Below, in pieces: positions 1 to 64,000 of a stretch of 64,000 nucleotides of DNA (positions within the stretch are counted from its first letter, which is position 1; each line of letters begins with the position of its first letter). The notes beneath the pieces are model-generated. The model was given only the letters and a program-made list of their open reading frames with translations. It made no database searches and was not told where the DNA came from. The position numbers were made by a program, and so were the translations under genes. Source of the stretch: Brevundimonas goettingensis (GTDB taxonomy: Bacteria; Pseudomonadota; Alphaproteobacteria; Caulobacterales; Caulobacteraceae); assembly GCF_017487405.1 (NCBI RefSeq), contig NZ_CP062222.1, positions 2,775,001 through 2,839,000 on the forward strand, read 5' to 3'.

Positions 1-188
1 TGGCGGGCGAGCCCCGGGAGGGCAGTCAGCAAGGCAGCGTTAAAGCCCTCCAGGCGGTCGCTCGGCCAGGCTTCGAGACGGCCGAGATCGACCTGGAGCC
101 GCACCATGGGCCTCTGCCCGTAACGGTGCGGTCCACGGTATACGCCCCACTCCAGCAGTTGAAGATCCGCGTTTGCCTCCGCCGTCAC
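1..188 (-). CDS. Cyanophycin synthetase-like protein, N-terminal fragment (cut by window edge)
   Basis: Only the first 62 codons lie in the window; the gene runs off the left edge. It starts at a GTG (186-188) that overlaps the stop of the upstream small gene (GTGA), so the two are translationally coupled. The N-terminus carries YRGPHRYGQRPMVRL followed by a segment ending in PSDRLEGFNAALLTALPGL. This resembles the start of cyanophycin synthetases, which begin with a 'RGPN...' strand, a 'MRLDL' strand and 'RPS..IPGF...L...LPGL'. If the assignment is right, the full protein would be an ATP-grasp plus Mur-ligase enzyme that polymerises Asp and Arg or a related peptide. The catalytic domains are outside the window, so this is a family-level guess from the N-terminal domain. 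Confidence 0.55.
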   Translation of the reverse strand, partial: MTAEANADLQLLEWGVYRGPHRYGQRPMVRLQVDLGRLEAWPSDRLEGFNAALLTALPGLAR

Positions 189-376
189 GCCGCCAGGCTC
201 CGCGCCGCGCCCGTCGTCATGCCGCGCGCAATCGCGCGCACCACGAGAGCTGCCGCCAGAGCGCGCGTTGGGGCGACGTCGGCGATCAGGATCTGGCCGC
301 TTTCACGGTCCGTCAGGCGCCATGCCCAGCCACCGTCGGCGGCGGTGATGGACCAGTTGCATCCGGTCTCGGTCAT
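185..376 (-). CDS. Small hypothetical protein, 63 aa
   Basis: The gene has a clear ribosome binding site (GGAGGAA, about six bases before the ATG at 374-376) and overlaps the GTG of the downstream cyanophycin-synthetase-like gene. The product begins MTETGCNWSITAADGGWAWR and is rich in Trp, followed by an Ala-rich helix. I do not recognise a named domain. The coupling suggests it works with, or is co-regulated with, the downstream gene. A candidate EcfG-type promoter lies just upstream (404-428). Confidence 0.6.
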   Translation of the reverse strand: MTETGCNWSITAADGGWAWRLTDRESGQILIADVAPTRALAAALVVRAIARGMTTGAARSLAA

Positions 377-403
377 TGAATTTCCTCCGTGCGGGAGACT
401 TCA

Positions 404-428
404 AACCCAGAGGGATCACGTGAGTTCC
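404..428 (-). promoter_or_regulatory. Candidate EcfG-type promoter for the leftward small gene
   Basis: Read on the minus strand the sequence is GGAAC-N16-GGTT, one mismatch from the alphaproteobacterial general-stress consensus GGAAC-N16/17-CGTT. The -10 element is about 28 bases before the ATG at 376. Confidence 0.4.
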
Positions 429-478
429 TGAGTCCTGAACCCGACGCATCGTCCGACACGACGCCAGAACCTCGACGT

Positions 479-504
479 GGAACCGCGTTTGGTGCGCAGG
501 CGTA
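479..504 (+). promoter_or_regulatory. Candidate EcfG-type promoter for the 535 gene
   Basis: GGAAC-N17-CGTA on the plus strand, one mismatch from the EcfG consensus, ends about 30 bases before the ATG at 535. It forms a divergent pair with the site at 404-428. Confidence 0.4.
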
Positions 505-534
505 TTCGCTGTCCGCAAGCGTCCCGGAGTTCCC

Positions 535-1449
535 ATGATTACGCCCTTCCACAGCGGTCAGCCCGCCACCCGGTTTTCCGACCCGGCCGCGTTCCATCAG
601 CGCCTCGCCCGCTGGAACAACCGGCGACTGGCGCCGGGCGTTCCCACCGACGACTGGCGTGTCCAGGCTGCGGAGGATGCGGACATGACCCTGCTGGAAG
701 GCGGGTTCGTTGAACGCGCCCGCGCCGAGATTTCGGCAATGGTCAGCAACCTCCCGATGGACGTCGAGGGCTTTATCGCCTGGTTCGAAGCCTTAAAGGG
801 AACGGGCCCCGGCGAGGGCGATCCCCTGTTCCCATGGCTGGCGGAGACCGCGAACCTTGAGCAGATGCGCTGGTTCCTGCTGCAGGAAGTCGCGGGCGAA
901 GCCGGGTTCGAGGATCTCGTGGCGATGGCCCAGGTCAAGATGCCGACGCGCCCGAAACTCGAGCTGGCCCGAAACTACTGGGACGAGATGGGCCGGGGAT
1001 CCGAGGGCGGCATGCACGGACCGATGTTGCAACGGCTCGCCGATGCTCTCGACCTCAAACCGACCATTGAGGAAACGGTCTGGCCGTCCCTGGCGCTGGG
1101 CAACACGCTCGTCGCCTTCTCCACAAGCCGACGATACGCCTTTCACGCCTTGGGCGCGCTGGGCGCTGTCGAGCTGACAGCCCCCTGGCGCGCCGGCCAC
1201 GTCGCAGCTGGGCTCAAACGTCTCGGCGTCGGATCCGAGCGGAAGTATTTCGCCCTCCATGCGACCCTCGATGTCGAACATTCCCGAACCTGGAACGAGG
1301 AGGTCCTGCGGCCATTGGCGGCGGAGTATCCGGACTGCATCCGCAGTCTCGCCGAAGGCGCGGTCATGCGCCTGGCTGCGGGCGCGCGTTGCTACGAATC
1401 CTACCGTGCTCATCTCTGGGAAACGACGCCGCTGCTGCGGTCAGCATGA
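535..1449 (+). CDS. Iron-containing redox enzyme family (haem-oxygenase-like fold) protein
   Basis: A 304-residue, mostly helical acidic protein. The overall pattern resembles the haem-oxygenase-like di-iron / TENA-PqqC-like families: a W-F-L-L-Q-E segment near residue 110, an 'ARNYWDEMGRG' segment near 145, and 'LHATLDVEHSRTWNEEVL' near 245. The E, H and D/E...H residues in these three places are plausible metal ligands. I cannot assign a substrate. The stop overlaps the start of the methyltransferase that follows (ATGA), so the two form an operon. A candidate EcfG promoter precedes it, suggesting general-stress expression. Confidence 0.65.
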   Translation: MITPFHSGQPATRFSDPAAFHQRLARWNNRRLAPGVPTDDWRVQAAEDADMTLLEGGFVERARAEISAMVSNLPMDVEGFIAWFEALKGTGPGEGDPLFPWLAETANLEQMRWFLLQEVAGEAGFEDLVAMAQVKMPTRPKLELARNYWDEMGRGSEGGMHGPMLQRLADALDLKPTIEETVWPSLALGNTLVAFSTSRRYAFHALGALGAVELTAPWRAGHVAAGLKRLGVGSERKYFALHATLDVEHSRTWNEEVLRPLAAEYPDCIRSLAEGAVMRLAAGARCYESYRAHLWETTPLLRSA

Positions 1450-2390
1450 TCGCCGCGATCGGGTCCCGGCCGCCGGCTGACGCGGCCCTGCTCGACCTTC
1501 TCGCCGCCCTCAAGGCCGTCCGGTACGCCTTTGTCACCCCGACGCCCGCCACCCACGCCCTGGTCCGCCAGCGCTCGGCGGCGGCGGACGCGGATATTTT
1601 GCGTGACGTGTTCGGCTGGTGCCGCCCGTTCCGGCTGGATCAGCTTCCTGGGACGTTTGCGACACTGATGCGCACCGCCGGCGTGCTGGTCGAAGACGGA
1701 GGCGGGTATCGCAGTACGGTTCGGGTCAGCACCCTGGCGGATAGATCGTTTCTTCACTCGGCACCGACCCGGGACAACGACGCAGTTTTTCTCGGTCCTG
1801 ACAGCTACCGGTTCACACGGTTCCTGACATCCGCTCTCCGCAGGGGCGGGAGCGTCTCTCGGGCGCTCGACCTGGGAACCGGCGCAGGGGCGGGAGCCCT
1901 GACCCTCAAGGCCATTCTCCCCGACAGCGAGGTCCATGCATCGGATATCAACCCCGCAGCGCTACGGTTCGCCGCACTGAACGCCGCCGCAGCCGGGCTC
2001 GACATTCGCTTTCAGCAGGCCTGTGGACTGCCGGCGGCGCCGGCCATGTTCGATCTCATCATCTCCAACCCGCCCTATATCGCGGGCGACGCGGGAAAAA
2101 CCTATCGGGACGGCGGCGATGACTATGGAACGGCCCTGGCGTTAGACTGGGTGCGTTCGAGCGTCGGACGACTGGCGTCCGGCGGCCGATTTATTCTCTA
2201 CACGGGCGCGCCTGTCGTCGCCGGGCGCGACATCGTGCGCGACAACCTGACGGTGCTCAGCGCCGAACAGAATCTGCGCCTGGAATACGAGGAACTCGAC
2301 CCGGATGTCTTCGGCTCGAGCCTTCGGCTGGAAGCCTATCAGTCGGTCGAACGGATCGCCGCGGTGGGCGCGATTCTGACGGAACCCTAG
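1446..2390 (+). CDS. Class I SAM-dependent methyltransferase with NPPY motif
   Basis: The start is the ATG overlapping the previous stop (ATGA at 1446-1449), giving 314 residues. An N-terminal helical or winged-helix-like half of about 130 residues is followed by a Rossmann methyltransferase core with motif I 'ALDLGTGAGAGALTLK', an acidic 'HASDINPAAL' and the catalytic 'IISNPPYIAGD'. NPPY is typical of enzymes that methylate the amide or exocyclic nitrogen of Gln, Asn, Ade or Gua (the HemK/PrmC, RsmC and N6-adenine groups). The tight coupling to the di-iron-like gene suggests a shared modification pathway, but the substrate is unknown. Confidence 0.75.
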   Translation: MIAAIGSRPPADAALLDLLAALKAVRYAFVTPTPATHALVRQRSAAADADILRDVFGWCRPFRLDQLPGTFATLMRTAGVLVEDGGGYRSTVRVSTLADRSFLHSAPTRDNDAVFLGPDSYRFTRFLTSALRRGGSVSRALDLGTGAGAGALTLKAILPDSEVHASDINPAALRFAALNAAAAGLDIRFQQACGLPAAPAMFDLIISNPPYIAGDAGKTYRDGGDDYGTALALDWVRSSVGRLASGGRFILYTGAPVVAGRDIVRDNLTVLSAEQNLRLEYEELDPDVFGSSLRLEAYQSVERIAAVGAILTEP

Positions 2391-2581
2391 CCGAGCGGCT
2401 TTTGATAGATGTCGCCCGACCGGGCCGGGGAGACGATAGCGGCAATGGCCCGCAGGGCCTCGTCCTCGCTCAGTCCGTCCTTCGGATCGCTCACCCGCGT
2501 GAGGATGGCGTCGATTTCGAGAAGCTTTCCGCTCAACGGCGCGGTTTCCACCGTCCTCCAGACCTGGTCGACCATACCCAT
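2387..2581 (-). CDS. Small hypothetical protein, 64 aa
   Basis: The ATG at 2579-2581 is chosen because AAAGGAG lies about eight bases upstream; a more distal start has no such site. The product is acidic and helical and contains 'SEDEALRAIAAIV', closely similar to 'TEQEALQAIAAIA' in the small protein encoded at 13001-13336, so the two may belong to one family. Its 3' end overlaps that of the methyltransferase by four bases, tail to tail. The function is unknown. Confidence 0.55.
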   Translation of the reverse strand: MGMVDQVWRTVETAPLSGKLLEIDAILTRVSDPKDGLSEDEALRAIAAIVSPARSGDIYQKPLG

Positions 2582-2602
2582 GGCGTATCTCCTTTCCCCC
2601 AT

Positions 2603-2627
2603 AACGCTCGGCGCAGATCAGCGATCC
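2603..2627 (-). promoter_or_regulatory. Candidate EcfG-type promoter
   Basis: On the minus strand the sequence is GGATC-N16-CGTT, one mismatch from consensus. The -10 element is about 22 bases before the ATG at 2581. Confidence 0.35.
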
Positions 2628-2681
2628 TTGCCTGTCGAAAATCGGCGCTGACCGCCTCTGTTAGGACCCGGGCCCGACACT

Positions 2682-2706
2682 GGAACCTGAGCCGGTTCGG
2701 ACAGTT
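2682..2706 (+). promoter_or_regulatory. Candidate EcfG-type promoter
   Basis: GGAAC-N16-AGTT, one mismatch from consensus, ends about 25 bases before the ATG at 2732. It is divergent to the site at 2603-2627. Confidence 0.4.
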
Positions 2707-2731
2707 GGCTTGCTCGCACAGGAGATCGCCC

Positions 2732-2941
2732 ATGCAGCCAAGCCCCGCTCGCAATCGCGCCGTCATGCGGCTGAAGGCCGGCAAGGTCTCGGCCGTCTTA
2801 AAGGTCGAGCTTACCAATACCGGACTGGTGGCGATCGGCGGTCTCGTCTGCGGAATTCTGGTGTCAACCGCCGGTCTCGTGTGGGTCGCGACAGCGACCG
2901 CCAGAGAGCATCCGGTCGTTACCGCGCTGCGCCGTCGCTAG
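2732..2941 (+). CDS. Small single-pass membrane protein, 69 aa
   Basis: AGGAG lies about eight bases before the ATG. The product has a basic N-terminus (about 25 residues) followed by one hydrophobic segment of about 25 residues ('LVAIGGLVCGILVSTAGLVW') and a short basic tail, so it should sit in the inner membrane. There is no recognised family. It is preceded by an EcfG-like promoter and may be a small stress-induced membrane protein; that last point is inference. Confidence 0.55.
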   Translation: MQPSPARNRAVMRLKAGKVSAVLKVELTNTGLVAIGGLVCGILVSTAGLVWVATATAREHPVVTALRRR

Positions 2942-2990
2942 TGCTGACAGGGGCTGCCAAGGGTCGGACGCCCATGCGACGTCAGGAATT

Positions 2991-3107
2991 TTAGCGCTTG
3001 GCCTGGCGGGGGTGAGGGCCGCGTCTCTTTGCCGGATCCGGAGCCGGCTTCTCCAGCACCCGGAGCGCGCTATGGATCTTCGTCCGGGCCTGACGTCGCC
3101 GGGCCAT
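2991..3107 (-). CDS. Very small basic protein, 38 aa (uncertain)
   Basis: An ATG at 3105-3107 is preceded by GGGAGG with about four bases of spacing and encodes 38 residues, a third of them Arg or Lys, with Pro-rich stretches near the end. It is too short to classify. The good ribosome binding site is the main support, and chance cannot be excluded. Confidence 0.35.
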   Translation of the reverse strand: MARRRQARTKIHSALRVLEKPAPDPAKRRGPHPRQAKR

Positions 3108-3261
3108 CGCACCTCCCAAGGCCGCTGATTCTCGGGATCGCCTCGGCCCGCGTCTTGTGCTGGCGGATTTCCGCAGTCGGATTTCGGTCTACGTAAACTG
3201 GAGTTGGGCGTGGTTCACGCAGGGACGCAGCGCACGCCTGATCACCCGCGCAGCCTGAACG

Positions 3262-3286
3262 GGAACCCGCAAATCGGAACCGCGTT
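3262..3286 (+). promoter_or_regulatory. Consensus EcfG-type promoter
   Basis: An exact match to GGAAC-N16-CGTT (GGAAC at 3262-3266, CGTT at 3283-3286), 75 bases upstream of the ATG at 3362. It should drive the small gene and the Crp/Fnr regulator coupled to it, under general-stress sigma control. Confidence 0.6.
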
Positions 3287-3361
3287 CGGGCGCTTAACCT
3301 GTGATGACGCGCGCCCAGGCGACCTGCGCCACTGTCGCCTGGACCGCGATGGAGGATCGGT

Positions 3362-3634
3362 ATGCCAGAATATCACTTTGGTCTTCTACCCCATGATTCA
3401 GCAGAGACCCGGTTTGAGACGATAGAGGCGGTGGACGACGAGCAAGCGCGAAGCCTCGCCGAAATCCGGCTGTTGATGACGCCAGGGATGGCAGGCGTGA
3501 GCGTTGTCTGCTCAGGCGTGGAGCTTGTTCGACTGAGCCAGACGGCGTCGCCTCCTTCCGGCTCAACCGAGGGGATGGCGGGCAGTCGGCCAAATGCGTC
3601 GCCCGACGCGCGCGAGGGTCTGCCCAAAGCATGA
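3362..3634 (+). CDS. Small hypothetical protein, 90 aa (DUF6894-like N-terminus)
   Basis: The start is supported by GGAGG six bases upstream. Residues 1-60 (MPEYHFGLLPHDS..., then an acidic 'EAVDDEQARSLAEIRLLM' helix) follow the layout of the small 'MPRYFF...' proteins such as the one at 4464, and the tail is Ser/Gly/Pro-rich and probably disordered. The stop overlaps the ATG of the Crp/Fnr gene (ATGA). A small protein of this type placed next to a Crp/Fnr regulator occurs twice in this window. Confidence 0.6.
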   Translation: MPEYHFGLLPHDSAETRFETIEAVDDEQARSLAEIRLLMTPGMAGVSVVCSGVELVRLSQTASPPSGSTEGMAGSRPNASPDAREGLPKA

Positions 3635-4371
3635 TCGACGCCTCCGCCGTACCTGAAGACCCGCTCGACACGCCGCCTCTCCTCCCCCAAGACACTGTTC
3701 CGGCGACCCCTTTCGATGATCTAGCTCCGGGCCTTGCAGCGCTGGGTTTCCAGCAAGCCGCCTGGCGCGGCGAAATGATGAGCCGGCCGCGGCCGGGTCC
3801 CGGCTTGCGCCTCGTCACCCGAGGGACCGCGTGTTTGACCCACACGGAATCCGGACTCTGCACGGCCATGATTAGCGAGGGATTCGCTATCGGCTCCTCC
3901 ACCGGCGTTTGGTTGACGGACGGGGCCTACACCGACGTGCCATTCGATCAGTTGTGCGACGCCTACGGATCGGCGGCGGCTCTGGCGGTCTGGATACGAG
4001 CGGCGGATCTCGCGCGCTCCGCGGTCGAGACCGAACTGACGTGTTTCGTCCATCACACCGCCCCCCGGAGGTTTGCGCGATGGTTTCTTCCGCTGGCGGG
4101 AACTGGCGAAGCGATCCATCTGACCCAGGTGGAACTCGCGCGATTGGGCGGCCTGCAGCGCACGAGCGCCTGCGCGGCCATGGCGATCCTGCAGGCGGCG
4201 GGCGCCCTCAAGGTCATGCGCGGCCGGTTCGTCATCCAAGACCCCGACGCCCTCGCGCTCGCCGCGTGTGATTGCTGTACGCGCTTCGCCAGCCCTGATG
4301 GCCGAGGCGGCCCTGGTCAGATGAAGGGATCGGCGGAGCTGATCGCCGGCCCGGGATTCGTCGCGCCTTGA
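3631..4371 (+). CDS. Crp/Fnr family transcriptional regulator (divergent sensor domain)
   Basis: 246 residues. The first half fits a degenerate cyclic-nucleotide-binding-type beta-roll ('RLVTRGTACLTHTESG...', 'AIGSSTGVWL'), and the C-terminal part is a Crp-type winged helix with 'IHLTQVELARLGGLQRTSAC' as the recognition helix-turn-helix. No Fnr-type N-terminal cysteine cluster is visible, though Cys residues lie near the C-terminus ('AACDCCTRFA'). It is translationally coupled to the upstream small gene and lies under the exact EcfG promoter, so it probably relays part of a stress response. The ligand is unknown. Confidence 0.65.
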   Translation: MIDASAVPEDPLDTPPLLPQDTVPATPFDDLAPGLAALGFQQAAWRGEMMSRPRPGPGLRLVTRGTACLTHTESGLCTAMISEGFAIGSSTGVWLTDGAYTDVPFDQLCDAYGSAAALAVWIRAADLARSAVETELTCFVHHTAPRRFARWFLPLAGTGEAIHLTQVELARLGGLQRTSACAAMAILQAAGALKVMRGRFVIQDPDALALAACDCCTRFASPDGRGGPGQMKGSAELIAGPGFVAP

Positions 4372-4463
4372 GGGAGGCATCCAGCCGCCTTCCGCGATTG
4401 CGCCTTTTATGAACCGATCGGGGTCAGTTGCTTTCAGACCCTGCACCACACACAGGACGACCG

Positions 4464-4733
4464 ATGCCCCGCTATTTTTTCGATACGCAAGACGGGCGTT
4501 GCGTTCGGGATCCGGAGGGCGCCGAACTGCCCGACGCTCAGGCCGCCAAACGGGAAGGTCTGTCGATCCTGGGCGAAATCCTCCGCTATCAGGGCGAGGA
4601 ATTCTGGAAGACGGCGCATTTCAGCGTCATTGTCACGAACGCTGCGGGGGAGCGGATCGTGACCCTGACCGCCAATGCGATCGAAGACATCGATGACCGA
4701 ACCATCGGAGCCCCCCATGAGCCTGCTGACTGA
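4464..4733 (+). CDS. DUF6894-like small protein, 89 aa
   Basis: It begins MPRYFFDTQDGRCVRDPEGA, the signature of a widespread alphaproteobacterial small-protein family of unknown function (recalled as DUF6894). There is a central helix 'PDAQAAKREGLSILGEIL' and a C-terminal strand pair ending 'GERIVTLTANAIED'. The start at 4464 is the only one consistent with the family. It overlaps the following Crp/Fnr gene by 17 bases, so the two are co-expressed. Confidence 0.75.
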   Translation: MPRYFFDTQDGRCVRDPEGAELPDAQAAKREGLSILGEILRYQGEEFWKTAHFSVIVTNAAGERIVTLTANAIEDIDDRTIGAPHEPAD

Positions 4734-5433
4734 GAAACTGGAGCGTCGGGACGTTCTGACCGACCTCGAAAAAGCAGCCATCTCCGATCTGCTGGATCCA
4801 CCGCGCGAGGTGAAGGCGCTGTCGGATATCGTGGCTGAGCATTCGCGACCCGACCATAGCACCCTGCTTTTGGGCGGGTTCGCCGGCCGGTATGTGACCC
4901 TCGCCGACGGCCGCCGCCAAATCACGCAGATCAGCGTCGCCGGCGATTTCGTCGACCTGCACAGCCTGCTCATGAAACAGATGGATCATGGAGTTGTGGC
5001 CCTCACCGACGTCACCGTGGCGAACGCATCCCACCGCGGGCTGCGCGCCATCACGGAACGTCACCCCCACCTGACGCGTGTGTTGTGGCTGGACACCATC
5101 GTCGACGCGGCAATCCATCGGCAGTGGATCGCCGCCATGGGCCGACGCACCGGTCTGGCCCAGCTCGCCCACCTGCTCGCCGAGCTTTGCCTTCGACTGG
5201 AGGTCGTCGGTCTTGCGCGCGAACGCACCTTTGAACTTCCACTCTCCCAGGCCGTCCTTGGAGACGCCCTTGGATTGTCCGCCGTGCACGTAAGCCGCCT
5301 TGTTGGCGACTTGCGCGAGAGCGGGCTCGTCCAGTGGGTCCACCCAACGGTGAAGATTCTCGACTGGGACGGGCTGGTCAGGATCGCCGAATTCGATCCC
5401 ACCTATCTCAGGCTCCACAGCGAACCCGTCTGA
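4717..5433 (+). CDS. Crp/Fnr family transcriptional regulator
   Basis: The start at the ATG at 4717 is chosen because CGGAG lies six bases upstream; the product is 238 residues. There is a cNMP-binding-like N-terminal domain ('EVKALSDIVAEHSRPDHSTL', 'GDFVDLHSLLM') and a long dimerisation helix, then a winged helix with 'ALGLSAVHVSRLVGDLRESG' as recognition helix. The pattern matches the Crp/Fnr regulators common in Caulobacterales and Rhizobiales, which lack the Fe-S cysteines. It overlaps the DUF6894-like gene. The effector is not predictable from sequence. Confidence 0.8.
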   Translation: MSLLTEKLERRDVLTDLEKAAISDLLDPPREVKALSDIVAEHSRPDHSTLLLGGFAGRYVTLADGRRQITQISVAGDFVDLHSLLMKQMDHGVVALTDVTVANASHRGLRAITERHPHLTRVLWLDTIVDAAIHRQWIAAMGRRTGLAQLAHLLAELCLRLEVVGLARERTFELPLSQAVLGDALGLSAVHVSRLVGDLRESGLVQWVHPTVKILDWDGLVRIAEFDPTYLRLHSEPV

Positions 5434-5564
5434 TCGTTGTCCGGGTCGTCCGTGAAGCAATGCGTGAACCCGACCGTCGCCTCCCCGACGCAGGAACGTC
5501 TGTCGATTACGAGATCAAGCCCCTCCTCACCGCCGCCTTGGCGCCAAGCGCACGGACCTGACCG

Positions 5565-5921
5565 ATGATCCCGTCCCCGCCAACGCCGGACCAGCTTGTC
5601 TCATCCGTCTTGATCGACAGCCTTGTCGCAGAGCTCATTGCAACAGGCCTGGTCCAGGGGGAAGACCTGGCCGAGCGTATTGACCGGTTTGCAGAGGGCT
5701 ACGAGCCTGCGAGCCAGCAGATCTTGAAGGCCTTCGCCCGGAGCTTGCGTGCGCAGGCCGGCCCGATGCTGACGGTTATCGATGGCGGTCTGGGCGGCGC
5801 CGGAGCCCTGCCCGCCGCGCCCGTCGAGAGCGAGAACCACCCGCGCAGCGTGGGTTGCGACCCGGCGCCGCCGTCCGCAAGCCCGACCGTGTCCGGGGAC
5901 GGGACCCCGGAGCCGGGATGA
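5565..5921 (+). CDS. Hypothetical protein, 118 aa
   Basis: Residues 1-70 form amphipathic helices ('LVSSVLIDSLVAELIATGLV', 'EDLAERIDRFAEGY'), and the last 45 residues are a Pro/Ser/Gly-rich, probably disordered tail. I do not recognise a family. It sits alone between the Crp/Fnr gene and the convergent exonuclease gene, with no strong ribosome binding site. Confidence 0.45.
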   Translation: MIPSPPTPDQLVSSVLIDSLVAELIATGLVQGEDLAERIDRFAEGYEPASQQILKAFARSLRAQAGPMLTVIDGGLGGAGALPAAPVESENHPRSVGCDPAPPSASPTVSGDGTPEPG

Positions 5922-5949
5922 ACGCCTCGCGTTCGAAGGGGTTGACGCC

Positions 5950-6822
5950 TTAGCGCCGTGCGCGCTCCGTCATCGGGCGTTTCCGGCCGCGGGACCGTGC
6001 AGTGCTGCGGGATCGTGACGGACCGCTTGTGGCCGCTGGCGCCTTCCGTACGGGCGCCAGCTCGATCCAGACCGGGGCGTGATCGCTCGCACCCTCCGCC
6101 GCCCGGGCTTCCCGGCTGACGCCCGCCGCTGCCAGCCGAGGCTGCAGCGAGGGGCTGAGAAGCAGGTGATCCAGACGCATGCCCTTGTCATCACGCCAAC
6201 GGTGTCGAAGATAGCCCCAGAATGTCCACAGCGGTCCCTGCGGGTAGACGGCGCGCAGGCTGTCTCCCCATCCCTGGGACAGCAACCGCTCGAACGTGAC
6301 CCGGCTTTCAGGCTGCAGCAGCGCATTGTCGGCCTCGCGATGCCCCGGGTAGATGTCGTCGTCCGTGGGAACGATGTTGTAATCGCCCGCCAGAACAACG
6401 GGAACGCCCGCCGCGACCAGTCCGCCGGCATGGTCGATCAGACGCTTCATCCAGGCGAGCTTGTAGTCGAACTTCGGGCCCGGCCTGGGATTGCCGTTGG
6501 GCGCATAGAGGCTCGCGAACAGGATCCCGTTGACCGCCGCCTCGATGTAGCGGGCCTGCTCATCATATCGGTCGCTCGGTAACGCGCGCCGGGTCAATAC
6601 CGGCGTGGCCCCGCGGGCAAGGATGGCGACGCCGTTCCAACTCCTCTGGCCTTGCCAGACTGCGCCATATCCGACCGCTTCGATGGCCTCGATCGGAAAG
6701 GCCGAGGTCTCCGCTTTCAGCTCCTGCAGGCAAACGACGTCCGGCCTTACGACCTCGAGCCAGGAGAGCAGGTTCTCCAGGCGACGATTGACGCCGTTGA
6801 TGTTGTAGGTCGCGATCCGCAA
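5950..6822 (-). CDS. xthA: Exodeoxyribonuclease III
   Basis: 290 residues with the exonuclease III / AP-endonuclease signatures in order: 'MRIATYNINGVNRRL', 'PDVVCLQELKAE', 'GDYNIVPTDDDIYP', 'DKGMRLDHLLLSP' and C-terminal 'ASDHAPVWIELA'. It hydrolyses abasic sites and 3' blocking groups in DNA. The tail after about residue 268 is Arg/Lys-rich and non-conserved. It lies directly downstream of ligD on the same strand, eight bases after its C-terminal fragment, so it is probably part of one end-repair operon; the activity would clean 3' ends before ligation. Confidence 0.9.
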   Translation of the reverse strand: MRIATYNINGVNRRLENLLSWLEVVRPDVVCLQELKAETSAFPIEAIEAVGYGAVWQGQRSWNGVAILARGATPVLTRRALPSDRYDEQARYIEAAVNGILFASLYAPNGNPRPGPKFDYKLAWMKRLIDHAGGLVAAGVPVVLAGDYNIVPTDDDIYPGHREADNALLQPESRVTFERLLSQGWGDSLRAVYPQGPLWTFWGYLRHRWRDDKGMRLDHLLLSPSLQPRLAAAGVSREARAAEGASDHAPVWIELAPVRKAPAATSGPSRSRSTARSRGRKRPMTERARR

Positions 6823-6829
6823 GGGTCGC

Positions 6830-9447
6830 TCAGACCTTTCCGAGTCGCTTGATAGCCGCCGCCAGAGGTCTTTCCCCTTCGCAGTAATTCTCCCACGCGG
6901 TCAGCTTGCGGACCAACGCCGGGGCGCTGCGCACCGTATAGCGCATCGGGTCCAGACCCTTCCTGACCTGGCTCCAGGTCAGGGGCATCGAGACCGGTGC
7001 GCCGGGGCGGCCCCGCGGCGACAGGGGCGCCACAGCCGTCGCCATGCGATCGTTGCGCAGATAGTCGAGAAAAATCCGCCCGCCGCGGTCCTTCTTGGCC
7101 ATGGTGATCAGGTATCGATCTGGCGCGTCCGCGCCATGACCTTGCAGACATCGCGGGCGAAGGCCTTGGCGGTATCCCAGTCCAGGTTCTTCGCCTTCAA
7201 GGGGGTCACGACATGCAGGCCCTTGCCGCCCGTGGTCTTGCAGAAACTGACAAGTCCAAGCGCCTCAAGACGATCCCGCACTTCTCGCGCGCCTTCGATG
7301 ACCGCCTCGAACGGAACGTCCGGCGCCGGGTCGAGGTCGAACACGAGACGCCCCGGCTGTTCGGGGGCAAAGGGTTCGCTGTTCCAGGGGTGAAGTTCGA
7401 CCGCTCCGACCTGGGCCACGGCGATGAGGGCTTCGACCCGGTCGAACTGAAGATAGGGCTGGCGGTCTCCCCACACCGTCACTTCCGAAATGAGCGCCGA
7501 CTGACCCTTGCCCGAATGGCGTTGGAAGAATTTTTGTTCGCCCTCGATCCCGTCAGGCATCCGGATCATCGAACAGGGACGGCCCTTGATATGGCCAAGC
7601 ATCCACGGCCCGACCGCCTCGTAATATTCCGCGAGGTCCTTCTTGGTCACAGGTCCTCCATCGCCCGCATCGGGCCAGAGGGGTTTGTCGGCGTTCGAGA
7701 TCGTAACCCCCATGACGGGTGCGGATCCACGCGGGGTTACGGTCCGTGCCCGGATGGTGACCGGTTCGGCCAAGGGCGTTTTCGCCGCCGGCGCGGGAGT
7801 TTCAGCCTCGACCTCGCGGGCCGGCTTGTCCTCACGCAGCCCCTTGAAGCTGGCCTGCCGGATCGAGCCGTCCCCTGTGAACCCCGCGTATTCGATCTCC
7901 GCCACCAGCTCCGGCCGGATCCAGTGGATGTCCGCCGCGTTGCGCGGCGCGCCCTTGCCCTTGAAGGGATTTTCCGAGGTCTCGAGCGCCTTGAGCCGGG
8001 GCAGGATCCTGTCGACGGTCGTGCGGCTGAAACCGGTGCCGATGCGGCCGACATGGACGAGGCGGCCGTCGCGATAGACGCCGGCGATCAGGGATCGGAA
8101 GGCGTCCCCGGTCGTGGTCCAGCCGGCGATCACGACCTCATGTCCCTGACGACATTTCGACTTGGTCCACGTCTCGCTCCGTCCGGACTGGTAGGGTGCG
8201 TCCAGGCGCTTGGAGACAATGCCTTCCAGGTCCATGCGACACGCAGAGAGCAGCACGGCGTCGCCGGCCGTCACGAAATGGTCGACGTAGCGCAGGTTGG
8301 CGGGCGCGTCCGCCATCTCCGCCTCCAGACGCGCCTTGCGTTCGGATAGCGGAAGCGGCCTCAAATCCTCGCTGCGGGAAAAAAGCAGGTCGAAGACGAA
8401 GAAGACGAGATTGCGGGTCTCGCCCTCCGAGATCGCGGCCTGGAGAGCGGCGAAGTCCGGCGCTCCCGTATGGTCGAGAGCCACCACCTCGCCATCGATG
8501 ATGCCATTGCTCAGCCCGGCGCCCGAGGCGACGATCTCCGGGAATTTCGCCGACCAGTCGAGGCCCTTGCGAGTCCGTAGAGTGGCCGTCCCGTCCGCGG
8601 TGCGAAGCTGCATGCGATAGCCGTCGAACTTGATCTCGTGCGCCCAGTTGGGCCCGACCGGCGGCTTCTCCATCGACTTCGTCAGCTGCGGCTCAACGAA
8701 CTCTGGGAGGACTTTCACCTTTCGAGGGCTCGCGCGCTTGCGGGCCTCGGTCGCGGCGCGGTCAACCTTTTCGGGCGCCGTCTTGCGGTTGCTGCGCCAG
8801 ACCGCGCCGGCGTCGGGCCCTTTTGCGGTCATGAAAGGCTTGACCGTCCTGCCCTTGCCATTGGTGATTTCCGTCATCGTTCTGCCTGACGCCACGGATG
8901 TGTCCGCATCGGTCGGACCGGTCGGATTGCCTTCGCGAGCGCCGTCGTCACGATGCTTGATCAGCATCCACGGCGGTTTGCCTTTCGCCCCTTCGTTCTT
9001 CTTGAGCCGAACGAGGACCCAGGACCCGTGCATGCGCTCGCCCTCCATGACGAACTTCAGCTCGCCCTTTCGCAGAGCCGCCCCGACGGACTCAAAGCCC
9101 TTTTCGGGCGCCCAGAATCCGCGGTCCCAGAGCATGACCGTACCGCCCCCGTACTCGCCTTTGGGGATCGTCCCCTCGAAGTCACCGTAGTCGAGAGGGT
9201 GGTCCTCCACCTCCATTGCGAGACGGCGATCCTTCGGATCCAGCGACGGCCCCTTGGGAACCGCCCATGACCGAAATGTGCCCTCCCACTCCAGTCTCAG
9301 GTCAAAATGGAGGTGACTGGCGGCGTGCTTCTGGATGACGAAGCGAAGCGCTTGGGATGGAACAACGGCCGCGTTGTCGCCCGACGGTTCGGCCGTGCGA
9401 GAAAAATCCCGCATGCTTTGATAGGTGTCGAGCTTGGAATCCGCCAT
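6830..9447 (-). pseudogene. ligD: ATP-dependent DNA ligase LigD, split by a frameshift near its 3' end
   Basis: The main frame runs from the ATG at 9447 to a stop at 7108 (779 aa). It has the full order: 3'-phosphoesterase ('[17 protein letters not shown]'), ligase ('[10 protein letters not shown]' with the adenylated Lys) and primase-polymerase ('[14 protein letters not shown]'). The frame then ends in [10 protein letters not shown]. One frame over, the sequence continues as [20 protein letters not shown] and carries the expected last 90 residues to 6830. Restoring one base near 7128-7132 rejoins the two, as if a CGG-GAC had become CGGAC. The N-terminal start at 9447 is the family start. The phosphoesterase and ligase domains would survive; the polymerase domain would lose its C-terminus. 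A sequencing error is the main alternative. Confidence 0.85.
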
Positions 9448-9520
9448 GATCGCTCCGACCGGTTTGAGGACCGGACAACGATCGAGCCGCCCACTCGATC
9501 CTTGTTCGGCGGCCGTATCC

Positions 9521-9546
9521 GGAATCCTTTTTGCGCCAGGCGCGTT
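9521..9546 (+). promoter_or_regulatory. Candidate EcfG-type promoter
   Basis: GGAAT-N17-CGTT, one mismatch from consensus, with the -10 element 21 bases before the ATG at 9568. Confidence 0.4.
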
Positions 9547-9567
9547 GACGCTTCGAGGAGACCGATC

Positions 9568-9810
9568 ATGACCCAGGCCGAGCCCGCCGCCCGTCGATTT
9601 CATGTCCATGCGCGCCATACCGAAGGCCACAACGCGAGGGTCGTCGAAGAGGTGTCGTTCGAGGCCGCAGCGGTCGCCTATGTCGAGGACTTCAGTCCGC
9701 CCGTTACGACCGAAGACGATCTCAGCGTGATCGTGCGCGACGTTGAAAGCGGCCACGAGCACTGTTTCCGCATTGATCTCGAAACCGGCGATGCTGCGCC
9801 TTGCGGCTGA
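9568..9810 (+). CDS. DUF5961-like small protein, 80 aa
   Basis: CGAGGAG lies seven bases before the ATG. The product has '[20 protein letters not shown]', '[11 protein letters not shown]' and '[20 protein letters not shown]', a compact alpha-beta protein that I recall as DUF5961, a family of unknown function in Caulobacterales-type genomes. It lies between the divergent ligD and the ku gene and has its own EcfG-like promoter. The family name is from memory. Confidence 0.65.
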
Positions 9811-9823
9811 ACTGACGCTCGGG

Positions 9824-9848
9824 AGAACGATTCGCCCGGCCAGTCGTT
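9824..9848 (+). promoter_or_regulatory. Candidate EcfG-type promoter for ku
   Basis: AGAAC-N16-CGTT, one mismatch from consensus, ends 42 bases before the ku ATG at 9891. Confidence 0.4.
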
Positions 9849-9890
9849 GAGGCCTCTGAACTGCGCAGCTCAGCGCTGGAGGAAAACGTC

Positions 9891-10739
9891 ATGGCGCCCC
9901 GTCCCAGCTGGCAAGGTCACCTGAAGCTTTCGCTCGTGACCTGCCCCGTCTCGCTCTATACGGCGACCAATGCCGGCGGAGACGTGCATTTCAACCTGAT
10001 CAATCCGAAGACCAACAACCGGATCAAGATGATCACCACCGACCCTGATACGGGGCCGATCGAACGCTCGGAACTGGTGAAGGGCTATGAGGTCTCCAAG
10101 GGCGAATACATCCTTCTGACCGACGAGGAGATCAAATCGGTCAAGCTGGAGAGCACCAAGACGATCGAGATCGAACGTTTCGTTCCGGGCGACGAGATCG
10201 ACCGGCTCTACTGGGACAATCCCTATTACCTCGCTCCGGATGGCAAGATGGCGCAGGAGGCCTTCGGCGTGATCCGGACCGCCATGGAGAAGTCGGGGCA
10301 GATCGCGCTGGCGCGCGTCGTCATCTCGACCCGCGAGCGGATCCTGGCGCTCGAGCCGCGCGACAAGGGCATTCTCGCCTACACGATCCGCACCGACGCC
10401 GAGGTTCGCAAGCCCGACGAGATTTTCTCCGGCATCAGCGACGCCAAGCCCGACGCGGCGATGATCTCGATCGCCGAGAAGATCATCGAGCAACAGGAAG
10501 GGCCGTTCGATCCCAGCCAGTTCGTCGATCGCTACGAAGAGGCGCTCAAGGCTTTGATCGAGGACAAGAAGAAAGGTCACAAGCCCGCGAAGGTCGACGA
10601 ACCCGAGGACACCAACGTCATCGATCTGATGTCAGCCTTGCGCGCAAGCCTCGGCGGCAAGGCGAAGGCCCCGGCAAAGTCCACGGCGAAAAAAGCCGCA
10701 AAGCCGGCCGCCAAGGCGAAGGCCCGCAAGGCGGGCTAA
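9891..10739 (+). CDS. ku: Non-homologous end joining protein Ku
   Basis: 282 residues with the bacterial Ku hallmarks 'MAPRPSWQGHLKLSLVTCPV', 'EYILLTDEEIKSVKLEST', 'DRLYWDNPYYLAPDG' and a 'IAEKIIEQQEGPFDPSQF' segment, then a Lys/Ala-rich tail ('AKSTAKKAAKPAAKAKARKA') that binds DNA or recruits LigD. It forms a ring around broken DNA ends and recruits LigD, encoded divergently next to it. GGAGG lies before the start. The four-base tail-to-tail overlap with the next gene suggests compact organisation. Confidence 0.97.
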   Translation: MAPRPSWQGHLKLSLVTCPVSLYTATNAGGDVHFNLINPKTNNRIKMITTDPDTGPIERSELVKGYEVSKGEYILLTDEEIKSVKLESTKTIEIERFVPGDEIDRLYWDNPYYLAPDGKMAQEAFGVIRTAMEKSGQIALARVVISTRERILALEPRDKGILAYTIRTDAEVRKPDEIFSGISDAKPDAAMISIAEKIIEQQEGPFDPSQFVDRYEEALKALIEDKKKGHKPAKVDEPEDTNVIDLMSALRASLGGKAKAPAKSTAKKAAKPAAKAKARKAG

Positions 10740-11284
10740 TCCGAGCCGCCCGCGCGGCGAAAGGCCTCTCTCGCCTTGACGAGAGCCGCGGTAGCCGCCT
10801 TGCGCTCGACGACATAGGCCTCCTGTGCCGCTGTCCGTTGCGCTTCCAGCGCCGCCTCACGCTCTCGAAAGCGCGCCTCCTCCGCCTTTCGGTCCTGATC
10901 CACCTTCCGGACAAGGGCCTCCGCCGCGTCGAGCGCACGACGGTCGACGGGCTTTGCGGGCTTGACCGCCTTGACCGGTGCACGTTCGGGTTTCGCGCGG
11001 GCGGCCTTGGGTTGCGGCGCGGGAACGTCAGGCAGGCTTGTCGCCTCCACGGCGAACGCGTCCTTCGATCCGACCGCCCGCTTGAGGACGACCTCAGGAT
11101 GTCTGACGGCTATCGCGACGGTTTCAGGATCGCTGATCTCCGCCGCCTGTCCTGAAGCGAACAGGTCCTGATGGGTGCCCCACGCACGCAGCGCCGCCGC
11201 CCGGCTGGGCGCGGCGACGACCGTGTCATAAAAACCGAAGGGCGCCTGGAAAACCTTGAGACGACGTTTGGGCGGCTTGCTCAC
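10736..11284 (-). CDS. Coiled-coil, Lys/Ala-rich protein of unknown function, 182 aa
   Basis: An N-terminal domain of about 85 residues ('RRLKVFQAPFGFYDTVVAAPSRAAALRAWG' region, then 'ISDPETVAIAVRHPEVVLKR') is followed by an Ala/Pro/Lys linker and a C-terminal charged coiled coil of about 75 residues ('DRKAEEARFREREAALEAQR'). The ends of this gene and ku overlap. I infer a possible link to end joining from its position only; there is no catalytic motif. Confidence 0.6.
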   Translation of the reverse strand: MSKPPKRRLKVFQAPFGFYDTVVAAPSRAAALRAWGTHQDLFASGQAAEISDPETVAIAVRHPEVVLKRAVGSKDAFAVEATSLPDVPAPQPKAARAKPERAPVKAVKPAKPVDRRALDAAEALVRKVDQDRKAEEARFREREAALEAQRTAAQEAYVVERKAATAALVKAREAFRRAGGSD

Positions 11285-11445
11285 ATCTGTTTCCTCTGGC
11301 GGCTCCCCGGCAAAATCTCCGGAGGCGGGTTTGGCTCCATGGTGGGCGCGTGAAAGCCGCGCCCCACCGATTGCGCGGACCTGCGCGACGCCCGCACGAG
11401 GTTCAAGCCCAGCCAGGCCGGTTCAGGCCGGCAAAGGAGATGTGC

Positions 11446-11685
11446 GTGGCCGATGACCAGACCTCTCCCCTTGAAGTCGACCCGCTCGGTATGTCCGGCA
11501 AACCGGTCGGGCTAGGCCAGGACGCCTGGGACATAGGCCCACGAAAAACCAGAGGACCCGCGCGCCCGCAACATCACGCCCCCGGCGCTCCCGACACGGA
11601 AGACGACACGGCCGATCCGAATGGCCAGGCCCGGATAAGGGAACGGCCCGCCGCAGAAGGCGCGGCGGGCCGGAGGTTTCCATAG
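11446..11685 (+). CDS. Small disordered hypothetical protein, 79 aa
   Basis: The GTG at 11446 is preferred because AAAGGAG lies six bases upstream; an ATG at 11440 overlaps that site. The product is hydrophilic and rich in Pro, Gly, Asp and Arg, beginning with '(M)ADDQTSPLEVDPLGMSGKP', with no hydrophobic core. Function unknown, and the call is tentative because compositional bias keeps several frames open here. Confidence 0.4.
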   Translation: MADDQTSPLEVDPLGMSGKPVGLGQDAWDIGPRKTRGPARPQHHAPGAPDTEDDTADPNGQARIRERPAAEGAAGRRFP

Positions 11686-11787
11686 GCGTAAGCTGTGCGC
11701 GGCGAGGAGTCGGGGTTCATCGACGCGCACACAAACTAAACAGGCCAGACAGAGCAGAGTTCCCTGGCTTTGCTGGTTGGCGGTCGG

Positions 11788-12369
11788 TCAGATCACCCCC
11801 TCGATCAGGCCGAGCGTCTTCGCTTCCTGGGCTTCCAGGTACCAGTTTTCAGGCGCCCTCCTGAGCACTTCATCCATGGTCACGGACGACCCGGCGATGA
11901 GGTTTTCGAACCCCTCGTTCTGGATCGCGATCGAATGTTCAATCTCATGAAGGGTGGCCTTCACCGAGGCGATGCAGGTCGTCAGCGGGCCATTGATCTC
12001 CAGTGTTTTGCAGAGCTTGCGTTCGTGGATCATCAGGCGCGTCCCCCGCGTCAGATACCGGTTTCCGCGTGCAAAGAAGCTCATGAAAGTGGCGCCGGCG
12101 GAATAGATCGCCGCCTTGCCCAGGAAGACGAAGCGGCGCTCGGCGGACAGTTCGCTGTGAAAGCGGATGTCCTCGCCCATCATTCGCGCCACCTCGGGGT
12201 CGCCGCCCAAGGTCGACAGTTCGACGACCACCAGGCCCGTGCGCGGGGCGTCGGCGAATTGTCGTCGGAAACTGTCGTACATGTCATAGTCGACCGTACC
12301 GCACAGCAGGATACGCGGTGCGTCAAAAGCCTGCGGGTTCAGGGTTTCATTCCAGTCTGTCGTCATCAT
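11788..12369 (-). CDS. ClpP-like (S14 family) serine protease
   Basis: 193 residues with the ClpP/crotonase fold pattern: 'RILLCGTVDYDMYDSFRRQF', 'LVVVELSTLGGDPEVARMM', the nucleophile region 'AAIYSAGATFMSFFA', 'RLMIHERKL' with the catalytic His, and a C-terminal 'WYLEAQEAKTLGLIEGVI'. The usual catalytic Asp region is replaced by 'APENWYLEA', so activity is likely but not certain. It is not the housekeeping ClpP (which is MIHQP-type and tightly conserved). A stress-type EcfG-like promoter lies upstream. It could degrade misfolded proteins with a Clp ATPase or act alone. Confidence 0.75.
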   Translation of the reverse strand: MMTTDWNETLNPQAFDAPRILLCGTVDYDMYDSFRRQFADAPRTGLVVVELSTLGGDPEVARMMGEDIRFHSELSAERRFVFLGKAAIYSAGATFMSFFARGNRYLTRGTRLMIHERKLCKTLEINGPLTTCIASVKATLHEIEHSIAIQNEGFENLIAGSSVTMDEVLRRAPENWYLEAQEAKTLGLIEGVI

Positions 12370-12388
12370 CGCACTCCGGGGATGCCAA

Positions 12389-12413
12389 ATCGCCGGCAGG
12401 GGCGCAGGGTTCC
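12389..12413 (-). promoter_or_regulatory. Candidate EcfG-type promoter for the ClpP-like gene
   Basis: On the minus strand: GGAAC-N16-CGAT, one mismatch from consensus, with the -10 element about 20 bases before the ATG at 12369. Confidence 0.4.
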
Positions 12414-12438
12414 CGGGTTTCCGACGCCTCGACGTCCT

Positions 12439-12732
12439 TCACCACGCTGCGGGCTCGGAAAGCCGCCGCCTGCTCGCTGTCCAAGGTTCACCTCGATCGG
12501 CCGTCGCCAGGGGGTCGCCCGCTAAAGCCTTCCGCTTCAGGTTATGCGTTTTGGCGGAAACGGGATCGCTGGCCGGAAACGTCTCTTCCAACCCCTCGTC
12601 AATCAGGGCTTCCTGCCGATCCTCGGCTTCGGCGGTGTGCGGCGCCAGTTGGTCTGGCTTGCCCTCCCCTGGCGTCACATGGACAGCGTGGGGCGTCTCG
12701 ATATCGGCGTCGCGTCGGGTGTGGGTCGTCAT
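12439..12732 (-). CDS. Small hydrophilic protein with 'EETFPASDP' motif, 97 aa
   Basis: The ATG at 12730-12732 follows a strong GGAGGAGG. The product is highly charged; its centre reads 'EALIDEGLEETFPASDPVSA', a motif seen in many small proteobacterial stress-associated hypothetical proteins. The frame stays open upstream to about 12939 ('MVDDSQKGRILAAESSARLA'), so a longer N-terminus or an unseparated upstream gene is possible, but only the 12732 start has a ribosome binding site. Confidence 0.55.
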   Translation of the reverse strand: MTTHTRRDADIETPHAVHVTPGEGKPDQLAPHTAEAEDRQEALIDEGLEETFPASDPVSAKTHNLKRKALAGDPLATADRGEPWTASRRRLSEPAAW

Positions 12733-13000
12733 CTGATGTCCTCCTCCGCCCTGAACGGCCGGTTGACTTACGGGTTGAAGCGAGTTCGGCGGAACGCCGA
12801 CGGTTTCGGGCGTCGTGGGCTCCGGTCCAGGGGCGGTCAGCCCGCCCAGAACGTACACCCCCCTCTCGACCAGGGCCCGGGCGAGCCGCGCGGAACTTTC
12901 GGCGGCGAGAATCCGTCCTTTTTGACTGTCGTCCACCATCGTCACGGGCCGTACGTCTCCCGCGTGGCTTCCCGACCCGTATCGACCCGTAGTCGCGATA

Positions 13001-13336
13001 TCACTGCGCCTCCAGTCCGCCATCCATAACGCCCGAACGAGCCGGGCCCGGGTGGCTTTTGAGAAGCCCGAGCACATTGTCGAAAAGCGCAGTGGCCTCG
13101 TGGTCTCCGAGGGCATCAAAGTCGACGGCTTGCGTCATCGCATCGAGGCGCCGCACGACGTCGGCGCAGGCCGCGTGGTCTCCCGGCGTCTCCTCGATAG
13201 TCCAGTCAGCGATCGCAGCGATGGCCTGCAACGCCTCCTGTTCCGTCATCTGGCTGTCCTGCAGCACGGCAACGGCGGCGATCTCGCTGATCTCGCGGAG
13301 CGCGCGCCGACAGGTCTGAGGGTCGATAGACGTCAT
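13001..13336 (-). CDS. Small helical hypothetical protein, 111 aa
   Basis: The product begins MTSIDPQTCRRALREISEIA and is all-helical and acidic. It contains 'TEQEALQAIAAIADWTIEE', similar to the small protein at 2387-2581, then 'DHAACADVVRRLDAMTQAVD'. No named domain is recognised. The ATG at 13336 is chosen over an in-frame GTG two codons earlier because of spacing from GAGAG. Confidence 0.55.
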   Translation of the reverse strand: MTSIDPQTCRRALREISEIAAVAVLQDSQMTEQEALQAIAAIADWTIEETPGDHAACADVVRRLDAMTQAVDFDALGDHEATALFDNVLGLLKSHPGPARSGVMDGGLEAQ

Positions 13337-13485
13337 GGCCACAAAACTCTCTGCAAGCGCGGCGGTTCATTACGGGTCTTTGGGTGTCGGCCACCCGACT
13401 GTCCGCAACACGACCCGGGATTACGCGCCCTTGTCCTGCCATTGATCGTGCGCCTGAACTGCGCCTCACCGTCGATGTCGAGGGC

Positions 13486-14121
13486 TCACGAGTTGGAGAA
13501 CAGCGCCGCCTGGCGAAGCCCGTCGAAGATGAACTGGACCGCCAGACCGGCGAGCAGGACGCCCGAGACGCGACCGACGACATCGGCGCCGGTGCGGCCC
13601 AGCCAACCGACCAGACGCTCTGCGAGACGCATGGCCCCATAGGTGGCGGCGAGGGTTATCGAAAGAACCGCCAGCACCGCCGCGGCGTCCATCCAGGTCG
13701 TCGTGCGTCCCATAACCAGAACTGCCGCAGCCAGGCTGCCCGGCCCTGCGATCAAGGGAAACGCGAGGGGAAACACGGCGATGTCGCCCGGGGCCTTCGC
13801 CTCGCGGCGCTCTCCTTCGTCGATCGAGGACATGCCGGGATTTGAAAATGTCAGACTCAAGGCCTGCAGAAAAAGCAGCACCCCGCCCGCAACGCGAAAG
13901 GCAGGAAGAGAGATGTGCAGCCACGACAGGACAAGACCGCCGCCGATCGCGAACAAACCCAGCATGCCTCCCGCGATCAGGACCGCCCGAGCCGCGAGCT
14001 TTCTTCGATCGGCGCGATGAACGCCTGACGTCAATCCGGCAAAAATGACTGCGGTCTCAACCGGCCCGATCGTCACGATAAACGTCACCAGGGCCGACAG
14101 AATGCCCGCCTCCAGATGCAT
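13486..14121 (-). CDS. MarC family integral membrane protein
   Basis: 211 residues with about six hydrophobic segments and the MarC/UPF0056 features 'ALVTFIVTIGPVETAVIFAG' near the N-terminus and 'FPLAFPLIAGPGSLAAAVLV' near the middle, the conserved P-L-(I/A)-A-G-P motif of the family. It resides in the inner membrane; the molecular function of the family is not established. It is a single gene between the stress cluster and hsp20. Confidence 0.85.
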   Translation of the reverse strand: MHLEAGILSALVTFIVTIGPVETAVIFAGLTSGVHRADRRKLAARAVLIAGGMLGLFAIGGGLVLSWLHISLPAFRVAGGVLLFLQALSLTFSNPGMSSIDEGERREAKAPGDIAVFPLAFPLIAGPGSLAAAVLVMGRTTTWMDAAAVLAVLSITLAATYGAMRLAERLVGWLGRTGADVVGRVSGVLLAGLAVQFIFDGLRQAALFSNS

Positions 14122-14351
14122 CGCCTGCTCCTGTCCTTAAAGCGTCAGCATTGGACTTCAGGCCGACGGCGGCCAGCTGACCTGGCGGGCGGTCCGGTTC
14201 GCCATACGATCGCCGAACCGCGCGCCTTGGTTCAGGGGGGACGGCGTCCCGACATTCCCGACGGCTGGAGCGTGAGTGGAATCCCGGGGGTCAGTGGGCG
14301 CCAGCCGGCAAGACGCCGGGGCGAACGACCGCCCCGGCGCTGTGATCACAA

Positions 14352-14816
14352 TCAGGCGGCGGCGCGCTGATCTTCGAGCCTGGAAGTCTGACCTGTGCTG
14401 ATCTCGATCCGGCGCGGTTTGAGGGCCTCGGGCAACTGACGCTCCAGATTGACGGAGAGGAGGCCGTTTTCCAGGACGGCGTTCGTGACCAAGACATGGT
14501 CCGCGAGCTGGAAACGCAGATCGAAGGCGCGCTGGGCGAGACCGCGATGAAGGTAGGTCTTCTGATCAGTGTCCGCGCCGACATTCCTGTCGCCCTTCAC
14601 GATCAGTTGGCCTTCGTTCATTTCGATGGCGAGGTCATCGGTGGTGAAGCCCGCGACGGCGATCTCCACGCGATACGTGTTCTCGCCCGTGTGCTCGATA
14701 TTGTAGGGCGGCCAGCCATTCATGTCGGTCGCGCGCGCAGCGGTCTCGAGCAGGCTCGCCATACGGTCGAAGCCCACCGCGGAGCGGTAGAGCGGGCTGA
14801 AGTCGATAGTACGCAT
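14352..14816 (-). CDS. Hsp20/IbpA-type small heat shock protein
   Basis: The start at 14816 (MRTIDFSPLYRSAVGFDRM) follows AGGAGGA and is the family start; the product is 154 residues. N-terminal 'DFSPLYRSAVGFDR' is IbpA-like, the alpha-crystallin domain covers about residues 35-130 ('YNIEHTGENTYRVEIAVAGF', 'VKGDRN', 'RGLAQRAFDLRFQLADHV', 'ENGLLSVNLER'), and a short tail follows. It is a holdase that binds unfolding proteins. I see neither a clear sigma-32 promoter nor an EcfG match. Confidence 0.95.
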   Translation of the reverse strand: MRTIDFSPLYRSAVGFDRMASLLETAARATDMNGWPPYNIEHTGENTYRVEIAVAGFTTDDLAIEMNEGQLIVKGDRNVGADTDQKTYLHRGLAQRAFDLRFQLADHVLVTNAVLENGLLSVNLERQLPEALKPRRIEISTGQTSRLEDQRAAA

Positions 14817-15293
14817 GTCATCCTCCTGGAACAGCAAGGTTGAAACCGTCCCGCGATTTCCCGGAACGGAGGGTTGATCGGATCGGTCGCGATCCGGAAG
14901 GCCCTTCCGGCGCCCTCGGCCGGAAAACTGGTTTGCCGCACTGTGGTTTCAAGCCGATCAGGCAAAATTTTTATGGCGGTTCCTGCCCCCTTCTGCGCGC
15001 ATCCGTCAGGAGGCCGAAGGTCCGCAGGACGACCGTCGGACCAGGACAGTAGGCTAAGGGCTCCGCCCTCGCGCAGGCCAGGGTGAAGCGGCTACGCCGC
15101 CGGACCGGCCGGTCTCCCCGGCCTTCCGCGCCGGCTGAATTGTCATATCGCCGCGAGGGCAAGGCTTGTGCAGGTCGGGCGATCCCCCTCCGGCCGGTCC
15201 GCCCTGGCCTTTGCTACCCCGCTCTCGCCGAGGGGCAGGGTTTCAGGCGCGCAGTTCGCGTGCCTGCAACCCATGCCCAAAGGAGGCAGAGAC
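14817..15293 (+). other. Gene-free leader region upstream of parB
   Basis: No convincing gene in about 480 bases. It holds a 12-base perfect palindrome GACCGGCCGGTC at 15103-15114 inside a GC-rich patch with other short inverted repeats, and ends with AGGAGG before the parB ATG. The divergent arrangement (hsp20 left, parB right) means promoters for both should be here. Confidence 0.5.
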
Positions 15294-17360
15294 ATGACTG
15301 CTCAATCGATCGAAGCGACCGCGACAGCCGCCGTAAGCGCGGCGTCCGGCAGAAGCACCGAACCTGTGCACGGTGCGGAAATCATCGTGCCGCTGAACCG
15401 GTTGAAGGCCTCGCCGAGGAACGCCCGCAAGGTCCCCCATAGCGTGGCGACCATCGAGGCCTTCGCAGCTTCCATCAATGCCAAGGGGGTGTTGCAGCCA
15501 CCCGTGGTCGAGATCGAGACCAAGGAGGATGGGACCCCGACCGGGAATTACCTCGTCACCATCGGCGAGGGGCGGCGGCAGGGCCTGAGGCTTCTGGCGA
15601 AGCGCAAGATCATCAAGAAGACCCACCCGGTGCGGGTGATCGTGGACACCGAAAACGACGCTCATGAAATCAGTCTTGATGAAAACATCACCCGCGAAGC
15701 CATGCATCCCGCCGACCAGTTCGAGGCCTTTAACCGGCTGGCCGTCGAGATGGGTTATGGACCGGAGGAGATCGGCGCGCGGTTCGGGGTCTCGGCTTAT
15801 GTGGTGCGCCAGCGTCTGCGGCTGGCCTCGGTGGCGCCCGAGCTGATCGCGACCTACCGGGCGGGCGGCCTGACCATGGACCAGTTGATGGGCTTCGCCG
15901 TCAGCGAGGACCATGAGCGTCAGCGTCAGGTGTTCGAGCGGATCAGCCAGAACACGCCGGGCTACGCCGTCCGGCGCTACATGACCGAGGCCAAGGTGGA
16001 GCTCGACGACCGGCGCGCCCGATTCGTCGGGGTGGAGGCTTACGAGGCGGCGGGCGGGGTGGTGCTGCGCGACCTCTTTACCGAGGACGGCGCGGGCTGG
16101 CTGGAGGACATCAGTCTTCTGGACCGGCTGGTTCAGGACAAGCTGGACGGGCTTGCCGAGGATGCTCGCGAGCGGGAGGGATGGAAATGGGCCAGCGCCC
16201 ATTTCGACTTTCCCTATGGCGAGACCTACAGCCGGGTCTATGCACAAGCGGTGGAGCGGTCGGAGGAGGCGTGCGCAGCCATCGCGGGCCTCTCGGCGGA
16301 GTACGACCAACTGGTCGTCGAGATGGAGGACGCCGAAGCGCCCTCGGCGGAGCGCGACGCGCGGCTGGAAGAGATCGATGCGGCCTTGCAGGCCTTCGGT
16401 CCGGACTTCGCCTATTCCGCCGAAGACCTCAGCCGTTCCGGAGTGATCGTCACTCTCGGCTATGACGGCCTCGCCCGTTTCGAACGGGGTCTGGTGCGGC
16501 CCGAGGACGTGCTGAAGGCGCCACGCGAGGCGTCGGAAGAGGCTTGGGAAGAGGCAGGCGACGCCAACGGCGAAGGCGAGGCGGTTTCCGGTGACGAGGG
16601 TCGCGGCACAGAGGCCGAGGCTGACGAAGGGTTGGCGCCCCTGTCGGAGCGGTTGGTCATCGACCTCACCGCGCACCGCACAGCGGGATTGCAGGACGCC
16701 CTGGCGCAGGATGCGCCCCTGACTCTCGCGGTCGTCGTCCACGCCATGGCGCTCCAGACCTTCTATCCCGGCTACGACCAGACGTCGCCGATGTCGCTTC
16801 GCCTCGGCTTTATCGGGTTGGAGCGGTTGGCGCCGGGGGTCAGCGAAGGCCCGGCGGGACGGCGAATCGGCGAACGGGGAGAGGCGTGGCGGGCCCGCTT
16901 GCCGGCCAAGGCGGCGGACCTCTGGTCCGGGCTTCTCGATCTGCCCGGTTCGGACCTGCTCGACCTGATGGCGCATTGCGCCTCGCTCGCCGTCAACGCC
17001 GTGCGCGATCCTCATGACCGTCGTGTCGGGGCGTGGGCTCAGGCCGAGGTGCTGGCGACGGCGTCCGGGCTGGACATGACGACGACCTGGACCGCCACCG
17101 CTTCCAGCTATTTCAGCCGCGTCGCCAAGGCGCGGATGCTGGAGGCGGTGACCGAGGCCGTCGGCAAACCGGAGGCCGACCGGATCGCCGGGTTCAAGAA
17201 GGCGGATATGGCCGACGCTTCCGAACTGCTGGTCGCTGGAACCGGGTGGTTGCCGCCGGTGCTGCGGACGGCAAAGGCGCAGGCGCCGGATGATCCCACC
17301 GTGACCGTCTCCGACACTGTCCCGCAAACGGATGACGGCTACGCCTTCGCCGCGGAATAA
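15294..17360 (+). CDS. ParB/RepB/Spo0J-family partition-like protein, 688 aa
   Basis: The ATG at 15294 follows AGGAGG; upstream in-frame codons have no such site. Residues 30-130 are the ParB nuclease-like domain ('EIIVPLNRLKASPRNARKVP', 'GEGRRQGLRLLAKRK', 'DENITREAMHPADQFEAF'), then a helix-turn-helix ('EEIGARFGVSAYVVRQRLRL'), then a long acidic C-terminal half. It is far longer than chromosomal ParB (about 300 aa) and belongs to the plasmid/ICE type. No ParA is visible in the window. It probably binds DNA to stabilise or regulate the element. Confidence 0.9.
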   Translation: MTAQSIEATATAAVSAASGRSTEPVHGAEIIVPLNRLKASPRNARKVPHSVATIEAFAASINAKGVLQPPVVEIETKEDGTPTGNYLVTIGEGRRQGLRLLAKRKIIKKTHPVRVIVDTENDAHEISLDENITREAMHPADQFEAFNRLAVEMGYGPEEIGARFGVSAYVVRQRLRLASVAPELIATYRAGGLTMDQLMGFAVSEDHERQRQVFERISQNTPGYAVRRYMTEAKVELDDRRARFVGVEAYEAAGGVVLRDLFTEDGAGWLEDISLLDRLVQDKLDGLAEDAREREGWKWASAHFDFPYGETYSRVYAQAVERSEEACAAIAGLSAEYDQLVVEMEDAEAPSAERDARLEEIDAALQAFGPDFAYSAEDLSRSGVIVTLGYDGLARFERGLVRPEDVLKAPREASEEAWEEAGDANGEGEAVSGDEGRGTEAEADEGLAPLSERLVIDLTAHRTAGLQDALAQDAPLTLAVVVHAMALQTFYPGYDQTSPMSLRLGFIGLERLAPGVSEGPAGRRIGERGEAWRARLPAKAADLWSGLLDLPGSDLLDLMAHCASLAVNAVRDPHDRRVGAWAQAEVLATASGLDMTTTWTATASSYFSRVAKARMLEAVTEAVGKPEADRIAGFKKADMADASELLVAGTGWLPPVLRTAKAQAPDDPTVTVSDTVPQTDDGYAFAAE

Positions 17361-17373
17361 GGGCTTTGCCTCC

Positions 17374-17405
17374 ATGGGCCGGATCACGCTCGTGATCCGG
17401 CCCAT
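17374..17405 (+). terminator. Strong hairpin after parB
   Basis: A perfect 14-base inverted repeat (ATGGGCCGGATCAC / GTGATCCGGCCCAT) with a GCTC loop begins 13 bases after the parB stop. There is no T-run, so it may be a rho-assisted or bidirectional terminator, or an mRNA-protecting structure. Confidence 0.6.
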
Positions 17406-17635
17406 TCGCCTTGTCTGTATGAGACGAACGTTAAGGCGCCCCGACTTCTGGAGCGTCATTCCCTGGCTCACGGACTGCGCTACGCTCGGCGATAGCCAGG
17501 GAGACGCCGTCCAACCTGCACAAGCGCCGCCTAAATGAGTTGTCGATAACTGGAACAAACAAGGAACATTTGCTTGCAGCCTTGGGCGTCGCGGAGTCAC
17601 AATCCTTTCGGGTCGGCGCCCAGGGAGAGACGATC

Positions 17636-17791
17636 ATGCATCCGAAACCGACGAAATCCGCCCCGCCGCGTCTGCTCGCCAACGGTCTGGCCGACCGCTC
17701 CGCGCCGGGCGGCCACGACGACAGGGCGGCGACATCCCTCGCTCTTCTCGCCGCCGCCCTGCCCGCTTTCGCCCGCCGTCCGGCGCGATGA
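17636..17791 (+). CDS. Very small hypothetical protein, 51 aa
   Basis: GGGAGA lies about eight bases before the ATG. The product begins MHPKPTKSAPPRLLANGLAD and ends in an Ala-rich hydrophobic helix and Arg residues. It is followed five bases later by the next gene, so the pair may be co-transcribed. Function unknown. Confidence 0.4.
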   Translation: MHPKPTKSAPPRLLANGLADRSAPGGHDDRAATSLALLAAALPAFARRPAR

Positions 17792-17795
17792 CCCC

Positions 17796-18071
17796 ATGCC
17801 TGACCCCAATCGTCCACGCATCGCCCGAGACGATGTCGCGCCCGCGTTCGGCCCGCGCCTGATCGTCCAGTGCGATCGTCCGGGCTGTGAACACGCTGTC
17901 CTGCTCGATCCTCGCCCCCTGTTCGGCGGGCGACGGTTCTGGCCGCCTGAAGGCCGGTCCGGCCGTTTCCGGTGCCGGTGCGGTCATCGCGAGGCGGTCG
18001 TCAGCTACACCCGCCATTCCACCGCTCCGAACGGACCGATCCCGGCCGCCGCCATCGCCCTGTGGTACTGA
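17796..18071 (+). CDS. Small putative zinc-ribbon protein, 91 aa
   Basis: Cysteines occur as 'VQCDRPGCEHAV' and later 'GRFRCRCGHREAV', a CX4C...CXC pattern fitting a small zinc-binding domain. It lies five bases after the preceding small gene. Genes of this size are common in the segment between parB and DUF736 of alphaproteobacterial conjugative elements. Function unknown. Confidence 0.55.
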   Translation: MPDPNRPRIARDDVAPAFGPRLIVQCDRPGCEHAVLLDPRPLFGGRRFWPPEGRSGRFRCRCGHREAVVSYTRHSTAPNGPIPAAAIALWY

Positions 18072-18072
18072 G

Positions 18073-18329
18073 ATGGCTCGACCGCCGGCCCCGAACACCC
18101 GCATCTGCTGCGTGCGCCGTGTCCTGACCCTGCCGGATCACACCGGCGCACAACGACTGCTGCATTTCACCGTAGAGGGCCTGGCCCGCCGGACCCGTTC
18201 GCGGACCCTGGCCAGGTCCCTGCGTTCGAAGGCGATGCGGCCTTCTTTGAGATGGAGCAGAGACACAAGACGCGTCTGGGCTATGCCGTCCTGTGTCAGG
18301 TCGAAAGGCCCCGGCACTGGACACGGTGA
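18073..18329 (+). pseudogene. Possible frameshifted small gene
   Basis: An ATG one base after the previous stop opens a frame beginning MARPPAPNTRICCVRRVLTL that stays protein-like to about 18185 and then becomes Arg/Ser-rich. From about 18180 a different frame becomes protein-like ('GQVPAFEGDAAFFEMEQRHK', ending 'ERPRHWTR') and stops at 18329. The simplest reading is one gene of about 85 codons broken by a frameshift. It is a weak call without homologues to compare. Confidence 0.35.
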
Positions 18330-18504
18330 TCGCCCCGTCATCGCCGCCGGACAGGCATTTCACACGCCCTTCGCGATCCTCGCTCGGAGCCGATCCCAAC
18401 CCTCCCGTCGACAGGGTATCCAGGTCTGAACAGGGGTCGGATGATCTGTTGAAAAAACGGCATGGGCGCTCGACACGCCGTCCGAACGATTGTCTTCGGT
18501 CGCT

Positions 18505-18723
18505 ATGAAGCGTCTGTCACCGATCGAATGGGCCCTCGTCAAAGGCCCCATCTCCCACCTCAGCCTGCCCGCCGGGAGCGCCTCCCAACGCGCGCGGATG
18601 ACGGACTGGCTGGAGCGCCGTCCCGGCGCTGGATGGTTCTACGTCTCGGGTGACAACTACCATTTTGGCGCCGCGTCCGATGCGGCGGACTTCCGGCGTA
18701 TGGCCGTCAGCCTCGAGGCCTGA
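18505..18723 (+). CDS. Small hypothetical protein, 72 aa
   Basis: It begins MKRLSPIEWALVKGPISHLS and contains 'WLERRPGAGWFYVSGDNYHFG' followed by an acidic helix 'AADFRRMAVSLEA', a compact alpha-beta pattern. There is no clear ribosome binding site. Function unknown. Confidence 0.5.
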   Translation: MKRLSPIEWALVKGPISHLSLPAGSASQRARMTDWLERRPGAGWFYVSGDNYHFGAASDAADFRRMAVSLEA

Positions 18724-19440
18724 CGCAGCCCGTGCGACTCTCATCCACAAGACGGGGCTCTCAACGACCCCGCTGACGCCGACCGCTCGGTCCCAAGAGA
18801 CGAGGCCCCCCATCGATCGCAGACAGGTTCCTGGCGCAAAGGGCCGCGCCCTTTCCGGGCAAGGATTAACGCGGTTGGACCCGGGCGTCCGGCGATGGTC
18901 CTGTCGCATCGACCTGATCGGGTCCAACTGATGCGCCACCGGCCTCACGGTGTGAGCAGGCCGCCACCCGGGGGTCACGTCTCTTTAGGGCGCGCTGAAC
19001 CGCGTCCCGAGGGGCTGTGCATTAAGGTCGCCCCAACCTCCGTGAGCGTGACAGCCCCCGTCAGGACCGTCTCGTCCGGCGAAGGGTGGGCCATCAGCAC
19101 ACCCGTGCGTGAGAGTGAGCGAGGCGCTCCAGCCGCATCCGCCCGGGCGGTGAAGGGGTGTGGATCGTCCTGCCCTCTCCCGATGATCCGCCAGCCTTGC
19201 GCGGTCTCTCAATGGCCTGATCTGACCGGGCGCCGGGCGGCTTCCCCAACCGGACCGTCCGGTTTCTTCCCCGGCCTTCGGCCTCCTCGCGAGACAAGAA
19301 ACCCGCCTTGTCCGGTCCTCCGCTGCGCTGCGGGGACTTGCGCCACAGGCGCTTCGCCCTGCGGACCGCCCGTCTCCCGGTCTCCCGATCGCCATCGAGG
19401 CCGCGGCAGGCGTGGCCCGAAATCAGCAGGAGAGACGACA
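18724..19440 (+). other. Gene-free, hairpin-rich region upstream of DUF736
   Basis: About 717 bases without a convincing gene on either strand. It is dense in short inverted repeats, including AACCGGAC-C-GTCCGGTT (19248-19264) and GGCC-TTC-GGCC just after it. The word CCCCGGCCTTC is shared with the leader of parB (15.1 kb). It could be a long structured 5' leader, a regulatory region, or an origin-like segment of the element. Confidence 0.4.
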
Positions 19441-19737
19441 ATGGCCACCATCGGCACCTTCACCCAGGCCTCGGACGGCAGCTACGCAGGTTCGATCAAG
19501 ACCCTGACCCTCAACGTCAAAGCGGCGCAACTGCGCCCCAACGACAAGACCGACGACAAGGCTCCGGACTACCGGATCTTCAGCGGCCAGACGGAGTTTG
19601 GCGCGGCCTGGAAGCGCACCTCCAAGGACGATCGCGAATACCTCTCGTGCAAGCTGGACGACCCCAGCTTCCCGGCTCCGATCTACGCCTCCCTGGTCAA
19701 GACCGATGATGGGCACAGCCTGATCTGGTCGCGCTGA
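19441..19737 (+). CDS. DUF736 domain-containing protein
   Basis: 98 residues with the DUF736 pattern '[20 protein letters not shown]', '[12 protein letters not shown]', '[20 protein letters not shown]' and 'SREYLS(C)[13 protein letters not shown]'-type motifs. The family is near-universal next to the ArdC-type gene in alphaproteobacterial ICEs and conjugative plasmids, but its biochemical role is unknown. GGAGAG precedes the ATG. Confidence 0.95.
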
Positions 19738-19745
19738 CCACAGAC

Positions 19746-19767
19746 GGCGGCGCCCGCGGGCGCCGCC
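19746..19767 (+). terminator. Perfect GC-rich palindrome between DUF736 and the ArdC-type gene
   Basis: A 22-base perfect palindrome (arms GGCGGCGCCCG and CGGGCGCCGCC) starts eight bases after the DUF736 stop and is followed by a CCCCTTTCCC run. It would fold as a stable hairpin and could lower expression of the downstream gene relative to DUF736. Confidence 0.5.
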
Positions 19768-19802
19768 GCCCCTTTCCCAATCCCTCAGACAAGGAGAGCG
19801 CG

Positions 19803-20735
19803 ATGTCCCGCGCCCACAAACCCGCTCGCCCGCAACTCCGCCATCCCGATCCCCACCAGACCGTGACGGACCGCATCATCGCAGACCTCGAGACCGGTGT
19901 GCGACCCTGGACACGCCCCTGGGATAACGGCGCAACAGGCGCCCGCCCCCGTCGTCACGACGGTCAGCCCTACCACGGCGTCAACGTCCTGACGCTGTGG
20001 GCCGAAGCCGCTCTGCGTGGTTACACCCGCTCGGTCTGGATGACTTTTCGCCAGGCCCTCGCACTCGGCGGCTGTGTCCGCAAAGGCGAGAAAGGCGTCC
20101 CTGTCGTCTATGCCAACCGGCTCGTAAGCGCCGGTCCCGACACGGACGCCGACCCGCATCCAGGTCCGGATAGCGCACCGCGGTCTCGTGGCTTCAGCAT
20201 CCTCAAGAGCTATACAGTCTTCAATCTCGATCAGATCGACGGTCTGGCGGACCGCTACCCCGCGACCGTTTCCGCCATCCCGGATCCTGCCCTGCGGGTC
20301 GCGCGCGCGGACGCCTTCTTCGCCGCCACAGGCGCCGTTGTCGCCCATGGCGGCGGCCAGGCCTTCTATGCGCCCGGCGCCGACCGCATCCAGATGCCGG
20401 CATTCGAAAGCTTCCGGAACGTCGAGGGCTATTACGCCACCCTCGGGCACGAGATGACCCACTGGACCGGTCATCCGAGCCGCCTTGACCGGAACTTCGG
20501 CGCCGGACGCTTTGGAGACGAGGGCTACGCCCGCGAAGAGCTGGTCGCTGAACTGGGAGCCGCCTTCCTGTGCGCAGACCTTGGATTGACGCTGGAACCG
20601 CGTCCGGATCACGCGGCCTATCTGGCGTGCTGGCTGAAGGTCCTGCGCGCCGACAAACGGTTCATCTTCACCGCCGCCGCCCACGCCGAGCGCGCCGTCG
20701 CCTGGCTGCATGACAGACAGCCGCCGGCTGTCTGA
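19803..20735 (+). CDS. ArdC-type antirestriction protein (ssDNA-binding domain plus zincin metallopeptidase)
   Basis: 310 residues. The N-terminal domain ('VTDRIIADLETGVRPWTRPW', 'HGVNVLTLW', 'MTFRQALALGGCVRKGEKG') is the DUF1738 ssDNA-binding region of ArdC. The C-terminal zincin-like domain contains 'GHEMTHWTGHPSRLDR' (HExxH) and a downstream 'EELVAELGAAFLC' Glu ligand. Such proteins protect incoming single-stranded DNA during conjugation. GGAG lies before the ATG. Confidence 0.93.
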   Translation: MSRAHKPARPQLRHPDPHQTVTDRIIADLETGVRPWTRPWDNGATGARPRRHDGQPYHGVNVLTLWAEAALRGYTRSVWMTFRQALALGGCVRKGEKGVPVVYANRLVSAGPDTDADPHPGPDSAPRSRGFSILKSYTVFNLDQIDGLADRYPATVSAIPDPALRVARADAFFAATGAVVAHGGGQAFYAPGADRIQMPAFESFRNVEGYYATLGHEMTHWTGHPSRLDRNFGAGRFGDEGYAREELVAELGAAFLCADLGLTLEPRPDHAAYLACWLKVLRADKRFIFTAAAHAERAVAWLHDRQPPAV

Positions 20736-20885
20736 GACCGCGCCGCCGGCCACAAGGGGCGATGACGGCCGGACATCGGGCGATGCCCGGCCGCCGACTA
20801 CTCACCCAGGTCGATCCACGAAATCTTCTGCTCACCGCACGCGGCGATGTCCGCCGCCGATGCGAGCCCCCGCAGGAGCCGTACC

Positions 20886-21167
20886 GTGTTCGAACCGCCA
20901 ACCCCTTTGCCGCCCCGCTATCTCCGCACCCCGGAGGCCGCTCGCCAACTCGGTCTGTCGGGACGCACGCTCGAGAAGCACCGCACCTACGGGACCGGAC
21001 CCGTCTATCGCAAGATCGGCGGACGGGTCGTCTACGCCCTCCAGGACCTCGAGGCCTGGGCCGACCGGGGCGCAAAGGCCTCCACCTCCGATCCCGGAGT
21101 CGGCGTCGTCCTGCCTGCCCGTCGCCCCGATGCGAGCCAGAGCGGCCGGTCCGGAAGCCGGTCATGA
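20886..21167 (+). CDS. AlpA/excisionase-like helix-turn-helix protein
   Basis: The GTG at 20886 is chosen because AGGAG lies seven bases before it; the product is 93 residues. Residues 10-60 form a MerR-like winged helix: 'RYLRTPEAARQLGLSGRTLE', 'HRTYGTGPVYRKIGGRVVYA', 'LQDLEAWADRG'. This is the AlpA / DNA-binding excisionase pattern used for transcriptional control or for recombination directionality. The stop overlaps the next start (ATGA). Confidence 0.85.
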   Translation: MFEPPTPLPPRYLRTPEAARQLGLSGRTLEKHRTYGTGPVYRKIGGRVVYALQDLEAWADRGAKASTSDPGVGVVLPARRPDASQSGRSGSRS

Positions 21168-21691
21168 CCTCCGGCGCGCCCTCCTCTCCTGAACGCCCGC
21201 AGTTGGTTCCGGCGCTTGCATCGCCTCGCTCTGACGCGCTCACCTGGGTTGAACTGGTGTTCGACAAGGGGCGGATCGAACGCTGGATCCGTTTCGGCGC
21301 CGTCATCGACCAACGGATAATCACCCGCCAGAACCGGTTCGTCGCTTTTCATCCCGGCAGTGTTTTCGCCTTCGTCCGGTGGGCCGCCGGCGAGCGGGGA
21401 ACGGTCGTCTCCCGCCTCGACATCCTCATGGCCCCTTCAGCCTCTCAAGCACGAACCAGCGTGCCCGGAGTGACCCCCGGCGGCGTGAGCCTTCTCCGTT
21501 TGACCGGCTGGCCTCGCGTGAAGGCGGCGCTGGAGGCCATCGACGCTATCGAGGCGATCGGCATCGCTCCGGAGGCCGTCGCTCCGGACCACTGGCGACA
21601 TCTTCACAACCGCCTTCTCGTCGGAGAGCAAGCCCAGACCTACACGGCGAGCCGTCATGCCGCTTGGTTGCTCCGGAGGGCGGTTAGGTGA
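21164..21691 (+). CDS. DUF2840 domain-containing protein
   Basis: 175 residues with 'LTWVELVFDKGRIERWIRFG', 'FHPGSVFAFVRWAAGERGTV' and 'GVTPGGVSLLRLTGWPRVK', as I recall for DUF2840, a family of unknown function conserved between the HTH protein and TraF in alphaproteobacterial conjugative elements. Starts and stops overlap on both sides, so it is part of one operon. Confidence 0.85.
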   Translation: MTSGAPSSPERPQLVPALASPRSDALTWVELVFDKGRIERWIRFGAVIDQRIITRQNRFVAFHPGSVFAFVRWAAGERGTVVSRLDILMAPSASQARTSVPGVTPGGVSLLRLTGWPRVKAALEAIDAIEAIGIAPEAVAPDHWRHLHNRLLVGEQAQTYTASRHAAWLLRRAVR

Positions 21692-22203
21692 CCCGGTCCC
21701 TTGCCCTCGGCGCGACCCTCGCCGGCGCCCTGCTGATGTGGGCGCCGGTGGATATTCCCTTGCCGACGCTGCTCGTCTGGAACGCCAGCGCCAGCGCCCC
21801 GATTGGTCTGTACCGGGTCGATCCGGTCTCGCCTGCGCGCGTCGGGGACCGTGTGGTGACCGATCATCCGCCACAGGTGGCGGATCTTCTGGCGATGCGG
21901 GGCTACCTGCCGCTCGGCGTGCCCCTGATCAAGACCGTGGCGGCCGTGGCGCCCGCACGCGTCTGTCGGTCAGGCGAGACCGTCTCTATCGACGGAACAC
22001 CCGTAGCCGAAGCGAAGCGCGCGGACCGTCTTGGCCGACCCCTCCCCGCCTGGTCGGGATGCCGAATCCTCGCGGCCGACGAGGTCTTTCTGCTCACCGC
22101 CGATGTCGCCGATTCCCTTGACGGTCGATATTTCGGACCGTCTGCGAAACGCGCCATCAGAGGCGTCGCCCACCCGATCCATGTGCGGGAGCGCCGACCG
22201 TGA
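21688..22203 (+). CDS. traF: TraF-type S26 signal peptidase
   Basis: 171 residues, GTG start overlapping the previous stop. It has an N-terminal transmembrane helix, then 'ASAPIGLYRVDPVSPARVGD' with the S26 nucleophile Ser, 'GVPLIKTVAAVAPARVCRSG' with the general-base Lys, and 'VFLLTADVADSLDGRYFGPS' near the end. TraF processes the conjugative pilin (TrbC here), including the cyclisation step known from RP4. It overlaps the next gene by four bases. Confidence 0.92.
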   Translation: MTRSLALGATLAGALLMWAPVDIPLPTLLVWNASASAPIGLYRVDPVSPARVGDRVVTDHPPQVADLLAMRGYLPLGVPLIKTVAAVAPARVCRSGETVSIDGTPVAEAKRADRLGRPLPAWSGCRILAADEVFLLTADVADSLDGRYFGPSAKRAIRGVAHPIHVRERRP

Positions 22204-22898
22204 CTCGGCGATGGCGAGCCTCCCGCCAGCGCCTGGTCGTCGCGGTTTCCGGCGCCCTGATCGCCCAGGCCTGGCCCCAGAGCACGTCGGCAAGCGTGGC
22301 CCGGGCGGAAAGCCGGCCCGTTCCGGAGAGCCTCGTGGCGAGCGCGATCACCGAAGCCGCGTCGCGTTTCGGCCTGCCCGAGCGTTGGATTCGCGCGGTG
22401 ATCCAGGCGGAAAGCGCCTTCGACAGGATGGCGACATCGCCCGTTGGAGCGATGGGATTGATGCAGGTGATGCCCGCGACCTATCGCGAGTTACGCACCC
22501 GTTACGGGCTCGGCGGCGATCCCTATCACCCTCGCGACAACATTCTCGCGGGCGCCGCCTACCTGCGCGAGCTCTACGATCGGTTCGGCGCGTCAGGGTT
22601 TCTGGCCGCCTACAATGCGGGCCCGGGCCGCTACCAGGAACATTTGCAAACTGGCCGGCGGCTCCCTGCGGAAACCCGGATCTACGTGGCCCGGATCGCC
22701 GCGCGGCTGCGGGGCGATGCGCAGGATGGGGCGCAAAGGACTTCCGTGAGAGTGGCTCCGGCGGGGGCTCCGGACCCTGCCTCCGCCGCCCTCTTCGTCG
22801 TCCTGGGAGGGGACCGGGGCGTCACGTCGCCCGCAGCGGCGTCCGCCCATTCCGAACTCTTTCCTGATGCTGGGCTCGGACCCTCCGGTCATGAGTGA
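22200..22898 (+). CDS. Lytic transglycosylase (VirB1-like)
   Basis: 232 residues, GTG start overlapping traF. There is an N-terminal signal-like hydrophobic stretch, then an SLT domain: 'WIRAVIQAESAFDRMATSPV' with the catalytic Glu, 'GAMGLMQVMPATYRELR', 'DNILAGAAYLRELYDRFG' and 'FLAAYNAGPGRYQEH'. The enzyme opens peptidoglycan for assembly of the transfer channel. The C-terminal 50 residues are a Pro/Ala-rich tail. Confidence 0.93.
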   Translation: MTRRWRASRQRLVVAVSGALIAQAWPQSTSASVARAESRPVPESLVASAITEAASRFGLPERWIRAVIQAESAFDRMATSPVGAMGLMQVMPATYRELRTRYGLGGDPYHPRDNILAGAAYLRELYDRFGASGFLAAYNAGPGRYQEHLQTGRRLPAETRIYVARIAARLRGDAQDGAQRTSVRVAPAGAPDPASAALFVVLGGDRGVTSPAAASAHSELFPDAGLGPSGHE

Positions 22899-23111
22899 TC
22901 GTTTGGGACTGGCTCTCGAAAGGCTGAATCGGGTCTGGATTGAGGGACAGCCGGGAGGGCAAGATAAAAGCCGCGAGGTGCGGCCGGGGTGGGGGATGGT
23001 TTTCCTCAAGCCTTTCAACGTGAGCCCGCGAGGTGTCCGTTCGGACGACAGGCTGCGGACCTCCCGAAAAGACCGAAACCTCGGGCTTTCGCGCACCTCG
23101 CGTCGTCCAAA
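22899..23111 (+). other. Candidate origin of transfer (oriT) upstream of the relaxase
   Basis: In the 213 bases between the transglycosylase and the relaxase, the nonamer CGCGAGGTG occurs three times: direct at 22972-22980 and 23027-23035, and inverted (CACCTCGCG) at 23094-23102. The first copy sits in GCCGC-gaggt-GCGGC. Repeated and inverted words directly upstream of the relaxase gene are typical of oriT and of relaxase autoregulation. The nic site cannot be placed by eye. Confidence 0.45.
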
Positions 23112-24851
23112 ATGACCGAGGACGACGATTTTGAGGTCCGGCCCGGGCGCATCCGCCAGGGCCGCGCGAGGTCGGGCTCGGCCCTGCGCCAGGTGCTGGG
23201 CTCGGTCGAGCGCGCGGGCGGCTTCAATGCCGGCCGCATCACCCGGTCGAGCGTCTTCGGACGCGGCCGTGTGGGCGGCCTCCGCGCGGTGCGCCGGCTC
23301 GGTTCGGGCGCGCGTTCCGTGGTGATCAAGACCCGTGTGGTTCGCCAGGCCGCGGGCGCCGCGTCCCTGTCCGCCCATCTGCGCTATCTTCAACGTGACG
23401 GCGTGACCCGGGACGGGGAGCCCGGTCAGCTGTTCGACGGGCAGGCCGAGGGCGAGACGCGCGCGACCTCCGGATCGTTCGCCGCCCGATGCGAAGGCGA
23501 CCGGCATCATTTCCGCTTCATCGTCTCGCCCGAGGACGCCTCGGAGCTTCAGGACCTCAAGGCCTTCACCCGCGACCTGATGCGCGCCGCCGAGGGCGAT
23601 CTCGGCACGCGGCTGGACTGGATCGCGGTCGAACACTGGAACACCGGCCATCCCCACGTGCATGTCCTGGTGCGCGGCGTGACCGATCGAGGCGACGACC
23701 TCGTGATCTCACGCGACTATATCACCCAGGGCCTGCGGGCGCGGGCCAGCGATCTGGTCACTCGCGAGCTCGGTCCTCGCACCGAACACGATATCCAGCG
23801 CGGACTGGTCCGCGATGTGACATCGGATCGCTGGACGCGGCTCGACGGCCTGATCGTGCGCGAGGCGGCTCGTACTGAAGGCCGCTTGGACCTTCGCCCC
23901 GGCGAGGATCCGGCCCGTCCGTGGCGGGCGATCAAGATCGCCCGGCTGGAGACGCTTCAGGACCTCGGCGTCGTCCGGCCCGAGGGTCCTGCGCAATGGC
24001 GGCTTGCGCCCGACGCGGAGGCTACTTTGAAAGGCCTTGGACGACGCAGCGACATCATCGCGCGGCTGCATCAGGGGCTGGCCTCGGCAGGCCTTTCGCC
24101 TTCGCCGGAGCGACTGCAGATCGGGGAGACCGTCTCTCGTCCCTTGATCGCCCGGGTGATCTCGCAAGGTCTCGATGACGAATTGAAAGGGTCCGGCTTT
24201 CTCGTTCTCGAGGGTCTGGACGGGCAGGTGCATCACCACCGTATCCGCGACCTGACCGGGCTCGATGTTCGGGCCGGGGCTGTCGTGGAACTGGCGCCGA
24301 TCAAGAGCGGGCAAGCTGGTGGGCGGTTGGCGCTCCATGTTCGCGCCGATCTTTCCGTCGAGGCCCAGGCTGTCGCGCAGGGCGCGACCTGGCTCGACCG
24401 CAGGCTTCTCGAAGGCAAGCGTGGGGGACGCGACGCGCCGGCGGCGGCGACGGGATTTGGCCAGGCTGTGGCGAACGCGCTCGAGCGCCGGATCGCGCAT
24501 CTGCAGACGCAAGGTCTGGCCCGGATCGAAAACGGTCGGGTGCGACTGGCGCCGCAGATGCTGGACACGTTGCGGGACCGTGACCTCGCTTCGGCTGCTC
24601 GCCGGCTAAGCGGAGAGACCGGTCTCGTCTACCGGCCGGCGGTCGAGGGCGAGACGGTCTGCGGAACCTACCGACGCCGGGTGACCCTGGCGTCGGGCAG
24701 GTTCGCCATGATCGACGACGGCCTCGGCTTCACACTGGTCCCCTGGCGTCCCGCGCTTGAGCGACAGTTGAACCAGACCGTCTCTGGCGTGGCGGGACCC
24801 GGCCGGTCGATCGACTGGCGGCCAGGCCCCGTCCGGGGACCGGGCCGATGA
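23112..24851 (+). CDS. Relaxase (VirD2/TraI-type, DUF3363)
   Basis: The start MTEDDDFEVRPGRIRQGRAR is the usual one for this family and gives 579 residues. There is an Arg-rich N-terminus, then the relaxase domain with 'HLRYLQRDGVTRDGEPGQLF', 'RCEGDRHHFRFIVSPEDASE' and the metal-binding 'GHPHVHVLVRG' (His180-His184), and a C-terminal DUF3363 half. It nicks oriT and pilots the strand through the TraG channel. It sits between the transglycosylase and the coupling protein. Confidence 0.95.
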   Translation: MTEDDDFEVRPGRIRQGRARSGSALRQVLGSVERAGGFNAGRITRSSVFGRGRVGGLRAVRRLGSGARSVVIKTRVVRQAAGAASLSAHLRYLQRDGVTRDGEPGQLFDGQAEGETRATSGSFAARCEGDRHHFRFIVSPEDASELQDLKAFTRDLMRAAEGDLGTRLDWIAVEHWNTGHPHVHVLVRGVTDRGDDLVISRDYITQGLRARASDLVTRELGPRTEHDIQRGLVRDVTSDRWTRLDGLIVREAARTEGRLDLRPGEDPARPWRAIKIARLETLQDLGVVRPEGPAQWRLAPDAEATLKGLGRRSDIIARLHQGLASAGLSPSPERLQIGETVSRPLIARVISQGLDDELKGSGFLVLEGLDGQVHHHRIRDLTGLDVRAGAVVELAPIKSGQAGGRLALHVRADLSVEAQAVAQGATWLDRRLLEGKRGGRDAPAAATGFGQAVANALERRIAHLQTQGLARIENGRVRLAPQMLDTLRDRDLASAARRLSGETGLVYRPAVEGETVCGTYRRRVTLASGRFAMIDDGLGFTLVPWRPALERQLNQTVSGVAGPGRSIDWRPGPVRGPGR

Positions 24852-24881
24852 CCTCACATCCCAAAACCTGGAGCCACGGCC

Positions 24882-26888
24882 ATGTCCGCCGGTAAAATCC
24901 TCTGGGGTCCTATTCTCGTCGTGGGCCTCATCCTTCTGTCCGGCGTCTGGGGCGCCACACAATGGACCGCCTGGCGGCTCGGATTTCAGGCCGGGCTCGG
25001 ACCGCCCTGGTTCGTTCTGGACGACTGGCCAGTCTACTGGCCGCCATCGGTGTTCGGTTGGTGGTTCGTCTACGACGCCTATGCGCCCCGGATTTTTCTG
25101 GAGGGCGGGGCCATCGCCGCCGGAGCAGCTTTCGTGGCCATCGCCGTCGCGATCAGCATGGCGGTCTGGCGCTCGCGCGAGGCGGCCTCCGCCACGACCT
25201 ATGGCACGGCGCGCTGGGCGAATGACGCCGACGCTGTCGCCGCCGGTCTGCACGGACCGGACGGGGTCGTCCTGGGCCAGACCCGCGCCGGCTACCTGCG
25301 TCACGACGGGCCCGAACATGTTCTATGCTTCGCGCCGACCCGAAGCGGCAAGGGCGTGGGGCTTGTCGTTCCCACCCTTCTGACCTGGCCGGGCTCGGCT
25401 CTGGTCCATGACATCAAGGGTGAGAACTGGACCCTGACAGCGGGGTGGCGGGCCCGCTTCGGTCCCGTCTTCCTGTTCGATCCCACCAACCCCGACAGCG
25501 CCGCCTATAATCCGCTGCTGGAAGTGCGCCGCGGCGATCAGGAGGTTCGCGACGTCCAGAACATCGCCGACATCCTGGTCGACCCGGAAGGCGCAATGGA
25601 GCGACGAAACCATTGGGAGAAGACCAGCCACTCCCTTCTGGTCGGCGCCATCCTGCACGTTCTCTACGCCGAACCCGACAAGACCCTGGCCGGGGTCGCC
25701 GGCTTCCTGTCCGATCCGGCCAGACCGATTGAGGCGACGCTCAGACGAATGATGACGACCGACCATCTCGGAGATCGGCCCCATCCGGTCGTCGCCTCCT
25801 CGGCCAGGGAGCTTTTGAACAAGAGCGAGAACGAACGCTCGGGCGTCCTGTCGACCGCGATGAGCTTCCTAGGCCTGTATCGCGATCCTGTCGTGGCCCG
25901 GGTCACCCGCCAGTGCGACTGGCGCATCAGCGACCTGGTCGAGGGACCGCGCCCCGCCTCCCTCTATCTGGTCGTTCCGCCTTCCGACATCAGCCGGACC
26001 AAACCCTTGATCCGTCTGATCCTCAACCAGATCGGACGCCGCCTGACCGAAGACCTTCAGGCGCGCGACGGTCGGCGCCGTCTCCTGATGATGCTGGACG
26101 AGTTTCCGGCGTTGGGTCGGCTCGACTTCTTTGAAAGCGCCCTGGCCTTCATGGCCGGCTACGGACTCAAGGCCTTCCTGATCGCCCAGTCCCTGAACCA
26201 GATCGAACGCGCCTACGGCCCCAACAACGCCATCCTGGACAACTGCCATGTCCGGGTCGCCTTCGCGACCAACGACGAGCGGACGGCCAAGCGGATTTCG
26301 GACTCGCTCGGGACGGCGACCGAACTGCGCGCCCAGCGAAACTATGCCGGCCATCGGCTCAGCCCCTGGCTCGGACATCTGATGGTCTCGCGTCAGGAGA
26401 CCGCCCGTCCCCTGCTGACGCCGGGCGAAGTCATGCAACTCCCCGCCGACGATGAACTGGTTCTCGTGTCCGGTTGCGCGCCGATCCGGGCAAAGAAGGT
26501 CCGGTACTTCACCGACCGCGAGTTGAAGCGTCGGATCCTGAAGGCGCCGATGCAAACCGGGGTCCAGGCGGGGGCGGGGGCGGGGGTGGGGGCGGGATCA
26601 GCGCCGGACCAGGAGGCGATCTGGTCTGCCCGTTTGCGGGACGAGACGACCGTCACCGCGTCCGACGCGACGCAGGGCGGCGAGGGCGAGGGCGAGGGGG
26701 GATTGCGGCTGGAGCCCGAGTTGGAGGCGCCCGATATCGCACCCGAACCACCGGCTCCCGACCTGCTCGACTGGCTGGAGACGGACGACGAAGACCCGAC
26801 CGTGGCGCTGCAATCGAGCCTTGAGGCCAGGGCGCGGCGGATCGCGCGACAGGCGGCTCTCGATCCCGATGACGGCATCGAGCTCTAG
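24882..26888 (+). CDS. traG: VirD4/TraG-type coupling protein
   Basis: 668 residues. There are two N-terminal transmembrane segments (residues about 1-25 and 75-95), then a RecA-like ATPase with Walker A 'APTRSGKGVG' (from residue 151), 'LVHDIKGENW', 'NPLLEVRRGD' and a Walker B region 'LLMMLDEFPALGRLDFF' (about residue 400). The C-terminal tail is Gly/Ala/Glu-rich and low in complexity (a run of GGGGGC repeats near 26570). It links the relaxosome to the trb channel. Confidence 0.96.
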   Translation: MSAGKILWGPILVVGLILLSGVWGATQWTAWRLGFQAGLGPPWFVLDDWPVYWPPSVFGWWFVYDAYAPRIFLEGGAIAAGAAFVAIAVAISMAVWRSREAASATTYGTARWANDADAVAAGLHGPDGVVLGQTRAGYLRHDGPEHVLCFAPTRSGKGVGLVVPTLLTWPGSALVHDIKGENWTLTAGWRARFGPVFLFDPTNPDSAAYNPLLEVRRGDQEVRDVQNIADILVDPEGAMERRNHWEKTSHSLLVGAILHVLYAEPDKTLAGVAGFLSDPARPIEATLRRMMTTDHLGDRPHPVVASSARELLNKSENERSGVLSTAMSFLGLYRDPVVARVTRQCDWRISDLVEGPRPASLYLVVPPSDISRTKPLIRLILNQIGRRLTEDLQARDGRRRLLMMLDEFPALGRLDFFESALAFMAGYGLKAFLIAQSLNQIERAYGPNNAILDNCHVRVAFATNDERTAKRISDSLGTATELRAQRNYAGHRLSPWLGHLMVSRQETARPLLTPGEVMQLPADDELVLVSGCAPIRAKKVRYFTDRELKRRILKAPMQTGVQAGAGAGVGAGSAPDQEAIWSARLRDETTVTASDATQGGEGEGEGGLRLEPELEAPDIAPEPPAPDLLDWLETDDEDPTVALQSSLEARARRIARQAALDPDDGIEL

Positions 26889-26897
26889 GAGGTTAGG

Positions 26898-27347
26898 ATG
26901 AAATCGAGACTGTCCGTCTACCTTGAGCCGGAGTTGCTCGACCGTCTGGAGGCCTATGTCGAACGACGCGGCGTCTCCCGATCCATGATCGCGGAGGCGG
27001 CGATCGCCAGCTTCCTGTCGCCGGATGCGGCCGAGCGTCAGGAGGCCGCACTCGTGCGTCGGCTGGATCGACTGAACCGCCATGCCGACCGGCTCGAGCG
27101 CGATGTCGGGATCGGGGTCGAGATGCTGGCCATGTTCGTGCGCTTCTGGCTGACTGCGACCCCGCCCTTGCCCGAAGCGTCTCAGGCCGCCGCCCGAGCG
27201 AAGGGTCGGGAGCGGTACGGGGCCTTCGTCGAAAGTCTCGGCCGTCGGCTTGCGACCGGGCGCGCCTTTACACGCGAGTTGTCCCTCGACCTTCAAGGAA
27301 ACGGGGGCACTGGCGACGGCAGCGGGCCTGGCGTGGACGAAGACTAA
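26898..27347 (+). CDS. Ribbon-helix-helix (CopG-type) protein
   Basis: 149 residues, beginning 'MKSRLSVYLEPELLDRLEAY', then 'RRGVSRSMIAEAAIASFLSP', a classic RHH fold. Residues 50-110 are helical ('ALVRRLDRLNRHADRLERDV'), giving an oligomerisation region. AGGAGG lies eight bases before the ATG. The conserved position between traG and trbB and the inverted repeats at 27385-27420 suggest it represses the trb operon. Confidence 0.88.
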   Translation: MKSRLSVYLEPELLDRLEAYVERRGVSRSMIAEAAIASFLSPDAAERQEAALVRRLDRLNRHADRLERDVGIGVEMLAMFVRFWLTATPPLPEASQAAARAKGRERYGAFVESLGRRLATGRAFTRELSLDLQGNGGTGDGSGPGVDED

Positions 27348-27364
27348 CCTTGCTCCGTGATCGG

Positions 27365-27420
27365 TTGGCCTTTTCAGGTGTGCGCGTTATGAAATGATAA
27401 GGCGTTATCTTTGCATAACG
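27365..27420 (+). promoter_or_regulatory. Candidate promoter and operator of the trb operon
   Basis: A TTGGCC (27365-27370), 17-base spacer and TATGAA (27388-27393) make a fair promoter. Overlapping inverted repeats follow: GATAA-ggcg-TTATC (27396-27409) and CGTTAT-ctttgc-ATAACG (27403-27420), plus a third CGTTAT at 27385-27390. The region is markedly AT-rich for this genome. The RHH protein encoded just upstream is the natural candidate ligand. Confidence 0.5.
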
Positions 27421-27694
27421 TCGGCTGTTATAAAAGAATCGCGCGTCTGGCTGCCTCACCGCTCAATCGCAACGTCGTGGCGTTCGTCGAAACCGTCGCC
27501 GGCGGGGTACAGGTCCGCGCCCATCTGCCCGCCGCCCTGCTCCCCGAGCCGCCGCTGGACATCGGCCAGTTCCTGGACATCTAACCGACGAACGCGAAAG
27601 CGAACGGCTGTGCGTCGTACGCCTGTTCGGAGCCGATCTCCGAGGCCAGGCCGACAGCTCCATCCCGCCGTTTGCCTGTCGTTGTACGCCATAG
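27411..27694 (+). pseudogene. Possible frameshifted small gene in the traG-trbB gap
   Basis: One frame gives 'RIARLAASPLNRNVVAFVET' ... 'PEPPLDIGQFLDI' and stops at 27584; another frame directly continues 'DERESERLCVVRLFGADLRG' to a stop at 27694. Both pieces look protein-like and would join into one product of about 90 residues if a frameshift near 27580 were repaired. There is no good start codon (a TTG at 27411 at best). It is the only coding-like content I see in the 445-base gap, apart from the operator. Confidence 0.35.
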
Positions 27695-27792
27695 CCCTAC
27701 GCCTCTGCCGAGCCTGTTGAACCGCGCGGAAAAGCGGTCCTCTTAATCACCCGTCCGGTCGCCCCAGCGACCTCTCCTCCCCGTCGGGTCTC

Positions 27793-28761
27793 ATGAGCAA
27801 CCTCACTCCCCTCAAGGCCGGCAAGGCGCGGACGGCCCGGATGCTGCTGACGGCCTTCGGTCCGGAAGTGACCGGGCCTCTGCAGGATTCCGACGTACTG
27901 GAAGTCATGCTCAACCCGGACGGCTCGGTGTGGCTTGACCGCCTGAGCACGGGCCTGGAGGCGACCGGCGATCACATCCGGGCCGCCGATGGTGAACGCA
28001 TCGTCCGCCTGGTGGCTCACCATGTCGGCGTCGAGGTGGATGAGGATCGGCCCCGCGTCTCGGCCGAACTGCCAGAAACCGGCGAGCGGTTCGAAGGGCT
28101 TCTCCCGCCCGTCGTCTCCGGCCCCGCCTTCGCGATCCGAAAGCCGGCGGTCGCCATCTTCGGCCTCGCCGACTACGTCGCCGCCGGCATCATGCCGGAC
28201 GCGGCGGCGGCCACCTTGCGCAAGGCCGTGCTCGACCGAAAGAACATCCTCGTCGTCGGTGGCACATCGACCGGCAAGACGACACTGGTCAATGCGCTTC
28301 TGGCGGTGATCGCCGACAGCACCGACCGCATTATCCTGATCGAGGACACCCGCGAACTTCAATGCGCGGCGCCGAACCTGGTGTCGATGCGCACGCGCGC
28401 AGGAGCCGTCTCCCTATCGGATCTCGTGCGGTCGGCCCTGCGCCTCCGGCCAGACCGGATCCCGATCGGCGAGGTGCGCGGCCCCGAAGCCCTTGACCTG
28501 ATCAAGGCCTGGGGAACCGGCCACCCCGGCGGCGTCGGAACGCTTCACGCAGGCTCAGGCGTCGGCGCCCTGCATCGGCTCGAACAGCTGATCCAGGAGG
28601 TCGTCGTTACCGTGCCCCGCCCCCTGATCGCGGACACCATCGACCTGATCGCGGTGCTGGATGGCCGCGGCGGCGCCCGCCGGCTGGTCGAACTCAGCGC
28701 CGTCGAGGGCCTGGCCGCCGACGGCGCCTACCGCCTCACCTCCCTGCTGCCCCAACCCTGA
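27793..28761 (+). CDS. trbB: P-type conjugative transfer ATPase TrbB
   Basis: 322 residues, VirB11-like: an N-terminal domain ('[20 protein letters not shown]', '[14 protein letters not shown]') and an ATPase domain with Walker A '[17 protein letters not shown]' (from about residue 155), Asp box '[12 protein letters not shown]', '[20 protein letters not shown]' and the His box. It forms a hexameric ring at the inner membrane powering pilus assembly. First gene of the trb operon. Confidence 0.97.
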
Positions 28762-28773
28762 AAGGATCTCACC

Positions 28774-29142
28774 ATGACATCGCACGCCCCACGCCTGCCG
28801 GCCGAACGCGAATACGATCGCCCCTTCCCCCGCCTGTCGCGCCGTGTCGGCGGCGTTGGCCTCTTCGCCTTGGCCGCAGTGCTGGCCGCCCCTGCCTGGG
28901 CCGGCGGCTCGTCCATGCCGTGGGAGGCCCCGCTGCAGCAGATACTGGAGTCGATCGAGGGTCCCGTCGCCAAGATCATCGCGGTGATCATTATCATCGT
29001 CACCGGCCTCACCCTGGCGTTCGGGGATACCTCCGGCGGCGCGCGCCGCATGATCCAAATCGTGTTCGGACTGTCGATCGCCTTCGCCGCCAGTTCCTTC
29101 TTCCTGAGCTTCTTCTCGTTCGGCGGCGGAGCGCTGGTCTGA
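28774..29142 (+). CDS. trbC: TrbC pilin
   Basis: 122 residues: a long basic N-terminus, a first hydrophobic signal segment ending in 'AAPAWAGGSSMPW' (likely cleavage after AWA), then two hydrophobic helices ('IAVIIIIVTGLTLAF' and 'FGLSIAFAASSFFLSFF'). This matches TrbC/VirB2 pilins, processed and cyclised with help from TraF. The stop overlaps trbD. Confidence 0.92.
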   Translation: MTSHAPRLPAEREYDRPFPRLSRRVGGVGLFALAAVLAAPAWAGGSSMPWEAPLQQILESIEGPVAKIIAVIIIIVTGLTLAFGDTSGGARRMIQIVFGLSIAFAASSFFLSFFSFGGGALV

Positions 29143-29417
29143 TGGGCGCCGGCGCCGAAGACCTGCCAGTCGGATATCTGGCGCCGGTTCACCGCGCCCT
29201 GACCGAACCGATCCTGCTGGCGGGCGCGCCGAGGACCCTGGCCCTTCTCAACGGGACCCTGGCCGCCGCGCTCGGTCTCGGCCTTCGCCTCTGGATCCTC
29301 GGCGGCCTGCTCTGGATCGTCGGCCACGGCCTCGCGGTTTGGGCCGCTCGCAAGGACCCCGACTTCGTCGAGGTCGCCCGCCGCCATCTCCGCATTCCCG
29401 CTTTCCTCGACGTCTGA
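29142..29417 (+). CDS. trbD: TrbD (VirB3-like) membrane protein
   Basis: 91 residues. The start ATG overlaps the end of trbC. It has the family pattern 'YLAPVHRALTEPILLAGAPR', then hydrophobic segments 'TLALLNGTLAAALGLGLRL' and 'GGLLWIVGHGLAVWAARKDP', ending 'RHLRIPAFLDV'. It anchors the TrbE ATPase to the inner membrane. Confidence 0.92.
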   Translation: MGAGAEDLPVGYLAPVHRALTEPILLAGAPRTLALLNGTLAAALGLGLRLWILGGLLWIVGHGLAVWAARKDPDFVEVARRHLRIPAFLDV

Positions 29418-29424
29418 GGTTCCC

Positions 29425-31869
29425 ATGCTCGATCTTCGCGAATACAGCCGACGCCCCAAACGCCTGGCCGATTTCCTGCCGTGGGCCGCCTTGATCGCGC
29501 CCGGCGTGGTGCTCAACAAGGACGGGGCCTTCCAGCGCACTGCCCGGTTCCGGGGGCCGGATCTGGATTCGGCGACGACGACCGAACTCACAGCCACCGC
29601 CGCGCGCCTGAACAATGCGCTGCGCCGCCTGGGCTCGGGCTGGACGGTTCTGGTCGAAGCCCAACGCTACCCGGCTGTCGCCTATCCCGTCAGCGGGTTT
29701 CCCGATCCCGTTTCTGCCTTGGTGGACGAAGAGCGGCGCGCCGACTTCCAGGCCGAAGGCGCCCATTTCGAGAGCGTCTACTTCCTGTCGCTCGTCTGGT
29801 TGCCTCCGGCCGAGGACAGAAGCTGGATCGATCGCTGGCTCTATGAAGGTCGACACGCGCGCGGCGTCGACTGGCCCGAACAGATCCGGGGGTTCGTTGA
29901 TCGCACCGACCGCCTGCTCGGCCTCGTGGAAGGCTTCATGCCCGAAGCGGCCTGGCTGAGCGACGAGGAGACCCTGACCTATCTGCATTCGACGGTCTCG
30001 ACCTCGCGGCACCGCGTCCGCCTTCCGGACACGCCTATGCACATCGACGCCCTGGTCGCCGACAGTCCCCTGATCACGGGTCTGGCCCCTCGCCTTGGGG
30101 ACGCTCACCTGCGAACCCTGACCGTGATCGGCTTCCCGACCGCCACCTGGCCCGGCCTGCTCGACGACCTGAACCGGCTGCCGTTCGCTTACCGCTGGAC
30201 GACCCGGGCCATCTGCCTGGACAAGACCGAGGCCGCCAAACTGCTCGGCCGCATCCGGCGCCAGTGGTTTTCCAAGCGCAAATCCGTCGCGGCCATCCTC
30301 AAGGAGGTGATGACCAACGAGGCTTCGGCCCTGATCGACACCGACGCGGGCAACAAGGCGCAGGACGCCGACGAGGCCTTGCAGGATCTCGGCGCCGATG
30401 GCGTGGGCTATGCGCTGGTCACAGCCACGATCACGGTCTGGGACGCCGCGCCCGCTGCGGCCGACGTCAAACTCCGGCTCGTGGAAAAGGTGATCCAGGG
30501 CCGCGACTTCACCTGCATGGCCGAAACTCTGAACGCCGTGGAGGCCTGGCTCGGCTCCCTGCCCGGCCAGGTTTACGCCAACGTCCGCACGCCCCCGATC
30601 TCGACCCTGAACCTCGCCCATCTGATGCCGCTGTCCGCGGTCTGGGCGGGCGCGGCCTGGAACGATCACCTGGACGGGCCGCCGCTGTTCTTTGCGCGCA
30701 CCGAGGGTTCGACGCCGTTCCGCTTCTCCAATCACGTCGGCGATGTCGGTCATACCCTGATCGTCGGACCGACCGGCGCCGGCAAAAGCGTGTTGCTGGC
30801 GCTGATGGCCCTGTCCTTCCGGCGCTATGACTGCGCCCAGATCTTCGCCTTTGATTTCGGCGGGTCGATCCGAGCCGCGACCCTCGCCATGGGCGGCGAC
30901 TTCCACGATCTCGGCGCGGCCTTGTCGGGCCAGGGCGAAGGTCTGGCCCTCCAGCCGCTCGAACAGATCGATGACGCGGGCGAACGGGCGTGGGCTGCGG
31001 GATGGCTCGCGGACCTGTACCGGGCCGAGGGCGTCGACATCACGCCGGAGATCAAAGACCAGATCTGGTCGGGCCTGACCAACCTGGCGTCGGCCCCGGC
31101 GGCCGAGCGGACCCTGTCCGGGTTCGCCGCCCTGGTTCAATCCAGTGCGCTGAAGCGCGCTCTGGCGCCCTTCACCCTCGACGGCCCCTGGGGCCGGCTG
31201 CTGGATGGAGAGTTCGAACATCTCGGCGTCGCCCCGGTCCAGGCGTTCGAGACCGAAGGTCTGATCGGATCGGGTGCGGCCGGAGCCGTGCTGGCCCACC
31301 TGTTCCACAGGATTGAAGCCCGACTGGACGGACGCCCCAGCCTGATCGTCATCGACGAAGGCTGGCTCGCGCTGGATGACCGGGGCTTCGGGAGTCAGTT
31401 GCGCGAGTGGTTGAAGACGCTGCGCAAAAAGAACGCCTCGGTGATCTTCGCGACCCAGTCGCTGGCCGACATCGAGTCCAGCGCGATCGCCGCCGCCATC
31501 ATCGAGAGCTGCCACACCCGCGTCTTCCTGCCGAACGATCGGGCGCTCGAGCCGCAGATTCAGGCCATCTATCGCCGCTTCGGCCTGAATGCGCGTCAGA
31601 TCGAAATCCTCAGCCAAGCCATCCCGAAGCGCGACTATTACTGCCAGTCGCGTCGCGGCAATCGCCTGTTTGAACTGGGTCTCGGCCCGGTCGCCCTGGC
31701 CTTTTGCGCGGCCTCGTCGGCCACTGATCAGGTCGCGATCGCCAGACTGGTCGGGGATCATAGACGCGACGGCTTCGCCGCCGCCTGGCTCCGCCATCGA
31801 CGCCTTCCCTGGGCGGCTGACCTGCTCGAGGCGAGCCGTCCAGACGCTGCCTCCCCACCCCAACCCTGA
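29425..31869 (+). CDS. trbE: Conjugative transfer ATPase TrbE (VirB4-like)
   Basis: 814 residues. Begins 'MLDLREYSRRPKRLADFLPW'. The C-terminal half holds Walker A 'IVGPTGAGKSVLLALMA' (about residue 448), 'IFAFDFGGSIRAATLA', Walker B 'SLIVIDEGWLALDDRGFG' and 'SVIFATQSLADIESS'. It powers pilus biogenesis and substrate transfer. A long antisense reading frame across this gene is a shadow. Confidence 0.97.
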   Translation: MLDLREYSRRPKRLADFLPWAALIAPGVVLNKDGAFQRTARFRGPDLDSATTTELTATAARLNNALRRLGSGWTVLVEAQRYPAVAYPVSGFPDPVSALVDEERRADFQAEGAHFESVYFLSLVWLPPAEDRSWIDRWLYEGRHARGVDWPEQIRGFVDRTDRLLGLVEGFMPEAAWLSDEETLTYLHSTVSTSRHRVRLPDTPMHIDALVADSPLITGLAPRLGDAHLRTLTVIGFPTATWPGLLDDLNRLPFAYRWTTRAICLDKTEAAKLLGRIRRQWFSKRKSVAAILKEVMTNEASALIDTDAGNKAQDADEALQDLGADGVGYALVTATITVWDAAPAAADVKLRLVEKVIQGRDFTCMAETLNAVEAWLGSLPGQVYANVRTPPISTLNLAHLMPLSAVWAGAAWNDHLDGPPLFFARTEGSTPFRFSNHVGDVGHTLIVGPTGAGKSVLLALMALSFRRYDCAQIFAFDFGGSIRAATLAMGGDFHDLGAALSGQGEGLALQPLEQIDDAGERAWAAGWLADLYRAEGVDITPEIKDQIWSGLTNLASAPAAERTLSGFAALVQSSALKRALAPFTLDGPWGRLLDGEFEHLGVAPVQAFETEGLIGSGAAGAVLAHLFHRIEARLDGRPSLIVIDEGWLALDDRGFGSQLREWLKTLRKKNASVIFATQSLADIESSAIAAAIIESCHTRVFLPNDRALEPQIQAIYRRFGLNARQIEILSQAIPKRDYYCQSRRGNRLFELGLGPVALAFCAASSATDQVAIARLVGDHRRDGFAAAWLRHRRLPWAADLLEASRPDAASPPQP

Positions 31870-31883
31870 CCTTGGAGTTCGTC

Positions 31884-32591
31884 ATGAAGACCCTGCGTCG
31901 CGCCCTGCTGTCCGCCACCCTCGGCGCCTGCCTGATCGTCCAGCCCGCCCATGCCCAGCTCGCCGTCCATGATCCGGCGAACTACGCCCAGAACCTGATC
32001 CAGGCTGCTCGCGCTCTGGAGCAGGTGAACAACCAGATCCAGTCGCTGCAGAACGAAGCGACCATGCTGATGAACCAGGCGCGTAACCTGGCCAGCCTGC
32101 CGACCTCCTCGCTTCAGCAACTCCAGGGACAGGTGAGCCGCACACAGGCCTTGCTGGGGCAGGCCCGGTCTCTGGCCTTCGATGTGGCACAGATCGAGGA
32201 GGCCTTTCGCGGCCGTTACGGATCGGCTGCGATGAGCGCGACCGAGCGCGATCTGGTCTCCCGCGCCGACGCGCGCTGGTCGACCTCCGTCGGCGCCTTC
32301 GAGCATGCGCTGAAGGTCCAGGCCGGCGTTGTCGGCGGTCTGGAGACATCGCGAACGGAGATGAACCGTCTCGTCACGGCAAGCCAGACCTCGACCGGAG
32401 CCCTTCAGGCCGCCCAGGCCGGCAACCAGCTGCTTGCCCTGCAGGCCGCGCAACTGTCGGAACTCAGCGCCCTGCTGGCGGCCCAGGGCCGTGCCCAGGC
32501 GCTGGAAGCCGCCGACCGGGCCGCCGCTCACGCCGACGCCCAGGCCCGGTTCCGTCGGTTCATGGGATCCGCCACGGCGCCGGTTCAGTGA
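31884..32591 (+). CDS. trbJ: P-type conjugative transfer protein TrbJ
   Basis: 235 residues. The ATG at 31884 follows TTGGAG. A signal peptide (residues 1-24, 'LGACLIVQPAHAQL', cleavage after AHA) is followed by 'HDPANYAQNLIQAARALEQV' and a long coiled coil, as in TrbJ/VirB5, a minor pilus component in the periplasm. It overlaps the next gene by four bases. Confidence 0.94.
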   Translation: MKTLRRALLSATLGACLIVQPAHAQLAVHDPANYAQNLIQAARALEQVNNQIQSLQNEATMLMNQARNLASLPTSSLQQLQGQVSRTQALLGQARSLAFDVAQIEEAFRGRYGSAAMSATERDLVSRADARWSTSVGAFEHALKVQAGVVGGLETSRTEMNRLVTASQTSTGALQAAQAGNQLLALQAAQLSELSALLAAQGRAQALEAADRAAAHADAQARFRRFMGSATAPVQ

Positions 32592-32899
32592 CCCCGCCAT
32601 CGCCTCCGGCCCTGCCGCTCGGCCGCATAACGGTCGGTCTCGCCATACTCTTGCTCGTCATCGCCTGCGTTCTCGCAGGCCAGGCCGTTCAGGACGCGAG
32701 GTCGGGTGAAGTCCGGGTGGTGACGATCGCGCCCCGCGCGCCTCGTCACAGGACATCGACCGAGACCTTGGCTGAAACCCTAGATCGCTGCCGGCTGGCG
32801 GGCCCGAGCGGGGCGGATGACCCCGCATGCAGGTCCGCCTGGGCGCAGAGCCGCGACCACTTCTTCTCGCACGCGACCGCGGAGCTCTCCGATGAATGA
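32588..32899 (+). CDS. TrbK-type entry-exclusion protein (alternative form)
   Basis: 103 residues, GTG start overlapping the trbJ stop. One N-terminal transmembrane helix ('ITVGLAILLLVIACVLAG') is followed by a periplasmic tail with 'CRLAGPSGADDPACRSAWAQ' and 'SRDHFF', the paired-Cys pattern of the alternative TrbK proteins placed between trbJ and trbL. They reduce redundant transfer between cells carrying the same element. Confidence 0.82.
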   Translation: MTPPSPPALPLGRITVGLAILLLVIACVLAGQAVQDARSGEVRVVTIAPRAPRHRTSTETLAETLDRCRLAGPSGADDPACRSAWAQSRDHFFSHATAELSDE

Positions 32900-34427
32900 T
32901 ACGGGCGTCATCGACCGGTTTCTGGAGGTCTTCACCCGCTACATCGACAGCGGCTTCGGTCTGCTGGGGGGTGAGGTCGCCTTCATCGCCTCCACTCTCG
33001 TCGTCATCGACATGACCCTGGCGGCCCTGTTCTGGGCCTGGGCGCCGGGCGACGATGTGATGGCCCGGCTGGTGAAGAAGACCCTTTTCGTCGGCTTCTT
33101 CGCCTTCCTGATCGGCAATTTCAGCCGTCTGGCGAACATCGTGTTCGAGAGCTTTTCCGGCCTCGGCCTGAAGGCGGCCGGCGCCTCTATGTCGGCCGCC
33201 GACTTCCTGCGGCCCGGCAAGCTCGCCCAGGCCGGGATCGACGCCGGCCGCCCGATGCTGGAGTCCGCATCACAGATGTCGGGCTTTCCCGGCTTTTTCG
33301 AGAACTTCGTCCAGATCGCCGTCCTGATGGTCGCCTTCGTGATCGTCGTGATCGCCTTCTTCGTCCTGGCGGTGCAGCTCTTCGTCACTCTCATCGAGTT
33401 CAAGCTCACAACCCTTGCCGGGTTCGTCCTCATCCCCTTCGGCTTGTTCGGAAAGACCGCCTTCCTGGCCGAGCGGGTGCTTGGAAACGTCGTCGCCTCA
33501 GGGGTCAAGGTGCTGGTGATGGCGGTGATCGTCGGCATCGGCTCGACGCTCTTCGACACCTTCGTGCAGGATTTCGGCGGCGACGCCCCGACCCTGGAGG
33601 AGGTGCTCGCCGTCATGCTGGGCGCCCTGTCCCTGCTCGGTCTGGGCATCTTCGGTCCCGGTATCGCGACCGGCCTCGTCTCCGGCGCGCCTCAGTTGGG
33701 CGCAGGCGCCGCCGTCGGAACCGGCGTGGCCGTCGGCGGCGTCGCGATGGCGGCTGCGGCCGGTGCGGGCCTCGCTGCCGGCGCAGGCGCCGGACTGGCC
33801 GGCCGCGCGGGCGCCGGCGTACTCGCAAGCCGCGCTGGCGCGGGGGCGGCCGACGGCGCCTCGGCGGCGGCGCCGAAGGGGCCTTCGGGAGGGCCGTCCA
33901 GCGGGTCGTCCGGCGGAGCGTTCGGCGGAGCGTCCGTTGGGCGCGCTCCATCGGCGGGCGCCCAGCCCGGCGGCGCGGCCTTTGGAAGCCGGTCGGCGTC
34001 CGACGGGTCGTCCGGTGAGGGATCGTCCGACGGTCAGTTTTCGGACGGTCATGGCGCGGGCGCCGGTCCTTCTGGCGACACCGCATCCGTCGCAGCCGAG
34101 CCGTACGGACCTCCGGCGCCGGACGCGTCGCCGAGCGCGGGTCTTGGGTCGGCGGAAGATGAGCCGACCACAGCGGCCGGGCCGAAGTGGGGGCCTCGGC
34201 CCTCCCCGGCCTCGGACGCGACCCTCGACGGCCAGAGCGCCGGCTCGGCTCGACCTGTCGCTTCGCCTGCAGCGCCGTCATCGGGCGCCGAACAGCCGGC
34301 CTGGGCGCGTGAGATGGCGCGACGCCAGGCGCTCGCCCACGGCGTCCAGACCGCCATCCATGCTGTCCGTTCCGGCGATCGCCCGGGCGCCGGCGCCTCA
34401 GTCTCAGTTTCGGAGGATAGATCATGA
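32892..34427 (+). CDS. trbL: P-type conjugative transfer protein TrbL (VirB6-like)
   Basis: 511 residues. Start at the ATG at 32892 ('MNDTGVIDRFLEVFTRYIDS'), overlapping the TrbK-like stop. About six hydrophobic segments lie within residues 25-310, followed by a Gly/Ala/Ser/Pro-rich low-complexity C-terminal 200 residues, usual for TrbL. It is the polytopic inner-membrane channel component. Confidence 0.95.
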   Translation: MNDTGVIDRFLEVFTRYIDSGFGLLGGEVAFIASTLVVIDMTLAALFWAWAPGDDVMARLVKKTLFVGFFAFLIGNFSRLANIVFESFSGLGLKAAGASMSAADFLRPGKLAQAGIDAGRPMLESASQMSGFPGFFENFVQIAVLMVAFVIVVIAFFVLAVQLFVTLIEFKLTTLAGFVLIPFGLFGKTAFLAERVLGNVVASGVKVLVMAVIVGIGSTLFDTFVQDFGGDAPTLEEVLAVMLGALSLLGLGIFGPGIATGLVSGAPQLGAGAAVGTGVAVGGVAMAAAAGAGLAAGAGAGLAGRAGAGVLASRAGAGAADGASAAAPKGPSGGPSSGSSGGAFGGASVGRAPSAGAQPGGAAFGSRSASDGSSGEGSSDGQFSDGHGAGAGPSGDTASVAAEPYGPPAPDASPSAGLGSAEDEPTTAAGPKWGPRPSPASDATLDGQSAGSARPVASPAAPSSGAEQPAWAREMARRQALAHGVQTAIHAVRSGDRPGAGASVSVSEDRS

Positions 34428-35110
34428 ACCCGTTCAAGAGGGCGACAGCCCATTATGGCGCGACGCCCCAGCCGACGACGCCCTACCAGCGCGCCGCCCA
34501 GGCCTGGGACGACCGGATCGGTTCCGCCCGGGTACAGGCCCGAAACTGGCGGCTCATGGCGCTCGGCTCTCTCCTCCTGTCGTCCGGGCTCGCCGGCGCC
34601 CTGGTGGTCCAGTCCGCGCGTGGGGTGGTGACTCCTTGGGTCGTCCAGATCGACAAGTTCGGCCAGGCCCAGGCGGTGGCGCCGGCCGACGCCGCCTATC
34701 AGCCGTCAGATCCCCAGATCGCCTGGCACCTCAGCCGGTTCATCGAGGAGGTCCGCAGCATCGCCGCCGATCCCGTGGTCGTGCGCGCCAACTGGCTGCG
34801 CGCCTATGACTACACCACCGATGAAGGCGGCCAGGCCCTGTCGGCCTGGGCCCGGACCAACGACCCCTTCGCCCAGGTTGGCCGGGTGCAGGTCGCCGTC
34901 GATGTCTCGAGCGTGATCCGGGCCTCGCCCTCCAGCTTCCGCGTCGCCTGGACGGAACGGCGCTACGTCGAGGGTCAACTCGCCTCGACCGAACGCTGGA
35001 CCGCCATTCTCACCGTCGTCGTGCAGCCGCCCCGTACCGCGGACGCCCTGCGCAAGAATCCGCTGGGCGTCTTCGTCCGCGCCCTCAACTGGTCAAAGGA
35101 ACTCAGCTGA
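34424..35110 (+). CDS. trbF: Conjugal transfer protein TrbF (VirB8-like)
   Basis: 228 residues. Starts 'MNPFKRATAHYGATPQPTTP', with one transmembrane helix ('LMALGSLLLSSGLAGALVV') and a periplasmic VirB8 fold ('VTPWVVQIDKFGQAQAVAPA', 'RVAWTERRYVEGQLASTERW'). It overlaps trbL by four bases and trbG by one. Confidence 0.96.
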   Translation: MNPFKRATAHYGATPQPTTPYQRAAQAWDDRIGSARVQARNWRLMALGSLLLSSGLAGALVVQSARGVVTPWVVQIDKFGQAQAVAPADAAYQPSDPQIAWHLSRFIEEVRSIAADPVVVRANWLRAYDYTTDEGGQALSAWARTNDPFAQVGRVQVAVDVSSVIRASPSSFRVAWTERRYVEGQLASTERWTAILTVVVQPPRTADALRKNPLGVFVRALNWSKELS

Positions 35111-36114
35111 TGTCTCGTATCATCATTCCCTCCATGGCCATCCTCGCCGTGGCGGGCCTCGGCGCCTGCGCCAGCGCCCAAGCGATTCCGGAGGATGCGC
35201 CCTTCGTGTCCGCCACGCTTCAACAGCCGGCTCCGGTCTCTATTCCGGTCGCCGATCCTGCGGTCTCCGAAGCTCAGGATCTGGCCGGCTTGCCGACCGT
35301 GTCCTCGCCAGCCTCCATTCCGGTCGATCCGGTCTCGCCGGAGTTGCGCGATCCGACCGAACGGGTGGCGCGCGCCAACGCCGCCGCACGGATCGAACCG
35401 ACCCGCGACGGCTATGCCAATGCGGTCCAGGTCTATGCTTTCGACGAGGGCGCCCTGTTCCAGGTCTACGCCGCCCCTGGTCAGATCACTGACATCGCCT
35501 TGCAGCCGGGCGAGAGCCTCTCTGCGTCCGGGCCCGTCGCGGCTGGCGACACCGCGCGCTGGATCATTGGCGACACCGTGAGCGGCAGCGGCATCGCGGC
35601 CAGGGTCCACATCCTGGTCAAACCGACCCGGCCGGCCCTGCGCACCAACCTGATCATCAATACCGATCGCCGGACCTATCATTTGGAACTCCGGTCCACG
35701 GCTTCGACCGCCATGGCCTCTGTCTCCTGGCGGTATCCGCAAGACGAACTGATCGCCCTGCAGGCGGCGACCAGCACGCAGGCCGCCCGAGCGGCCGAGC
35801 CCACGCTGAACATCGACGCCTTGAGCTTTGACTATCGGATCAGCGGCGACACGGCGCCGTGGCGTCCGGTGCGCGCTTTCGACGACGGACGTCAGGTCTT
35901 CATCGAATTTGGTCCCGGGCTGGACGCCTCCACCCTGCCGCCTCTGTTCGTTCGCGGCGAAGACGGCAGAAGCGCCGACCTCGTCAACTACCGCGTCGCC
36001 GGCCGGCGCATGGTCGTCGATCGCCTGTTCTCCGCGGCCGAACTGCGCCTGGCGTCGCCACGAGGACGCGAGGTCGTGGTTCGCATCGAAAAGACGGGGC
36101 GCGTGGCCCGATGA
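35110..36114 (+). CDS. trbG: P-type conjugative transfer protein TrbG (VirB9-like)
   Basis: 334 residues. The N-terminal signal ends in a lipobox-like 'AGLGAC', so it may be lipidated. Periplasmic/outer-membrane VirB9 domain features: 'GYANAVQVYAFDEGALFQVY', 'ITDIALQPGE', 'HILVKPTRPALRTNLIINTD' and C-terminal 'RPVRAFDDGRQVFIEF'. It is part of the outer-membrane core complex. Confidence 0.96.
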   Translation: MSRIIIPSMAILAVAGLGACASAQAIPEDAPFVSATLQQPAPVSIPVADPAVSEAQDLAGLPTVSSPASIPVDPVSPELRDPTERVARANAAARIEPTRDGYANAVQVYAFDEGALFQVYAAPGQITDIALQPGESLSASGPVAAGDTARWIIGDTVSGSGIAARVHILVKPTRPALRTNLIINTDRRTYHLELRSTASTAMASVSWRYPQDELIALQAATSTQAARAAEPTLNIDALSFDYRISGDTAPWRPVRAFDDGRQVFIEFGPGLDASTLPPLFVRGEDGRSADLVNYRVAGRRMVVDRLFSAAELRLASPRGREVVVRIEKTGRVAR

Positions 36115-37256
36115 CCGATCACACCCCGACGGACAAGGACGAGATCTCCCGGCAAATGCGGCTGAGGGCGGCGCCCCCGCCCGTGATGCGGCTGTCGCGC
36201 AAAGCCCTCGTGGCGATCGGCGGCGTCTCCGCCCTCGCCCTGGCCGCGGCCCTGGGCTTCGCCCTTCTGGGGCGTCCCGCCTCTTCCGCCAAACCGGAGC
36301 TTTACCGGGTTGGAGGCCCGCCGCCTGAAACCCTCCAGACGCTTCCCGCGGACTACACGCGTCGCGCGGGCTCTGCCGGCGTCCCTCAACTGGGTCCGCC
36401 CCTGCCCGGGGATCTCGGTCGCCCGATCCTGGCGGCCCAGGCCAACGGCGTCGACGTTTCGGCGCCCGCGATCGGATCGACGGCGACAGAACCGGATCCA
36501 GCCCGCACGGCCGCCGACGCCGCCCGCCAACGCGCGGTCCAGGAGAGTGAGACTGCGCGTTTAAGCATCCTGTTTCTCTCGGGCGTACGGCCGGCCGGCT
36601 CGACGACGACGGAACAGCCCGCTGACGCCGCGTTGCTCTCTTCGACCCAGGGGGCGGAACAGCCCCGCTCCGTTCTGGGCCTCCCTCCGCCGCCGTTCAC
36701 CGTTCAGGCCGGAGCGATCATTTCCGGCGCCCTCGTTACAGGTCTTCGCTCGGATTTGCCGGGAGCCGCGATCGGTCAGGTGACCGATGATGTCTACGAC
36801 AGCGTCTCGGGTCGCCATCTCCTTATTCCGAAGGGATCGCGCCTGATCGGCGCCTACGAGGCGGACGTCGCCTTCGGTCAGTCCAGGCTTTCGCTGATCT
36901 GGACCCGCCTGATCCTGCCCAACGGCCGCGCGATCACGCTCGACGACATGCGCGCCACCGATCCGCAGGGCTTTTCGGGTCTGGAAGACCGGATCGACAA
37001 CCGCTGGGGCGAGCGGTTGAGGACCGCCGCCCTGACCACCGTGTTGGCCGTCGGCTCGGCGTCGGGCGTCAGCAGTGGTGACGACGCCATCGCCAGAGCC
37101 CTCACCCAGGGCGTCTCTGGCGGGGTCAATGCCTTCGGTGAAGGACTGGTCGCGAAAGGCCTGGACGTCGCGCCGCGACTGACGATCCGGCCGGGCTTCG
37201 CCTTTCGCGTGATCGTGTCACGCGACCTCGTTCTTGAACCCTACGGAGATCGCTGA
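36111..37256 (+). CDS. trbI: TrbI (VirB10-like) conjugal transfer protein
   Basis: The start at the ATG at 36111 overlaps the trbG stop (ATGA); the product is 381 residues. A cytoplasmic tail, one transmembrane helix ('LVAIGGVSALALAAALGFAL'), a Pro-rich periplasmic linker and a C-terminal beta-barrel domain ('FTVQAGAIISGALVTGLRSD', 'LLIPKGSRLIGAYEADVAFG') match TrbI. It spans both membranes in the core complex. Confidence 0.97.
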   Translation: MTDHTPTDKDEISRQMRLRAAPPPVMRLSRKALVAIGGVSALALAAALGFALLGRPASSAKPELYRVGGPPPETLQTLPADYTRRAGSAGVPQLGPPLPGDLGRPILAAQANGVDVSAPAIGSTATEPDPARTAADAARQRAVQESETARLSILFLSGVRPAGSTTTEQPADAALLSSTQGAEQPRSVLGLPPPPFTVQAGAIISGALVTGLRSDLPGAAIGQVTDDVYDSVSGRHLLIPKGSRLIGAYEADVAFGQSRLSLIWTRLILPNGRAITLDDMRATDPQGFSGLEDRIDNRWGERLRTAALTTVLAVGSASGVSSGDDAIARALTQGVSGGVNAFGEGLVAKGLDVAPRLTIRPGFAFRVIVSRDLVLEPYGDR

Positions 37257-37471
37257 TGACGCTCAAACTCGCAGGACTGCAGGATGACACGCCGGTCAAA
37301 TTGACGGTCGAGCTGCCGGCCGAGGTCCATCGCGATCTGATACGTTACGGCGCGGTGCTGAGCGACGTTGAAGGCCGCCCCTTCACGCCCGCACAGTTGA
37401 TCGGTCCGATGTTGTCGAGATTCATGGCCACAGATCGCACCTTCACCAACGCCAAGGCGGGTCGCCCGTGA
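37256..37471 (+). CDS. DUF2274 domain-containing protein
   Basis: 71 residues beginning 'MTLKLAGLQDDTPVKLTVEL', then 'PAEVHRDLIRYGAVLSD'. It is the DUF2274 family, which regularly closes the trb operon after trbI in alphaproteobacterial elements; its fold resembles small RHH-type regulators. It shares one base with the trbI stop. Confidence 0.92.
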   Translation: MTLKLAGLQDDTPVKLTVELPAEVHRDLIRYGAVLSDVEGRPFTPAQLIGPMLSRFMATDRTFTNAKAGRP

Positions 37472-37484
37472 CGAGCCTGCGCCA

Positions 37485-38399
37485 TCAGCCTGGACGTGCC
37501 GGTCGCATGGCGCGCGCTGTTGAGACGAAGCGCCGCAAGGCCGGGTTGTCATTGGCCGCCGACCAGGCGGCGGCGAAGGGGGCGCTCAATTCCGCGCTCC
37601 CCAAAGGTCGGACAACGACGTCATCCGGAAGACGCGCGGCGGCCATGGCCCCGGCGCTGACGACGGCGAGGCCAAGGTTCAGCCGCGTCATACCGATCAG
37701 GACGATGACGCCGACATCGGTGCTTTCCAGATCGAAGGGCGTTCCGGCCGCTTCGGTCAATCGAGCGATGTCCCGGTGCCCGAGATCGCGCGTGCTGACC
37801 AGCAGGTGGTCGGCCCTGACGTCGCCGAGGCCGATCACTTCGGCGGCGCTCAACCTGTGCGATTTGGGAACGGCGATCTGGAGCGGCTCGCGCCACAACT
37901 CCGAGACGTCGAGCCCCGTGACGGTCGTCCCTCCCGGCAACACGGCCAGATCGAGACGCCGATCAGCCACGGCGGCGATGTGCTCGTCCGCTGAACCGTC
38001 GGAAACCTCGATCCTCACCCTGGGATGAGCCCCCCTGAAGCGCTCCAGAAGCGCCAGAAGGAAATCCCCGATGGACGGCGCCGTCAGCCCGATGCGCAAA
38101 CGGCCTTTTTGACCCGCGCCTGCGGCCCGGGCATCTGTCACGGCCGCGCTCAAAAGGGTCAGGGCGCTTTCGACAACGGCGATGAACTCCACACCCGCGT
38201 TGGTCAGCGTCACGCCTCGCGCGCTGCGCTGGAACAGGGAAACGCCCAGGCCGTCCTCAAGGTGGCGGACGCGGCGACTGACTGCGGACTGGTCGACACC
38301 CAGTTGTTCCGCAGCGCGCCGGAAGCCGCCGGTTTGGGCGACGGTGACCGACCAACGCAATGACGTGATGTCGAGCGTCGGGACGGCTACGCCGATCAT
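37485..38399 (-). CDS. LysR family transcriptional regulator
   Basis: 304 residues. N-terminal winged helix 'LRWSVTVAQTGGFRRAAEQL', 'DQSAVSRRVRHLEDGLGVSL', 'FQRSARGVTLTNAG', and then a substrate-binding domain ('GRLRIGLTAPSIGDFLLALL', 'EVSDGSADEHIAAVADRRLD'). It runs convergent to the trb operon, ending 14 bases from it, and its start overlaps the GntR-like gene. LysR genes at this position are common in such elements and may control transfer or the adjacent cargo. Confidence 0.93.
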   Translation of the reverse strand: MIGVAVPTLDITSLRWSVTVAQTGGFRRAAEQLGVDQSAVSRRVRHLEDGLGVSLFQRSARGVTLTNAGVEFIAVVESALTLLSAAVTDARAAGAGQKGRLRIGLTAPSIGDFLLALLERFRGAHPRVRIEVSDGSADEHIAAVADRRLDLAVLPGGTTVTGLDVSELWREPLQIAVPKSHRLSAAEVIGLGDVRADHLLVSTRDLGHRDIARLTEAAGTPFDLESTDVGVIVLIGMTRLNLGLAVVSAGAMAAARLPDDVVVRPLGSAELSAPFAAAWSAANDNPALRRFVSTARAMRPARPG

Positions 38400-39010
38400 G
38401 ACACGCCACCGGGGTTGATGCGCGCGTTCGGCCGTTGAGCGGCCAGCAGGATGGCTGCTGCGCGGCCGGCCAGCTTGCGGTGAAGACGATCAAGCGCAGC
38501 AAGGAACTCGGAAGGCTCGCCTTCGAGACGTTGCCTGAGGATGTCCAACTCTCCATCAAGCTCGGGGATCGCCTCGACCTCGGCGGCTTCAAGCCACACG
38601 AGCTGGCGGGCAACGCGGTCGTAGGCGCGCCAGAGGACTTCATCACCGCCCAGACGGACAATGGTGGATAGCAGGTCCGCAAGCGACGCGCCGGAGGGCG
38701 GGACCCAGCCTTTCAGCGCCTGCTCATTTTCAGCAAGCGCCGCCTTGAGCAACGCAAGGCGGAGGCGATAGCGGCCACGCACCGAGGCGGCGTCCTGCCT
38801 GAGTCCCGTGTACCCCCCGTTCGGGGATCGCTCGACCATGCCCTCGCCCCCGAGCCAGGCCAGGGCTTCGCGCACAGGCGTGGTCGACAGGCGCAGGCCA
38901 TGCGCGGCGTCGAGGATGACAATCGCGCGGTCGGGCGCAAAGACGCCGTCTACCGCCTGCTGTCGCAAGGTCTGCAGGGCCAGACTGAAGGGATCGCGGT
39001 TTCGAGCCAT
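38396..39010 (-). CDS. GntR-type transcriptional regulator
   Basis: 204 residues. A winged-helix N-terminus ('TLRQQAVDGVFAPDRAIVIL', 'GLRLSTTPVREALAWLGGEG', 'MVERSPNGGY') has the GntR 'STTPVREAL' hallmark; the C-terminal half is an all-helical, weakly FCD-like ligand domain. It overlaps the LysR start (ATGA), so the two regulators are co-expressed. It lies next to, and divergent from, the XRE gene and the lasso-peptide genes. Confidence 0.8.
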   Translation of the reverse strand: MARNRDPFSLALQTLRQQAVDGVFAPDRAIVILDAAHGLRLSTTPVREALAWLGGEGMVERSPNGGYTGLRQDAASVRGRYRLRLALLKAALAENEQALKGWVPPSGASLADLLSTIVRLGGDEVLWRAYDRVARQLVWLEAAEVEAIPELDGELDILRQRLEGEPSEFLAALDRLHRKLAGRAAAILLAAQRPNARINPGGVS

Positions 39011-39162
39011 GGGATGTCATCCGGGTCAGGCCGAACCGTCCGCAATTCTCCACAGGGTTGAAAGTCCGCGTTTGGATTTTGCCGGATATCCACGTCATGC
39101 CCCGGAGGACTTGCACGTTTTGCACGGATTTGCCGCGCAAACCTCGCGCGAGTTTGGTGCAG

Positions 39163-39176
39163 CGCACAAGTGTGCG
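39163..39176 (+). promoter_or_regulatory. Palindromic operator candidate upstream of the XRE gene
   Basis: CGCACA-AG-TGTGCG, an imperfectly spaced but exact-armed inverted repeat 54 bases before the XRE start. Two direct TTGCACG words lie 40-50 bases further upstream (39111-39117, 39120-39126). It could serve either the GntR-like or the XRE regulator. Confidence 0.4.
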
Positions 39177-39230
39177 TTGCCTCAAGGGGGCTTTTGGCTT
39201 CATTCTCGGTTCGGAAGGTCTGTATGCGTG

Positions 39231-39716
39231 ATGTCTGAGCCGGGTCGTCACTCCCGTGACGGACAAATCTTGTCCGAGGCGCTGAAGCGTATCCGAAGGT
39301 TGCGCAACCTATCGGCGGCCGAGGTCGCCGGGCGCATGAATATCTCCCTGAGGACCTATCAGGATTTCGAGGCCGGACGGTACCGGCTCAACGAGGATTA
39401 CGTGCATCGCTTCGCGGCGGCGACGGACAGCGATCCCCAGGCGATCCTTCACGCCGTGCGGATCGGCGCACCGGACCTCGCTCTCTGGTGCGCCGACAAC
39501 AAACTCCTCACAATCTTCGAAATCGAGCTTCAGCGCTTCTACGACAGGACCGGTGAGCGCATCCGGACCCTGGAGCCACGCGAAGTGATCGTCAGCCTGT
39601 CAGCGATGTTTGAGGCTTTGGACGACGAAAGCCAGAACCGCCAGACGAGCGTGGACAACTGGCTCGAGGAAGGTCGCAAGGCGCTGAGGCGGCGACGCCC
39701 GAAACCCGGACAGTGA
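39231..39716 (+). CDS. XRE-type helix-turn-helix regulator
   Basis: 161 residues from the ATG at 39231. Residues 10-65 form an XRE HTH: 'LSEALKRIRRLRNLSAAEVA', 'GRMNISLRTYQDFEAGRYRL'. The rest is helical ('LWCADNKLLTIFEIELQRFY') with a basic tail. It lies 85 bases upstream of the lasso precursor, on the same strand, and is a good candidate for its local regulator. Confidence 0.85.
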   Translation: MSEPGRHSRDGQILSEALKRIRRLRNLSAAEVAGRMNISLRTYQDFEAGRYRLNEDYVHRFAAATDSDPQAILHAVRIGAPDLALWCADNKLLTIFEIELQRFYDRTGERIRTLEPREVIVSLSAMFEALDDESQNRQTSVDNWLEEGRKALRRRRPKPGQ

Positions 39717-39801
39717 AATATACGGCAATATAGATTTCCACGCCGTCGGAAGGCGCGCTCCATGATCTCGCCAAATCCTTGGCGAACCAGAGGAGACAGA
39801 C

Positions 39802-39918
39802 ATGACCACCTCGATCCTGAACCGCATCAGCGTCGGCAGCGCCAAGGCGCTGACCCAGGGCGACATCACCGGCAAGTACCTCGAAGCCAACTTCATGCCG
39901 AGCCGCGTGCCCGTCTGA
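39802..39918 (+). CDS. Lasso peptide precursor (38 aa)
   Basis: Sits 43 bases upstream of the B protein with AGAGGAGAC before its ATG. The 38 residues begin MTTSILNRISVGSAKALTQ; the leader ends in Thr at -2 (T18-Q19), as lasso leaders do, and the predicted core is GDITGKYLEANFMPSRVPV (19 aa). Gly1 and Glu9 are spaced for a nine-residue isopeptide ring, leaving a ten-residue tail with bulky Phe, Met, Arg and Val residues that could act as plugs. There is no Cys, so it is class II. The maturation genes follow at once. Only one precursor is seen here. Confidence 0.88.
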   Translation: MTTSILNRISVGSAKALTQGDITGKYLEANFMPSRVPV

Positions 39919-39961
39919 TCGGACCGGGCGGTCGTCGCAGACGGCCGCCCGACTTTCTGCA

Positions 39962-40618
39962 ATGTCGCGAGAACTCCATGCCTGGCCGGCTGCGCATATC
40001 CACATGGCGCGGATCGGCGCCGATATCGTCGTGCTCGACGTCACGGGCGATGCCTACACCTGCCTCGCAGGGGGCGCTGAACATCTGCAACTCCTGGCCG
40101 ATGGGCGGCTACGGCTGATGCAGACCGCCGTCCTGAACGATCTTGAAGAGGCCGGATGGGTGTCGCCCTGTCCCACGCTCCCGCAGCGGCGGCGCTTTCA
40201 GGCGCCGGTCCGATCTCGCATTCCCGCGCCTTCGGGCTTTGGGCTGGAACTCTTGCCCGTCAGCGTTCAGGTTCTGGCGGCAACCACCTGGATGCGCGAT
40301 CGGCCTCTGGCGGACATTCTCGCAGCGGCGCGACGTCTGCGGCCCAACCGGCAGCCGTCTGAGGGCGACGCAGCCGTCATCGATCGAACGATTGCCGCCT
40401 TCGAGACCGTGAGGCCCTGGCTTCCCCGTCAGGGCCTGTGCCTCCAGCGCGCCTTCTCCCTTCTCAACTGCCTCACCCGACGCGGCATCCCTGTCGATTG
40501 GGTCTTTGGCGTCCGCACCTGGCCGTTCGCCGCCCATTGCTGGTTGCAGCACGAGGACACCGTCCTCGCCGACGATCTGGACAGGATCCTCGGCTACACT
40601 CCGATCCTGATTGTCTGA
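39962..40618 (+). CDS. Lasso peptide B protein (RRE plus transglutaminase-like leader protease)
   Basis: 218 residues. Residues about 15-75 form the PqqD-like leader-recognition element ('IGADIVVLDVTGDAYTCLAG', 'LQLLADGRLRLMQTAVLNDL'). The C-terminal half is the B2 protease, with the catalytic triad Cys160 ('GLCLQRAFSLLN'), His192 ('FAAHCWLQ') and Asp204 ('VLADDLDRILGYTP'). Here B1 and B2 are fused, as in proteobacterial lasso systems. It removes the leader after Thr-2 and delivers the core to C, two bases downstream. Confidence 0.93.
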   Translation: MSRELHAWPAAHIHMARIGADIVVLDVTGDAYTCLAGGAEHLQLLADGRLRLMQTAVLNDLEEAGWVSPCPTLPQRRRFQAPVRSRIPAPSGFGLELLPVSVQVLAATTWMRDRPLADILAAARRLRPNRQPSEGDAAVIDRTIAAFETVRPWLPRQGLCLQRAFSLLNCLTRRGIPVDWVFGVRTWPFAAHCWLQHEDTVLADDLDRILGYTPILIV

Positions 40619-40620
40619 CC

Positions 40621-42399
40621 ATGGGCGACTATCTGATCGTCGGCGAAAAGGCTGGATCCTCCGTTGCCGGCGCACGATCAACCGTACTGCGGGACCAGTG
40701 CCGCGACCGGGGCTTCACGCTGCGAAGCCTTGGGCCCAGGCTCTGGCTGGCCGCACGCGGCCCGAGACCACTGAAGACACTGACCGTCGGCGCCTGGATA
40801 CTGGTCGGTGATGTCCTCAACCGCAGCCATCGCCACCTGGATCCCGCGTCGGACATCGAGCCTCATAGCTACGAGAAGAAGCTGTTCGGCCGGTTCTGGG
40901 GCCGATTCGTTGGCGTCAGACTTCGGGGCGAAGCCATCGACGCGGCGCTCAGAGACCCCTCCGGATCTCTGGAGTGTGTGACCTGGCACGATGATGATCT
41001 CATCCTTGTCGGCTCAGACATCCCTGCCTGGATCGCCCATACCCTTCCAACACCGACGCGGATCAACTTCGACCGCGTCGGCCAGGCCTTGATCGATCCC
41101 TTGCGGGTCTGGAGCGAGCTTCTGCTCGACGGCCCGCGGGCCGTGCTGCCCGGCTCGATCATGGCCTTGCCCGCGAAGGAACCCGGCGCCCTGCTCTGGC
41201 GTCCTGACGTCTTCGCCCGCCGTTCAGACCGGTGGGACATTGCGCCCGCCGCCGCGGCCGATCTGCTCATGACGTCCATCGACGAAGCCGTGACCGGCCT
41301 TTCGAGCCTCAGCGCCTGCATCGGCTGCGAAGTCTCGGGCGGGCTGGACTCCAGCGTGGTCGCGTCGAGCCTGGCGATAGCGGCCAAAGACAAGGTTCGC
41401 CTGTGGCTGAACGCTTGGGGAGAGGATCCGGGCGCGGACGAGCGACGCTATGTCGAGGACCTCGCCCGTTGTCTGGACATCACGCCGGTCTGTGTGCCTC
41501 GACCGCGGGGGAGCTTGTCGGAGGCGGATCTGCTGAGCCTCTCCCAAGGCGTGCGGCCGGGCCTCAACGCTCTGGACGGGTCATACGACGCCGCCTGGGC
41601 CTCGCAATGGCGGTCAGCCGGTGTCGAGGCCGTCATGACCGGAAAGGGCGGCGATTCCGTCCTGATCCAGGCGGCCACAGCGGATGTCTTCACCGACCGC
41701 TTTCGATCACAAGGATGGCGATCGATCTTGTCGCCCGACTTGCCCGGATTGGCGCGCTTGAACCAGCGCTCGGTGTGGTCGCTGATCGCCGAGGCGCGAC
41801 GGCGGCCGGGAACATTGCCGTCCCACGACAGTGCGGGGCCAGACTGGGTCCGGCCGGCGACACTCAAGGAAGGCGCGAGCGCTGCACATCCCTGGCTCGC
41901 GCCGACGTCCGCATCAGGCTCCGCCAGGAGCCATCAGATCGCCGGCATCGCCAGCGGCGTGTCCTTCAGTGCGCCGTCGCGCCAAACCGCAGTCGTCGAT
42001 GTCCTGCATCCCCTGCTCGCTCAGCCCGTCGTCGAAACGGCCCTGAGCCTGAGCCCGTGGCAGTTGACGCTCGGAGCCCGGGATCGCGGCCTCGTTCGGC
42101 GGGCCTTTGCCAGCCGACTGCCGCCGAGCATCATCCACCGGCGTTCGAAGGGCGAAATGACCGCCTTCTATGGACGCTTGCTGGCCCAGAGCCTCCCCGT
42201 CCTGCGGCCGTGGTTGCTGGACGGAAGACTGGCGCGCGAAGGATTGCTGGACGTCGCCACGCTGGATCAGACCCTGAAATCGGAGGTGCTCCTGTGGCGC
42301 GGCGGCTTTGGCGAGATCATGACTACGGCGGCGCTGGAAGGCTGGGTGCGGGTTTGGGAGGATCGGCTGGATCAGGCCGCGCAGACCCGGAAGGCCTGA
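40621..42399 (+). CDS. Lasso peptide isopeptide-bond-forming cyclase (C protein, asparagine synthetase-like)
   Basis: 592 residues. A glutamine-amidotransferase-like N-terminal half (without a usable nucleophilic Cys at position 2) is followed by an AANS ATPase domain with the PP-loop 'CEVSGGLDSSVVASSL' (Ser239), 'WGEDPGADERRYVEDLA' and 'KGGDSVLIQ'. It adenylates the Glu9 side chain and closes the macrolactam onto Gly1. It overlaps the isopeptidase gene by 77 bases, tail to tail. Confidence 0.93.
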   Translation: MGDYLIVGEKAGSSVAGARSTVLRDQCRDRGFTLRSLGPRLWLAARGPRPLKTLTVGAWILVGDVLNRSHRHLDPASDIEPHSYEKKLFGRFWGRFVGVRLRGEAIDAALRDPSGSLECVTWHDDDLILVGSDIPAWIAHTLPTPTRINFDRVGQALIDPLRVWSELLLDGPRAVLPGSIMALPAKEPGALLWRPDVFARRSDRWDIAPAAAADLLMTSIDEAVTGLSSLSACIGCEVSGGLDSSVVASSLAIAAKDKVRLWLNAWGEDPGADERRYVEDLARCLDITPVCVPRPRGSLSEADLLSLSQGVRPGLNALDGSYDAAWASQWRSAGVEAVMTGKGGDSVLIQAATADVFTDRFRSQGWRSILSPDLPGLARLNQRSVWSLIAEARRRPGTLPSHDSAGPDWVRPATLKEGASAAHPWLAPTSASGSARSHQIAGIASGVSFSAPSRQTAVVDVLHPLLAQPVVETALSLSPWQLTLGARDRGLVRRAFASRLPPSIIHRRSKGEMTAFYGRLLAQSLPVLRPWLLDGRLAREGLLDVATLDQTLKSEVLLWRGGFGEIMTTAALEGWVRVWEDRLDQAAQTRKA

Positions 42400-44818
42400 G
42401 CGTCTCATCCCACCAGGCGAAGAGCTGCGCGTAGAGATCGCGCGCATTGGCGGGGCTCCACATCATATGCCCCTCTCCCCAGTAGGTGACCAGACGCGAC
42501 GTTCGGTTCTGTCGGTGAAGGGCCGAGAAGATGCGCTCCGCCTGGGACATCGGCACGAAGTCCCGATCCGCTGTGATCAGCATCACTGGCTCGGTGATGC
42601 GATCGGCCGCGAACAACGGGCTCTTTTCCAGATAGACGCCAGGCTTCGCCCAGGGCGGACCGCCGGTCCCGCCCTGCCCGACCTCGGCCCATCCCATCTG
42701 ATAGGCGACGGTGGACCCCTCCTCTGGCCGGCTTCGACTGATCGGGGTGAACTCGCCCCAGGCGCCGACCAGATCGGACAGGCCGGCCCAGGACACATAG
42801 GAGCGATACCGGTGGGAGTGTGTGGCGATCCCCAGCGCCGCATAGCCTCCGTAACTATGCCCGAGGATCGCCAGCCGATCGGCCGGGAGATCCGGAACGG
42901 CTGCGAGCATCGCATCGACCGCGATGTCGACGCTTTGCGTATAGCCGTCGCTCGTATCGGAGCCCTCTCCGTCGAGGGGCATGGAGGGGGACAGAACGGC
43001 GTAGCCGGCGCCGGCGATCAGCTCCAGGCTGAGCGACACCCTCATCGTAACCGGATCCTGGAAGACGCCGTCGTCGACCGAGCCGGGATAGACCGCGACG
43101 ATCACGCCCTTGACGTCCCGCGGCGCCACGCCATCGGGGAGATAGAGGTAGCTCTGTGTGTCGCGGCCGAGGCGATCCTTGTGGGCGAGGGCCTGCGCCC
43201 GGGGCCATGACCGGTCGGCGAGTTCGGCGTTGAGACGATCGATCGTGCGTGTCCCCAGGGTGTCTGCGAGCCGCAGCGTCTGCTCGCCTTTGTCCGTCGT
43301 CAGGGAGACAATCGTCGACGGGCCGGCTGCCACGATCCGCGTCATTCCGCCTGCGGCGCCCGGCGACAGGCGGACCGCGTCGCCCTCCCCCACGGTCCGC
43401 GCCGCGCCGTTTGCCAGGACGCCCACCGCCCAGTTGCGATCGGGCGGGGTGTTGATGCGCAGACGCAGCGGCGCGAGCATGTCGGTGAACCCGGCGTCGG
43501 TGACCGCCTCATCCGGGCTGGATCGACGCTTCAGACCGCCGCTCTGCGTTTCCCACAGTCCGCCATCGGCGAACATCAGAAGGCTGTGCCCGGTACTCGC
43601 GGCCAGCCGGGCGGGAGGGGCGGCCAGTTCCCGGGTCAGAGAGACCGGCGGCTGCGTCGAACTCACGCCCCACCAGTCGAACCGGTCGCCGCCCGACAGA
43701 CGCGCGTACAGCACCGGTTGCTCGCCGTTGAGGTTGGCCCGCACGCCGCGCAGGCTGTCCAGACCGCTGCCGGCGGGAAAGGGATCGAGGCCATCGAGGC
43801 GCAGGGCGATACGGGAGCCGTCCGGCCGCACCTGAAACAGTCCCCCGGCCGCCCAGGACGCCCCGTATGCCCGGGCCCAGATCAGCAACGCACCCGAGTT
43901 CGGCGACCAGCGCAGAAGATGAGGCGCCACGTCCAGTTCCCTGACCGGCCGGGTCAGGGCGCCCGTTCGGGTGTCGATCATCACGAGGTCACCGCGTTCG
44001 GCGATATCGCTCTGGATCAGGGGGCGGGACGGGTCGGCGGCGATGCCGGCCCCGCCCAGGAGGACGGCGAAGGCGCGCCCGTCGGGCGAGGCGGCGATGT
44101 CGTGGACACGTCCGTGCAGCAGGGGTCTGACGCTGTTTGTCGTGCGGTCGAAAATCACGACGCTATGGTCGGCGAGCGGATTCTGCGTTGAGGCGACGCC
44201 GCCCTGGGTGTCCACCACCGTGCGCGACGGAGTCTTCCCGTGCGCCATCGCGGCCCATTGACGCGCGACCTCCATCTGGCTGTCGCCGTCGTGACGCAGA
44301 ACCCACGGCAGGCTTGCGTCCGGACGCACCGTCATCGCCAGACGGTCCTCATCGAGCCAGGCCGCGAAGGCGCCGGCGACCGGCATGTCCGGCGTCAGGC
44401 CGGTCCAGTGGACGGTGCGCATGGCCATGTCGACCACGCCAGCCTCGAGCTTTCGGTCGGCCAGCCGATAGACCAGCAGTCGGGCGCCCGACGGCGACCA
44501 GGGACCCAGGATCAGCCCGCCGGATCCGGCGTTCGCCAGCAAAGGCGCGGGCGCTCCTCCATGGCGCAGGTCGAGCGAATAGAGAGCGCTGACCGTCCAG
44601 ACCGAGCGGTAGCCGAGATCGTAGTCCGTGGCGGCGTCAAAGGCGCCGCGCCGCTCATAGACAAGCCACGAGGCTCCGGGATCGATCGTGACCGTTCCGA
44701 TCGTCTCGAGGGCGACAACGTCATCGATGGTAACGGGGCGAGATTGGGCCAGGGTCTGGGTCGAGATCCAGACGAGCGTCATCACCGCCGCCGCGAGGCG
44801 GGCGAACCTTCCGGACAT
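42323..44818 (-). CDS. Lasso peptide isopeptidase (S9 prolyl-oligopeptidase family)
   Basis: 831 residues with a signal peptide (residues 1-24, 'TLVWISTQTLAQS'). A seven-bladed propeller-like N-terminal part is followed by an alpha/beta hydrolase domain with 'AILGHSYGGYAALGIATHSH' (Ser655), 'VMLITADRDFVPMSQAERIF' (Asp) and 'TYWGEGHMMWSPANARDLYA' (His). This matches the periplasmic isopeptidases, such as AtxE2, that linearise imported lasso peptides in Caulobacterales and sphingomonads. It is next to the TonB receptor. Confidence 0.9.
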   Translation of the reverse strand: MSGRFARLAAAVMTLVWISTQTLAQSRPVTIDDVVALETIGTVTIDPGASWLVYERRGAFDAATDYDLGYRSVWTVSALYSLDLRHGGAPAPLLANAGSGGLILGPWSPSGARLLVYRLADRKLEAGVVDMAMRTVHWTGLTPDMPVAGAFAAWLDEDRLAMTVRPDASLPWVLRHDGDSQMEVARQWAAMAHGKTPSRTVVDTQGGVASTQNPLADHSVVIFDRTTNSVRPLLHGRVHDIAASPDGRAFAVLLGGAGIAADPSRPLIQSDIAERGDLVMIDTRTGALTRPVRELDVAPHLLRWSPNSGALLIWARAYGASWAAGGLFQVRPDGSRIALRLDGLDPFPAGSGLDSLRGVRANLNGEQPVLYARLSGGDRFDWWGVSSTQPPVSLTRELAAPPARLAASTGHSLLMFADGGLWETQSGGLKRRSSPDEAVTDAGFTDMLAPLRLRINTPPDRNWAVGVLANGAARTVGEGDAVRLSPGAAGGMTRIVAAGPSTIVSLTTDKGEQTLRLADTLGTRTIDRLNAELADRSWPRAQALAHKDRLGRDTQSYLYLPDGVAPRDVKGVIVAVYPGSVDDGVFQDPVTMRVSLSLELIAGAGYAVLSPSMPLDGEGSDTSDGYTQSVDIAVDAMLAAVPDLPADRLAILGHSYGGYAALGIATHSHRYRSYVSWAGLSDLVGAWGEFTPISRSRPEEGSTVAYQMGWAEVGQGGTGGPPWAKPGVYLEKSPLFAADRITEPVMLITADRDFVPMSQAERIFSALHRQNRTSRLVTYWGEGHMMWSPANARDLYAQLFAWWDETLRPSGSARPDPADPPKPAPSLPAPP

Positions 44819-44825
44819 GCGGGGC

Positions 44826-47765
44826 CTACCAGCGCCTGGTCAGCTGGAACGCGGCGACGCGCCCGAGCAGATTGGCCTGACCCGGGTCGAAACCGTAGCC
44901 CGTCGGATTGTCGTAGAAGGGCGGGTCCCGGTCGAACAGGTTCTGGACCGTCAGGGCGACGGTCAGGCCGTCCCACCCGCCGCCGACGGGCGACCAGCCG
45001 AGGCTGAGATCGGCCGTGTCCCAGGACTCGATCCTGCGACCCGCAGCGTCCGCATAGTCGGACACATGGATCCAGTGCAGGTCCGCCGAATACTCCCGCC
45101 ACCGCGTCGAGGCGCCCGCCCGCGACCGCAGCCTTGTGGGACGCCCGACCTGGTCGAGCACGTCCAGCGTGGGCGCGGCGGGCGTTGTTTGCGTGCGATA
45201 GTCGAACAGCCACGAGGCGGTCGCGTCGAAGGTCACCGTCGCCTCACCCAGCGTGACCGGATAGGCGGCCGCGAGATCCAGACCGCTGAGGGCGACCGAG
45301 GCCGCGTTGACCCAGCGGCCATCCAGCACGGCGCCGTAGGTCGAGGGCGGGAACAGATTTCCGAAAACAAAGCCGGGCGTGGAAATATAGCTCTGGACCA
45401 GGGCAAGGTCGGCGGCGTTGGCGGGGTCGATCAGGTGAACGAACGGCGCCAGCGATGGATCGGTGAGAACCCCTGAGAGGTTCTCGTTGGTGGGTTGGGC
45501 GATGCGGTTCTCAAACCGTGTGTTGAAGTAGCTTGCACTCAGTTGCAGCCCGTTGGCGCGGCGATAGTCGAACCCGGCTGTCCAGGTTTCGGCCGTCTCC
45601 GGCTTCAGGTCGGGATTGCCCCCGTACAGATAGATGGCCAGAAGCCGGGATCCGTCGGCGCGGGGGACGAGCGTCGCGCCCACCGCGGACTCATCGAACA
45701 ACTGCGGAAGCGCAGGCGCGCGAAACGACGTGCCCCAGGATCCCCGAAATGTCAGGTCGGCGACCGGCGACCAGACCAGACCGAGCTTGGGATTGGAGGT
45801 GGTTCCGAAGTCGTCGTAGTCCTCGATCCGGCCCGCGACCGAGAGCTCCAGCCGTCGCAAGCCAGGCCGCGCATTGTCCGGACCAAAGAGGGGGAGACGC
45901 GCCTCGGCGAAGGCCGCCGCGATCGTGCGATCACGCTGCGGCGTCTCTGTTACGATCGGAGTGAGCGACGACAGGAAGGACGTCGAGCGCGTCTCGAAGG
46001 CCTCGTTACGCCACTGGGCGCCGACGGCGATCTTCAGATCGCCGCCCGGCAGGGTCGTGAGTGGGCCTTCCAGAAGCAGGTTGGCGGACATGGCGCGACT
46101 GCGGTCGAGTTCGCTGGAATATCCGGCGCCGATGAAGTCCAGCACTGCCGAGCCGTTCGCGGCGCCGGCGCCGAAGGGATTGAAATAACCGTCGCGCGCA
46201 GCGCTGTAGGCCGTGGCGGGATCGTCGGGCGTATTGCCCAGAGCCTCATCCAGACGCGCAGTGTTGACCCGGTCCGTGATAGCCGCCTCGCCCCGCTCGT
46301 CGGCGTAGGACAGGTAGCCTTCCAGCGACCAGCCCTTCCCGAAATCGTAGCTGGCGCCCGCCGTCACGCCCACGCTGCGTGACGAGCCTGATTGCCGGGT
46401 CAGGCCCAGATCGCCCAGGAATGAATAGGCGATCGTGTGCTCCGTCTGCCCGTTTGGCGACACGAAGAAGGGATTGGCGTCTGTGACCTCCAGAATGGTC
46501 GCCGCCGCGACGTTGTCGAAGCCATAGGTGCGGCGACTGAAACGCACGTCAGCCGTCAGATCCAGCCGATCGCCAATCGATTGCCGGACCCGGCCGTAGA
46601 CACTGTGGCGCTCGAGCTCGGGCGAAAGATCCACGCCGAACGACGGCGCTTGCAGATTGGCCTGGCCCGCCGCGGAATCCGCGGGCGTCCGCGCCGCCCC
46701 GGTCGCGTTTGGCCGGATGGCGAAGCTCGCGACATAGCTGCCAATCCCCGGATCGAAGTCGACGATATTGCCGGGGGCGCTGAAGATGCCGCGCCAGTCC
46801 GAACCGCCGAAGGGCCTCAGATCGCCCGTCGCCGTATAGGCGCGATCACGCGCGTTCAACGGGTTCTGATGCTGGTACTCGTAGGACAGGAGCGCGGAGC
46901 CCGATGACCAGGATGTCCCCGCCAGATGCGAGGCCTGCACCGTCTCGGCTCCACCTTCCGCCGCCGACACCCGAAACCGGCTTTCCTGCCCGTCGAACGC
47001 GCGCCGCATGATGATGTTGACGACGCCGGCGACCGCGTCGGCGCCGTACAAGGCCGACGCGCCGTCGAGCAAGACGTCCACGCGCTCGACCGCGGCCGAC
47101 GGCAAGGCGGAAACGTCGGCGAACTCGGCCATGAAGCCCGTGCCGGCCAGACGGCGTCCGTTGACCAGAACCAGGGTCGCGTCGGTCCCCAGTCCCCTGA
47201 GATTGATCCCTGTCGCCACGACGCCGTTGGAGCCGCTGCCGTCGGCGCCGGCCAGCAGTGCGCCCGGCGTGCCGCTGCCCTGATAGTTCTGCGGCAGGTC
47301 GGTCAGCACCTCGGCGACCGTTCCGCGCCCCCTGCGATCCAGGGCGTCGCGATCGAGAACCAGAACGGGCGACGCCAGTTCGCCGGACCCCTTCAGCAAG
47401 GTCCCGGTGACGATGACGTCCTCCACCTGGGTCGTCGGATCCTCGGAGGCGGCGGACTGCATCCGGCGCAGCACGAAGACGCCGGGTCGGGTCTGGGTCC
47501 AGCTGAGCCCCGAGCCCGCCAACAGTCGGGTCAGCCCGGCCAGCGGTTCATAAGGTCCATGCAATCCGGCCGTTTGTGCGCCTGCCACGGTCTCGGGCGT
47601 GTAGACGATCTGCAGCCCGGACTGGGCGCCGAACACCGGCAAGGCGTCAGCGAGCGCGCCGGGAGCAATGCTGAACGGGCGCGCCTCCTGAGCGGCGACG
47701 GCGCTGCTGATCGCAGTGACGGACACGGCCGCCAGGGCCCCGGCGAGATAACGGTACTGACTCAT
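44826..47765 (-). CDS. TonB-dependent receptor with N-terminal signalling (STN) domain
   Basis: 979 residues. Signal peptide ('SVTAISSAVAAQ'), an STN secretin/TonB short domain at about residues 30-105 ('FSIAPGALADALPVFGAQSG'), TonB box 'VEDVIVTG', plug domain ('GINLRGLGTDATLVLVNGRR', 'ERVDVLLDGASALYGADAVA') and a barrel ending in 'AFQLTRRW'. The STN domain signals to the FecR-like protein encoded downstream on the same strand. It probably imports or senses the lasso peptide, a role inferred from the neighbours. Confidence 0.93.
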   Translation of the reverse strand: MSQYRYLAGALAAVSVTAISSAVAAQEARPFSIAPGALADALPVFGAQSGLQIVYTPETVAGAQTAGLHGPYEPLAGLTRLLAGSGLSWTQTRPGVFVLRRMQSAASEDPTTQVEDVIVTGTLLKGSGELASPVLVLDRDALDRRGRGTVAEVLTDLPQNYQGSGTPGALLAGADGSGSNGVVATGINLRGLGTDATLVLVNGRRLAGTGFMAEFADVSALPSAAVERVDVLLDGASALYGADAVAGVVNIIMRRAFDGQESRFRVSAAEGGAETVQASHLAGTSWSSGSALLSYEYQHQNPLNARDRAYTATGDLRPFGGSDWRGIFSAPGNIVDFDPGIGSYVASFAIRPNATGAARTPADSAAGQANLQAPSFGVDLSPELERHSVYGRVRQSIGDRLDLTADVRFSRRTYGFDNVAAATILEVTDANPFFVSPNGQTEHTIAYSFLGDLGLTRQSGSSRSVGVTAGASYDFGKGWSLEGYLSYADERGEAAITDRVNTARLDEALGNTPDDPATAYSAARDGYFNPFGAGAANGSAVLDFIGAGYSSELDRSRAMSANLLLEGPLTTLPGGDLKIAVGAQWRNEAFETRSTSFLSSLTPIVTETPQRDRTIAAAFAEARLPLFGPDNARPGLRRLELSVAGRIEDYDDFGTTSNPKLGLVWSPVADLTFRGSWGTSFRAPALPQLFDESAVGATLVPRADGSRLLAIYLYGGNPDLKPETAETWTAGFDYRRANGLQLSASYFNTRFENRIAQPTNENLSGVLTDPSLAPFVHLIDPANAADLALVQSYISTPGFVFGNLFPPSTYGAVLDGRWVNAASVALSGLDLAAAYPVTLGEATVTFDATASWLFDYRTQTTPAAPTLDVLDQVGRPTRLRSRAGASTRWREYSADLHWIHVSDYADAAGRRIESWDTADLSLGWSPVGGGWDGLTVALTVQNLFDRDPPFYDNPTGYGFDPGQANLLGRVAAFQLTRRW

Positions 47766-47812
47766 ATTCTGGATCCCCTCCGACGCGCGAGGTGCGTCGG
47801 AGGGTTGACGGC

Positions 47813-48811
47813 TCAGCCTCGGGTTTCTCCCAATGGCTCGCGCAACATTTTATCAGCTGTCAGACGAACCGACCCGTCGGGGTTGGTCGTCGCCCTCAGT
47901 TGGAACAGTTCGCAGATGGCCGACACAAAGGCCTCGCGATCACCGGTGTGAAAGACGCCGCTGAGCGGCTGTGCGAGGGGTGTTCCCGGCGCCAGGACGA
48001 TCTTGTCGGTGAGATAGCGGTTCACCTCCTCGACCGCCTCGCTCAGAGGCGTCGCGCGGAAGACAAGACGTCCTTCCGCCCAGCTGGTGGCATCGGCGAC
48101 ATTGATGGTCTGGGTCTGAAGGCCCTGCGGCGACACCAGAGCCCGTTGGCCGGTCGCCAGACGCTTGGGCGGGCCGGCCGGGAGGTCGGGGCCAGTGACT
48201 TCGACCAGTCCCGACACCATCGATACCGTCACCCCGGTCCCGGCGCGTCGAACGTCGAACACCGTGCCGACGGCGCGCACCTGGGTTGCGCCGGCCAGGA
48301 CGATGAAGGGCCGCGAGCGGTCATGGGCGACGTTGAAAAGCGCCCTGCCTCCTTCAAGTTCGACCCGTCGTTGTCCGCCGCTGAAGGCGACCTTGATGCT
48401 GGATCCCGTATCCAGTCTGACAGTCGAGCCGTCGGCCAGTTGCACGACGCGTTCCTCGCCCACATCCGTCGCATAGGCGTTGCGACCCTGGAACCAGAAG
48501 GTCCCGCCGATCGCCAAAGCAATCCCCGTCGAGGCGACCAGCGCTCCGATCCAGATCCGGCTGCGATCGGGCTTCTTCTTGCGGGCCATGGCATCGGCGA
48601 TCGCCGTCTGGATATCCGGCCGTCCCTCCAAGGCCCGGGCCTTGGTCCACATAGCCTGAACCTTGCCGTAGGCTTCGTCGTTCAGGGGATCCTGCCGCCA
48701 TTCATAGAATTCGCTGATCATGTCGGCCGAGACGCTGCGGTTCGCCAGCCGGGTATGCCAGGACGCGGCTTCTGCATCGGCCTTCGCCACGCGACGCTGT
48801 TGATCGCTCAT
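47813..48811 (-). CDS. FecR-type anti-sigma factor
   Basis: 332 residues. N-terminal DUF4880 region ('AASWHTRLANRSVSADMISE', 'FYEWRQDPLNDEAYGKVQAM') in the cytoplasm, a transmembrane helix near residue 95, then the periplasmic FecR domain ('RVVQLADGSTVRLDTGSSIK', 'LEGGRALFNVAHDRSRPFIV') and a C-terminal secretin-like part. It relays the STN signal to the ECF sigma factor encoded 12 bases upstream. Confidence 0.93.
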   Translation of the reverse strand: MSDQQRRVAKADAEAASWHTRLANRSVSADMISEFYEWRQDPLNDEAYGKVQAMWTKARALEGRPDIQTAIADAMARKKKPDRSRIWIGALVASTGIALAIGGTFWFQGRNAYATDVGEERVVQLADGSTVRLDTGSSIKVAFSGGQRRVELEGGRALFNVAHDRSRPFIVLAGATQVRAVGTVFDVRRAGTGVTVSMVSGLVEVTGPDLPAGPPKRLATGQRALVSPQGLQTQTINVADATSWAEGRLVFRATPLSEAVEEVNRYLTDKIVLAPGTPLAQPLSGVFHTGDREAFVSAICELFQLRATTNPDGSVRLTADKMLREPLGETRG

Positions 48812-48823
48812 GTCGATCTCCCC

Positions 48824-49318
48824 TCAGAGAGACAATCGAGCCGTACAAAGGGCCGTCGCCTTTGTCATACGCCATTCTACAGTCTTGATGGAGATGCCCA
48901 ACTGCTCACCGATCTGCGCGTGGCTCAAACATGCGAAGCGACTTAACACAAAGACATCACGCAAGGGCTCTGGCAAGCCAAGCACGATTTCTTCCAGCAG
49001 CACAGCTTCAAGTTGGTCGGATTGGGCCTGGCCCGAGCGACGCAGCGCATCGGCGGATTTCTCTATCACGGCGCGGTGCCTGTGCCGGTCGAGCGCGAGA
49101 TTGATCGCCGTGCGCAGGAGGAAAGCCTTGGGATGGCGGATGGCCTCGACGAGGTCGAGCGACGCGATGCGGACCCATGTGTCCTGAACCACATCGTCGG
49201 CGTCCTGGGCGCCGAAGCGTTTGCGTACGGCGCGGGTGAGCCACCGGTCGTAACGCTCATGCAGCGCCGACAGACCGGGGGCGTCTTGTCTGCCTATTCG
49301 TCCATAGCCATCCGTCAC
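48824..49318 (-). CDS. ECF RNA polymerase sigma factor (FecI-like)
   Basis: The GTG at 49316-49318 is preferred (VTDGYGRIGRQDAPGLSALH): GGAGG lies seven bases upstream and the length (164 aa) fits FecI. Sigma2 ('VQDTWVRIASLDL', 'AFLLRTAINLALDRHRHRAV') and sigma4 ('LSRFACLSHAQIGEQLGISI') regions are clear. A longer in-frame N-terminus to 49435 is possible. Together with FecR and the TonB receptor it should activate the lasso uptake genes when substrate binds. Confidence 0.9.
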   Translation of the reverse strand: MTDGYGRIGRQDAPGLSALHERYDRWLTRAVRKRFGAQDADDVVQDTWVRIASLDLVEAIRHPKAFLLRTAINLALDRHRHRAVIEKSADALRRSGQAQSDQLEAVLLEEIVLGLPEPLRDVFVLSRFACLSHAQIGEQLGISIKTVEWRMTKATALCTARLSL

Positions 49319-49348
49319 GGGCTCGCCTCCAGTTGAAGAGGCGAGCCC
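49319..49348 (-). promoter_or_regulatory. Perfect hairpin masking the ribosome binding site of the ECF sigma gene
   Basis: An 11-base inverted repeat (GGGCTCGCCTC and GAGGCGAGCCC on the transcript) with an eight-base loop ends directly at the GTG start of the sigma gene. The Shine-Dalgarno GGAGG begins at the last loop base and runs into the 3' arm, so folding hides it. It looks like a translational switch. Confidence 0.55.
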
Positions 49349-49358
49349 GGCCGAAGCA

Positions 49359-49410
49359 CCGGGTGTCGAGAACATGCTTGAGCACGCGCCGACGCCTTTA
49401 GCGCCCGAAG
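49359..49410 (-). repeat. Diverged repeat, copy A
   Basis: Shares about 40 of some 54 aligned positions with copy B at 61228-61278 in the same orientation. Identical blocks include CCGGGTG, GAGAACATG, CTTGA, GCCTTT and CGAAG. It lies about 41 bases upstream of the sigma-factor GTG. The rest of the 265-base gap to dndA shows nothing else clear. Confidence 0.45.
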
Positions 49411-49583
49411 ACGCCTGGACATGCACGCCAGCCACGCCGCTGCTGCGGAACCTGGAAGTTAAGCCGTTTCAAGCGAGGTTCTCACGCCTCGGCGTCCGTA
49501 AAGGACGCGGCCCTACGGTGAATCAGTCTGCGGTGGTTTGCAAGGGCACGATCTGCCTCTGCGCCTCGCGTTACACTGCCAGT

Positions 49584-50759
49584 CTAGGACGCAGCCGCGT
49601 CGGCGCTGAAAGCTCCTGCGCGCAAACGTGAAGCTTCGGCGGCGATCCAGTCGGCGGCGCGTTCCATCTCTTTGAGGGTAGTGAAGCGGCCCGGAGCGAT
49701 CCTGAACGCGCCGCGCGCTCGGGGCGTATCGCCGAACATGGCGACCAGCACGTGAGATGTTTCGACCTTGCCCGTCGCACAGGCGCTTGCCGCCGAGAAA
49801 CTGATCCGGTCTCCGAGCCTGCGCATCAGGGCGAAGGGGTCCACCCCCGGAATAGTAAGAGATAGATTGCTGGCAATGCGGGCCTCGGCGCCGTTCCACA
49901 GAACATCGTCGAGCACGGCCTCGATCCGGGATCGGAATGCCAGACCTAGGTCGCGCAACTTTTCGGTCTCCGCCGCGCCCTCGCTGGCGGCTATCGAGAG
50001 CGCAGCGCCCAGTCCGACAATGCCCGGCGTATTGAGGGTGCCCGGCCGAAGCCCTCGTTCCTGGCCGCCGCCAAAGACCAGGGGGCGCAAGCGAACACGG
50101 GGCCGACGAGACCGGACATAGAGGGCGCCAACGCCCTTGGGGCCGTATACCTTGTGTCCCGAAAGGCTTGCGAGGTGGAGATTGTCGCGCTCCACATCGA
50201 TGCCGCCCGACGCGGCCACTTGGGCGAGGTCTGAATGGAAAAGGATGTCCCGGGCAGCGCACAGGCCGCCGATCTCCCCGATGGGCTGGAGGGTGCCGAC
50301 CTCGTTGTTGGCCCCCATTATCGAGACTAGTCCCGTGTCCGGCTCTAGCGCGCGCTGAACCGCGTCGGCCGAGACCCGCCCTTGGCTGTCGACAGGCAGA
50401 TAGGTCACCCGCCACCCCTCGGCCTCCAGAGCGCGCAGGGGTTCGAGCACAGCAGGATGTTCGATGGCCGAGGTAACGATGTGGCGTTTCTCGCCGAGCG
50501 CGCGCGCGGCCCCGAAGATCGCCAAGTTGTTGGCCTCCGTACAGCCGCTGGTAAAGACGATCTCGGCCGGACGGGCCCCAATGGCGACCGCCACCTGTTC
50601 GCGCGCTCGCTCCACAGCGCTCGCAGCGATATGTCCATGTTGATGGTCGATGCTGGAGGCATTACCGAACGCTTCTCGCAGATAGGGCTCCGCTGCCGCG
50701 ATAACCCGGGGGTCAACGGGGGTCGTCGCATTGTGGTCGAGGTAAAGCGGCCCGTCCAT
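49584..50759 (-). CDS. dndA: Cysteine desulfurase DndA (IscS-like)
   Basis: 391 residues. PLP-dependent fold: 'DHNATTPVDPRVIAAAEPYL', 'TEANNLAIFGAARALG', PLP-binding Lys203 in 'SLSGHKVYGPKG', and the catalytic Cys327 in 'SAASACATGKVETSHVLVAM'. It removes sulfur from cysteine and supplies it to DndC. It is the last gene of the operon, its ATG overlapping the dndE stop; dndA is more often divergent from or absent from dndBCDE clusters. Confidence 0.9.
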   Translation of the reverse strand: MDGPLYLDHNATTPVDPRVIAAAEPYLREAFGNASSIDHQHGHIAASAVERAREQVAVAIGARPAEIVFTSGCTEANNLAIFGAARALGEKRHIVTSAIEHPAVLEPLRALEAEGWRVTYLPVDSQGRVSADAVQRALEPDTGLVSIMGANNEVGTLQPIGEIGGLCAARDILFHSDLAQVAASGGIDVERDNLHLASLSGHKVYGPKGVGALYVRSRRPRVRLRPLVFGGGQERGLRPGTLNTPGIVGLGAALSIAASEGAAETEKLRDLGLAFRSRIEAVLDDVLWNGAEARIASNLSLTIPGVDPFALMRRLGDRISFSAASACATGKVETSHVLVAMFGDTPRARGAFRIAPGRFTTLKEMERAADWIAAEASRLRAGAFSADAAAS

Positions 50760-51136
50760 CAAGCGGCCTCGGGGACGAGGCGCAGGATGTCGACGGGCGA
50801 CTTGGCGCGCACGGACAAGGCACCAACGCCGCGATGGATGTGGCCGCGCAACCGGTCGAGGAGAGCCTCGTTGGACAGAGGCTCGACCGGACGCTCTCCC
50901 TCCTCGACCCACCGCAGGAGCGCCGCGAACAGGGCCCCGTACTCGCCAGTGAGCGTATAGGCGTTGAATTCGGAACCGTCCTCGTCCGGCGCCTTGATCG
51001 GTCCAAGCGCGCCCTGCTCGAGCGAGACCATCAAAGCCATCCGGCAAAGCAGGTTGGGCGTTACGCCGGTCCTCTGGCGCAATGATCGCAGCTTGCTCGT
51101 GGCGTCCGCCGAAATCCTAAGCTTGCTGTAGTGCAT
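50759..51136 (-). CDS. dndE: DNA sulfur modification protein DndE
   Basis: 125 residues beginning 'MHYSKLRISADATSKLRSLR', 'RTGVTPNLLCRMALMVSLEQ', with 'DGSEFNAYTLTGEYGALFAA' in the middle. DndE is a small helical protein that associates with nicked DNA or with the DndCD complex. It overlaps dndD by 20 bases and dndA by one. Confidence 0.93.
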   Translation of the reverse strand: MHYSKLRISADATSKLRSLRQRTGVTPNLLCRMALMVSLEQGALGPIKAPDEDGSEFNAYTLTGEYGALFAALLRWVEEGERPVEPLSNEALLDRLRGHIHRGVGALSVRAKSPVDILRLVPEAA

Positions 51137-53126
51137 CGATCAGCCTCGTACTGGTCGGTCGCCCTCTGAAGTAGCCGGGCTGGGCGGAGGTGGTGCAGCG
51201 CTCGGCGTCATAGTCCAGCCGATAGACATGCGAGATGTGCGGTCGCAGGCCGTCGGCCAGTTCGCCGTCGATCTCCGTGTCGGTCGATAATAGGATGACC
51301 TGATGAGACGCCGCGGGAAAATAGCGCTCCGCGAGGCGAGCCCGGTGCTCAGTGTCGAGACGGGCGAGCGGCGTGTCGATGATCATCGGCAGCGGTCGTC
51401 CGCTGGTCCGAGCGAGAGCCCAGAGAAGGGCGATCGCATAGATCTGCTTCTCCCCGGCGGAAAGGGCGCTTCTCGGAAGAACCTGTCCTGACCCATCCAG
51501 AAGGGTCATCGCGAAGGTGTCCCGGTCGATGAGCACATCGCTGACGAAATCCGCCTTGCGGGCCAGCAGCCTGAAACACTCCACGAATTCGGATCGAAGA
51601 TCCTTGAGCTTCCGATCGAGAAGCCGGGTCTCGTATTCGGCCAGGGCCAGACCCACGCGCGCCGCCAGAGCCTGGCGTTCGTCCGACTGCACCGACTGGG
51701 CCTGGACGTCGATTAGAGTGCGGCGTTCGCGCTCTAGGGTGAACAGACGCCCCCGGACAGTCGCCAGGGCGTCCTGCCGCAGTTTCACGGTCGCGGTCAG
51801 CGCGCCGAGTGTCTGTTCGGTGGCGCGAAGGTCATCAAGCAGGACACCTGACGCGGCACCGTTGGCGCGGACCAACGAAGCTTCATGGGCCTGGATGGTC
51901 TCGACCAAACCGTCCAGTTGTTCACGCAGGGCCATCGCCCTCGGCCTGGCGGCCCGGTCCACCTCGTCGAGACGCGCCAAGGCGCTGGCGCCGTCCCCAA
52001 CCTCCCGAAACGCCGGGCTCGTCGCAGCCCCGACGGAGGCCTCACGCGAGACGAACGCCAGCAGGTCCGACCAGTGGTCATCGCTCCAGTCGGCCGCGCG
52101 ACCATCCGCCGGCGCCTCGCGCCAAGCTCTTAGATCGCCCAAAAGGCGCGACACCGTTCCGGCGTCATTCGCGGTTCCGGCGGCGTGGCGGAAGGCGGTC
52201 AGGAAGGATCCCACGACCTTGGGCGCCATGGCGAAAGGCAGGAGCCGGTTGGCCATGTCGCGCAGCTCGTGTTCGGCGGCGAGGCGCTGACGCCCCAGCT
52301 CCACAAGTTCGCCCTCGATCCGCGATCGCTGCAAGGCCGCCTCGCCGCCTTCGGCGACAAAGGCGTTACGCACCCTGTCCGCCTTCTGGGCCTGGGCATG
52401 TCGGGCGGAGACCACCTCTGCCAGCGCATCGCTCAGGTCGAGCGCCCGCGCCGTTTCAGCCTCGATCTCGGCGGTCAGACCCTCCAGACGCGCGACGAGC
52501 GCGTCTCCCTCGCGATCCTTCTGCCGTGCGAGAAACACGCCCAGATCGAGCTGCAAGCGACCGATCAGATCAAGCCCGAGAAGGGCCTTGATCGCCGCGG
52601 CGAGCTGGCCGTCTCCGGCGTCGTCGTCGGCAATCTCGCCAATCTTCTCGCCATCGAAGAAGAAAAGTTGGGACACGCCGGGAGGGATCAGTTCTTGGAG
52701 GAACTGGTGCCATTCCTCGCGCGGCACGGCGTGCACCGGCGCACCATCCTTTTCCAGCTCTAGGATCTCGTTCACCGTCTGGCCGGCCACGGTCCAAGCC
52801 CGGAGGACACGATAGGTGTGGACGACGCCGGCCTCGGCATAGTCGAATGCGATTTCAACGGAGGCCCCGGCGACGCCTGCGCCCCGATGGACCCGGCCCG
52901 CGAGATAGGCGTGATACTCTTGGCGCGACACGCGCGGCCCTAGCGCCCGCCGCCCGTACAGGGCCAGCCGAACGCCTTCAAGCAACGTCGTCTTGCCGGC
53001 GCCGTTGCGGCCACCGACCAGTATGATCGGCGCCGCCACCCCGCGATGGCGACGCGGCGCGAGATCAAACTCGATCCGGCCCGCGTAGAGGCCGAAGTCA
53101 GTGAACTGCAATCGGTTGAGTATCAT
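51117..53126 (-). CDS. dndD: DNA sulfur modification protein DndD (SMC-like ATPase)
   Basis: The ATG at 53126 ('MILNRLQFTDFGLYAGRIEF') is the family start and overlaps the dndC stop; 669 residues. Walker A 'GGRNGAGKTT' at residues 38-47, a long coiled coil in the middle, and a C-terminal ABC signature 'ALSAGEKQIYAIALLWALAR' with Walker B 'LPMIIDTPLARLD'. It provides ATP-dependent DNA handling in the sulfur-insertion complex. Confidence 0.95.
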   Translation of the reverse strand: MILNRLQFTDFGLYAGRIEFDLAPRRHRGVAAPIILVGGRNGAGKTTLLEGVRLALYGRRALGPRVSRQEYHAYLAGRVHRGAGVAGASVEIAFDYAEAGVVHTYRVLRAWTVAGQTVNEILELEKDGAPVHAVPREEWHQFLQELIPPGVSQLFFFDGEKIGEIADDDAGDGQLAAAIKALLGLDLIGRLQLDLGVFLARQKDREGDALVARLEGLTAEIEAETARALDLSDALAEVVSARHAQAQKADRVRNAFVAEGGEAALQRSRIEGELVELGRQRLAAEHELRDMANRLLPFAMAPKVVGSFLTAFRHAAGTANDAGTVSRLLGDLRAWREAPADGRAADWSDDHWSDLLAFVSREASVGAATSPAFREVGDGASALARLDEVDRAARPRAMALREQLDGLVETIQAHEASLVRANGAASGVLLDDLRATEQTLGALTATVKLRQDALATVRGRLFTLERERRTLIDVQAQSVQSDERQALAARVGLALAEYETRLLDRKLKDLRSEFVECFRLLARKADFVSDVLIDRDTFAMTLLDGSGQVLPRSALSAGEKQIYAIALLWALARTSGRPLPMIIDTPLARLDTEHRARLAERYFPAASHQVILLSTDTEIDGELADGLRPHISHVYRLDYDAERCTTSAQPGYFRGRPTSTRLIDALQQA

Positions 53127-54586
53127 CCGTCGAGGCGCTCCAAAGCCTCTTCGTCGCCATCGACAACCTCGACTCCATCCTCGAACTCGGGACGGTTCAG
53201 GCTCCGCTCCGCCAGGATGGCGTCCAGGTTGCGCCACTCCTGCTTGAGGACATCCTCGATCCGGCGATGAACGCCGTGCCTGCGCTTTAGGCCATGCGCC
53301 GCCTGCTCGACGTCGATCAGACGGACGACAAGCTCGGTCGGGACATCGTGTCCGGCGCAGATCTCGTCGAGCAACCTGCCGTCGGCCTCGGTGAAGGCGG
53401 CGGCGTCTTCCGCCACCCAGTTCAGATCGCGGCCCAGAACCGAGCGCACGATCGAAGGCACGCTGTCGGCCCAGTCCCCCCGCTCGGACCGCCAGATCCG
53501 GCGGATCTCGTGCAGTTCGGCGTCATGAATCACTAGGGTGTCGTCGCCGGCGGGGGCTTCCTTCTGGATCTGGATCTGGGTTTCCAGGAGCCTGGTGAGC
53601 AGGGTCTTGCAGAAGTCCAAGGTATAGGGTCCCGGGACGGGCGTGTTGGTGCCCCGGATGAAATCGACCCGACCGCTGCGCCGGCGATAATCGCGGAACC
53701 GGCGCTTCTGCTCGGGCTGCTGGGTTTCCGCGAGAAGATCCCGGAAGTCCAGAAGCGGCTGCAGCCACTCCTCGCCGGAATCGATCATCGCCTCCATGGA
53801 CCGATCACGCTCGACGACCGTACAGACCCAGCATCCGAAGCGCGAGTTTCCACAGCTCGGCGTGGTGGTGTCCACGACCAAAGGGCATTCGCCGGCTTGG
53901 GCGTTCCGGTACATGGCGACCAGATCCCGGTTGTCATTGCCCCAGGGCGAGGATGCTTGGAGGAGATAGGTCCAGACGTCGTCGGTGCTGAAGGCCTCGA
54001 TCGGCGCATACACGAAGGCGTTGGGCAGGCTGGAATGGCGCGAAAGAGGGGAGTCCTTGATCCGGTGAAAGGACATCACCTGCGCCCTCGTGGCGCTTTC
54101 GGACGACCGGACGCCCAAGACCATTACGACCTCGCCGAACTCGGCGACGCGCGCCTTGATGAAGTCATTGGCCGGCTCGATCTTCAGTCGTTCGGTGCAC
54201 CACCGGAAGCGGCGCGACGGGGCGGGATAGCCCCGGCCGATCAGATTGACCCAGAAGCTGCGGTCGACCTTGGGAACGACTTTCTGGGACCGGAACGGCA
54301 AGCCTTGGGCCTGCGCCGCCGTGTCGATCTTCCCGAGAGTATCGTCGATGTAGCGAACGATCACGGGCGTCTCGACCAGTGTGTCGGAGCTGATCACGTA
54401 GACCGGCTTGCGCCGCTGCTCCGGGGCGAGCGCCGACAGGGCGGTCCAGACCAGCTGGAGGGTACAGGTGGAGTCTTTGCCCCCCGAGTAGCCGACCACC
54501 CAGGGGCGATCGTCCGACAGATAGACCGAGCGGATTTCCTCGAGCCGAAGGGAAAGGCTTTCGCCATCGAGCATAGACGCCGACAT
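53123..54586 (-). CDS. dndC: DNA phosphorothioation enzyme DndC
   Basis: 487 residues. PAPS-reductase-like: the PP-loop 'GYSGGKDSTC' covers residues 32-41, and a Cys-rich patch 'CPLVVDTTTPSCGNSRFGCW' with a further 'VCTVVERD' fits a 4Fe-4S cluster. It adenylates the DNA phosphate and inserts sulfur from DndA. Shares one base with dndB (TGATG). Confidence 0.96.
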   Translation of the reverse strand: MSASMLDGESLSLRLEEIRSVYLSDDRPWVVGYSGGKDSTCTLQLVWTALSALAPEQRRKPVYVISSDTLVETPVIVRYIDDTLGKIDTAAQAQGLPFRSQKVVPKVDRSFWVNLIGRGYPAPSRRFRWCTERLKIEPANDFIKARVAEFGEVVMVLGVRSSESATRAQVMSFHRIKDSPLSRHSSLPNAFVYAPIEAFSTDDVWTYLLQASSPWGNDNRDLVAMYRNAQAGECPLVVDTTTPSCGNSRFGCWVCTVVERDRSMEAMIDSGEEWLQPLLDFRDLLAETQQPEQKRRFRDYRRRSGRVDFIRGTNTPVPGPYTLDFCKTLLTRLLETQIQIQKEAPAGDDTLVIHDAELHEIRRIWRSERGDWADSVPSIVRSVLGRDLNWVAEDAAAFTEADGRLLDEICAGHDVPTELVVRLIDVEQAAHGLKRRHGVHRRIEDVLKQEWRNLDAILAERSLNRPEFEDGVEVVDGDEEALERLDG

Positions 54587-55695
54587 CAGACCGCCTCCGC
54601 GCGGACGGGGATCGGCGCGACCATGGCCTCGACCCGGGCCGCGTCCGGCGATAGGGGCAGATCGAGCGCCTGGACGATGATATTGGCGACCAGGGTGACG
54701 TTGTTGGTCGCGCGATTGACCTTTCCGCCAACGAGCGCGCGATTGTCCCAGACCGCCTTGTTGCTGCGCGACCAGTCGATCCTGCGAAGCCCTCCAAGGC
54801 GGGCCTCCCAGTCGTCCGGATGGGTTGCGATCAACTGGACGCCGGCGCGCGCAATGGCCTGAAGGGCGACCCCGTGCGCGTGGACATAGTTCTTGCGCAA
54901 CTCACCAGAAGCGACCTCGCGCGTCTGGACTCTTTGCCAATCCGGCATCTGAGCGATGACAGCCGACCAGAAACGCGCCGCGCGATCGAGGGCTTCTTCT
55001 GGGCTCTTCATGGCCGGGACCGCTCCGGCGATCAGCTCTGCGGTCGCCTGATGCACGGAACTGAAGGTGACCAGCTTGATGGACCGGTTCGACAGACTGG
55101 CCGTGTCGAAACAGGTGAACTCCCGGAACAACGGCACCGCATCGACGACCTTACGGCTCAGGGCCGCCGCATCATCGCGGTGATCGTAGAGCAGCTTGAT
55201 CGAACGGGTGGGCCGGACAGCATGGATGTTGAGGTCGGCGAACATCTGCTGAGAGCGTGCAAGGCCCTTGTCCGGGAAGACTACGACAGACAGGGTTTCA
55301 TCGCCCAAACTCGGCCGGTCGCGCACCGCCTCCTCGATCGCCGCCCGCCGGTGCTGGCCATCGTTGATCAGGATCACGGCGCCCATGTCGACCTTGAGCT
55401 GTCCGACCTTACGAAGCGGGCCGGTCGACGCGACAGGCTCAAACTCCATGCCCCCGTCGATCGAGGCGCAGAGGGATGACAGGATATATTCCTCGGCATT
55501 GTTGGCGATGTAGGCGGCGATCGTCGGTACCCGCGCCTTATTCAAGACGCGCTGGGCCCGAAGCTCGGTCGGCATCGACTCGTCGTCGAATTTGAAAAGC
55601 CTCGGCACGACCTTGAGCGGCACCATGATCACATAGTAGGCCGCGCCAGCTTGGGTGCCTTGGATAGCTGTAAAGGTAAAAGAGTTGTCGTCCAT
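54586..55695 (-). CDS. dndB: DNA sulfur modification regulator DndB (DGQHR family)
   Basis: 369 residues. The signature 'ILINDGQHRRAAIEEAVRDR' sits near residue 110, preceded by 'MPTELRAQRVLNKARVPTIA'. DndB binds DNA and limits or regulates modification frequency. It is the first gene of the operon; the promoter and inverted repeat at 55762-55797 lie about 70 bases upstream. A second DGQHR protein is encoded at 59010-60260. Confidence 0.93.
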   Translation of the reverse strand: MDDNSFTFTAIQGTQAGAAYYVIMVPLKVVPRLFKFDDESMPTELRAQRVLNKARVPTIAAYIANNAEEYILSSLCASIDGGMEFEPVASTGPLRKVGQLKVDMGAVILINDGQHRRAAIEEAVRDRPSLGDETLSVVVFPDKGLARSQQMFADLNIHAVRPTRSIKLLYDHRDDAAALSRKVVDAVPLFREFTCFDTASLSNRSIKLVTFSSVHQATAELIAGAVPAMKSPEEALDRAARFWSAVIAQMPDWQRVQTREVASGELRKNYVHAHGVALQAIARAGVQLIATHPDDWEARLGGLRRIDWSRSNKAVWDNRALVGGKVNRATNNVTLVANIIVQALDLPLSPDAARVEAMVAPIPVRAEAV

Positions 55696-55761
55696 GGCTG
55701 GCCCCGTGAGGCTACAGAATCCACCGCCGTGCAGGTGGAAGTCAACGCATCCACGACGTTT

Positions 55762-55797
55762 ATTTTATCAGGCTGGACGTTTCTCCACAAACGTCCG
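55762..55797 (-). promoter_or_regulatory. Promoter with overlapping operator-like inverted repeat upstream of dndB
   Basis: On the minus strand a TTGTGG (55790-55785), 17-base spacer and TAAAAT (55767-55762) fit a promoter. The perfect inverted repeat GGACGTTT-ctccac-AAACGTCC (55775-55796) covers the -35 and part of the spacer, and a further GACGTTT half-site lies at 55755-55761. This is classic repressor geometry. No DndR-like regulator is encoded next to the operon. Confidence 0.55.
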
Positions 55798-55949
55798 ACA
55801 CAGGTCGGTTGCGGACGCGTGAGGGCGATAGGTGGATAGAAGCCGGAGCTGGCACGCGAACGCTAACCCTCAGACGAAGCAATTCCGCTGGTGGGCGAGG
55901 CAGGCTGCCATGTCGCCCCCGGCGATAGTCTGCTTCGGAACAAGCGGCG

Positions 55950-56205
55950 CTACCTTGTCCGAGATAAAGCCAAGGTTCTATACGGGATGATCGCCCGCCC
56001 CAACTTTTTGGCGGCCTCGATACGGGCTCGCTCGAAGGCAGCCTTTGCGGCTGCAGCGTCTTCGAACTCGCCTCGTATTGTCGTCTCCGGCAGACACGCC
56101 AGCCCGGTCTGCGTCCGTATAAGCCGTGTCAGCCTCAAGAACGGAGGCGTCCATAAACTCCGTCTGGCCGCCGCTGAGATCGTAAGACATGAGATAAAGC
56201 ATCAT
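55950..56205 (-). pseudogene. Possible frameshifted small gene
   Basis: One frame opens at the ATG at 56205 with 'MMLYLMSYDLSGGQTEFMDA', and a second frame continues from about 56140 with 'RLTRLIRTQTGLACLPETTI', 'EDAAAAKAAFERARIEAAKK' to a stop at 55950. Both halves look protein-like and would join into about 85 residues. The remaining sequence to dndB (55696-55949) holds only the promoter at 55762-55797. Confidence 0.4.
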
Positions 56206-56331
56206 CTGTTCCCTACGGGAAATCGTTGGTCGCTGGACCATAGGCGGTAAGCGCTTTCGCGGCGAGGTTGAAATCGCGACTCGCATCGCGCAACATGAAG
56301 AACCCGGCCTGCCGCCTGCCGCGCTGGACGG

Positions 56332-57294
56332 ATGACCGAGCTCTTTTCCGAGCTGACGCGGCATGGATCCATGGAGCTTCAAGTGATTGTCGGGCCAGAC
56401 ACAAGTGACGCCTATGTAAGCCTGCGACGCTTCCTCGACGAAGCCATGAGCATGAGCCACATCTATCAACCCGTGATGATCAGAACGCTTCTGGCCCAGG
56501 GCGGGTCGGCGTCTAGGCGGGAGATCGCGATTGCCTTCCTAAACGCCGATCTCGGTCAGATCGAGTATTACGAACAAATCGTCCGTCGATATCCGCATGC
56601 CACTCTGAAGAGCCACGGGATCATCTCCGCTGGGCGCGCCACCTACTGCCTCAACGATCCAGTCTCATCGATGTCAGACGCTGAACGATCCGCCCTCATC
56701 GACCTGTGCGATACCAAAGTCGCGGAATACATAGACCGTCGCCGGAACAAGATCTGGGCACACCGGACCGGCCAGCTTGATCCGGTCTCCGGCTCCCTAC
56801 GATATCGGATCATCGCACGCGCCCGAGGACGATGCGAGGCTTGCGGCGCGGGCGCCACCGAGACGACGCTGCATGTGGATCACATCATTCCGCGGTCGCT
56901 CGGGGGATCAAACGACCCCTTCAACCTTCAGGCGCTTTGCAGCACCTGCAACATCGAAAAGCTGAACCACGATGACACAGACTTCCGAAGCGCCCAGGCC
57001 GCCTACAGCCATCGTGAGGCGGGCTGCTCAACCTGCGAGGCAGATGACGCCGAGCTGCCGTCCAATACCCTGGCGAAGGTCGTCCTGCGATCGGCAAACC
57101 AGATTGTGCTCGCCCCGAAGCGCCATGCGCGAAATTATCTCGACCTCGGGCAAGCCGAACTGAATGCCCTGCGAATGCTGGAGACGTCGGAAGCGGACCG
57201 TATCGGTAAGGCTCGTGTCGCCGGTCTTCGCATTCCCGATCCGATGGGCGAGCACTGTCTCGTGCACATCGATCTGTCTTCTGTGCAGCGCTAG
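56332..57294 (+). CDS. HNH endonuclease with a HIT-like C-terminal domain
   Basis: 320 residues in three parts. Residues 1-110 look like a winged-helix DNA-binding region ('IYQPVMIRTLLAQGGSASRR', 'HATLKSHGIISAGRATYCLN'). About 165-222 is a classic HNH nuclease: 'CEACGAGATETTLHVDHIIP', 'GGSNDPFNLQALCSTCNIEK', with His181 in the active site. Residues 232-320 align with the HIT fold ('CSTCEADDAELPS', 'IVLAPKRHARNYLDL', 'ELNALRML') but keep only 'GEHCLVHIDL' where HIT enzymes have HxHxH, so that half is probably not a hydrolase. It would cut or sense DNA. Confidence 0.8.
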   Translation: MTELFSELTRHGSMELQVIVGPDTSDAYVSLRRFLDEAMSMSHIYQPVMIRTLLAQGGSASRREIAIAFLNADLGQIEYYEQIVRRYPHATLKSHGIISAGRATYCLNDPVSSMSDAERSALIDLCDTKVAEYIDRRRNKIWAHRTGQLDPVSGSLRYRIIARARGRCEACGAGATETTLHVDHIIPRSLGGSNDPFNLQALCSTCNIEKLNHDDTDFRSAQAAYSHREAGCSTCEADDAELPSNTLAKVVLRSANQIVLAPKRHARNYLDLGQAELNALRMLETSEADRIGKARVAGLRIPDPMGEHCLVHIDLSSVQR

Positions 57295-57330
57295 ACTGCG
57301 CCGCTCACTCGCCCAGGCATTAAAAAACCT

Positions 57331-58407
57331 ATGTCTTTCCCGCCCCAGCCCCAGCAAACAGCCGCGCAGGCCGCCGCCCCAGCAATCAACGCGCCGGAGC
57401 AGCTAGCCGCGTATCAGCAGAATGCTGAGACGTTTCGCTCCCTCAATCAGCTGATGTGGCAGATCCCGCTGATCGCGATGACTCTAACGGGCGGGCTTTG
57501 GTTTGGCGTGGCGAAGGCCGACACCTCACTCGCGCTTCAGCTCTGTCTGCTTGGCTTGGCCGCCGCCGGCAATGTCGGCCTGATCGTGGTGCTTTTCCGC
57601 CTCCGCTACATCATGGGTCAGTACCTAGAGTGGGCGGAGAACTACAACCCAGCCGGCCATGTCGCCGCGAGAGGCAGCTCTCTCCTCACCCGGCCAACAG
57701 CGGTCAGGACGACGTTTCAATTCATGCTAGGGATGGCGGCAGTGATCAGTGTGGGCCTCATGGGTTTATCGGCGAAACAGCATGGTTGGTGGGCGCAGTC
57801 GGCGGGCGAGCGGGCGATCGCCTATTACGACCGTCACGCCGAAACACTCGCCGACAACTACGAGAGCCTAACCTTCGAACAAACGCACCCAGAGCTGGAC
57901 AAATGGCTCCGCGATGGGAAGCAGCGCAGCATTCTGGATGTTGGCGCCGGGACAGGGCGCGACGCCGCAGCCATGCAGGCATTAGGGCATGACGTTGTGG
58001 CCGTGGAACCGGCCGACAAGATGCGCGCCTTGGCCAGGCGCCTACACCCGTCTGCGAAAATCCGCTGGATCGATACCACCCTGCCCGACATCGCTGCCGT
58101 TCCACGGCCCACGGCGGGCTACGACCTCGTTATTCTCAGTGCGGTGTGGATGCATGTGGAGAAGGACGATCGGGTCAAAGCCCTTGAGCGCCTCAGCAGC
58201 CTGCTTAATGCGAAGGGCCGCCTCTACATCACGCTTCGCCTTGGACCGGCCGATGGTGAGAGGGGCATTCATGCCGTTTCGCGAGAGGCGCTCTCAACGG
58301 AGGCTGCAGCAGCCGGCTTGGAGATCACTAGCGTGACCAGCGCGCCAGACCTTCTGGGCCGGACCGATGTGCGTTGGGAAACGGCGGTGTTGGAACATCG
58401 CAACTAG
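57331..58407 (+). CDS. Membrane-anchored class I SAM-dependent methyltransferase
   Basis: 358 residues. The N-terminal 150 residues hold three predicted transmembrane segments ('LMWQIPLIAMTLTGGLWFGV', 'LCLLGLAAAGNVGLIVVLF', 'FMLGMAAVISVGLMGLSA'). The C-terminal Rossmann domain has motif I 'ILDVGAGTGRDAAAMQALGH', 'VVAVEPADKMRALARRL' and 'YDLVILSAVWMHVEKDDRVK'. It begins 36 bases after the HNH gene, so the two may form a unit. It lacks the DPPY/NPPY motif of DNA methylases, so the substrate is open. Confidence 0.8.
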   Translation: MSFPPQPQQTAAQAAAPAINAPEQLAAYQQNAETFRSLNQLMWQIPLIAMTLTGGLWFGVAKADTSLALQLCLLGLAAAGNVGLIVVLFRLRYIMGQYLEWAENYNPAGHVAARGSSLLTRPTAVRTTFQFMLGMAAVISVGLMGLSAKQHGWWAQSAGERAIAYYDRHAETLADNYESLTFEQTHPELDKWLRDGKQRSILDVGAGTGRDAAAMQALGHDVVAVEPADKMRALARRLHPSAKIRWIDTTLPDIAAVPRPTAGYDLVILSAVWMHVEKDDRVKALERLSSLLNAKGRLYITLRLGPADGERGIHAVSREALSTEAAAAGLEITSVTSAPDLLGRTDVRWETAVLEHRN

Positions 58408-58515
58408 CCTACGATCCGACGCCACGCCCCCCAAATATCTGCGGTTGCGTTTCGCATGGACATCAATCCAACCGCCGTTTAAATCCCAAACGATTGAGGG
58501 CGGACAGGGCGATCT

Positions 58516-59013
58516 ATGGTCCACGATTTTGTGTCGAAAGTGGACGGGTTTAGGACAGACATCCGCGACTTTCTTATCAGTCCAACACGGTGGCGCACCA
58601 CCAAGGTGAAGACACCGCTATCTTGGACTTCGGTCAAGTTCGAGGAAGCCGGCAGAGCGCTTGTTCCAGCCGAGAGAGGTGTCTACGCGTTCACCGTTTC
58701 TCACGCGAACGATCACTTCCCGCCAAATCATTACGTCATGTACATCGGAATTACGGGCGCAAAGAAGCCGGATAGAACGCTAAACAAGCGGTTCTATGAC
58801 TACATGCAGGAAAAGAAAAACAACAAAAGACCAGCCGTCTGTTACATGCTTAACAAATATGAAGACGATCTTTATTTCAATTATTGTCCGATTGCAGCCA
58901 ATATCGACCTAGAGCAACTCGAACTCGAGTTAAATGACGCAATCATACCACCCGTCGTTGTCAAGGATTTCACCGCAGAAATCCGCCAGATTGTGAAGGC
59001 CTTCCGCTCATGA
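58516..59013 (+). CDS. GIY-YIG nuclease family protein
   Basis: 165 residues. 'AERGVYAFTV' (GIY), 'YVMYIGITGAKKPDRTLNKR' (YIG, then the catalytic Arg in 'NKRFYDYMQ') and a later 'LEQLELELNDAIIPP' with the Glu give the GIY-YIG fold. The start at 58516 has no obvious ribosome binding site. It overlaps the next gene (ATGA), so the two are a coupled pair. Codon use and base composition are clearly AT-richer than the surroundings, a sign of transfer. Confidence 0.75.
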   Translation: MVHDFVSKVDGFRTDIRDFLISPTRWRTTKVKTPLSWTSVKFEEAGRALVPAERGVYAFTVSHANDHFPPNHYVMYIGITGAKKPDRTLNKRFYDYMQEKKNNKRPAVCYMLNKYEDDLYFNYCPIAANIDLEQLELELNDAIIPPVVVKDFTAEIRQIVKAFRS

Positions 59014-60260
59014 ACACGTCCTACTTTCCCGGACTGCGCGGACGAATGGGCGATTGGGCTTTCTACTCAGTCTTGATGACGCTTGGACAAGTCGCCGAGA
59101 AGGTGACTTATGCAGATAAGCTTCACCAGAGCGTGAAACTGTCTGACATGATTCAGCGGGAGCTCAATAGAAAACGCGGAGCAGCGATTTCGAAATATCT
59201 AGAGAATAATGAAGACCGCTTTTTTAACTCACTTGTAGTAGCCGTTTACGGTGGTGACCCGCAATGGCTTCCGTTTGAGAACGTGAAGCCCATTGTGAAA
59301 GATTTCGAACCGGAATATTTGACAAATACAGCCGCCTACAGCTTGGGATATCTGTCCTTCAACAGCGAAGAGAAGATTTTTGCTCTAGACGGACAACACC
59401 GCCTAGCGGGAATTAAAAAGGCGGTCTCTGAAAAGCCCGATCTCGCAAACGACGAAGTTTCAGTTCTGATCGTCGCTCACCATAGCACGCCTGCAGGGCT
59501 TCAAAGATCTAGGAAGCTTTTCACGACTTTGAACAAATCTGCGAAGGCAGTTAAAAAGAGCGAAATTATCGCGCTAGACGAGGCTGACGTTATGGCAATC
59601 GTTACGCGGGACCTTGTTGAAAACAGCCCTCTGTTCGGTTCGGACAGAATTCTGTTCAAAGGAAGTTCTAATTTACCGGCTGATGACGTCGAACACATCA
59701 CGACCATAGAGAACCTCTATGATGTTCTTACAATTTTGTTCTCAAAAGTCAGAGAATCAGAATCGCTGGAGAAGCTGAAGTATTATAGGCCCGAAGACGA
59801 TGAACTTAAGTCTTACATTGAATGGACGGACAATTTCCTGCGTCTGGTAGGTCAAAATTTCCCCGAGTTCGGAAAATACATCAATGGCACGGATGACACC
59901 ACGACACTGACGAAAAACCGGCAGGACGGCTCGGGACACGTCCTTTTCAGACCAGTGGGTCTTCTCATTTTGGCCGACCTGCTCTCCAAACTCGCCCCCA
60001 AGATGGGCCTTGAGGCAGCGCTCTCACTGTGCAGCAAGTTGCCCATGGAACTAGGCGACCAACCTTTTAAAGATGTCGTTTGGATGAGCGCAACGGGTAA
60101 GATGAACCCCGGCAAAAGGGCCATATCCCGGCGACTGCTCTTGCACATGCTGGATCTTGAGCCCAAGCCTGACGATCTTCGTCGTCGATATGCAGCTTTG
60201 TTTGGGCTCGAGCCAAATGAGGTCGAGCTTCCGCCAAAGCTGAAACTCAGCCAAAGCTAA
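59010..60260 (+). CDS. DGQHR domain protein (second DndB-like protein)
   Basis: 416 residues. 'SEEKIFALDGQHRLAGIKKA' is the DGQHR signature, preceded by 'NRKRGAAISKYLENNEDRFF' and followed by 'STPAGLQRSRKLFTTLNKSA', all family features. It is longer than DndB (369 aa) and clearly divergent. It overlaps the GIY-YIG gene by four bases. AT-richer than the neighbouring dnd genes. It could recognise phosphorothioate or other modified DNA for the nuclease, an inference. Confidence 0.85.
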   Translation: MNTSYFPGLRGRMGDWAFYSVLMTLGQVAEKVTYADKLHQSVKLSDMIQRELNRKRGAAISKYLENNEDRFFNSLVVAVYGGDPQWLPFENVKPIVKDFEPEYLTNTAAYSLGYLSFNSEEKIFALDGQHRLAGIKKAVSEKPDLANDEVSVLIVAHHSTPAGLQRSRKLFTTLNKSAKAVKKSEIIALDEADVMAIVTRDLVENSPLFGSDRILFKGSSNLPADDVEHITTIENLYDVLTILFSKVRESESLEKLKYYRPEDDELKSYIEWTDNFLRLVGQNFPEFGKYINGTDDTTTLTKNRQDGSGHVLFRPVGLLILADLLSKLAPKMGLEAALSLCSKLPMELGDQPFKDVVWMSATGKMNPGKRAISRRLLLHMLDLEPKPDDLRRRYAALFGLEPNEVELPPKLKLSQS

Positions 60261-60274
60261 AGGTCGAACGGCAC

Positions 60275-61192
60275 CTAGGCATCAACTGCGCGAATGGCAG
60301 CCAGCCGCGCTTTACTTGAGCGCTCTACAAGTACAGCAAGCCCCTGCGCTGCGTCATAAAGCGCACGCAGCTCGTGCTCGGGCAGGTCGTACTGGTCAGA
60401 GTATCGTGCTTCCACGTACGCCCGCTTGAGGGTCTCGAAGAGGCGCCTATCGTGCTTCGTGGCCCTTGGCCAGGCTTGAACGAGGGTCTTGTCCACGTCT
60501 TCAGCCAGCGACCGGAGAAACTTGATGTTGTGCGACCGGGGAAAGTAGAACGTATGGACCAACAAGATGCAGATGTAGGCAGTCTCCACTGCCTGATGCA
60601 GATGAAACGCCGCGCGCTTCCGCGCATGCACCCCTTCGGCTGAACGCTCAAGCCACCTTTCGGCATCCTCGAGCCAAGAATTCAGATCTACCTGTTTGGC
60701 CGCGAAGTACCGGTCGGCCATAGCAAGCGCATCAATCCGAGACAGTGGCTGCGGCGTGGCTAACGGATGACCTGGGAGCTCGTAAAGCACGACGCCGTCG
60801 CGGACGATGTCGGTCCAGAAGTACTCGCCGCGGCCGATGGCAGCGTTCACCTCCGCCAGGTCGTGCACGATGATGTTGACCGTTCGGCCGATGGCGGCGT
60901 CGTGAAGAATCTTGTCTTCGGCGACGTACCAATAGTCGGCGATATCAGTCAGCTTCTCGTTGCTGACGATGATCAGCAGGTCGAAGTCCGATAGGTAGCC
61001 GTTCTCCGGCTCATCGACCCAATCGTTACGGGCGTACGATCCGAACAGTATGATCTTCAGGATTTTGCCGTGCTTGCGCCAGGTCTGAGTACCGCCAGCG
61101 ATAGAGGCGTCGAATTCGGTCAGTAGCGTCGTGCGGATGCGAGCGAGCTCGGCCTGTTGCTTGTCGGGCAGATGATCGATGTCACGCTTCAT
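60275..61192 (-). CDS. Nucleotidyltransferase and HEPN domain protein
   Basis: 305 residues. N-terminal minimal nucleotidyltransferase: 'KIILFGSYARNDWVDEPENG', then 'YLSDFDLLIIV' (GSx10DxD-like). The C-terminal half is a HEPN domain ('KRAAFHLHQAVETAYICILL', 'YFPRSHNIKFLRSLAEDVDK'). MNT and HEPN are often separate antitoxin and RNase toxin; here they are fused. It converges with the DGQHR gene, ending 14 bases away. Confidence 0.85.
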   Translation of the reverse strand: MKRDIDHLPDKQQAELARIRTTLLTEFDASIAGGTQTWRKHGKILKIILFGSYARNDWVDEPENGYLSDFDLLIIVSNEKLTDIADYWYVAEDKILHDAAIGRTVNIIVHDLAEVNAAIGRGEYFWTDIVRDGVVLYELPGHPLATPQPLSRIDALAMADRYFAAKQVDLNSWLEDAERWLERSAEGVHARKRAAFHLHQAVETAYICILLVHTFYFPRSHNIKFLRSLAEDVDKTLVQAWPRATKHDRRLFETLKRAYVEARYSDQYDLPEHELRALYDAAQGLAVLVERSSKARLAAIRAVDA

Positions 61193-61227
61193 CGGTTAGA
61201 ACCCGCGCCGGAATGATGGGCGACCGC

Positions 61228-61278
61228 CCGGGTGGTGAGAACATGGCTTGAAACATGCGCCCATGCCTTTGACCGAAG
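61228..61278 (-). repeat. Diverged repeat, copy B
   Basis: Partner of the copy at 49359-49410, in the same orientation and at a similar distance (36 bases) upstream of a minus-strand start codon (61192). Just to its right, CGCCCATGC and GCATGGGCG (9-base arms, about 23-base loop) can pair, which may also act as a terminator for the integrase gene. Confidence 0.45.
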
Positions 61279-61357
61279 TCTGAACATACGCATGGGCGAC
61301 CCGAGACGGTCTGAGCACCACTATACAGCCCAAGGCTCGCCGAAAAACCACCCATGG

Positions 61358-62419
61358 TCATGCCGCCAGCGTCGCAGCAATCGCGTGCAGGCCTTCCGGC
61401 TTAAGGTGCGTATACCGCCTTAGCATCTTCCAGTCCCTGTGCCCGGTCACCAGCGCGACCTGCTGGATTGCGAAGCCCGCTTCGAACAGCCGGCTCGTTC
61501 CCTCGTGGCGGAGGTCATGGAAGTGGAGATCGTCGATCTCGAGCTTACGGCAGGCGCGCGTAAACGCTGCGCCTGCGGATCGATGATTGAAAGGAAAGAT
61601 GCGAGCATCCTGGTTGTTCCTGAGCGCCCGCTGCTCTTCCACCAAGGCTAGGCCGTCAAAGCCTGAGACCGATAGCAGGGGGATGCGCTGGTCGTTGCCC
61701 TTCTTCTGACGGGGATCTTTGCGATCTCGGATCGTCAGCATCTTGGTTCGCGTGTTGAGGTCGTCCCACGACACCCGGAAGATCTCCTCCTGGCGCATCG
61801 CAGTCGCAATGGCGAACTTGACGATCCGGCTCATGGGTATCCCCTGCCGGGGATTGTCGTCGAAGTAGGCGATCAGTTTGGCCAACTCGCCGTCCGTCGG
61901 CCGCCGGTCCCGCTCTGTCCCCTTGCCAACGAGGCCCAGTCTCTTGAGCGCATAGCGGGCAAGGTCGACGGCTTCGACCGAAACCCGCATCCCGTGGACC
62001 GCAGCTGCGTGCTGGAGCACCAGTTTGATGATGCCGATATCGATGGAGAGGGTGACAGGCCCCGCGCCCTCGCCGGCTCGCGTCTTGCCGAAGTCGATGA
62101 AGCGGTCCCGATCGAGCTCGACGATCTTGCGCTTGCCGAGCACCCGCTTCAGCATCTTGAGCGTGGCGTCCTTTGAACGACCGGGCGCCTTGCCAACCTC
62201 TTTCATGTCGGCGATGTGCAGGTCGATTAGATCCCCGAAGGTCGTGAGTTTAGAAATCCGGGACTTGCGCGGAGACTCTCCGCGATCGATTTCGCGCTCG
62301 GCTTCGACGGCCCAAATCTTGGCGTCCTCATACCGAACGAAAGTCTCGCTGAGGGCTCTGCCCTTGCGACGAACCTGGACACGCCAGCGGCCGGATTTCT
62401 GTCTGCGGATCGAAGCCAT
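61358..62419 (-). CDS. int: Tyrosine-type site-specific recombinase (integrase)
   Basis: 353 residues from the ATG at 62419 ('MASIRRQKSGRWRVQVRRKG'). N-terminal arm-binding domain, core-binding domain, then the catalytic domain with Arg in 'IATAMRQEEIFRVSWDDLNT', 'HFHDLRHEGTSRLFEAGF', 'VTGHRDWKMLRRYTHLKPEG'. It faces away from dusA and lies 118 bases from it, the standard layout for elements inserted at dusA. Confidence 0.95.
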   Translation of the reverse strand: MASIRRQKSGRWRVQVRRKGRALSETFVRYEDAKIWAVEAEREIDRGESPRKSRISKLTTFGDLIDLHIADMKEVGKAPGRSKDATLKMLKRVLGKRKIVELDRDRFIDFGKTRAGEGAGPVTLSIDIGIIKLVLQHAAAVHGMRVSVEAVDLARYALKRLGLVGKGTERDRRPTDGELAKLIAYFDDNPRQGIPMSRIVKFAIATAMRQEEIFRVSWDDLNTRTKMLTIRDRKDPRQKKGNDQRIPLLSVSGFDGLALVEEQRALRNNQDARIFPFNHRSAGAAFTRACRKLEIDDLHFHDLRHEGTSRLFEAGFAIQQVALVTGHRDWKMLRRYTHLKPEGLHAIAATLAA

Positions 62420-62424
62420 TTTTC

Positions 62425-62572
62425 GGGTGCAAAACGGGTGCAATGAGATGTCGAAAAGGCGCGAAAAACGTCGTGGAGTAGCGTAGAAAAGTGCACCCGA
62501 ATTCGCTCGAGTGCACTGATTTATAGAGGAAAAAGCTTGATAAATCAAGCACGTAGATTGTCCATTGCACCC
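62425..62572. other. Attachment-site region with arm-type repeats
   Basis: Between int and dusA the word GGGTGCAA appears at 62425-62432 and GGGTGCAAT at 62436-62444; GTGCACCC at 62491-62498; and the inverse ATTGCACCC at 62564-62572 at the dusA edge. A 16-base inverted repeat GCTTGATAAATCAAGC lies at 62535-62550. These fit integrase arm and core sites. The exact core cannot be set without the other end of the element. Confidence 0.5.
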
Positions 62573-63580
62573 ATGATGGACTGGACCGATCGGCACTGCC
62601 GGGCGTTCCATCGCGCCCTGTCGGGCCGGGCCCTGCTCTATACGGAGATGGTGACCTCGCCGGCCGTGGTGCACGGCGATCGCGAGCGGCTGCTGGGCTT
62701 CGACAAGGTCGAGCATCCGGTGGCCCTGCAGCTGGGCGGATCGGACCCGGCCCAGCTGGCCGAGGCTGCGAAGATCGGCGAGGCCTTTGGATACGACGAG
62801 ATCAATCTGAACGTCGGCTGCCCGTCGGACCGGGTGCAGTCGGGCCGGTTCGGCGCGTGTCTGATGCGCGAGCCCGAGCTGGTCGCCGACTGTATGGCCG
62901 CGATCAGGGAGGCCGTCCGGGTCCCGGCCACCGTCAAATGCCGCATCGGGGTCGACGATCAGGATCCGGCAACGAGCCTGTTCGCCACGGTCGACGCCTC
63001 GGCCGCCGTCGGGATCACGACCTTCATCGTCCACGCCCGCAAGGCCTGGCTGAAGGGTCTGTCGCCCAAGGAAAACCGCGACGTGCCGCCGCTGGACTAT
63101 GAGCTGGTGCGCCGGCTGAAGCGGGAGCGGCCGCATCTGACCATCTGCATCAACGGCGGGATCGCCTCGCTGGAGGCCGCCGAGGCGCATCTGGACGCCT
63201 CAGACGGGGTGCAGCTGGATGGCGTCATGCTGGGCCGCGCCGCCTATCACGAGCCGGCCCTGCTGGGTCAGGTCGACCGGCGGTTCTTCGGGGCGGAGAC
63301 ACCCGACGTCGATCCGTTCGAGGCCATCGCTCACTACAGGCCCTATCTGGCCGCGCGGCTGGAGGAGGGCGTGCATCTGCCGGCCATGACGCGGCATATG
63401 CTGGGGCTGATGCACGGCCGTCGCGGCGCGCGCGCCTTCCGCCGCATCCTGACGGTCGACTCCATCGCCAAGGGCGCCGGCATCGAGGTCGTCGACCGCG
63501 CCGTCGAGGCCGTCCGCGAGGCCGAAAAGGCCTTCGAAATCAGCCAGTTTGAGGATCGTCCCAGCGATAGGGCCGCCTGA
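62537..63580 (+). CDS. dusA: tRNA-dihydrouridine(20/20a) synthase DusA
   Basis: 347 residues from a TTG start; the family-conserved 'RLSIAPMMDWTDRHCRAFHR' starts nine codons in, so the first codons have been supplied by the element. Motifs 'VALQLGGSDPAQLAEAAKIG', 'NVGCPSDRVQSGRFGACLM' with the active-site Cys, and 'ICINGGIASLEAAEAHLD' confirm DusA, which reduces U20/U20a in tRNA using FMN. The integration seems to have kept the gene intact. Confidence 0.95.
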   Translation: MINQARRLSIAPMMDWTDRHCRAFHRALSGRALLYTEMVTSPAVVHGDRERLLGFDKVEHPVALQLGGSDPAQLAEAAKIGEAFGYDEINLNVGCPSDRVQSGRFGACLMREPELVADCMAAIREAVRVPATVKCRIGVDDQDPATSLFATVDASAAVGITTFIVHARKAWLKGLSPKENRDVPPLDYELVRRLKRERPHLTICINGGIASLEAAEAHLDASDGVQLDGVMLGRAAYHEPALLGQVDRRFFGAETPDVDPFEAIAHYRPYLAARLEEGVHLPAMTRHMLGLMHGRRGARAFRRILTVDSIAKGAGIEVVDRAVEAVREAEKAFEISQFEDRPSDRAA

Positions 63581-63665
63581 TGCGGCACAGACCGCAGGGA
63601 ACGTCCATCGGGTGAATCCATTAGAAGGCGAGCCCCTCCCCCGGCCGTTCCTTCGGAGTTCCCCC

Positions 63666-64000
63666 ATGACCCGCCTGACCAGCCTGTTCGCCGCGACGGG
63701 CCTCGCCGCCCTCGCCCTCGCCTCGACGGCCTCGGCCCAGGACGGCCGCTTCGCCGTCGGCGGGCAGTTGGGTACGCCGGGCGGCGGCGTCTCGGTCCTC
63801 TATTCCCTATCGCCGAACTTCGTGGTGCGTGGGTCTTATGACGCCCTGAAGTTCGACCGCGACGACAGCTATGACGACATCGACTACAACGCCCAGCTGG
63901 ACTTCTCCTCGCCGGGCGCCTTCATCGACTGGCACCCGACGGGCAATGCCTTCTTCGTCTCGGCCGGGGCCTTTTTCGGCGCCCGCGACGTCAATCTGGA
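63666..64000 (+). CDS. Exported outer-membrane beta-barrel-like protein, N-terminal fragment
   Basis: The first 111 codons are in the window. A signal peptide (residues 1-23, 'GLAALALASTASAQ', cleavage after ASA) is followed by alternating aromatic and hydrophilic beta-strands ('FAVGGQLGTPGGGVSVLYSL', 'FVVRGSYDALKFDRDDSYDD', 'FFVSAGAFFGARDV'), as in small outer-membrane barrels. It is chromosomal, outside the element. Cut by the right edge. Confidence 0.75.
   Translation, partial: MTRLTSLFAATGLAALALASTASAQDGRFAVGGQLGTPGGGVSVLYSLSPNFVVRGSYDALKFDRDDSYDDIDYNAQLDFSSPGAFIDWHPTGNAFFVSAGAFFGARDVNL

Follow-up and report, generated by a model that had tools for sequence, protein, structure and literature searches.

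Lasso peptide clusters of the isopeptidase type carry isopeptidase, TonB transporter and sigma/anti-sigma genes beside the maturation genes, and the accessible part of the study describing them (PMC9266682) terms the role of their products enigmatic and reports a GntR-like gene ahead of a lasso precursor. The first core residue, which closes the ring, is exemplified in the available text of the 2025 metanodin paper (PMC12670498) by Gly, Cys, Ser and Ala, with Asn1 reported there as a first; the accessible table of a 2025 review (PMC12427821) lists stlassin with Leu1 and caulonodins IV–VI as Ser1 and Ala1 lasso peptides. The same review prints the lasso peptide brevunsin as GDMGEEVIEGLVRDSLYPPAG, and both the gene at the brevunsin locus and the solved structure of the peptide from Brevundimonas diminuta (PDB 5ZCN) disagree with this string; the Asp1 that they specify is not among the first residues exemplified in that portion of the metanodin paper.

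We analyzed a 64,000-nucleotide stretch of the Brevundimonas goettingensis genome (contig NZ_CP062222.1, positions 2,775,001 to 2,839,000; hereafter the window) and describe a lasso peptide cluster whose layout is textbook and whose kind of system is already known; its interest is the comparison of Gly1 with Asp1 cores. Sequence evidence establishes the genes for precursor, B, C, isopeptidase-like protease, receptor, FecR and sigma factor, and shows the predicted core to be conserved in a second genome. The cluster is real and its product probably new: the core GDITGKYLEANFMPSRVP is absent from the literature searched, a search that most subscription papers fell outside and that is thus not proof of novelty.

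Precursor gene A (39802..39918, plus strand) spans 38 codons behind a ribosome site GAGGAGA (39790-39796), and its open reading frame encodes a 38-residue precursor with leader MTTSILNRISVGSAKALTQ (residues 1-19) and core GDITGKYLEANFMPSRVPV. As the initial annotation had read it, Thr occupies leader position -2, Gly1 and Glu9 stand at the spacing of a nine-residue ring, and a 10-residue tail completes a core of 19 residues, which contains neither Cys nor Trp. The leader Thr, an acid within core positions 7-9, the absence of Cys and the adjoining B and C genes are the precursor-side features of class II lasso peptides. Because Glu9 is the sole acid at positions 7-9, the expected product is a class II lasso peptide of 19 residues with a predicted neutral monoisotopic mass of 2075.051 and an [M+2H]2+ ion at 1038.533. 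The bare precursor motif is not rare and arises by chance, with 5 matches on both strands of the window, gene A among them, against 2.3 on average over 20 single-base shuffles; we judge the precursor real because of its position ahead of B and C and its conservation in a second Brevundimonas genome, G128.

The 38-codon gene is followed, as claimed, by B and C lasso maturation genes, and the description of these as fused is wrong if one gene was meant, since B (39962..40618, plus strand) and C (40621..42399, plus strand) are two adjacent genes. The leader peptidase B has Transglut_core3 and lasso_biosyn_B2 matches (PF13471, NF033537; 79 bits to NF033537 against a cut-off of 33), and all 16 aligned B proteins keep its transglutaminase-like Cys160 and His192. 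B itself may be a B1-B2 fusion whose N-terminal domain may serve as the recognition element, a role for which a PqqD-like fold would be expected. The predicted structure of B (pLDDT 91.5) gave 0 Foldseek matches in the PDB at E 0.001, with VIA rows only middling and tied; the B profile found nothing in the PDB at E up to 1, the single B sequence found one chance-level match there (E 0.97), and a B-only search of genome contigs returned no relative. C is an asparagine-synthetase-like lasso cyclase (Asn_synthase, PF00733) with the motif SGGLDS at 239-244 and Arg294, and all 10 aligned C proteins keep S239, G240, G241, L242 and D243. C scores far under the NCBIfam lasso-cyclase cut-offs (NF033535, 41 against 525; NF033561, 89.4 against 300), as does the cyclase of the brevunsin locus (52 and 88.5, respectively), and as a single sequence it found nothing in the PDB at E up to 0.1.

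On the opposite strand, Pfam matches recovered the isopeptidase, TonB receptor, FecR and ECF sigma genes that had been read there from the sequence. The lasso isopeptidase-like S9 protease (42323..44818, minus strand; PF00326) converges on C, which its 3′ end overlaps by 77 bases, and is followed by a TonB-dependent receptor with an STN signalling domain (44826..47765, minus strand; PF00593, PF07715, PF07660), a FecR-type anti-sigma regulator (47813..48811, minus strand; PF04773) and an ECF-type sigma factor (48824..49435, minus strand; Sigma70_r2, Sigma70_r4_2). The protease has candidate catalytic residues Ser655 (GHSYGG), Asp751 or Asp753, and His784, with Ser655 and His784 kept in 15 of 15 aligned rows, an N-terminal segment that by eye is signal-like, and a predicted structure of pLDDT 84.3. 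A profile of 15 isopeptidase sequences matches AtxE2 (5txc) at E 6.5e-17, fifth in a table of solved structures in which other S9 peptidases outscore AtxE2; a search of solved structures with the single sequence did not reach AtxE2 at E 0.001. Against NF033523, the equivalog of the Atxe2 family isopeptidase, the protein scores 34.2 bits, under the cut-off of 400, and its 88% identical homologue at the nearest related locus scores 28.8. The absence of an ABC exporter gene held among the 40 window proteins scanned with Pfam, and with its S9 protease, TonB receptor and sigma/anti-sigma pair, and no ABC exporter, the cluster has the gene set of the isopeptidase type; the layout that the initial annotation had assigned to it agrees with that cluster type as given in the accessible part of PMC9266682.

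Of 131 genomes of the genus, 60 have a cyclase match at E 1e-60 or lower, and we fetched 84 loci for comparison, so that counts of 85 are these loci plus the window; the 35 loci with a cyclase tblastn score of 360 or more are here called brevunsin-type. The pattern used to find precursors fixes leader position -2 as Thr or Ser, asks for [GS]x[AG] in the leader and for Asp or Glu at core 7-9, and leaves core position 1 free; the features that it requires are therefore not independent findings. Counting excluded rows that lack an ATG or Shine-Dalgarno-like string, as well as a few named chance matches. Two of the 35 brevunsin-type loci have no counted precursor, L039 (a short contig) and L040, the latter with a stop codon inside C. 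Some precursor reading frames hold two leader-core units (for example at L046, L051 and L114). The nearest locus, L081 in genome G128, has a cyclase 80% and a B protein 72% identical to those of the window, and its core equals the window core except for V19A, and of the codon changes between the precursor genes 4 are synonymous and 2 non-synonymous. Where flanks were longer, at 28 loci, tblastn found B in 25, the isopeptidase in 24, the TonB-dependent receptor in 24, FecR in 23, the sigma factor in 21, the XRE-type regulator described below in 23 and the GntR-like regulator in 22, and neighbouring genes keep one order in relatives where listed. Across the brevunsin-type loci the isopeptidase is present in 31 of 35 and the receptor in 30 of 35, counts to be read with the short flanks of many; no isopeptidase lies within the fetched stretch at L037, L092, L095 and L101, and at L037 and L101 a brevunsin-type precursor, B and C stand with neither isopeptidase nor TonB receptor homologue in that stretch. 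The B. goettingensis genome also carries a second isopeptidase-type lasso cluster (L048, C1:883393-900820), whose three precursors encode the cores AVDEGDYAELNTSKLYTIPPGA, AVDEGDFAELNSHFRWEMPPE and GKGGEFVELQVTHRYELALE.

A comparison with characterized lasso peptides, which the initial annotation had proposed, led to brevunsin as the closest one met, with a clearly different core. Locus L094 encodes DGMGEEFIEGLVRDSLYPPAG, the entire sequence of brevunsin in PDB 5ZCN, and comparison of that structure with the gene places the core start two residues past the leader Thr, the same register as in our prediction. In a cyclase tree drawn from 47 of the 84 rows (L056 was too short for the cyclase set), window C falls with the brevunsin locus in a 33-row clade with support 100/99. 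The 31 distinct cores of the 35 brevunsin-type loci and the window begin with Asp in 24 cases, Gly in four, and Ala, Gln and Leu in one each; the Gly1 of the window departs from the Asp1 of a brevunsin-type core, and by an eye count its SRxP tail motif is shared by 14 of the 31, the window core included. Unusual first residues are predicted upstream of B at L104 (Gln, QDVEGMFIELSGRPSKTPAA) and L038 (Leu, LEIEGKYVEAAGLRTDFPM). The Asp1 loci form one group of the cyclase tree (29 rows, 90/86, two of them unlabelled), outside which stand the window, L081, L038 (Leu1) and L082 (Ala1), whose own grouping is weakly supported (89/82).

The first residue of the core tracks residue 294 of the cyclase, a selected column picked by scanning all cyclase columns. 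Of 27 Asp1 loci, 23 have His and four have Leu there, and all 37 loci whose identified core is non-Asp1 have Arg or Lys; the 20 of 84 rows that carry no core label have R/K in 16, H in two, and L and F in one each. Arg294 of the window cyclase agrees with its Gly1 core. Common ancestry of the Asp1 loci is possible, so the pattern may be one event rather than 27. We put forward tentatively, as a possible but doubtful reading, that one Brevundimonas cyclase lineage swapped its ring-closing residue from Gly or Ala to Asp, enabled by loss of the basic residue 294, and that the window cluster, with Gly1 and Arg294, is the counterpart of the brevunsin lineage with its Asp1 and His294, a pair that would reveal what sets ring-residue specificity in loci sharing a 5′ hairpin and an RTATA repeat under XRE control.

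Upstream of the precursor lie two regulator genes and two sequence elements. The GntR-like gene (38396..39010, minus strand) is a weak match to PF00392 (E 6.9e-05, under cut-off), with homologues by tblastn at 76 of 85 loci, window included. The XRE-type helix-turn-helix gene (39231..39716, plus strand; HTH_31 and HTH_3 matches on a longer reading frame) is the immediate upstream neighbour of the precursor gene, encodes 161 aa when read from the ATG at 39231, and has homologues at 77 of 85 loci by the same measure. Behind it stands the repeated element ATATA-N5-ATATAG (39718..39736, plus strand), likely an operator or promoter element; RTATAN5RTATAGNTT has a single match in the 3.98 Mb genome, at 39718. 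Of 41 brevunsin-type precursors, 39 have RTATA-N5/6-RTATAG 83-93 nt upstream of their ATG, the other two each sitting behind another precursor; of 47 other precursors, 23 have it 79-91 nt upstream. The idea that the element is unique to lasso loci is weakened by its N6 form, which has two matches in the same genome, one at the second lasso cluster and one at 167374 with no lasso gene near. The accessible text of the papers covered, which were sought for lasso peptides rather than for the element and which most subscription papers fell outside, mentions neither the RTATA element nor the XRE gene.

Between the RTATA element and the ribosome site, an inverted repeat TCGCCAA-ATCC-TTGGCGA (39768..39785, plus strand) could form a hairpin 16 nt ahead of the ATG. 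A stem of 5 or more recurs in 35 of 39 brevunsin-type and 15 of 23 other precursors that bear the RTATA element, against one of two and eight of 24, respectively, of those lacking it and 8.2% of 5000 random positions. Covariation in the hairpin is weak: 90.5% of cells are pairing versus 88.9% in column shuffles (reached by 5 of 500), both sides changed in one of six pairs (256 of 500 shuffles reach that), and the covariation score is 0.086 versus 0.057 shuffled (2 of 500 reach it). Support for the hairpin comes from its fixed position rather than covariation, and a palindromic DNA operator would give the same pattern, so we claim no RNA structure; Rfam at gathering scores has no match anywhere in the window. 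The RTATA repeat, 5′ hairpin and XRE-type gene together resemble a conserved regulatory module, and from their co-occurrence we infer a tie between the XRE gene and the element.

Conjugation genes lie on one side of the cluster and dnd genes on the other. To its left, within 15168-37256, lie ParB-like HTH, DUF736, DUF2840, DUF3363 (which we take to be a relaxase), TraG and trb genes; to its right, the DNA phosphorothioation genes dndA, dndE, dndD, dndC and dndB (49584-55695) are followed by a second DndB-like gene (59010-60260) and an integrase (61358-63190). Near the integrase, a protein with HEPN and nucleotidyltransferase domains is encoded at 60275-61192, its second match falling just under cut-off. 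The left-hand genes and the integrase probably belong to an integrative and conjugative element. In G128, a TraG 85% identical to that of the window lies about 18 kb from the cyclase, and no DndC match was found. A TraG-like gene adjoins 20 of 35 brevunsin-type loci versus one of 49 others, the flanks compared being of unequal length, and where listed these genes are 36-39% identical; we infer that the brevunsin-type cluster seems to travel with conjugative elements. A blastn search of plasmid records with 39700-42400 returned no similar DNA.

We consider it highly probable that an intact isopeptidase-type lasso cluster lies here and that its product is matured, re-imported, signalled and opened in the following way. 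B would cleave the precursor after Gln19, and C would use ATP to activate the side chain of Glu9 and couple it to the Gly1 amine around the threaded tail ANFMPSRVPV. Judging from the gene families, the peptide would leave the cell without a dedicated ABC exporter and be taken up again, alone or as a complex, by the TonB receptor, whose STN domain would signal occupancy to FecR and the ECF sigma factor and so raise production of receptor and isopeptidase; the isopeptidase, with its signal-like start, would then open the ring. The XRE-type regulator would control A-B-C through the RTATA element.

Three other readings bear on parts of this scheme. The cluster could be silent or decaying cargo of the conjugative element with no product in this strain, as its position between trb/relaxase genes on one side and dnd genes and integrase on the other might suggest and as the interrupted C gene of its relative L040 illustrates; in the window, however, the genes are uninterrupted and retain key residues, and G128 has a conserved core, so that we consider this reading unlikely. 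That the peptide acts mainly as an antibiotic against neighbours, the receptor being a mere stray target, draws on the antimicrobial activity described as common among lasso peptides in the accessible text of PMC13352647, whereas the corresponding text of PMC9266682 has known isopeptidase-type lasso peptides lacking such activity, astexin-1 excepted; receptor, FecR, sigma and isopeptidase genes indicate re-uptake, and the window proteins scanned include no ABC exporter, which makes this account quite improbable.

The precursor gene could also be real and its product merely branched-cyclic or linear, or its core start one residue off. Threading and plug residues are unreadable from sequence, the core has no Trp, and in several relatives Gly stands second in the core instead of first; yet the ring has a single candidate acid in Glu9, and the start of brevunsin, a member of the same cyclase clade, agrees with the register used, so that we regard such a product as very unlikely and retain the intact, re-imported lasso peptide as the preferred reading.

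Together, these data add a predicted lasso peptide of defined mass to a known kind. The Gly1 and Asp1 clusters of one genus form a close homologous pair with which to probe the choice of the ring-forming first residue, and they highlight the Asp1 of brevunsin recorded in its PDB entry, a residue printed differently in the accessible review table and unnamed among the examples in the available metanodin text. The common upstream element and its regulator offer a handle on the timing of production of these peptides.

Set against described systems, the locus resembles the astexin/AtxE2 cluster in combining isopeptidase, TonB transporter and sigma/anti-sigma genes with maturation genes, a type defined in the accessible part of PMC9266682, and in the match of its isopeptidase profile to AtxE2. 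It differs in that its isopeptidase falls under the AtxE2-family cut-off and its core is unrelated to the astexins, astexin-3 being GPTPMVGLDSVSGQYWDQHAPLAD in the available table of PMC12427821. Caulonodins IV–VI include Ala1 peptides, and the second cluster of the B. goettingensis genome likewise has Ala1 cores, whereas the window cluster is Gly1 and its cyclase belongs to a clade other than that of the second cluster. With brevunsin the locus shares the nine-residue spacing to Glu9, the cyclase clade and the B-C genes, and the brevunsin locus likewise has an XRE gene, an RTATA element and an isopeptidase homologue; in contrast, its cyclase is only 46% identical to window C, and brevunsin is an Asp1 peptide of 21 residues, whereas the window core starts with Gly1 and has 19.
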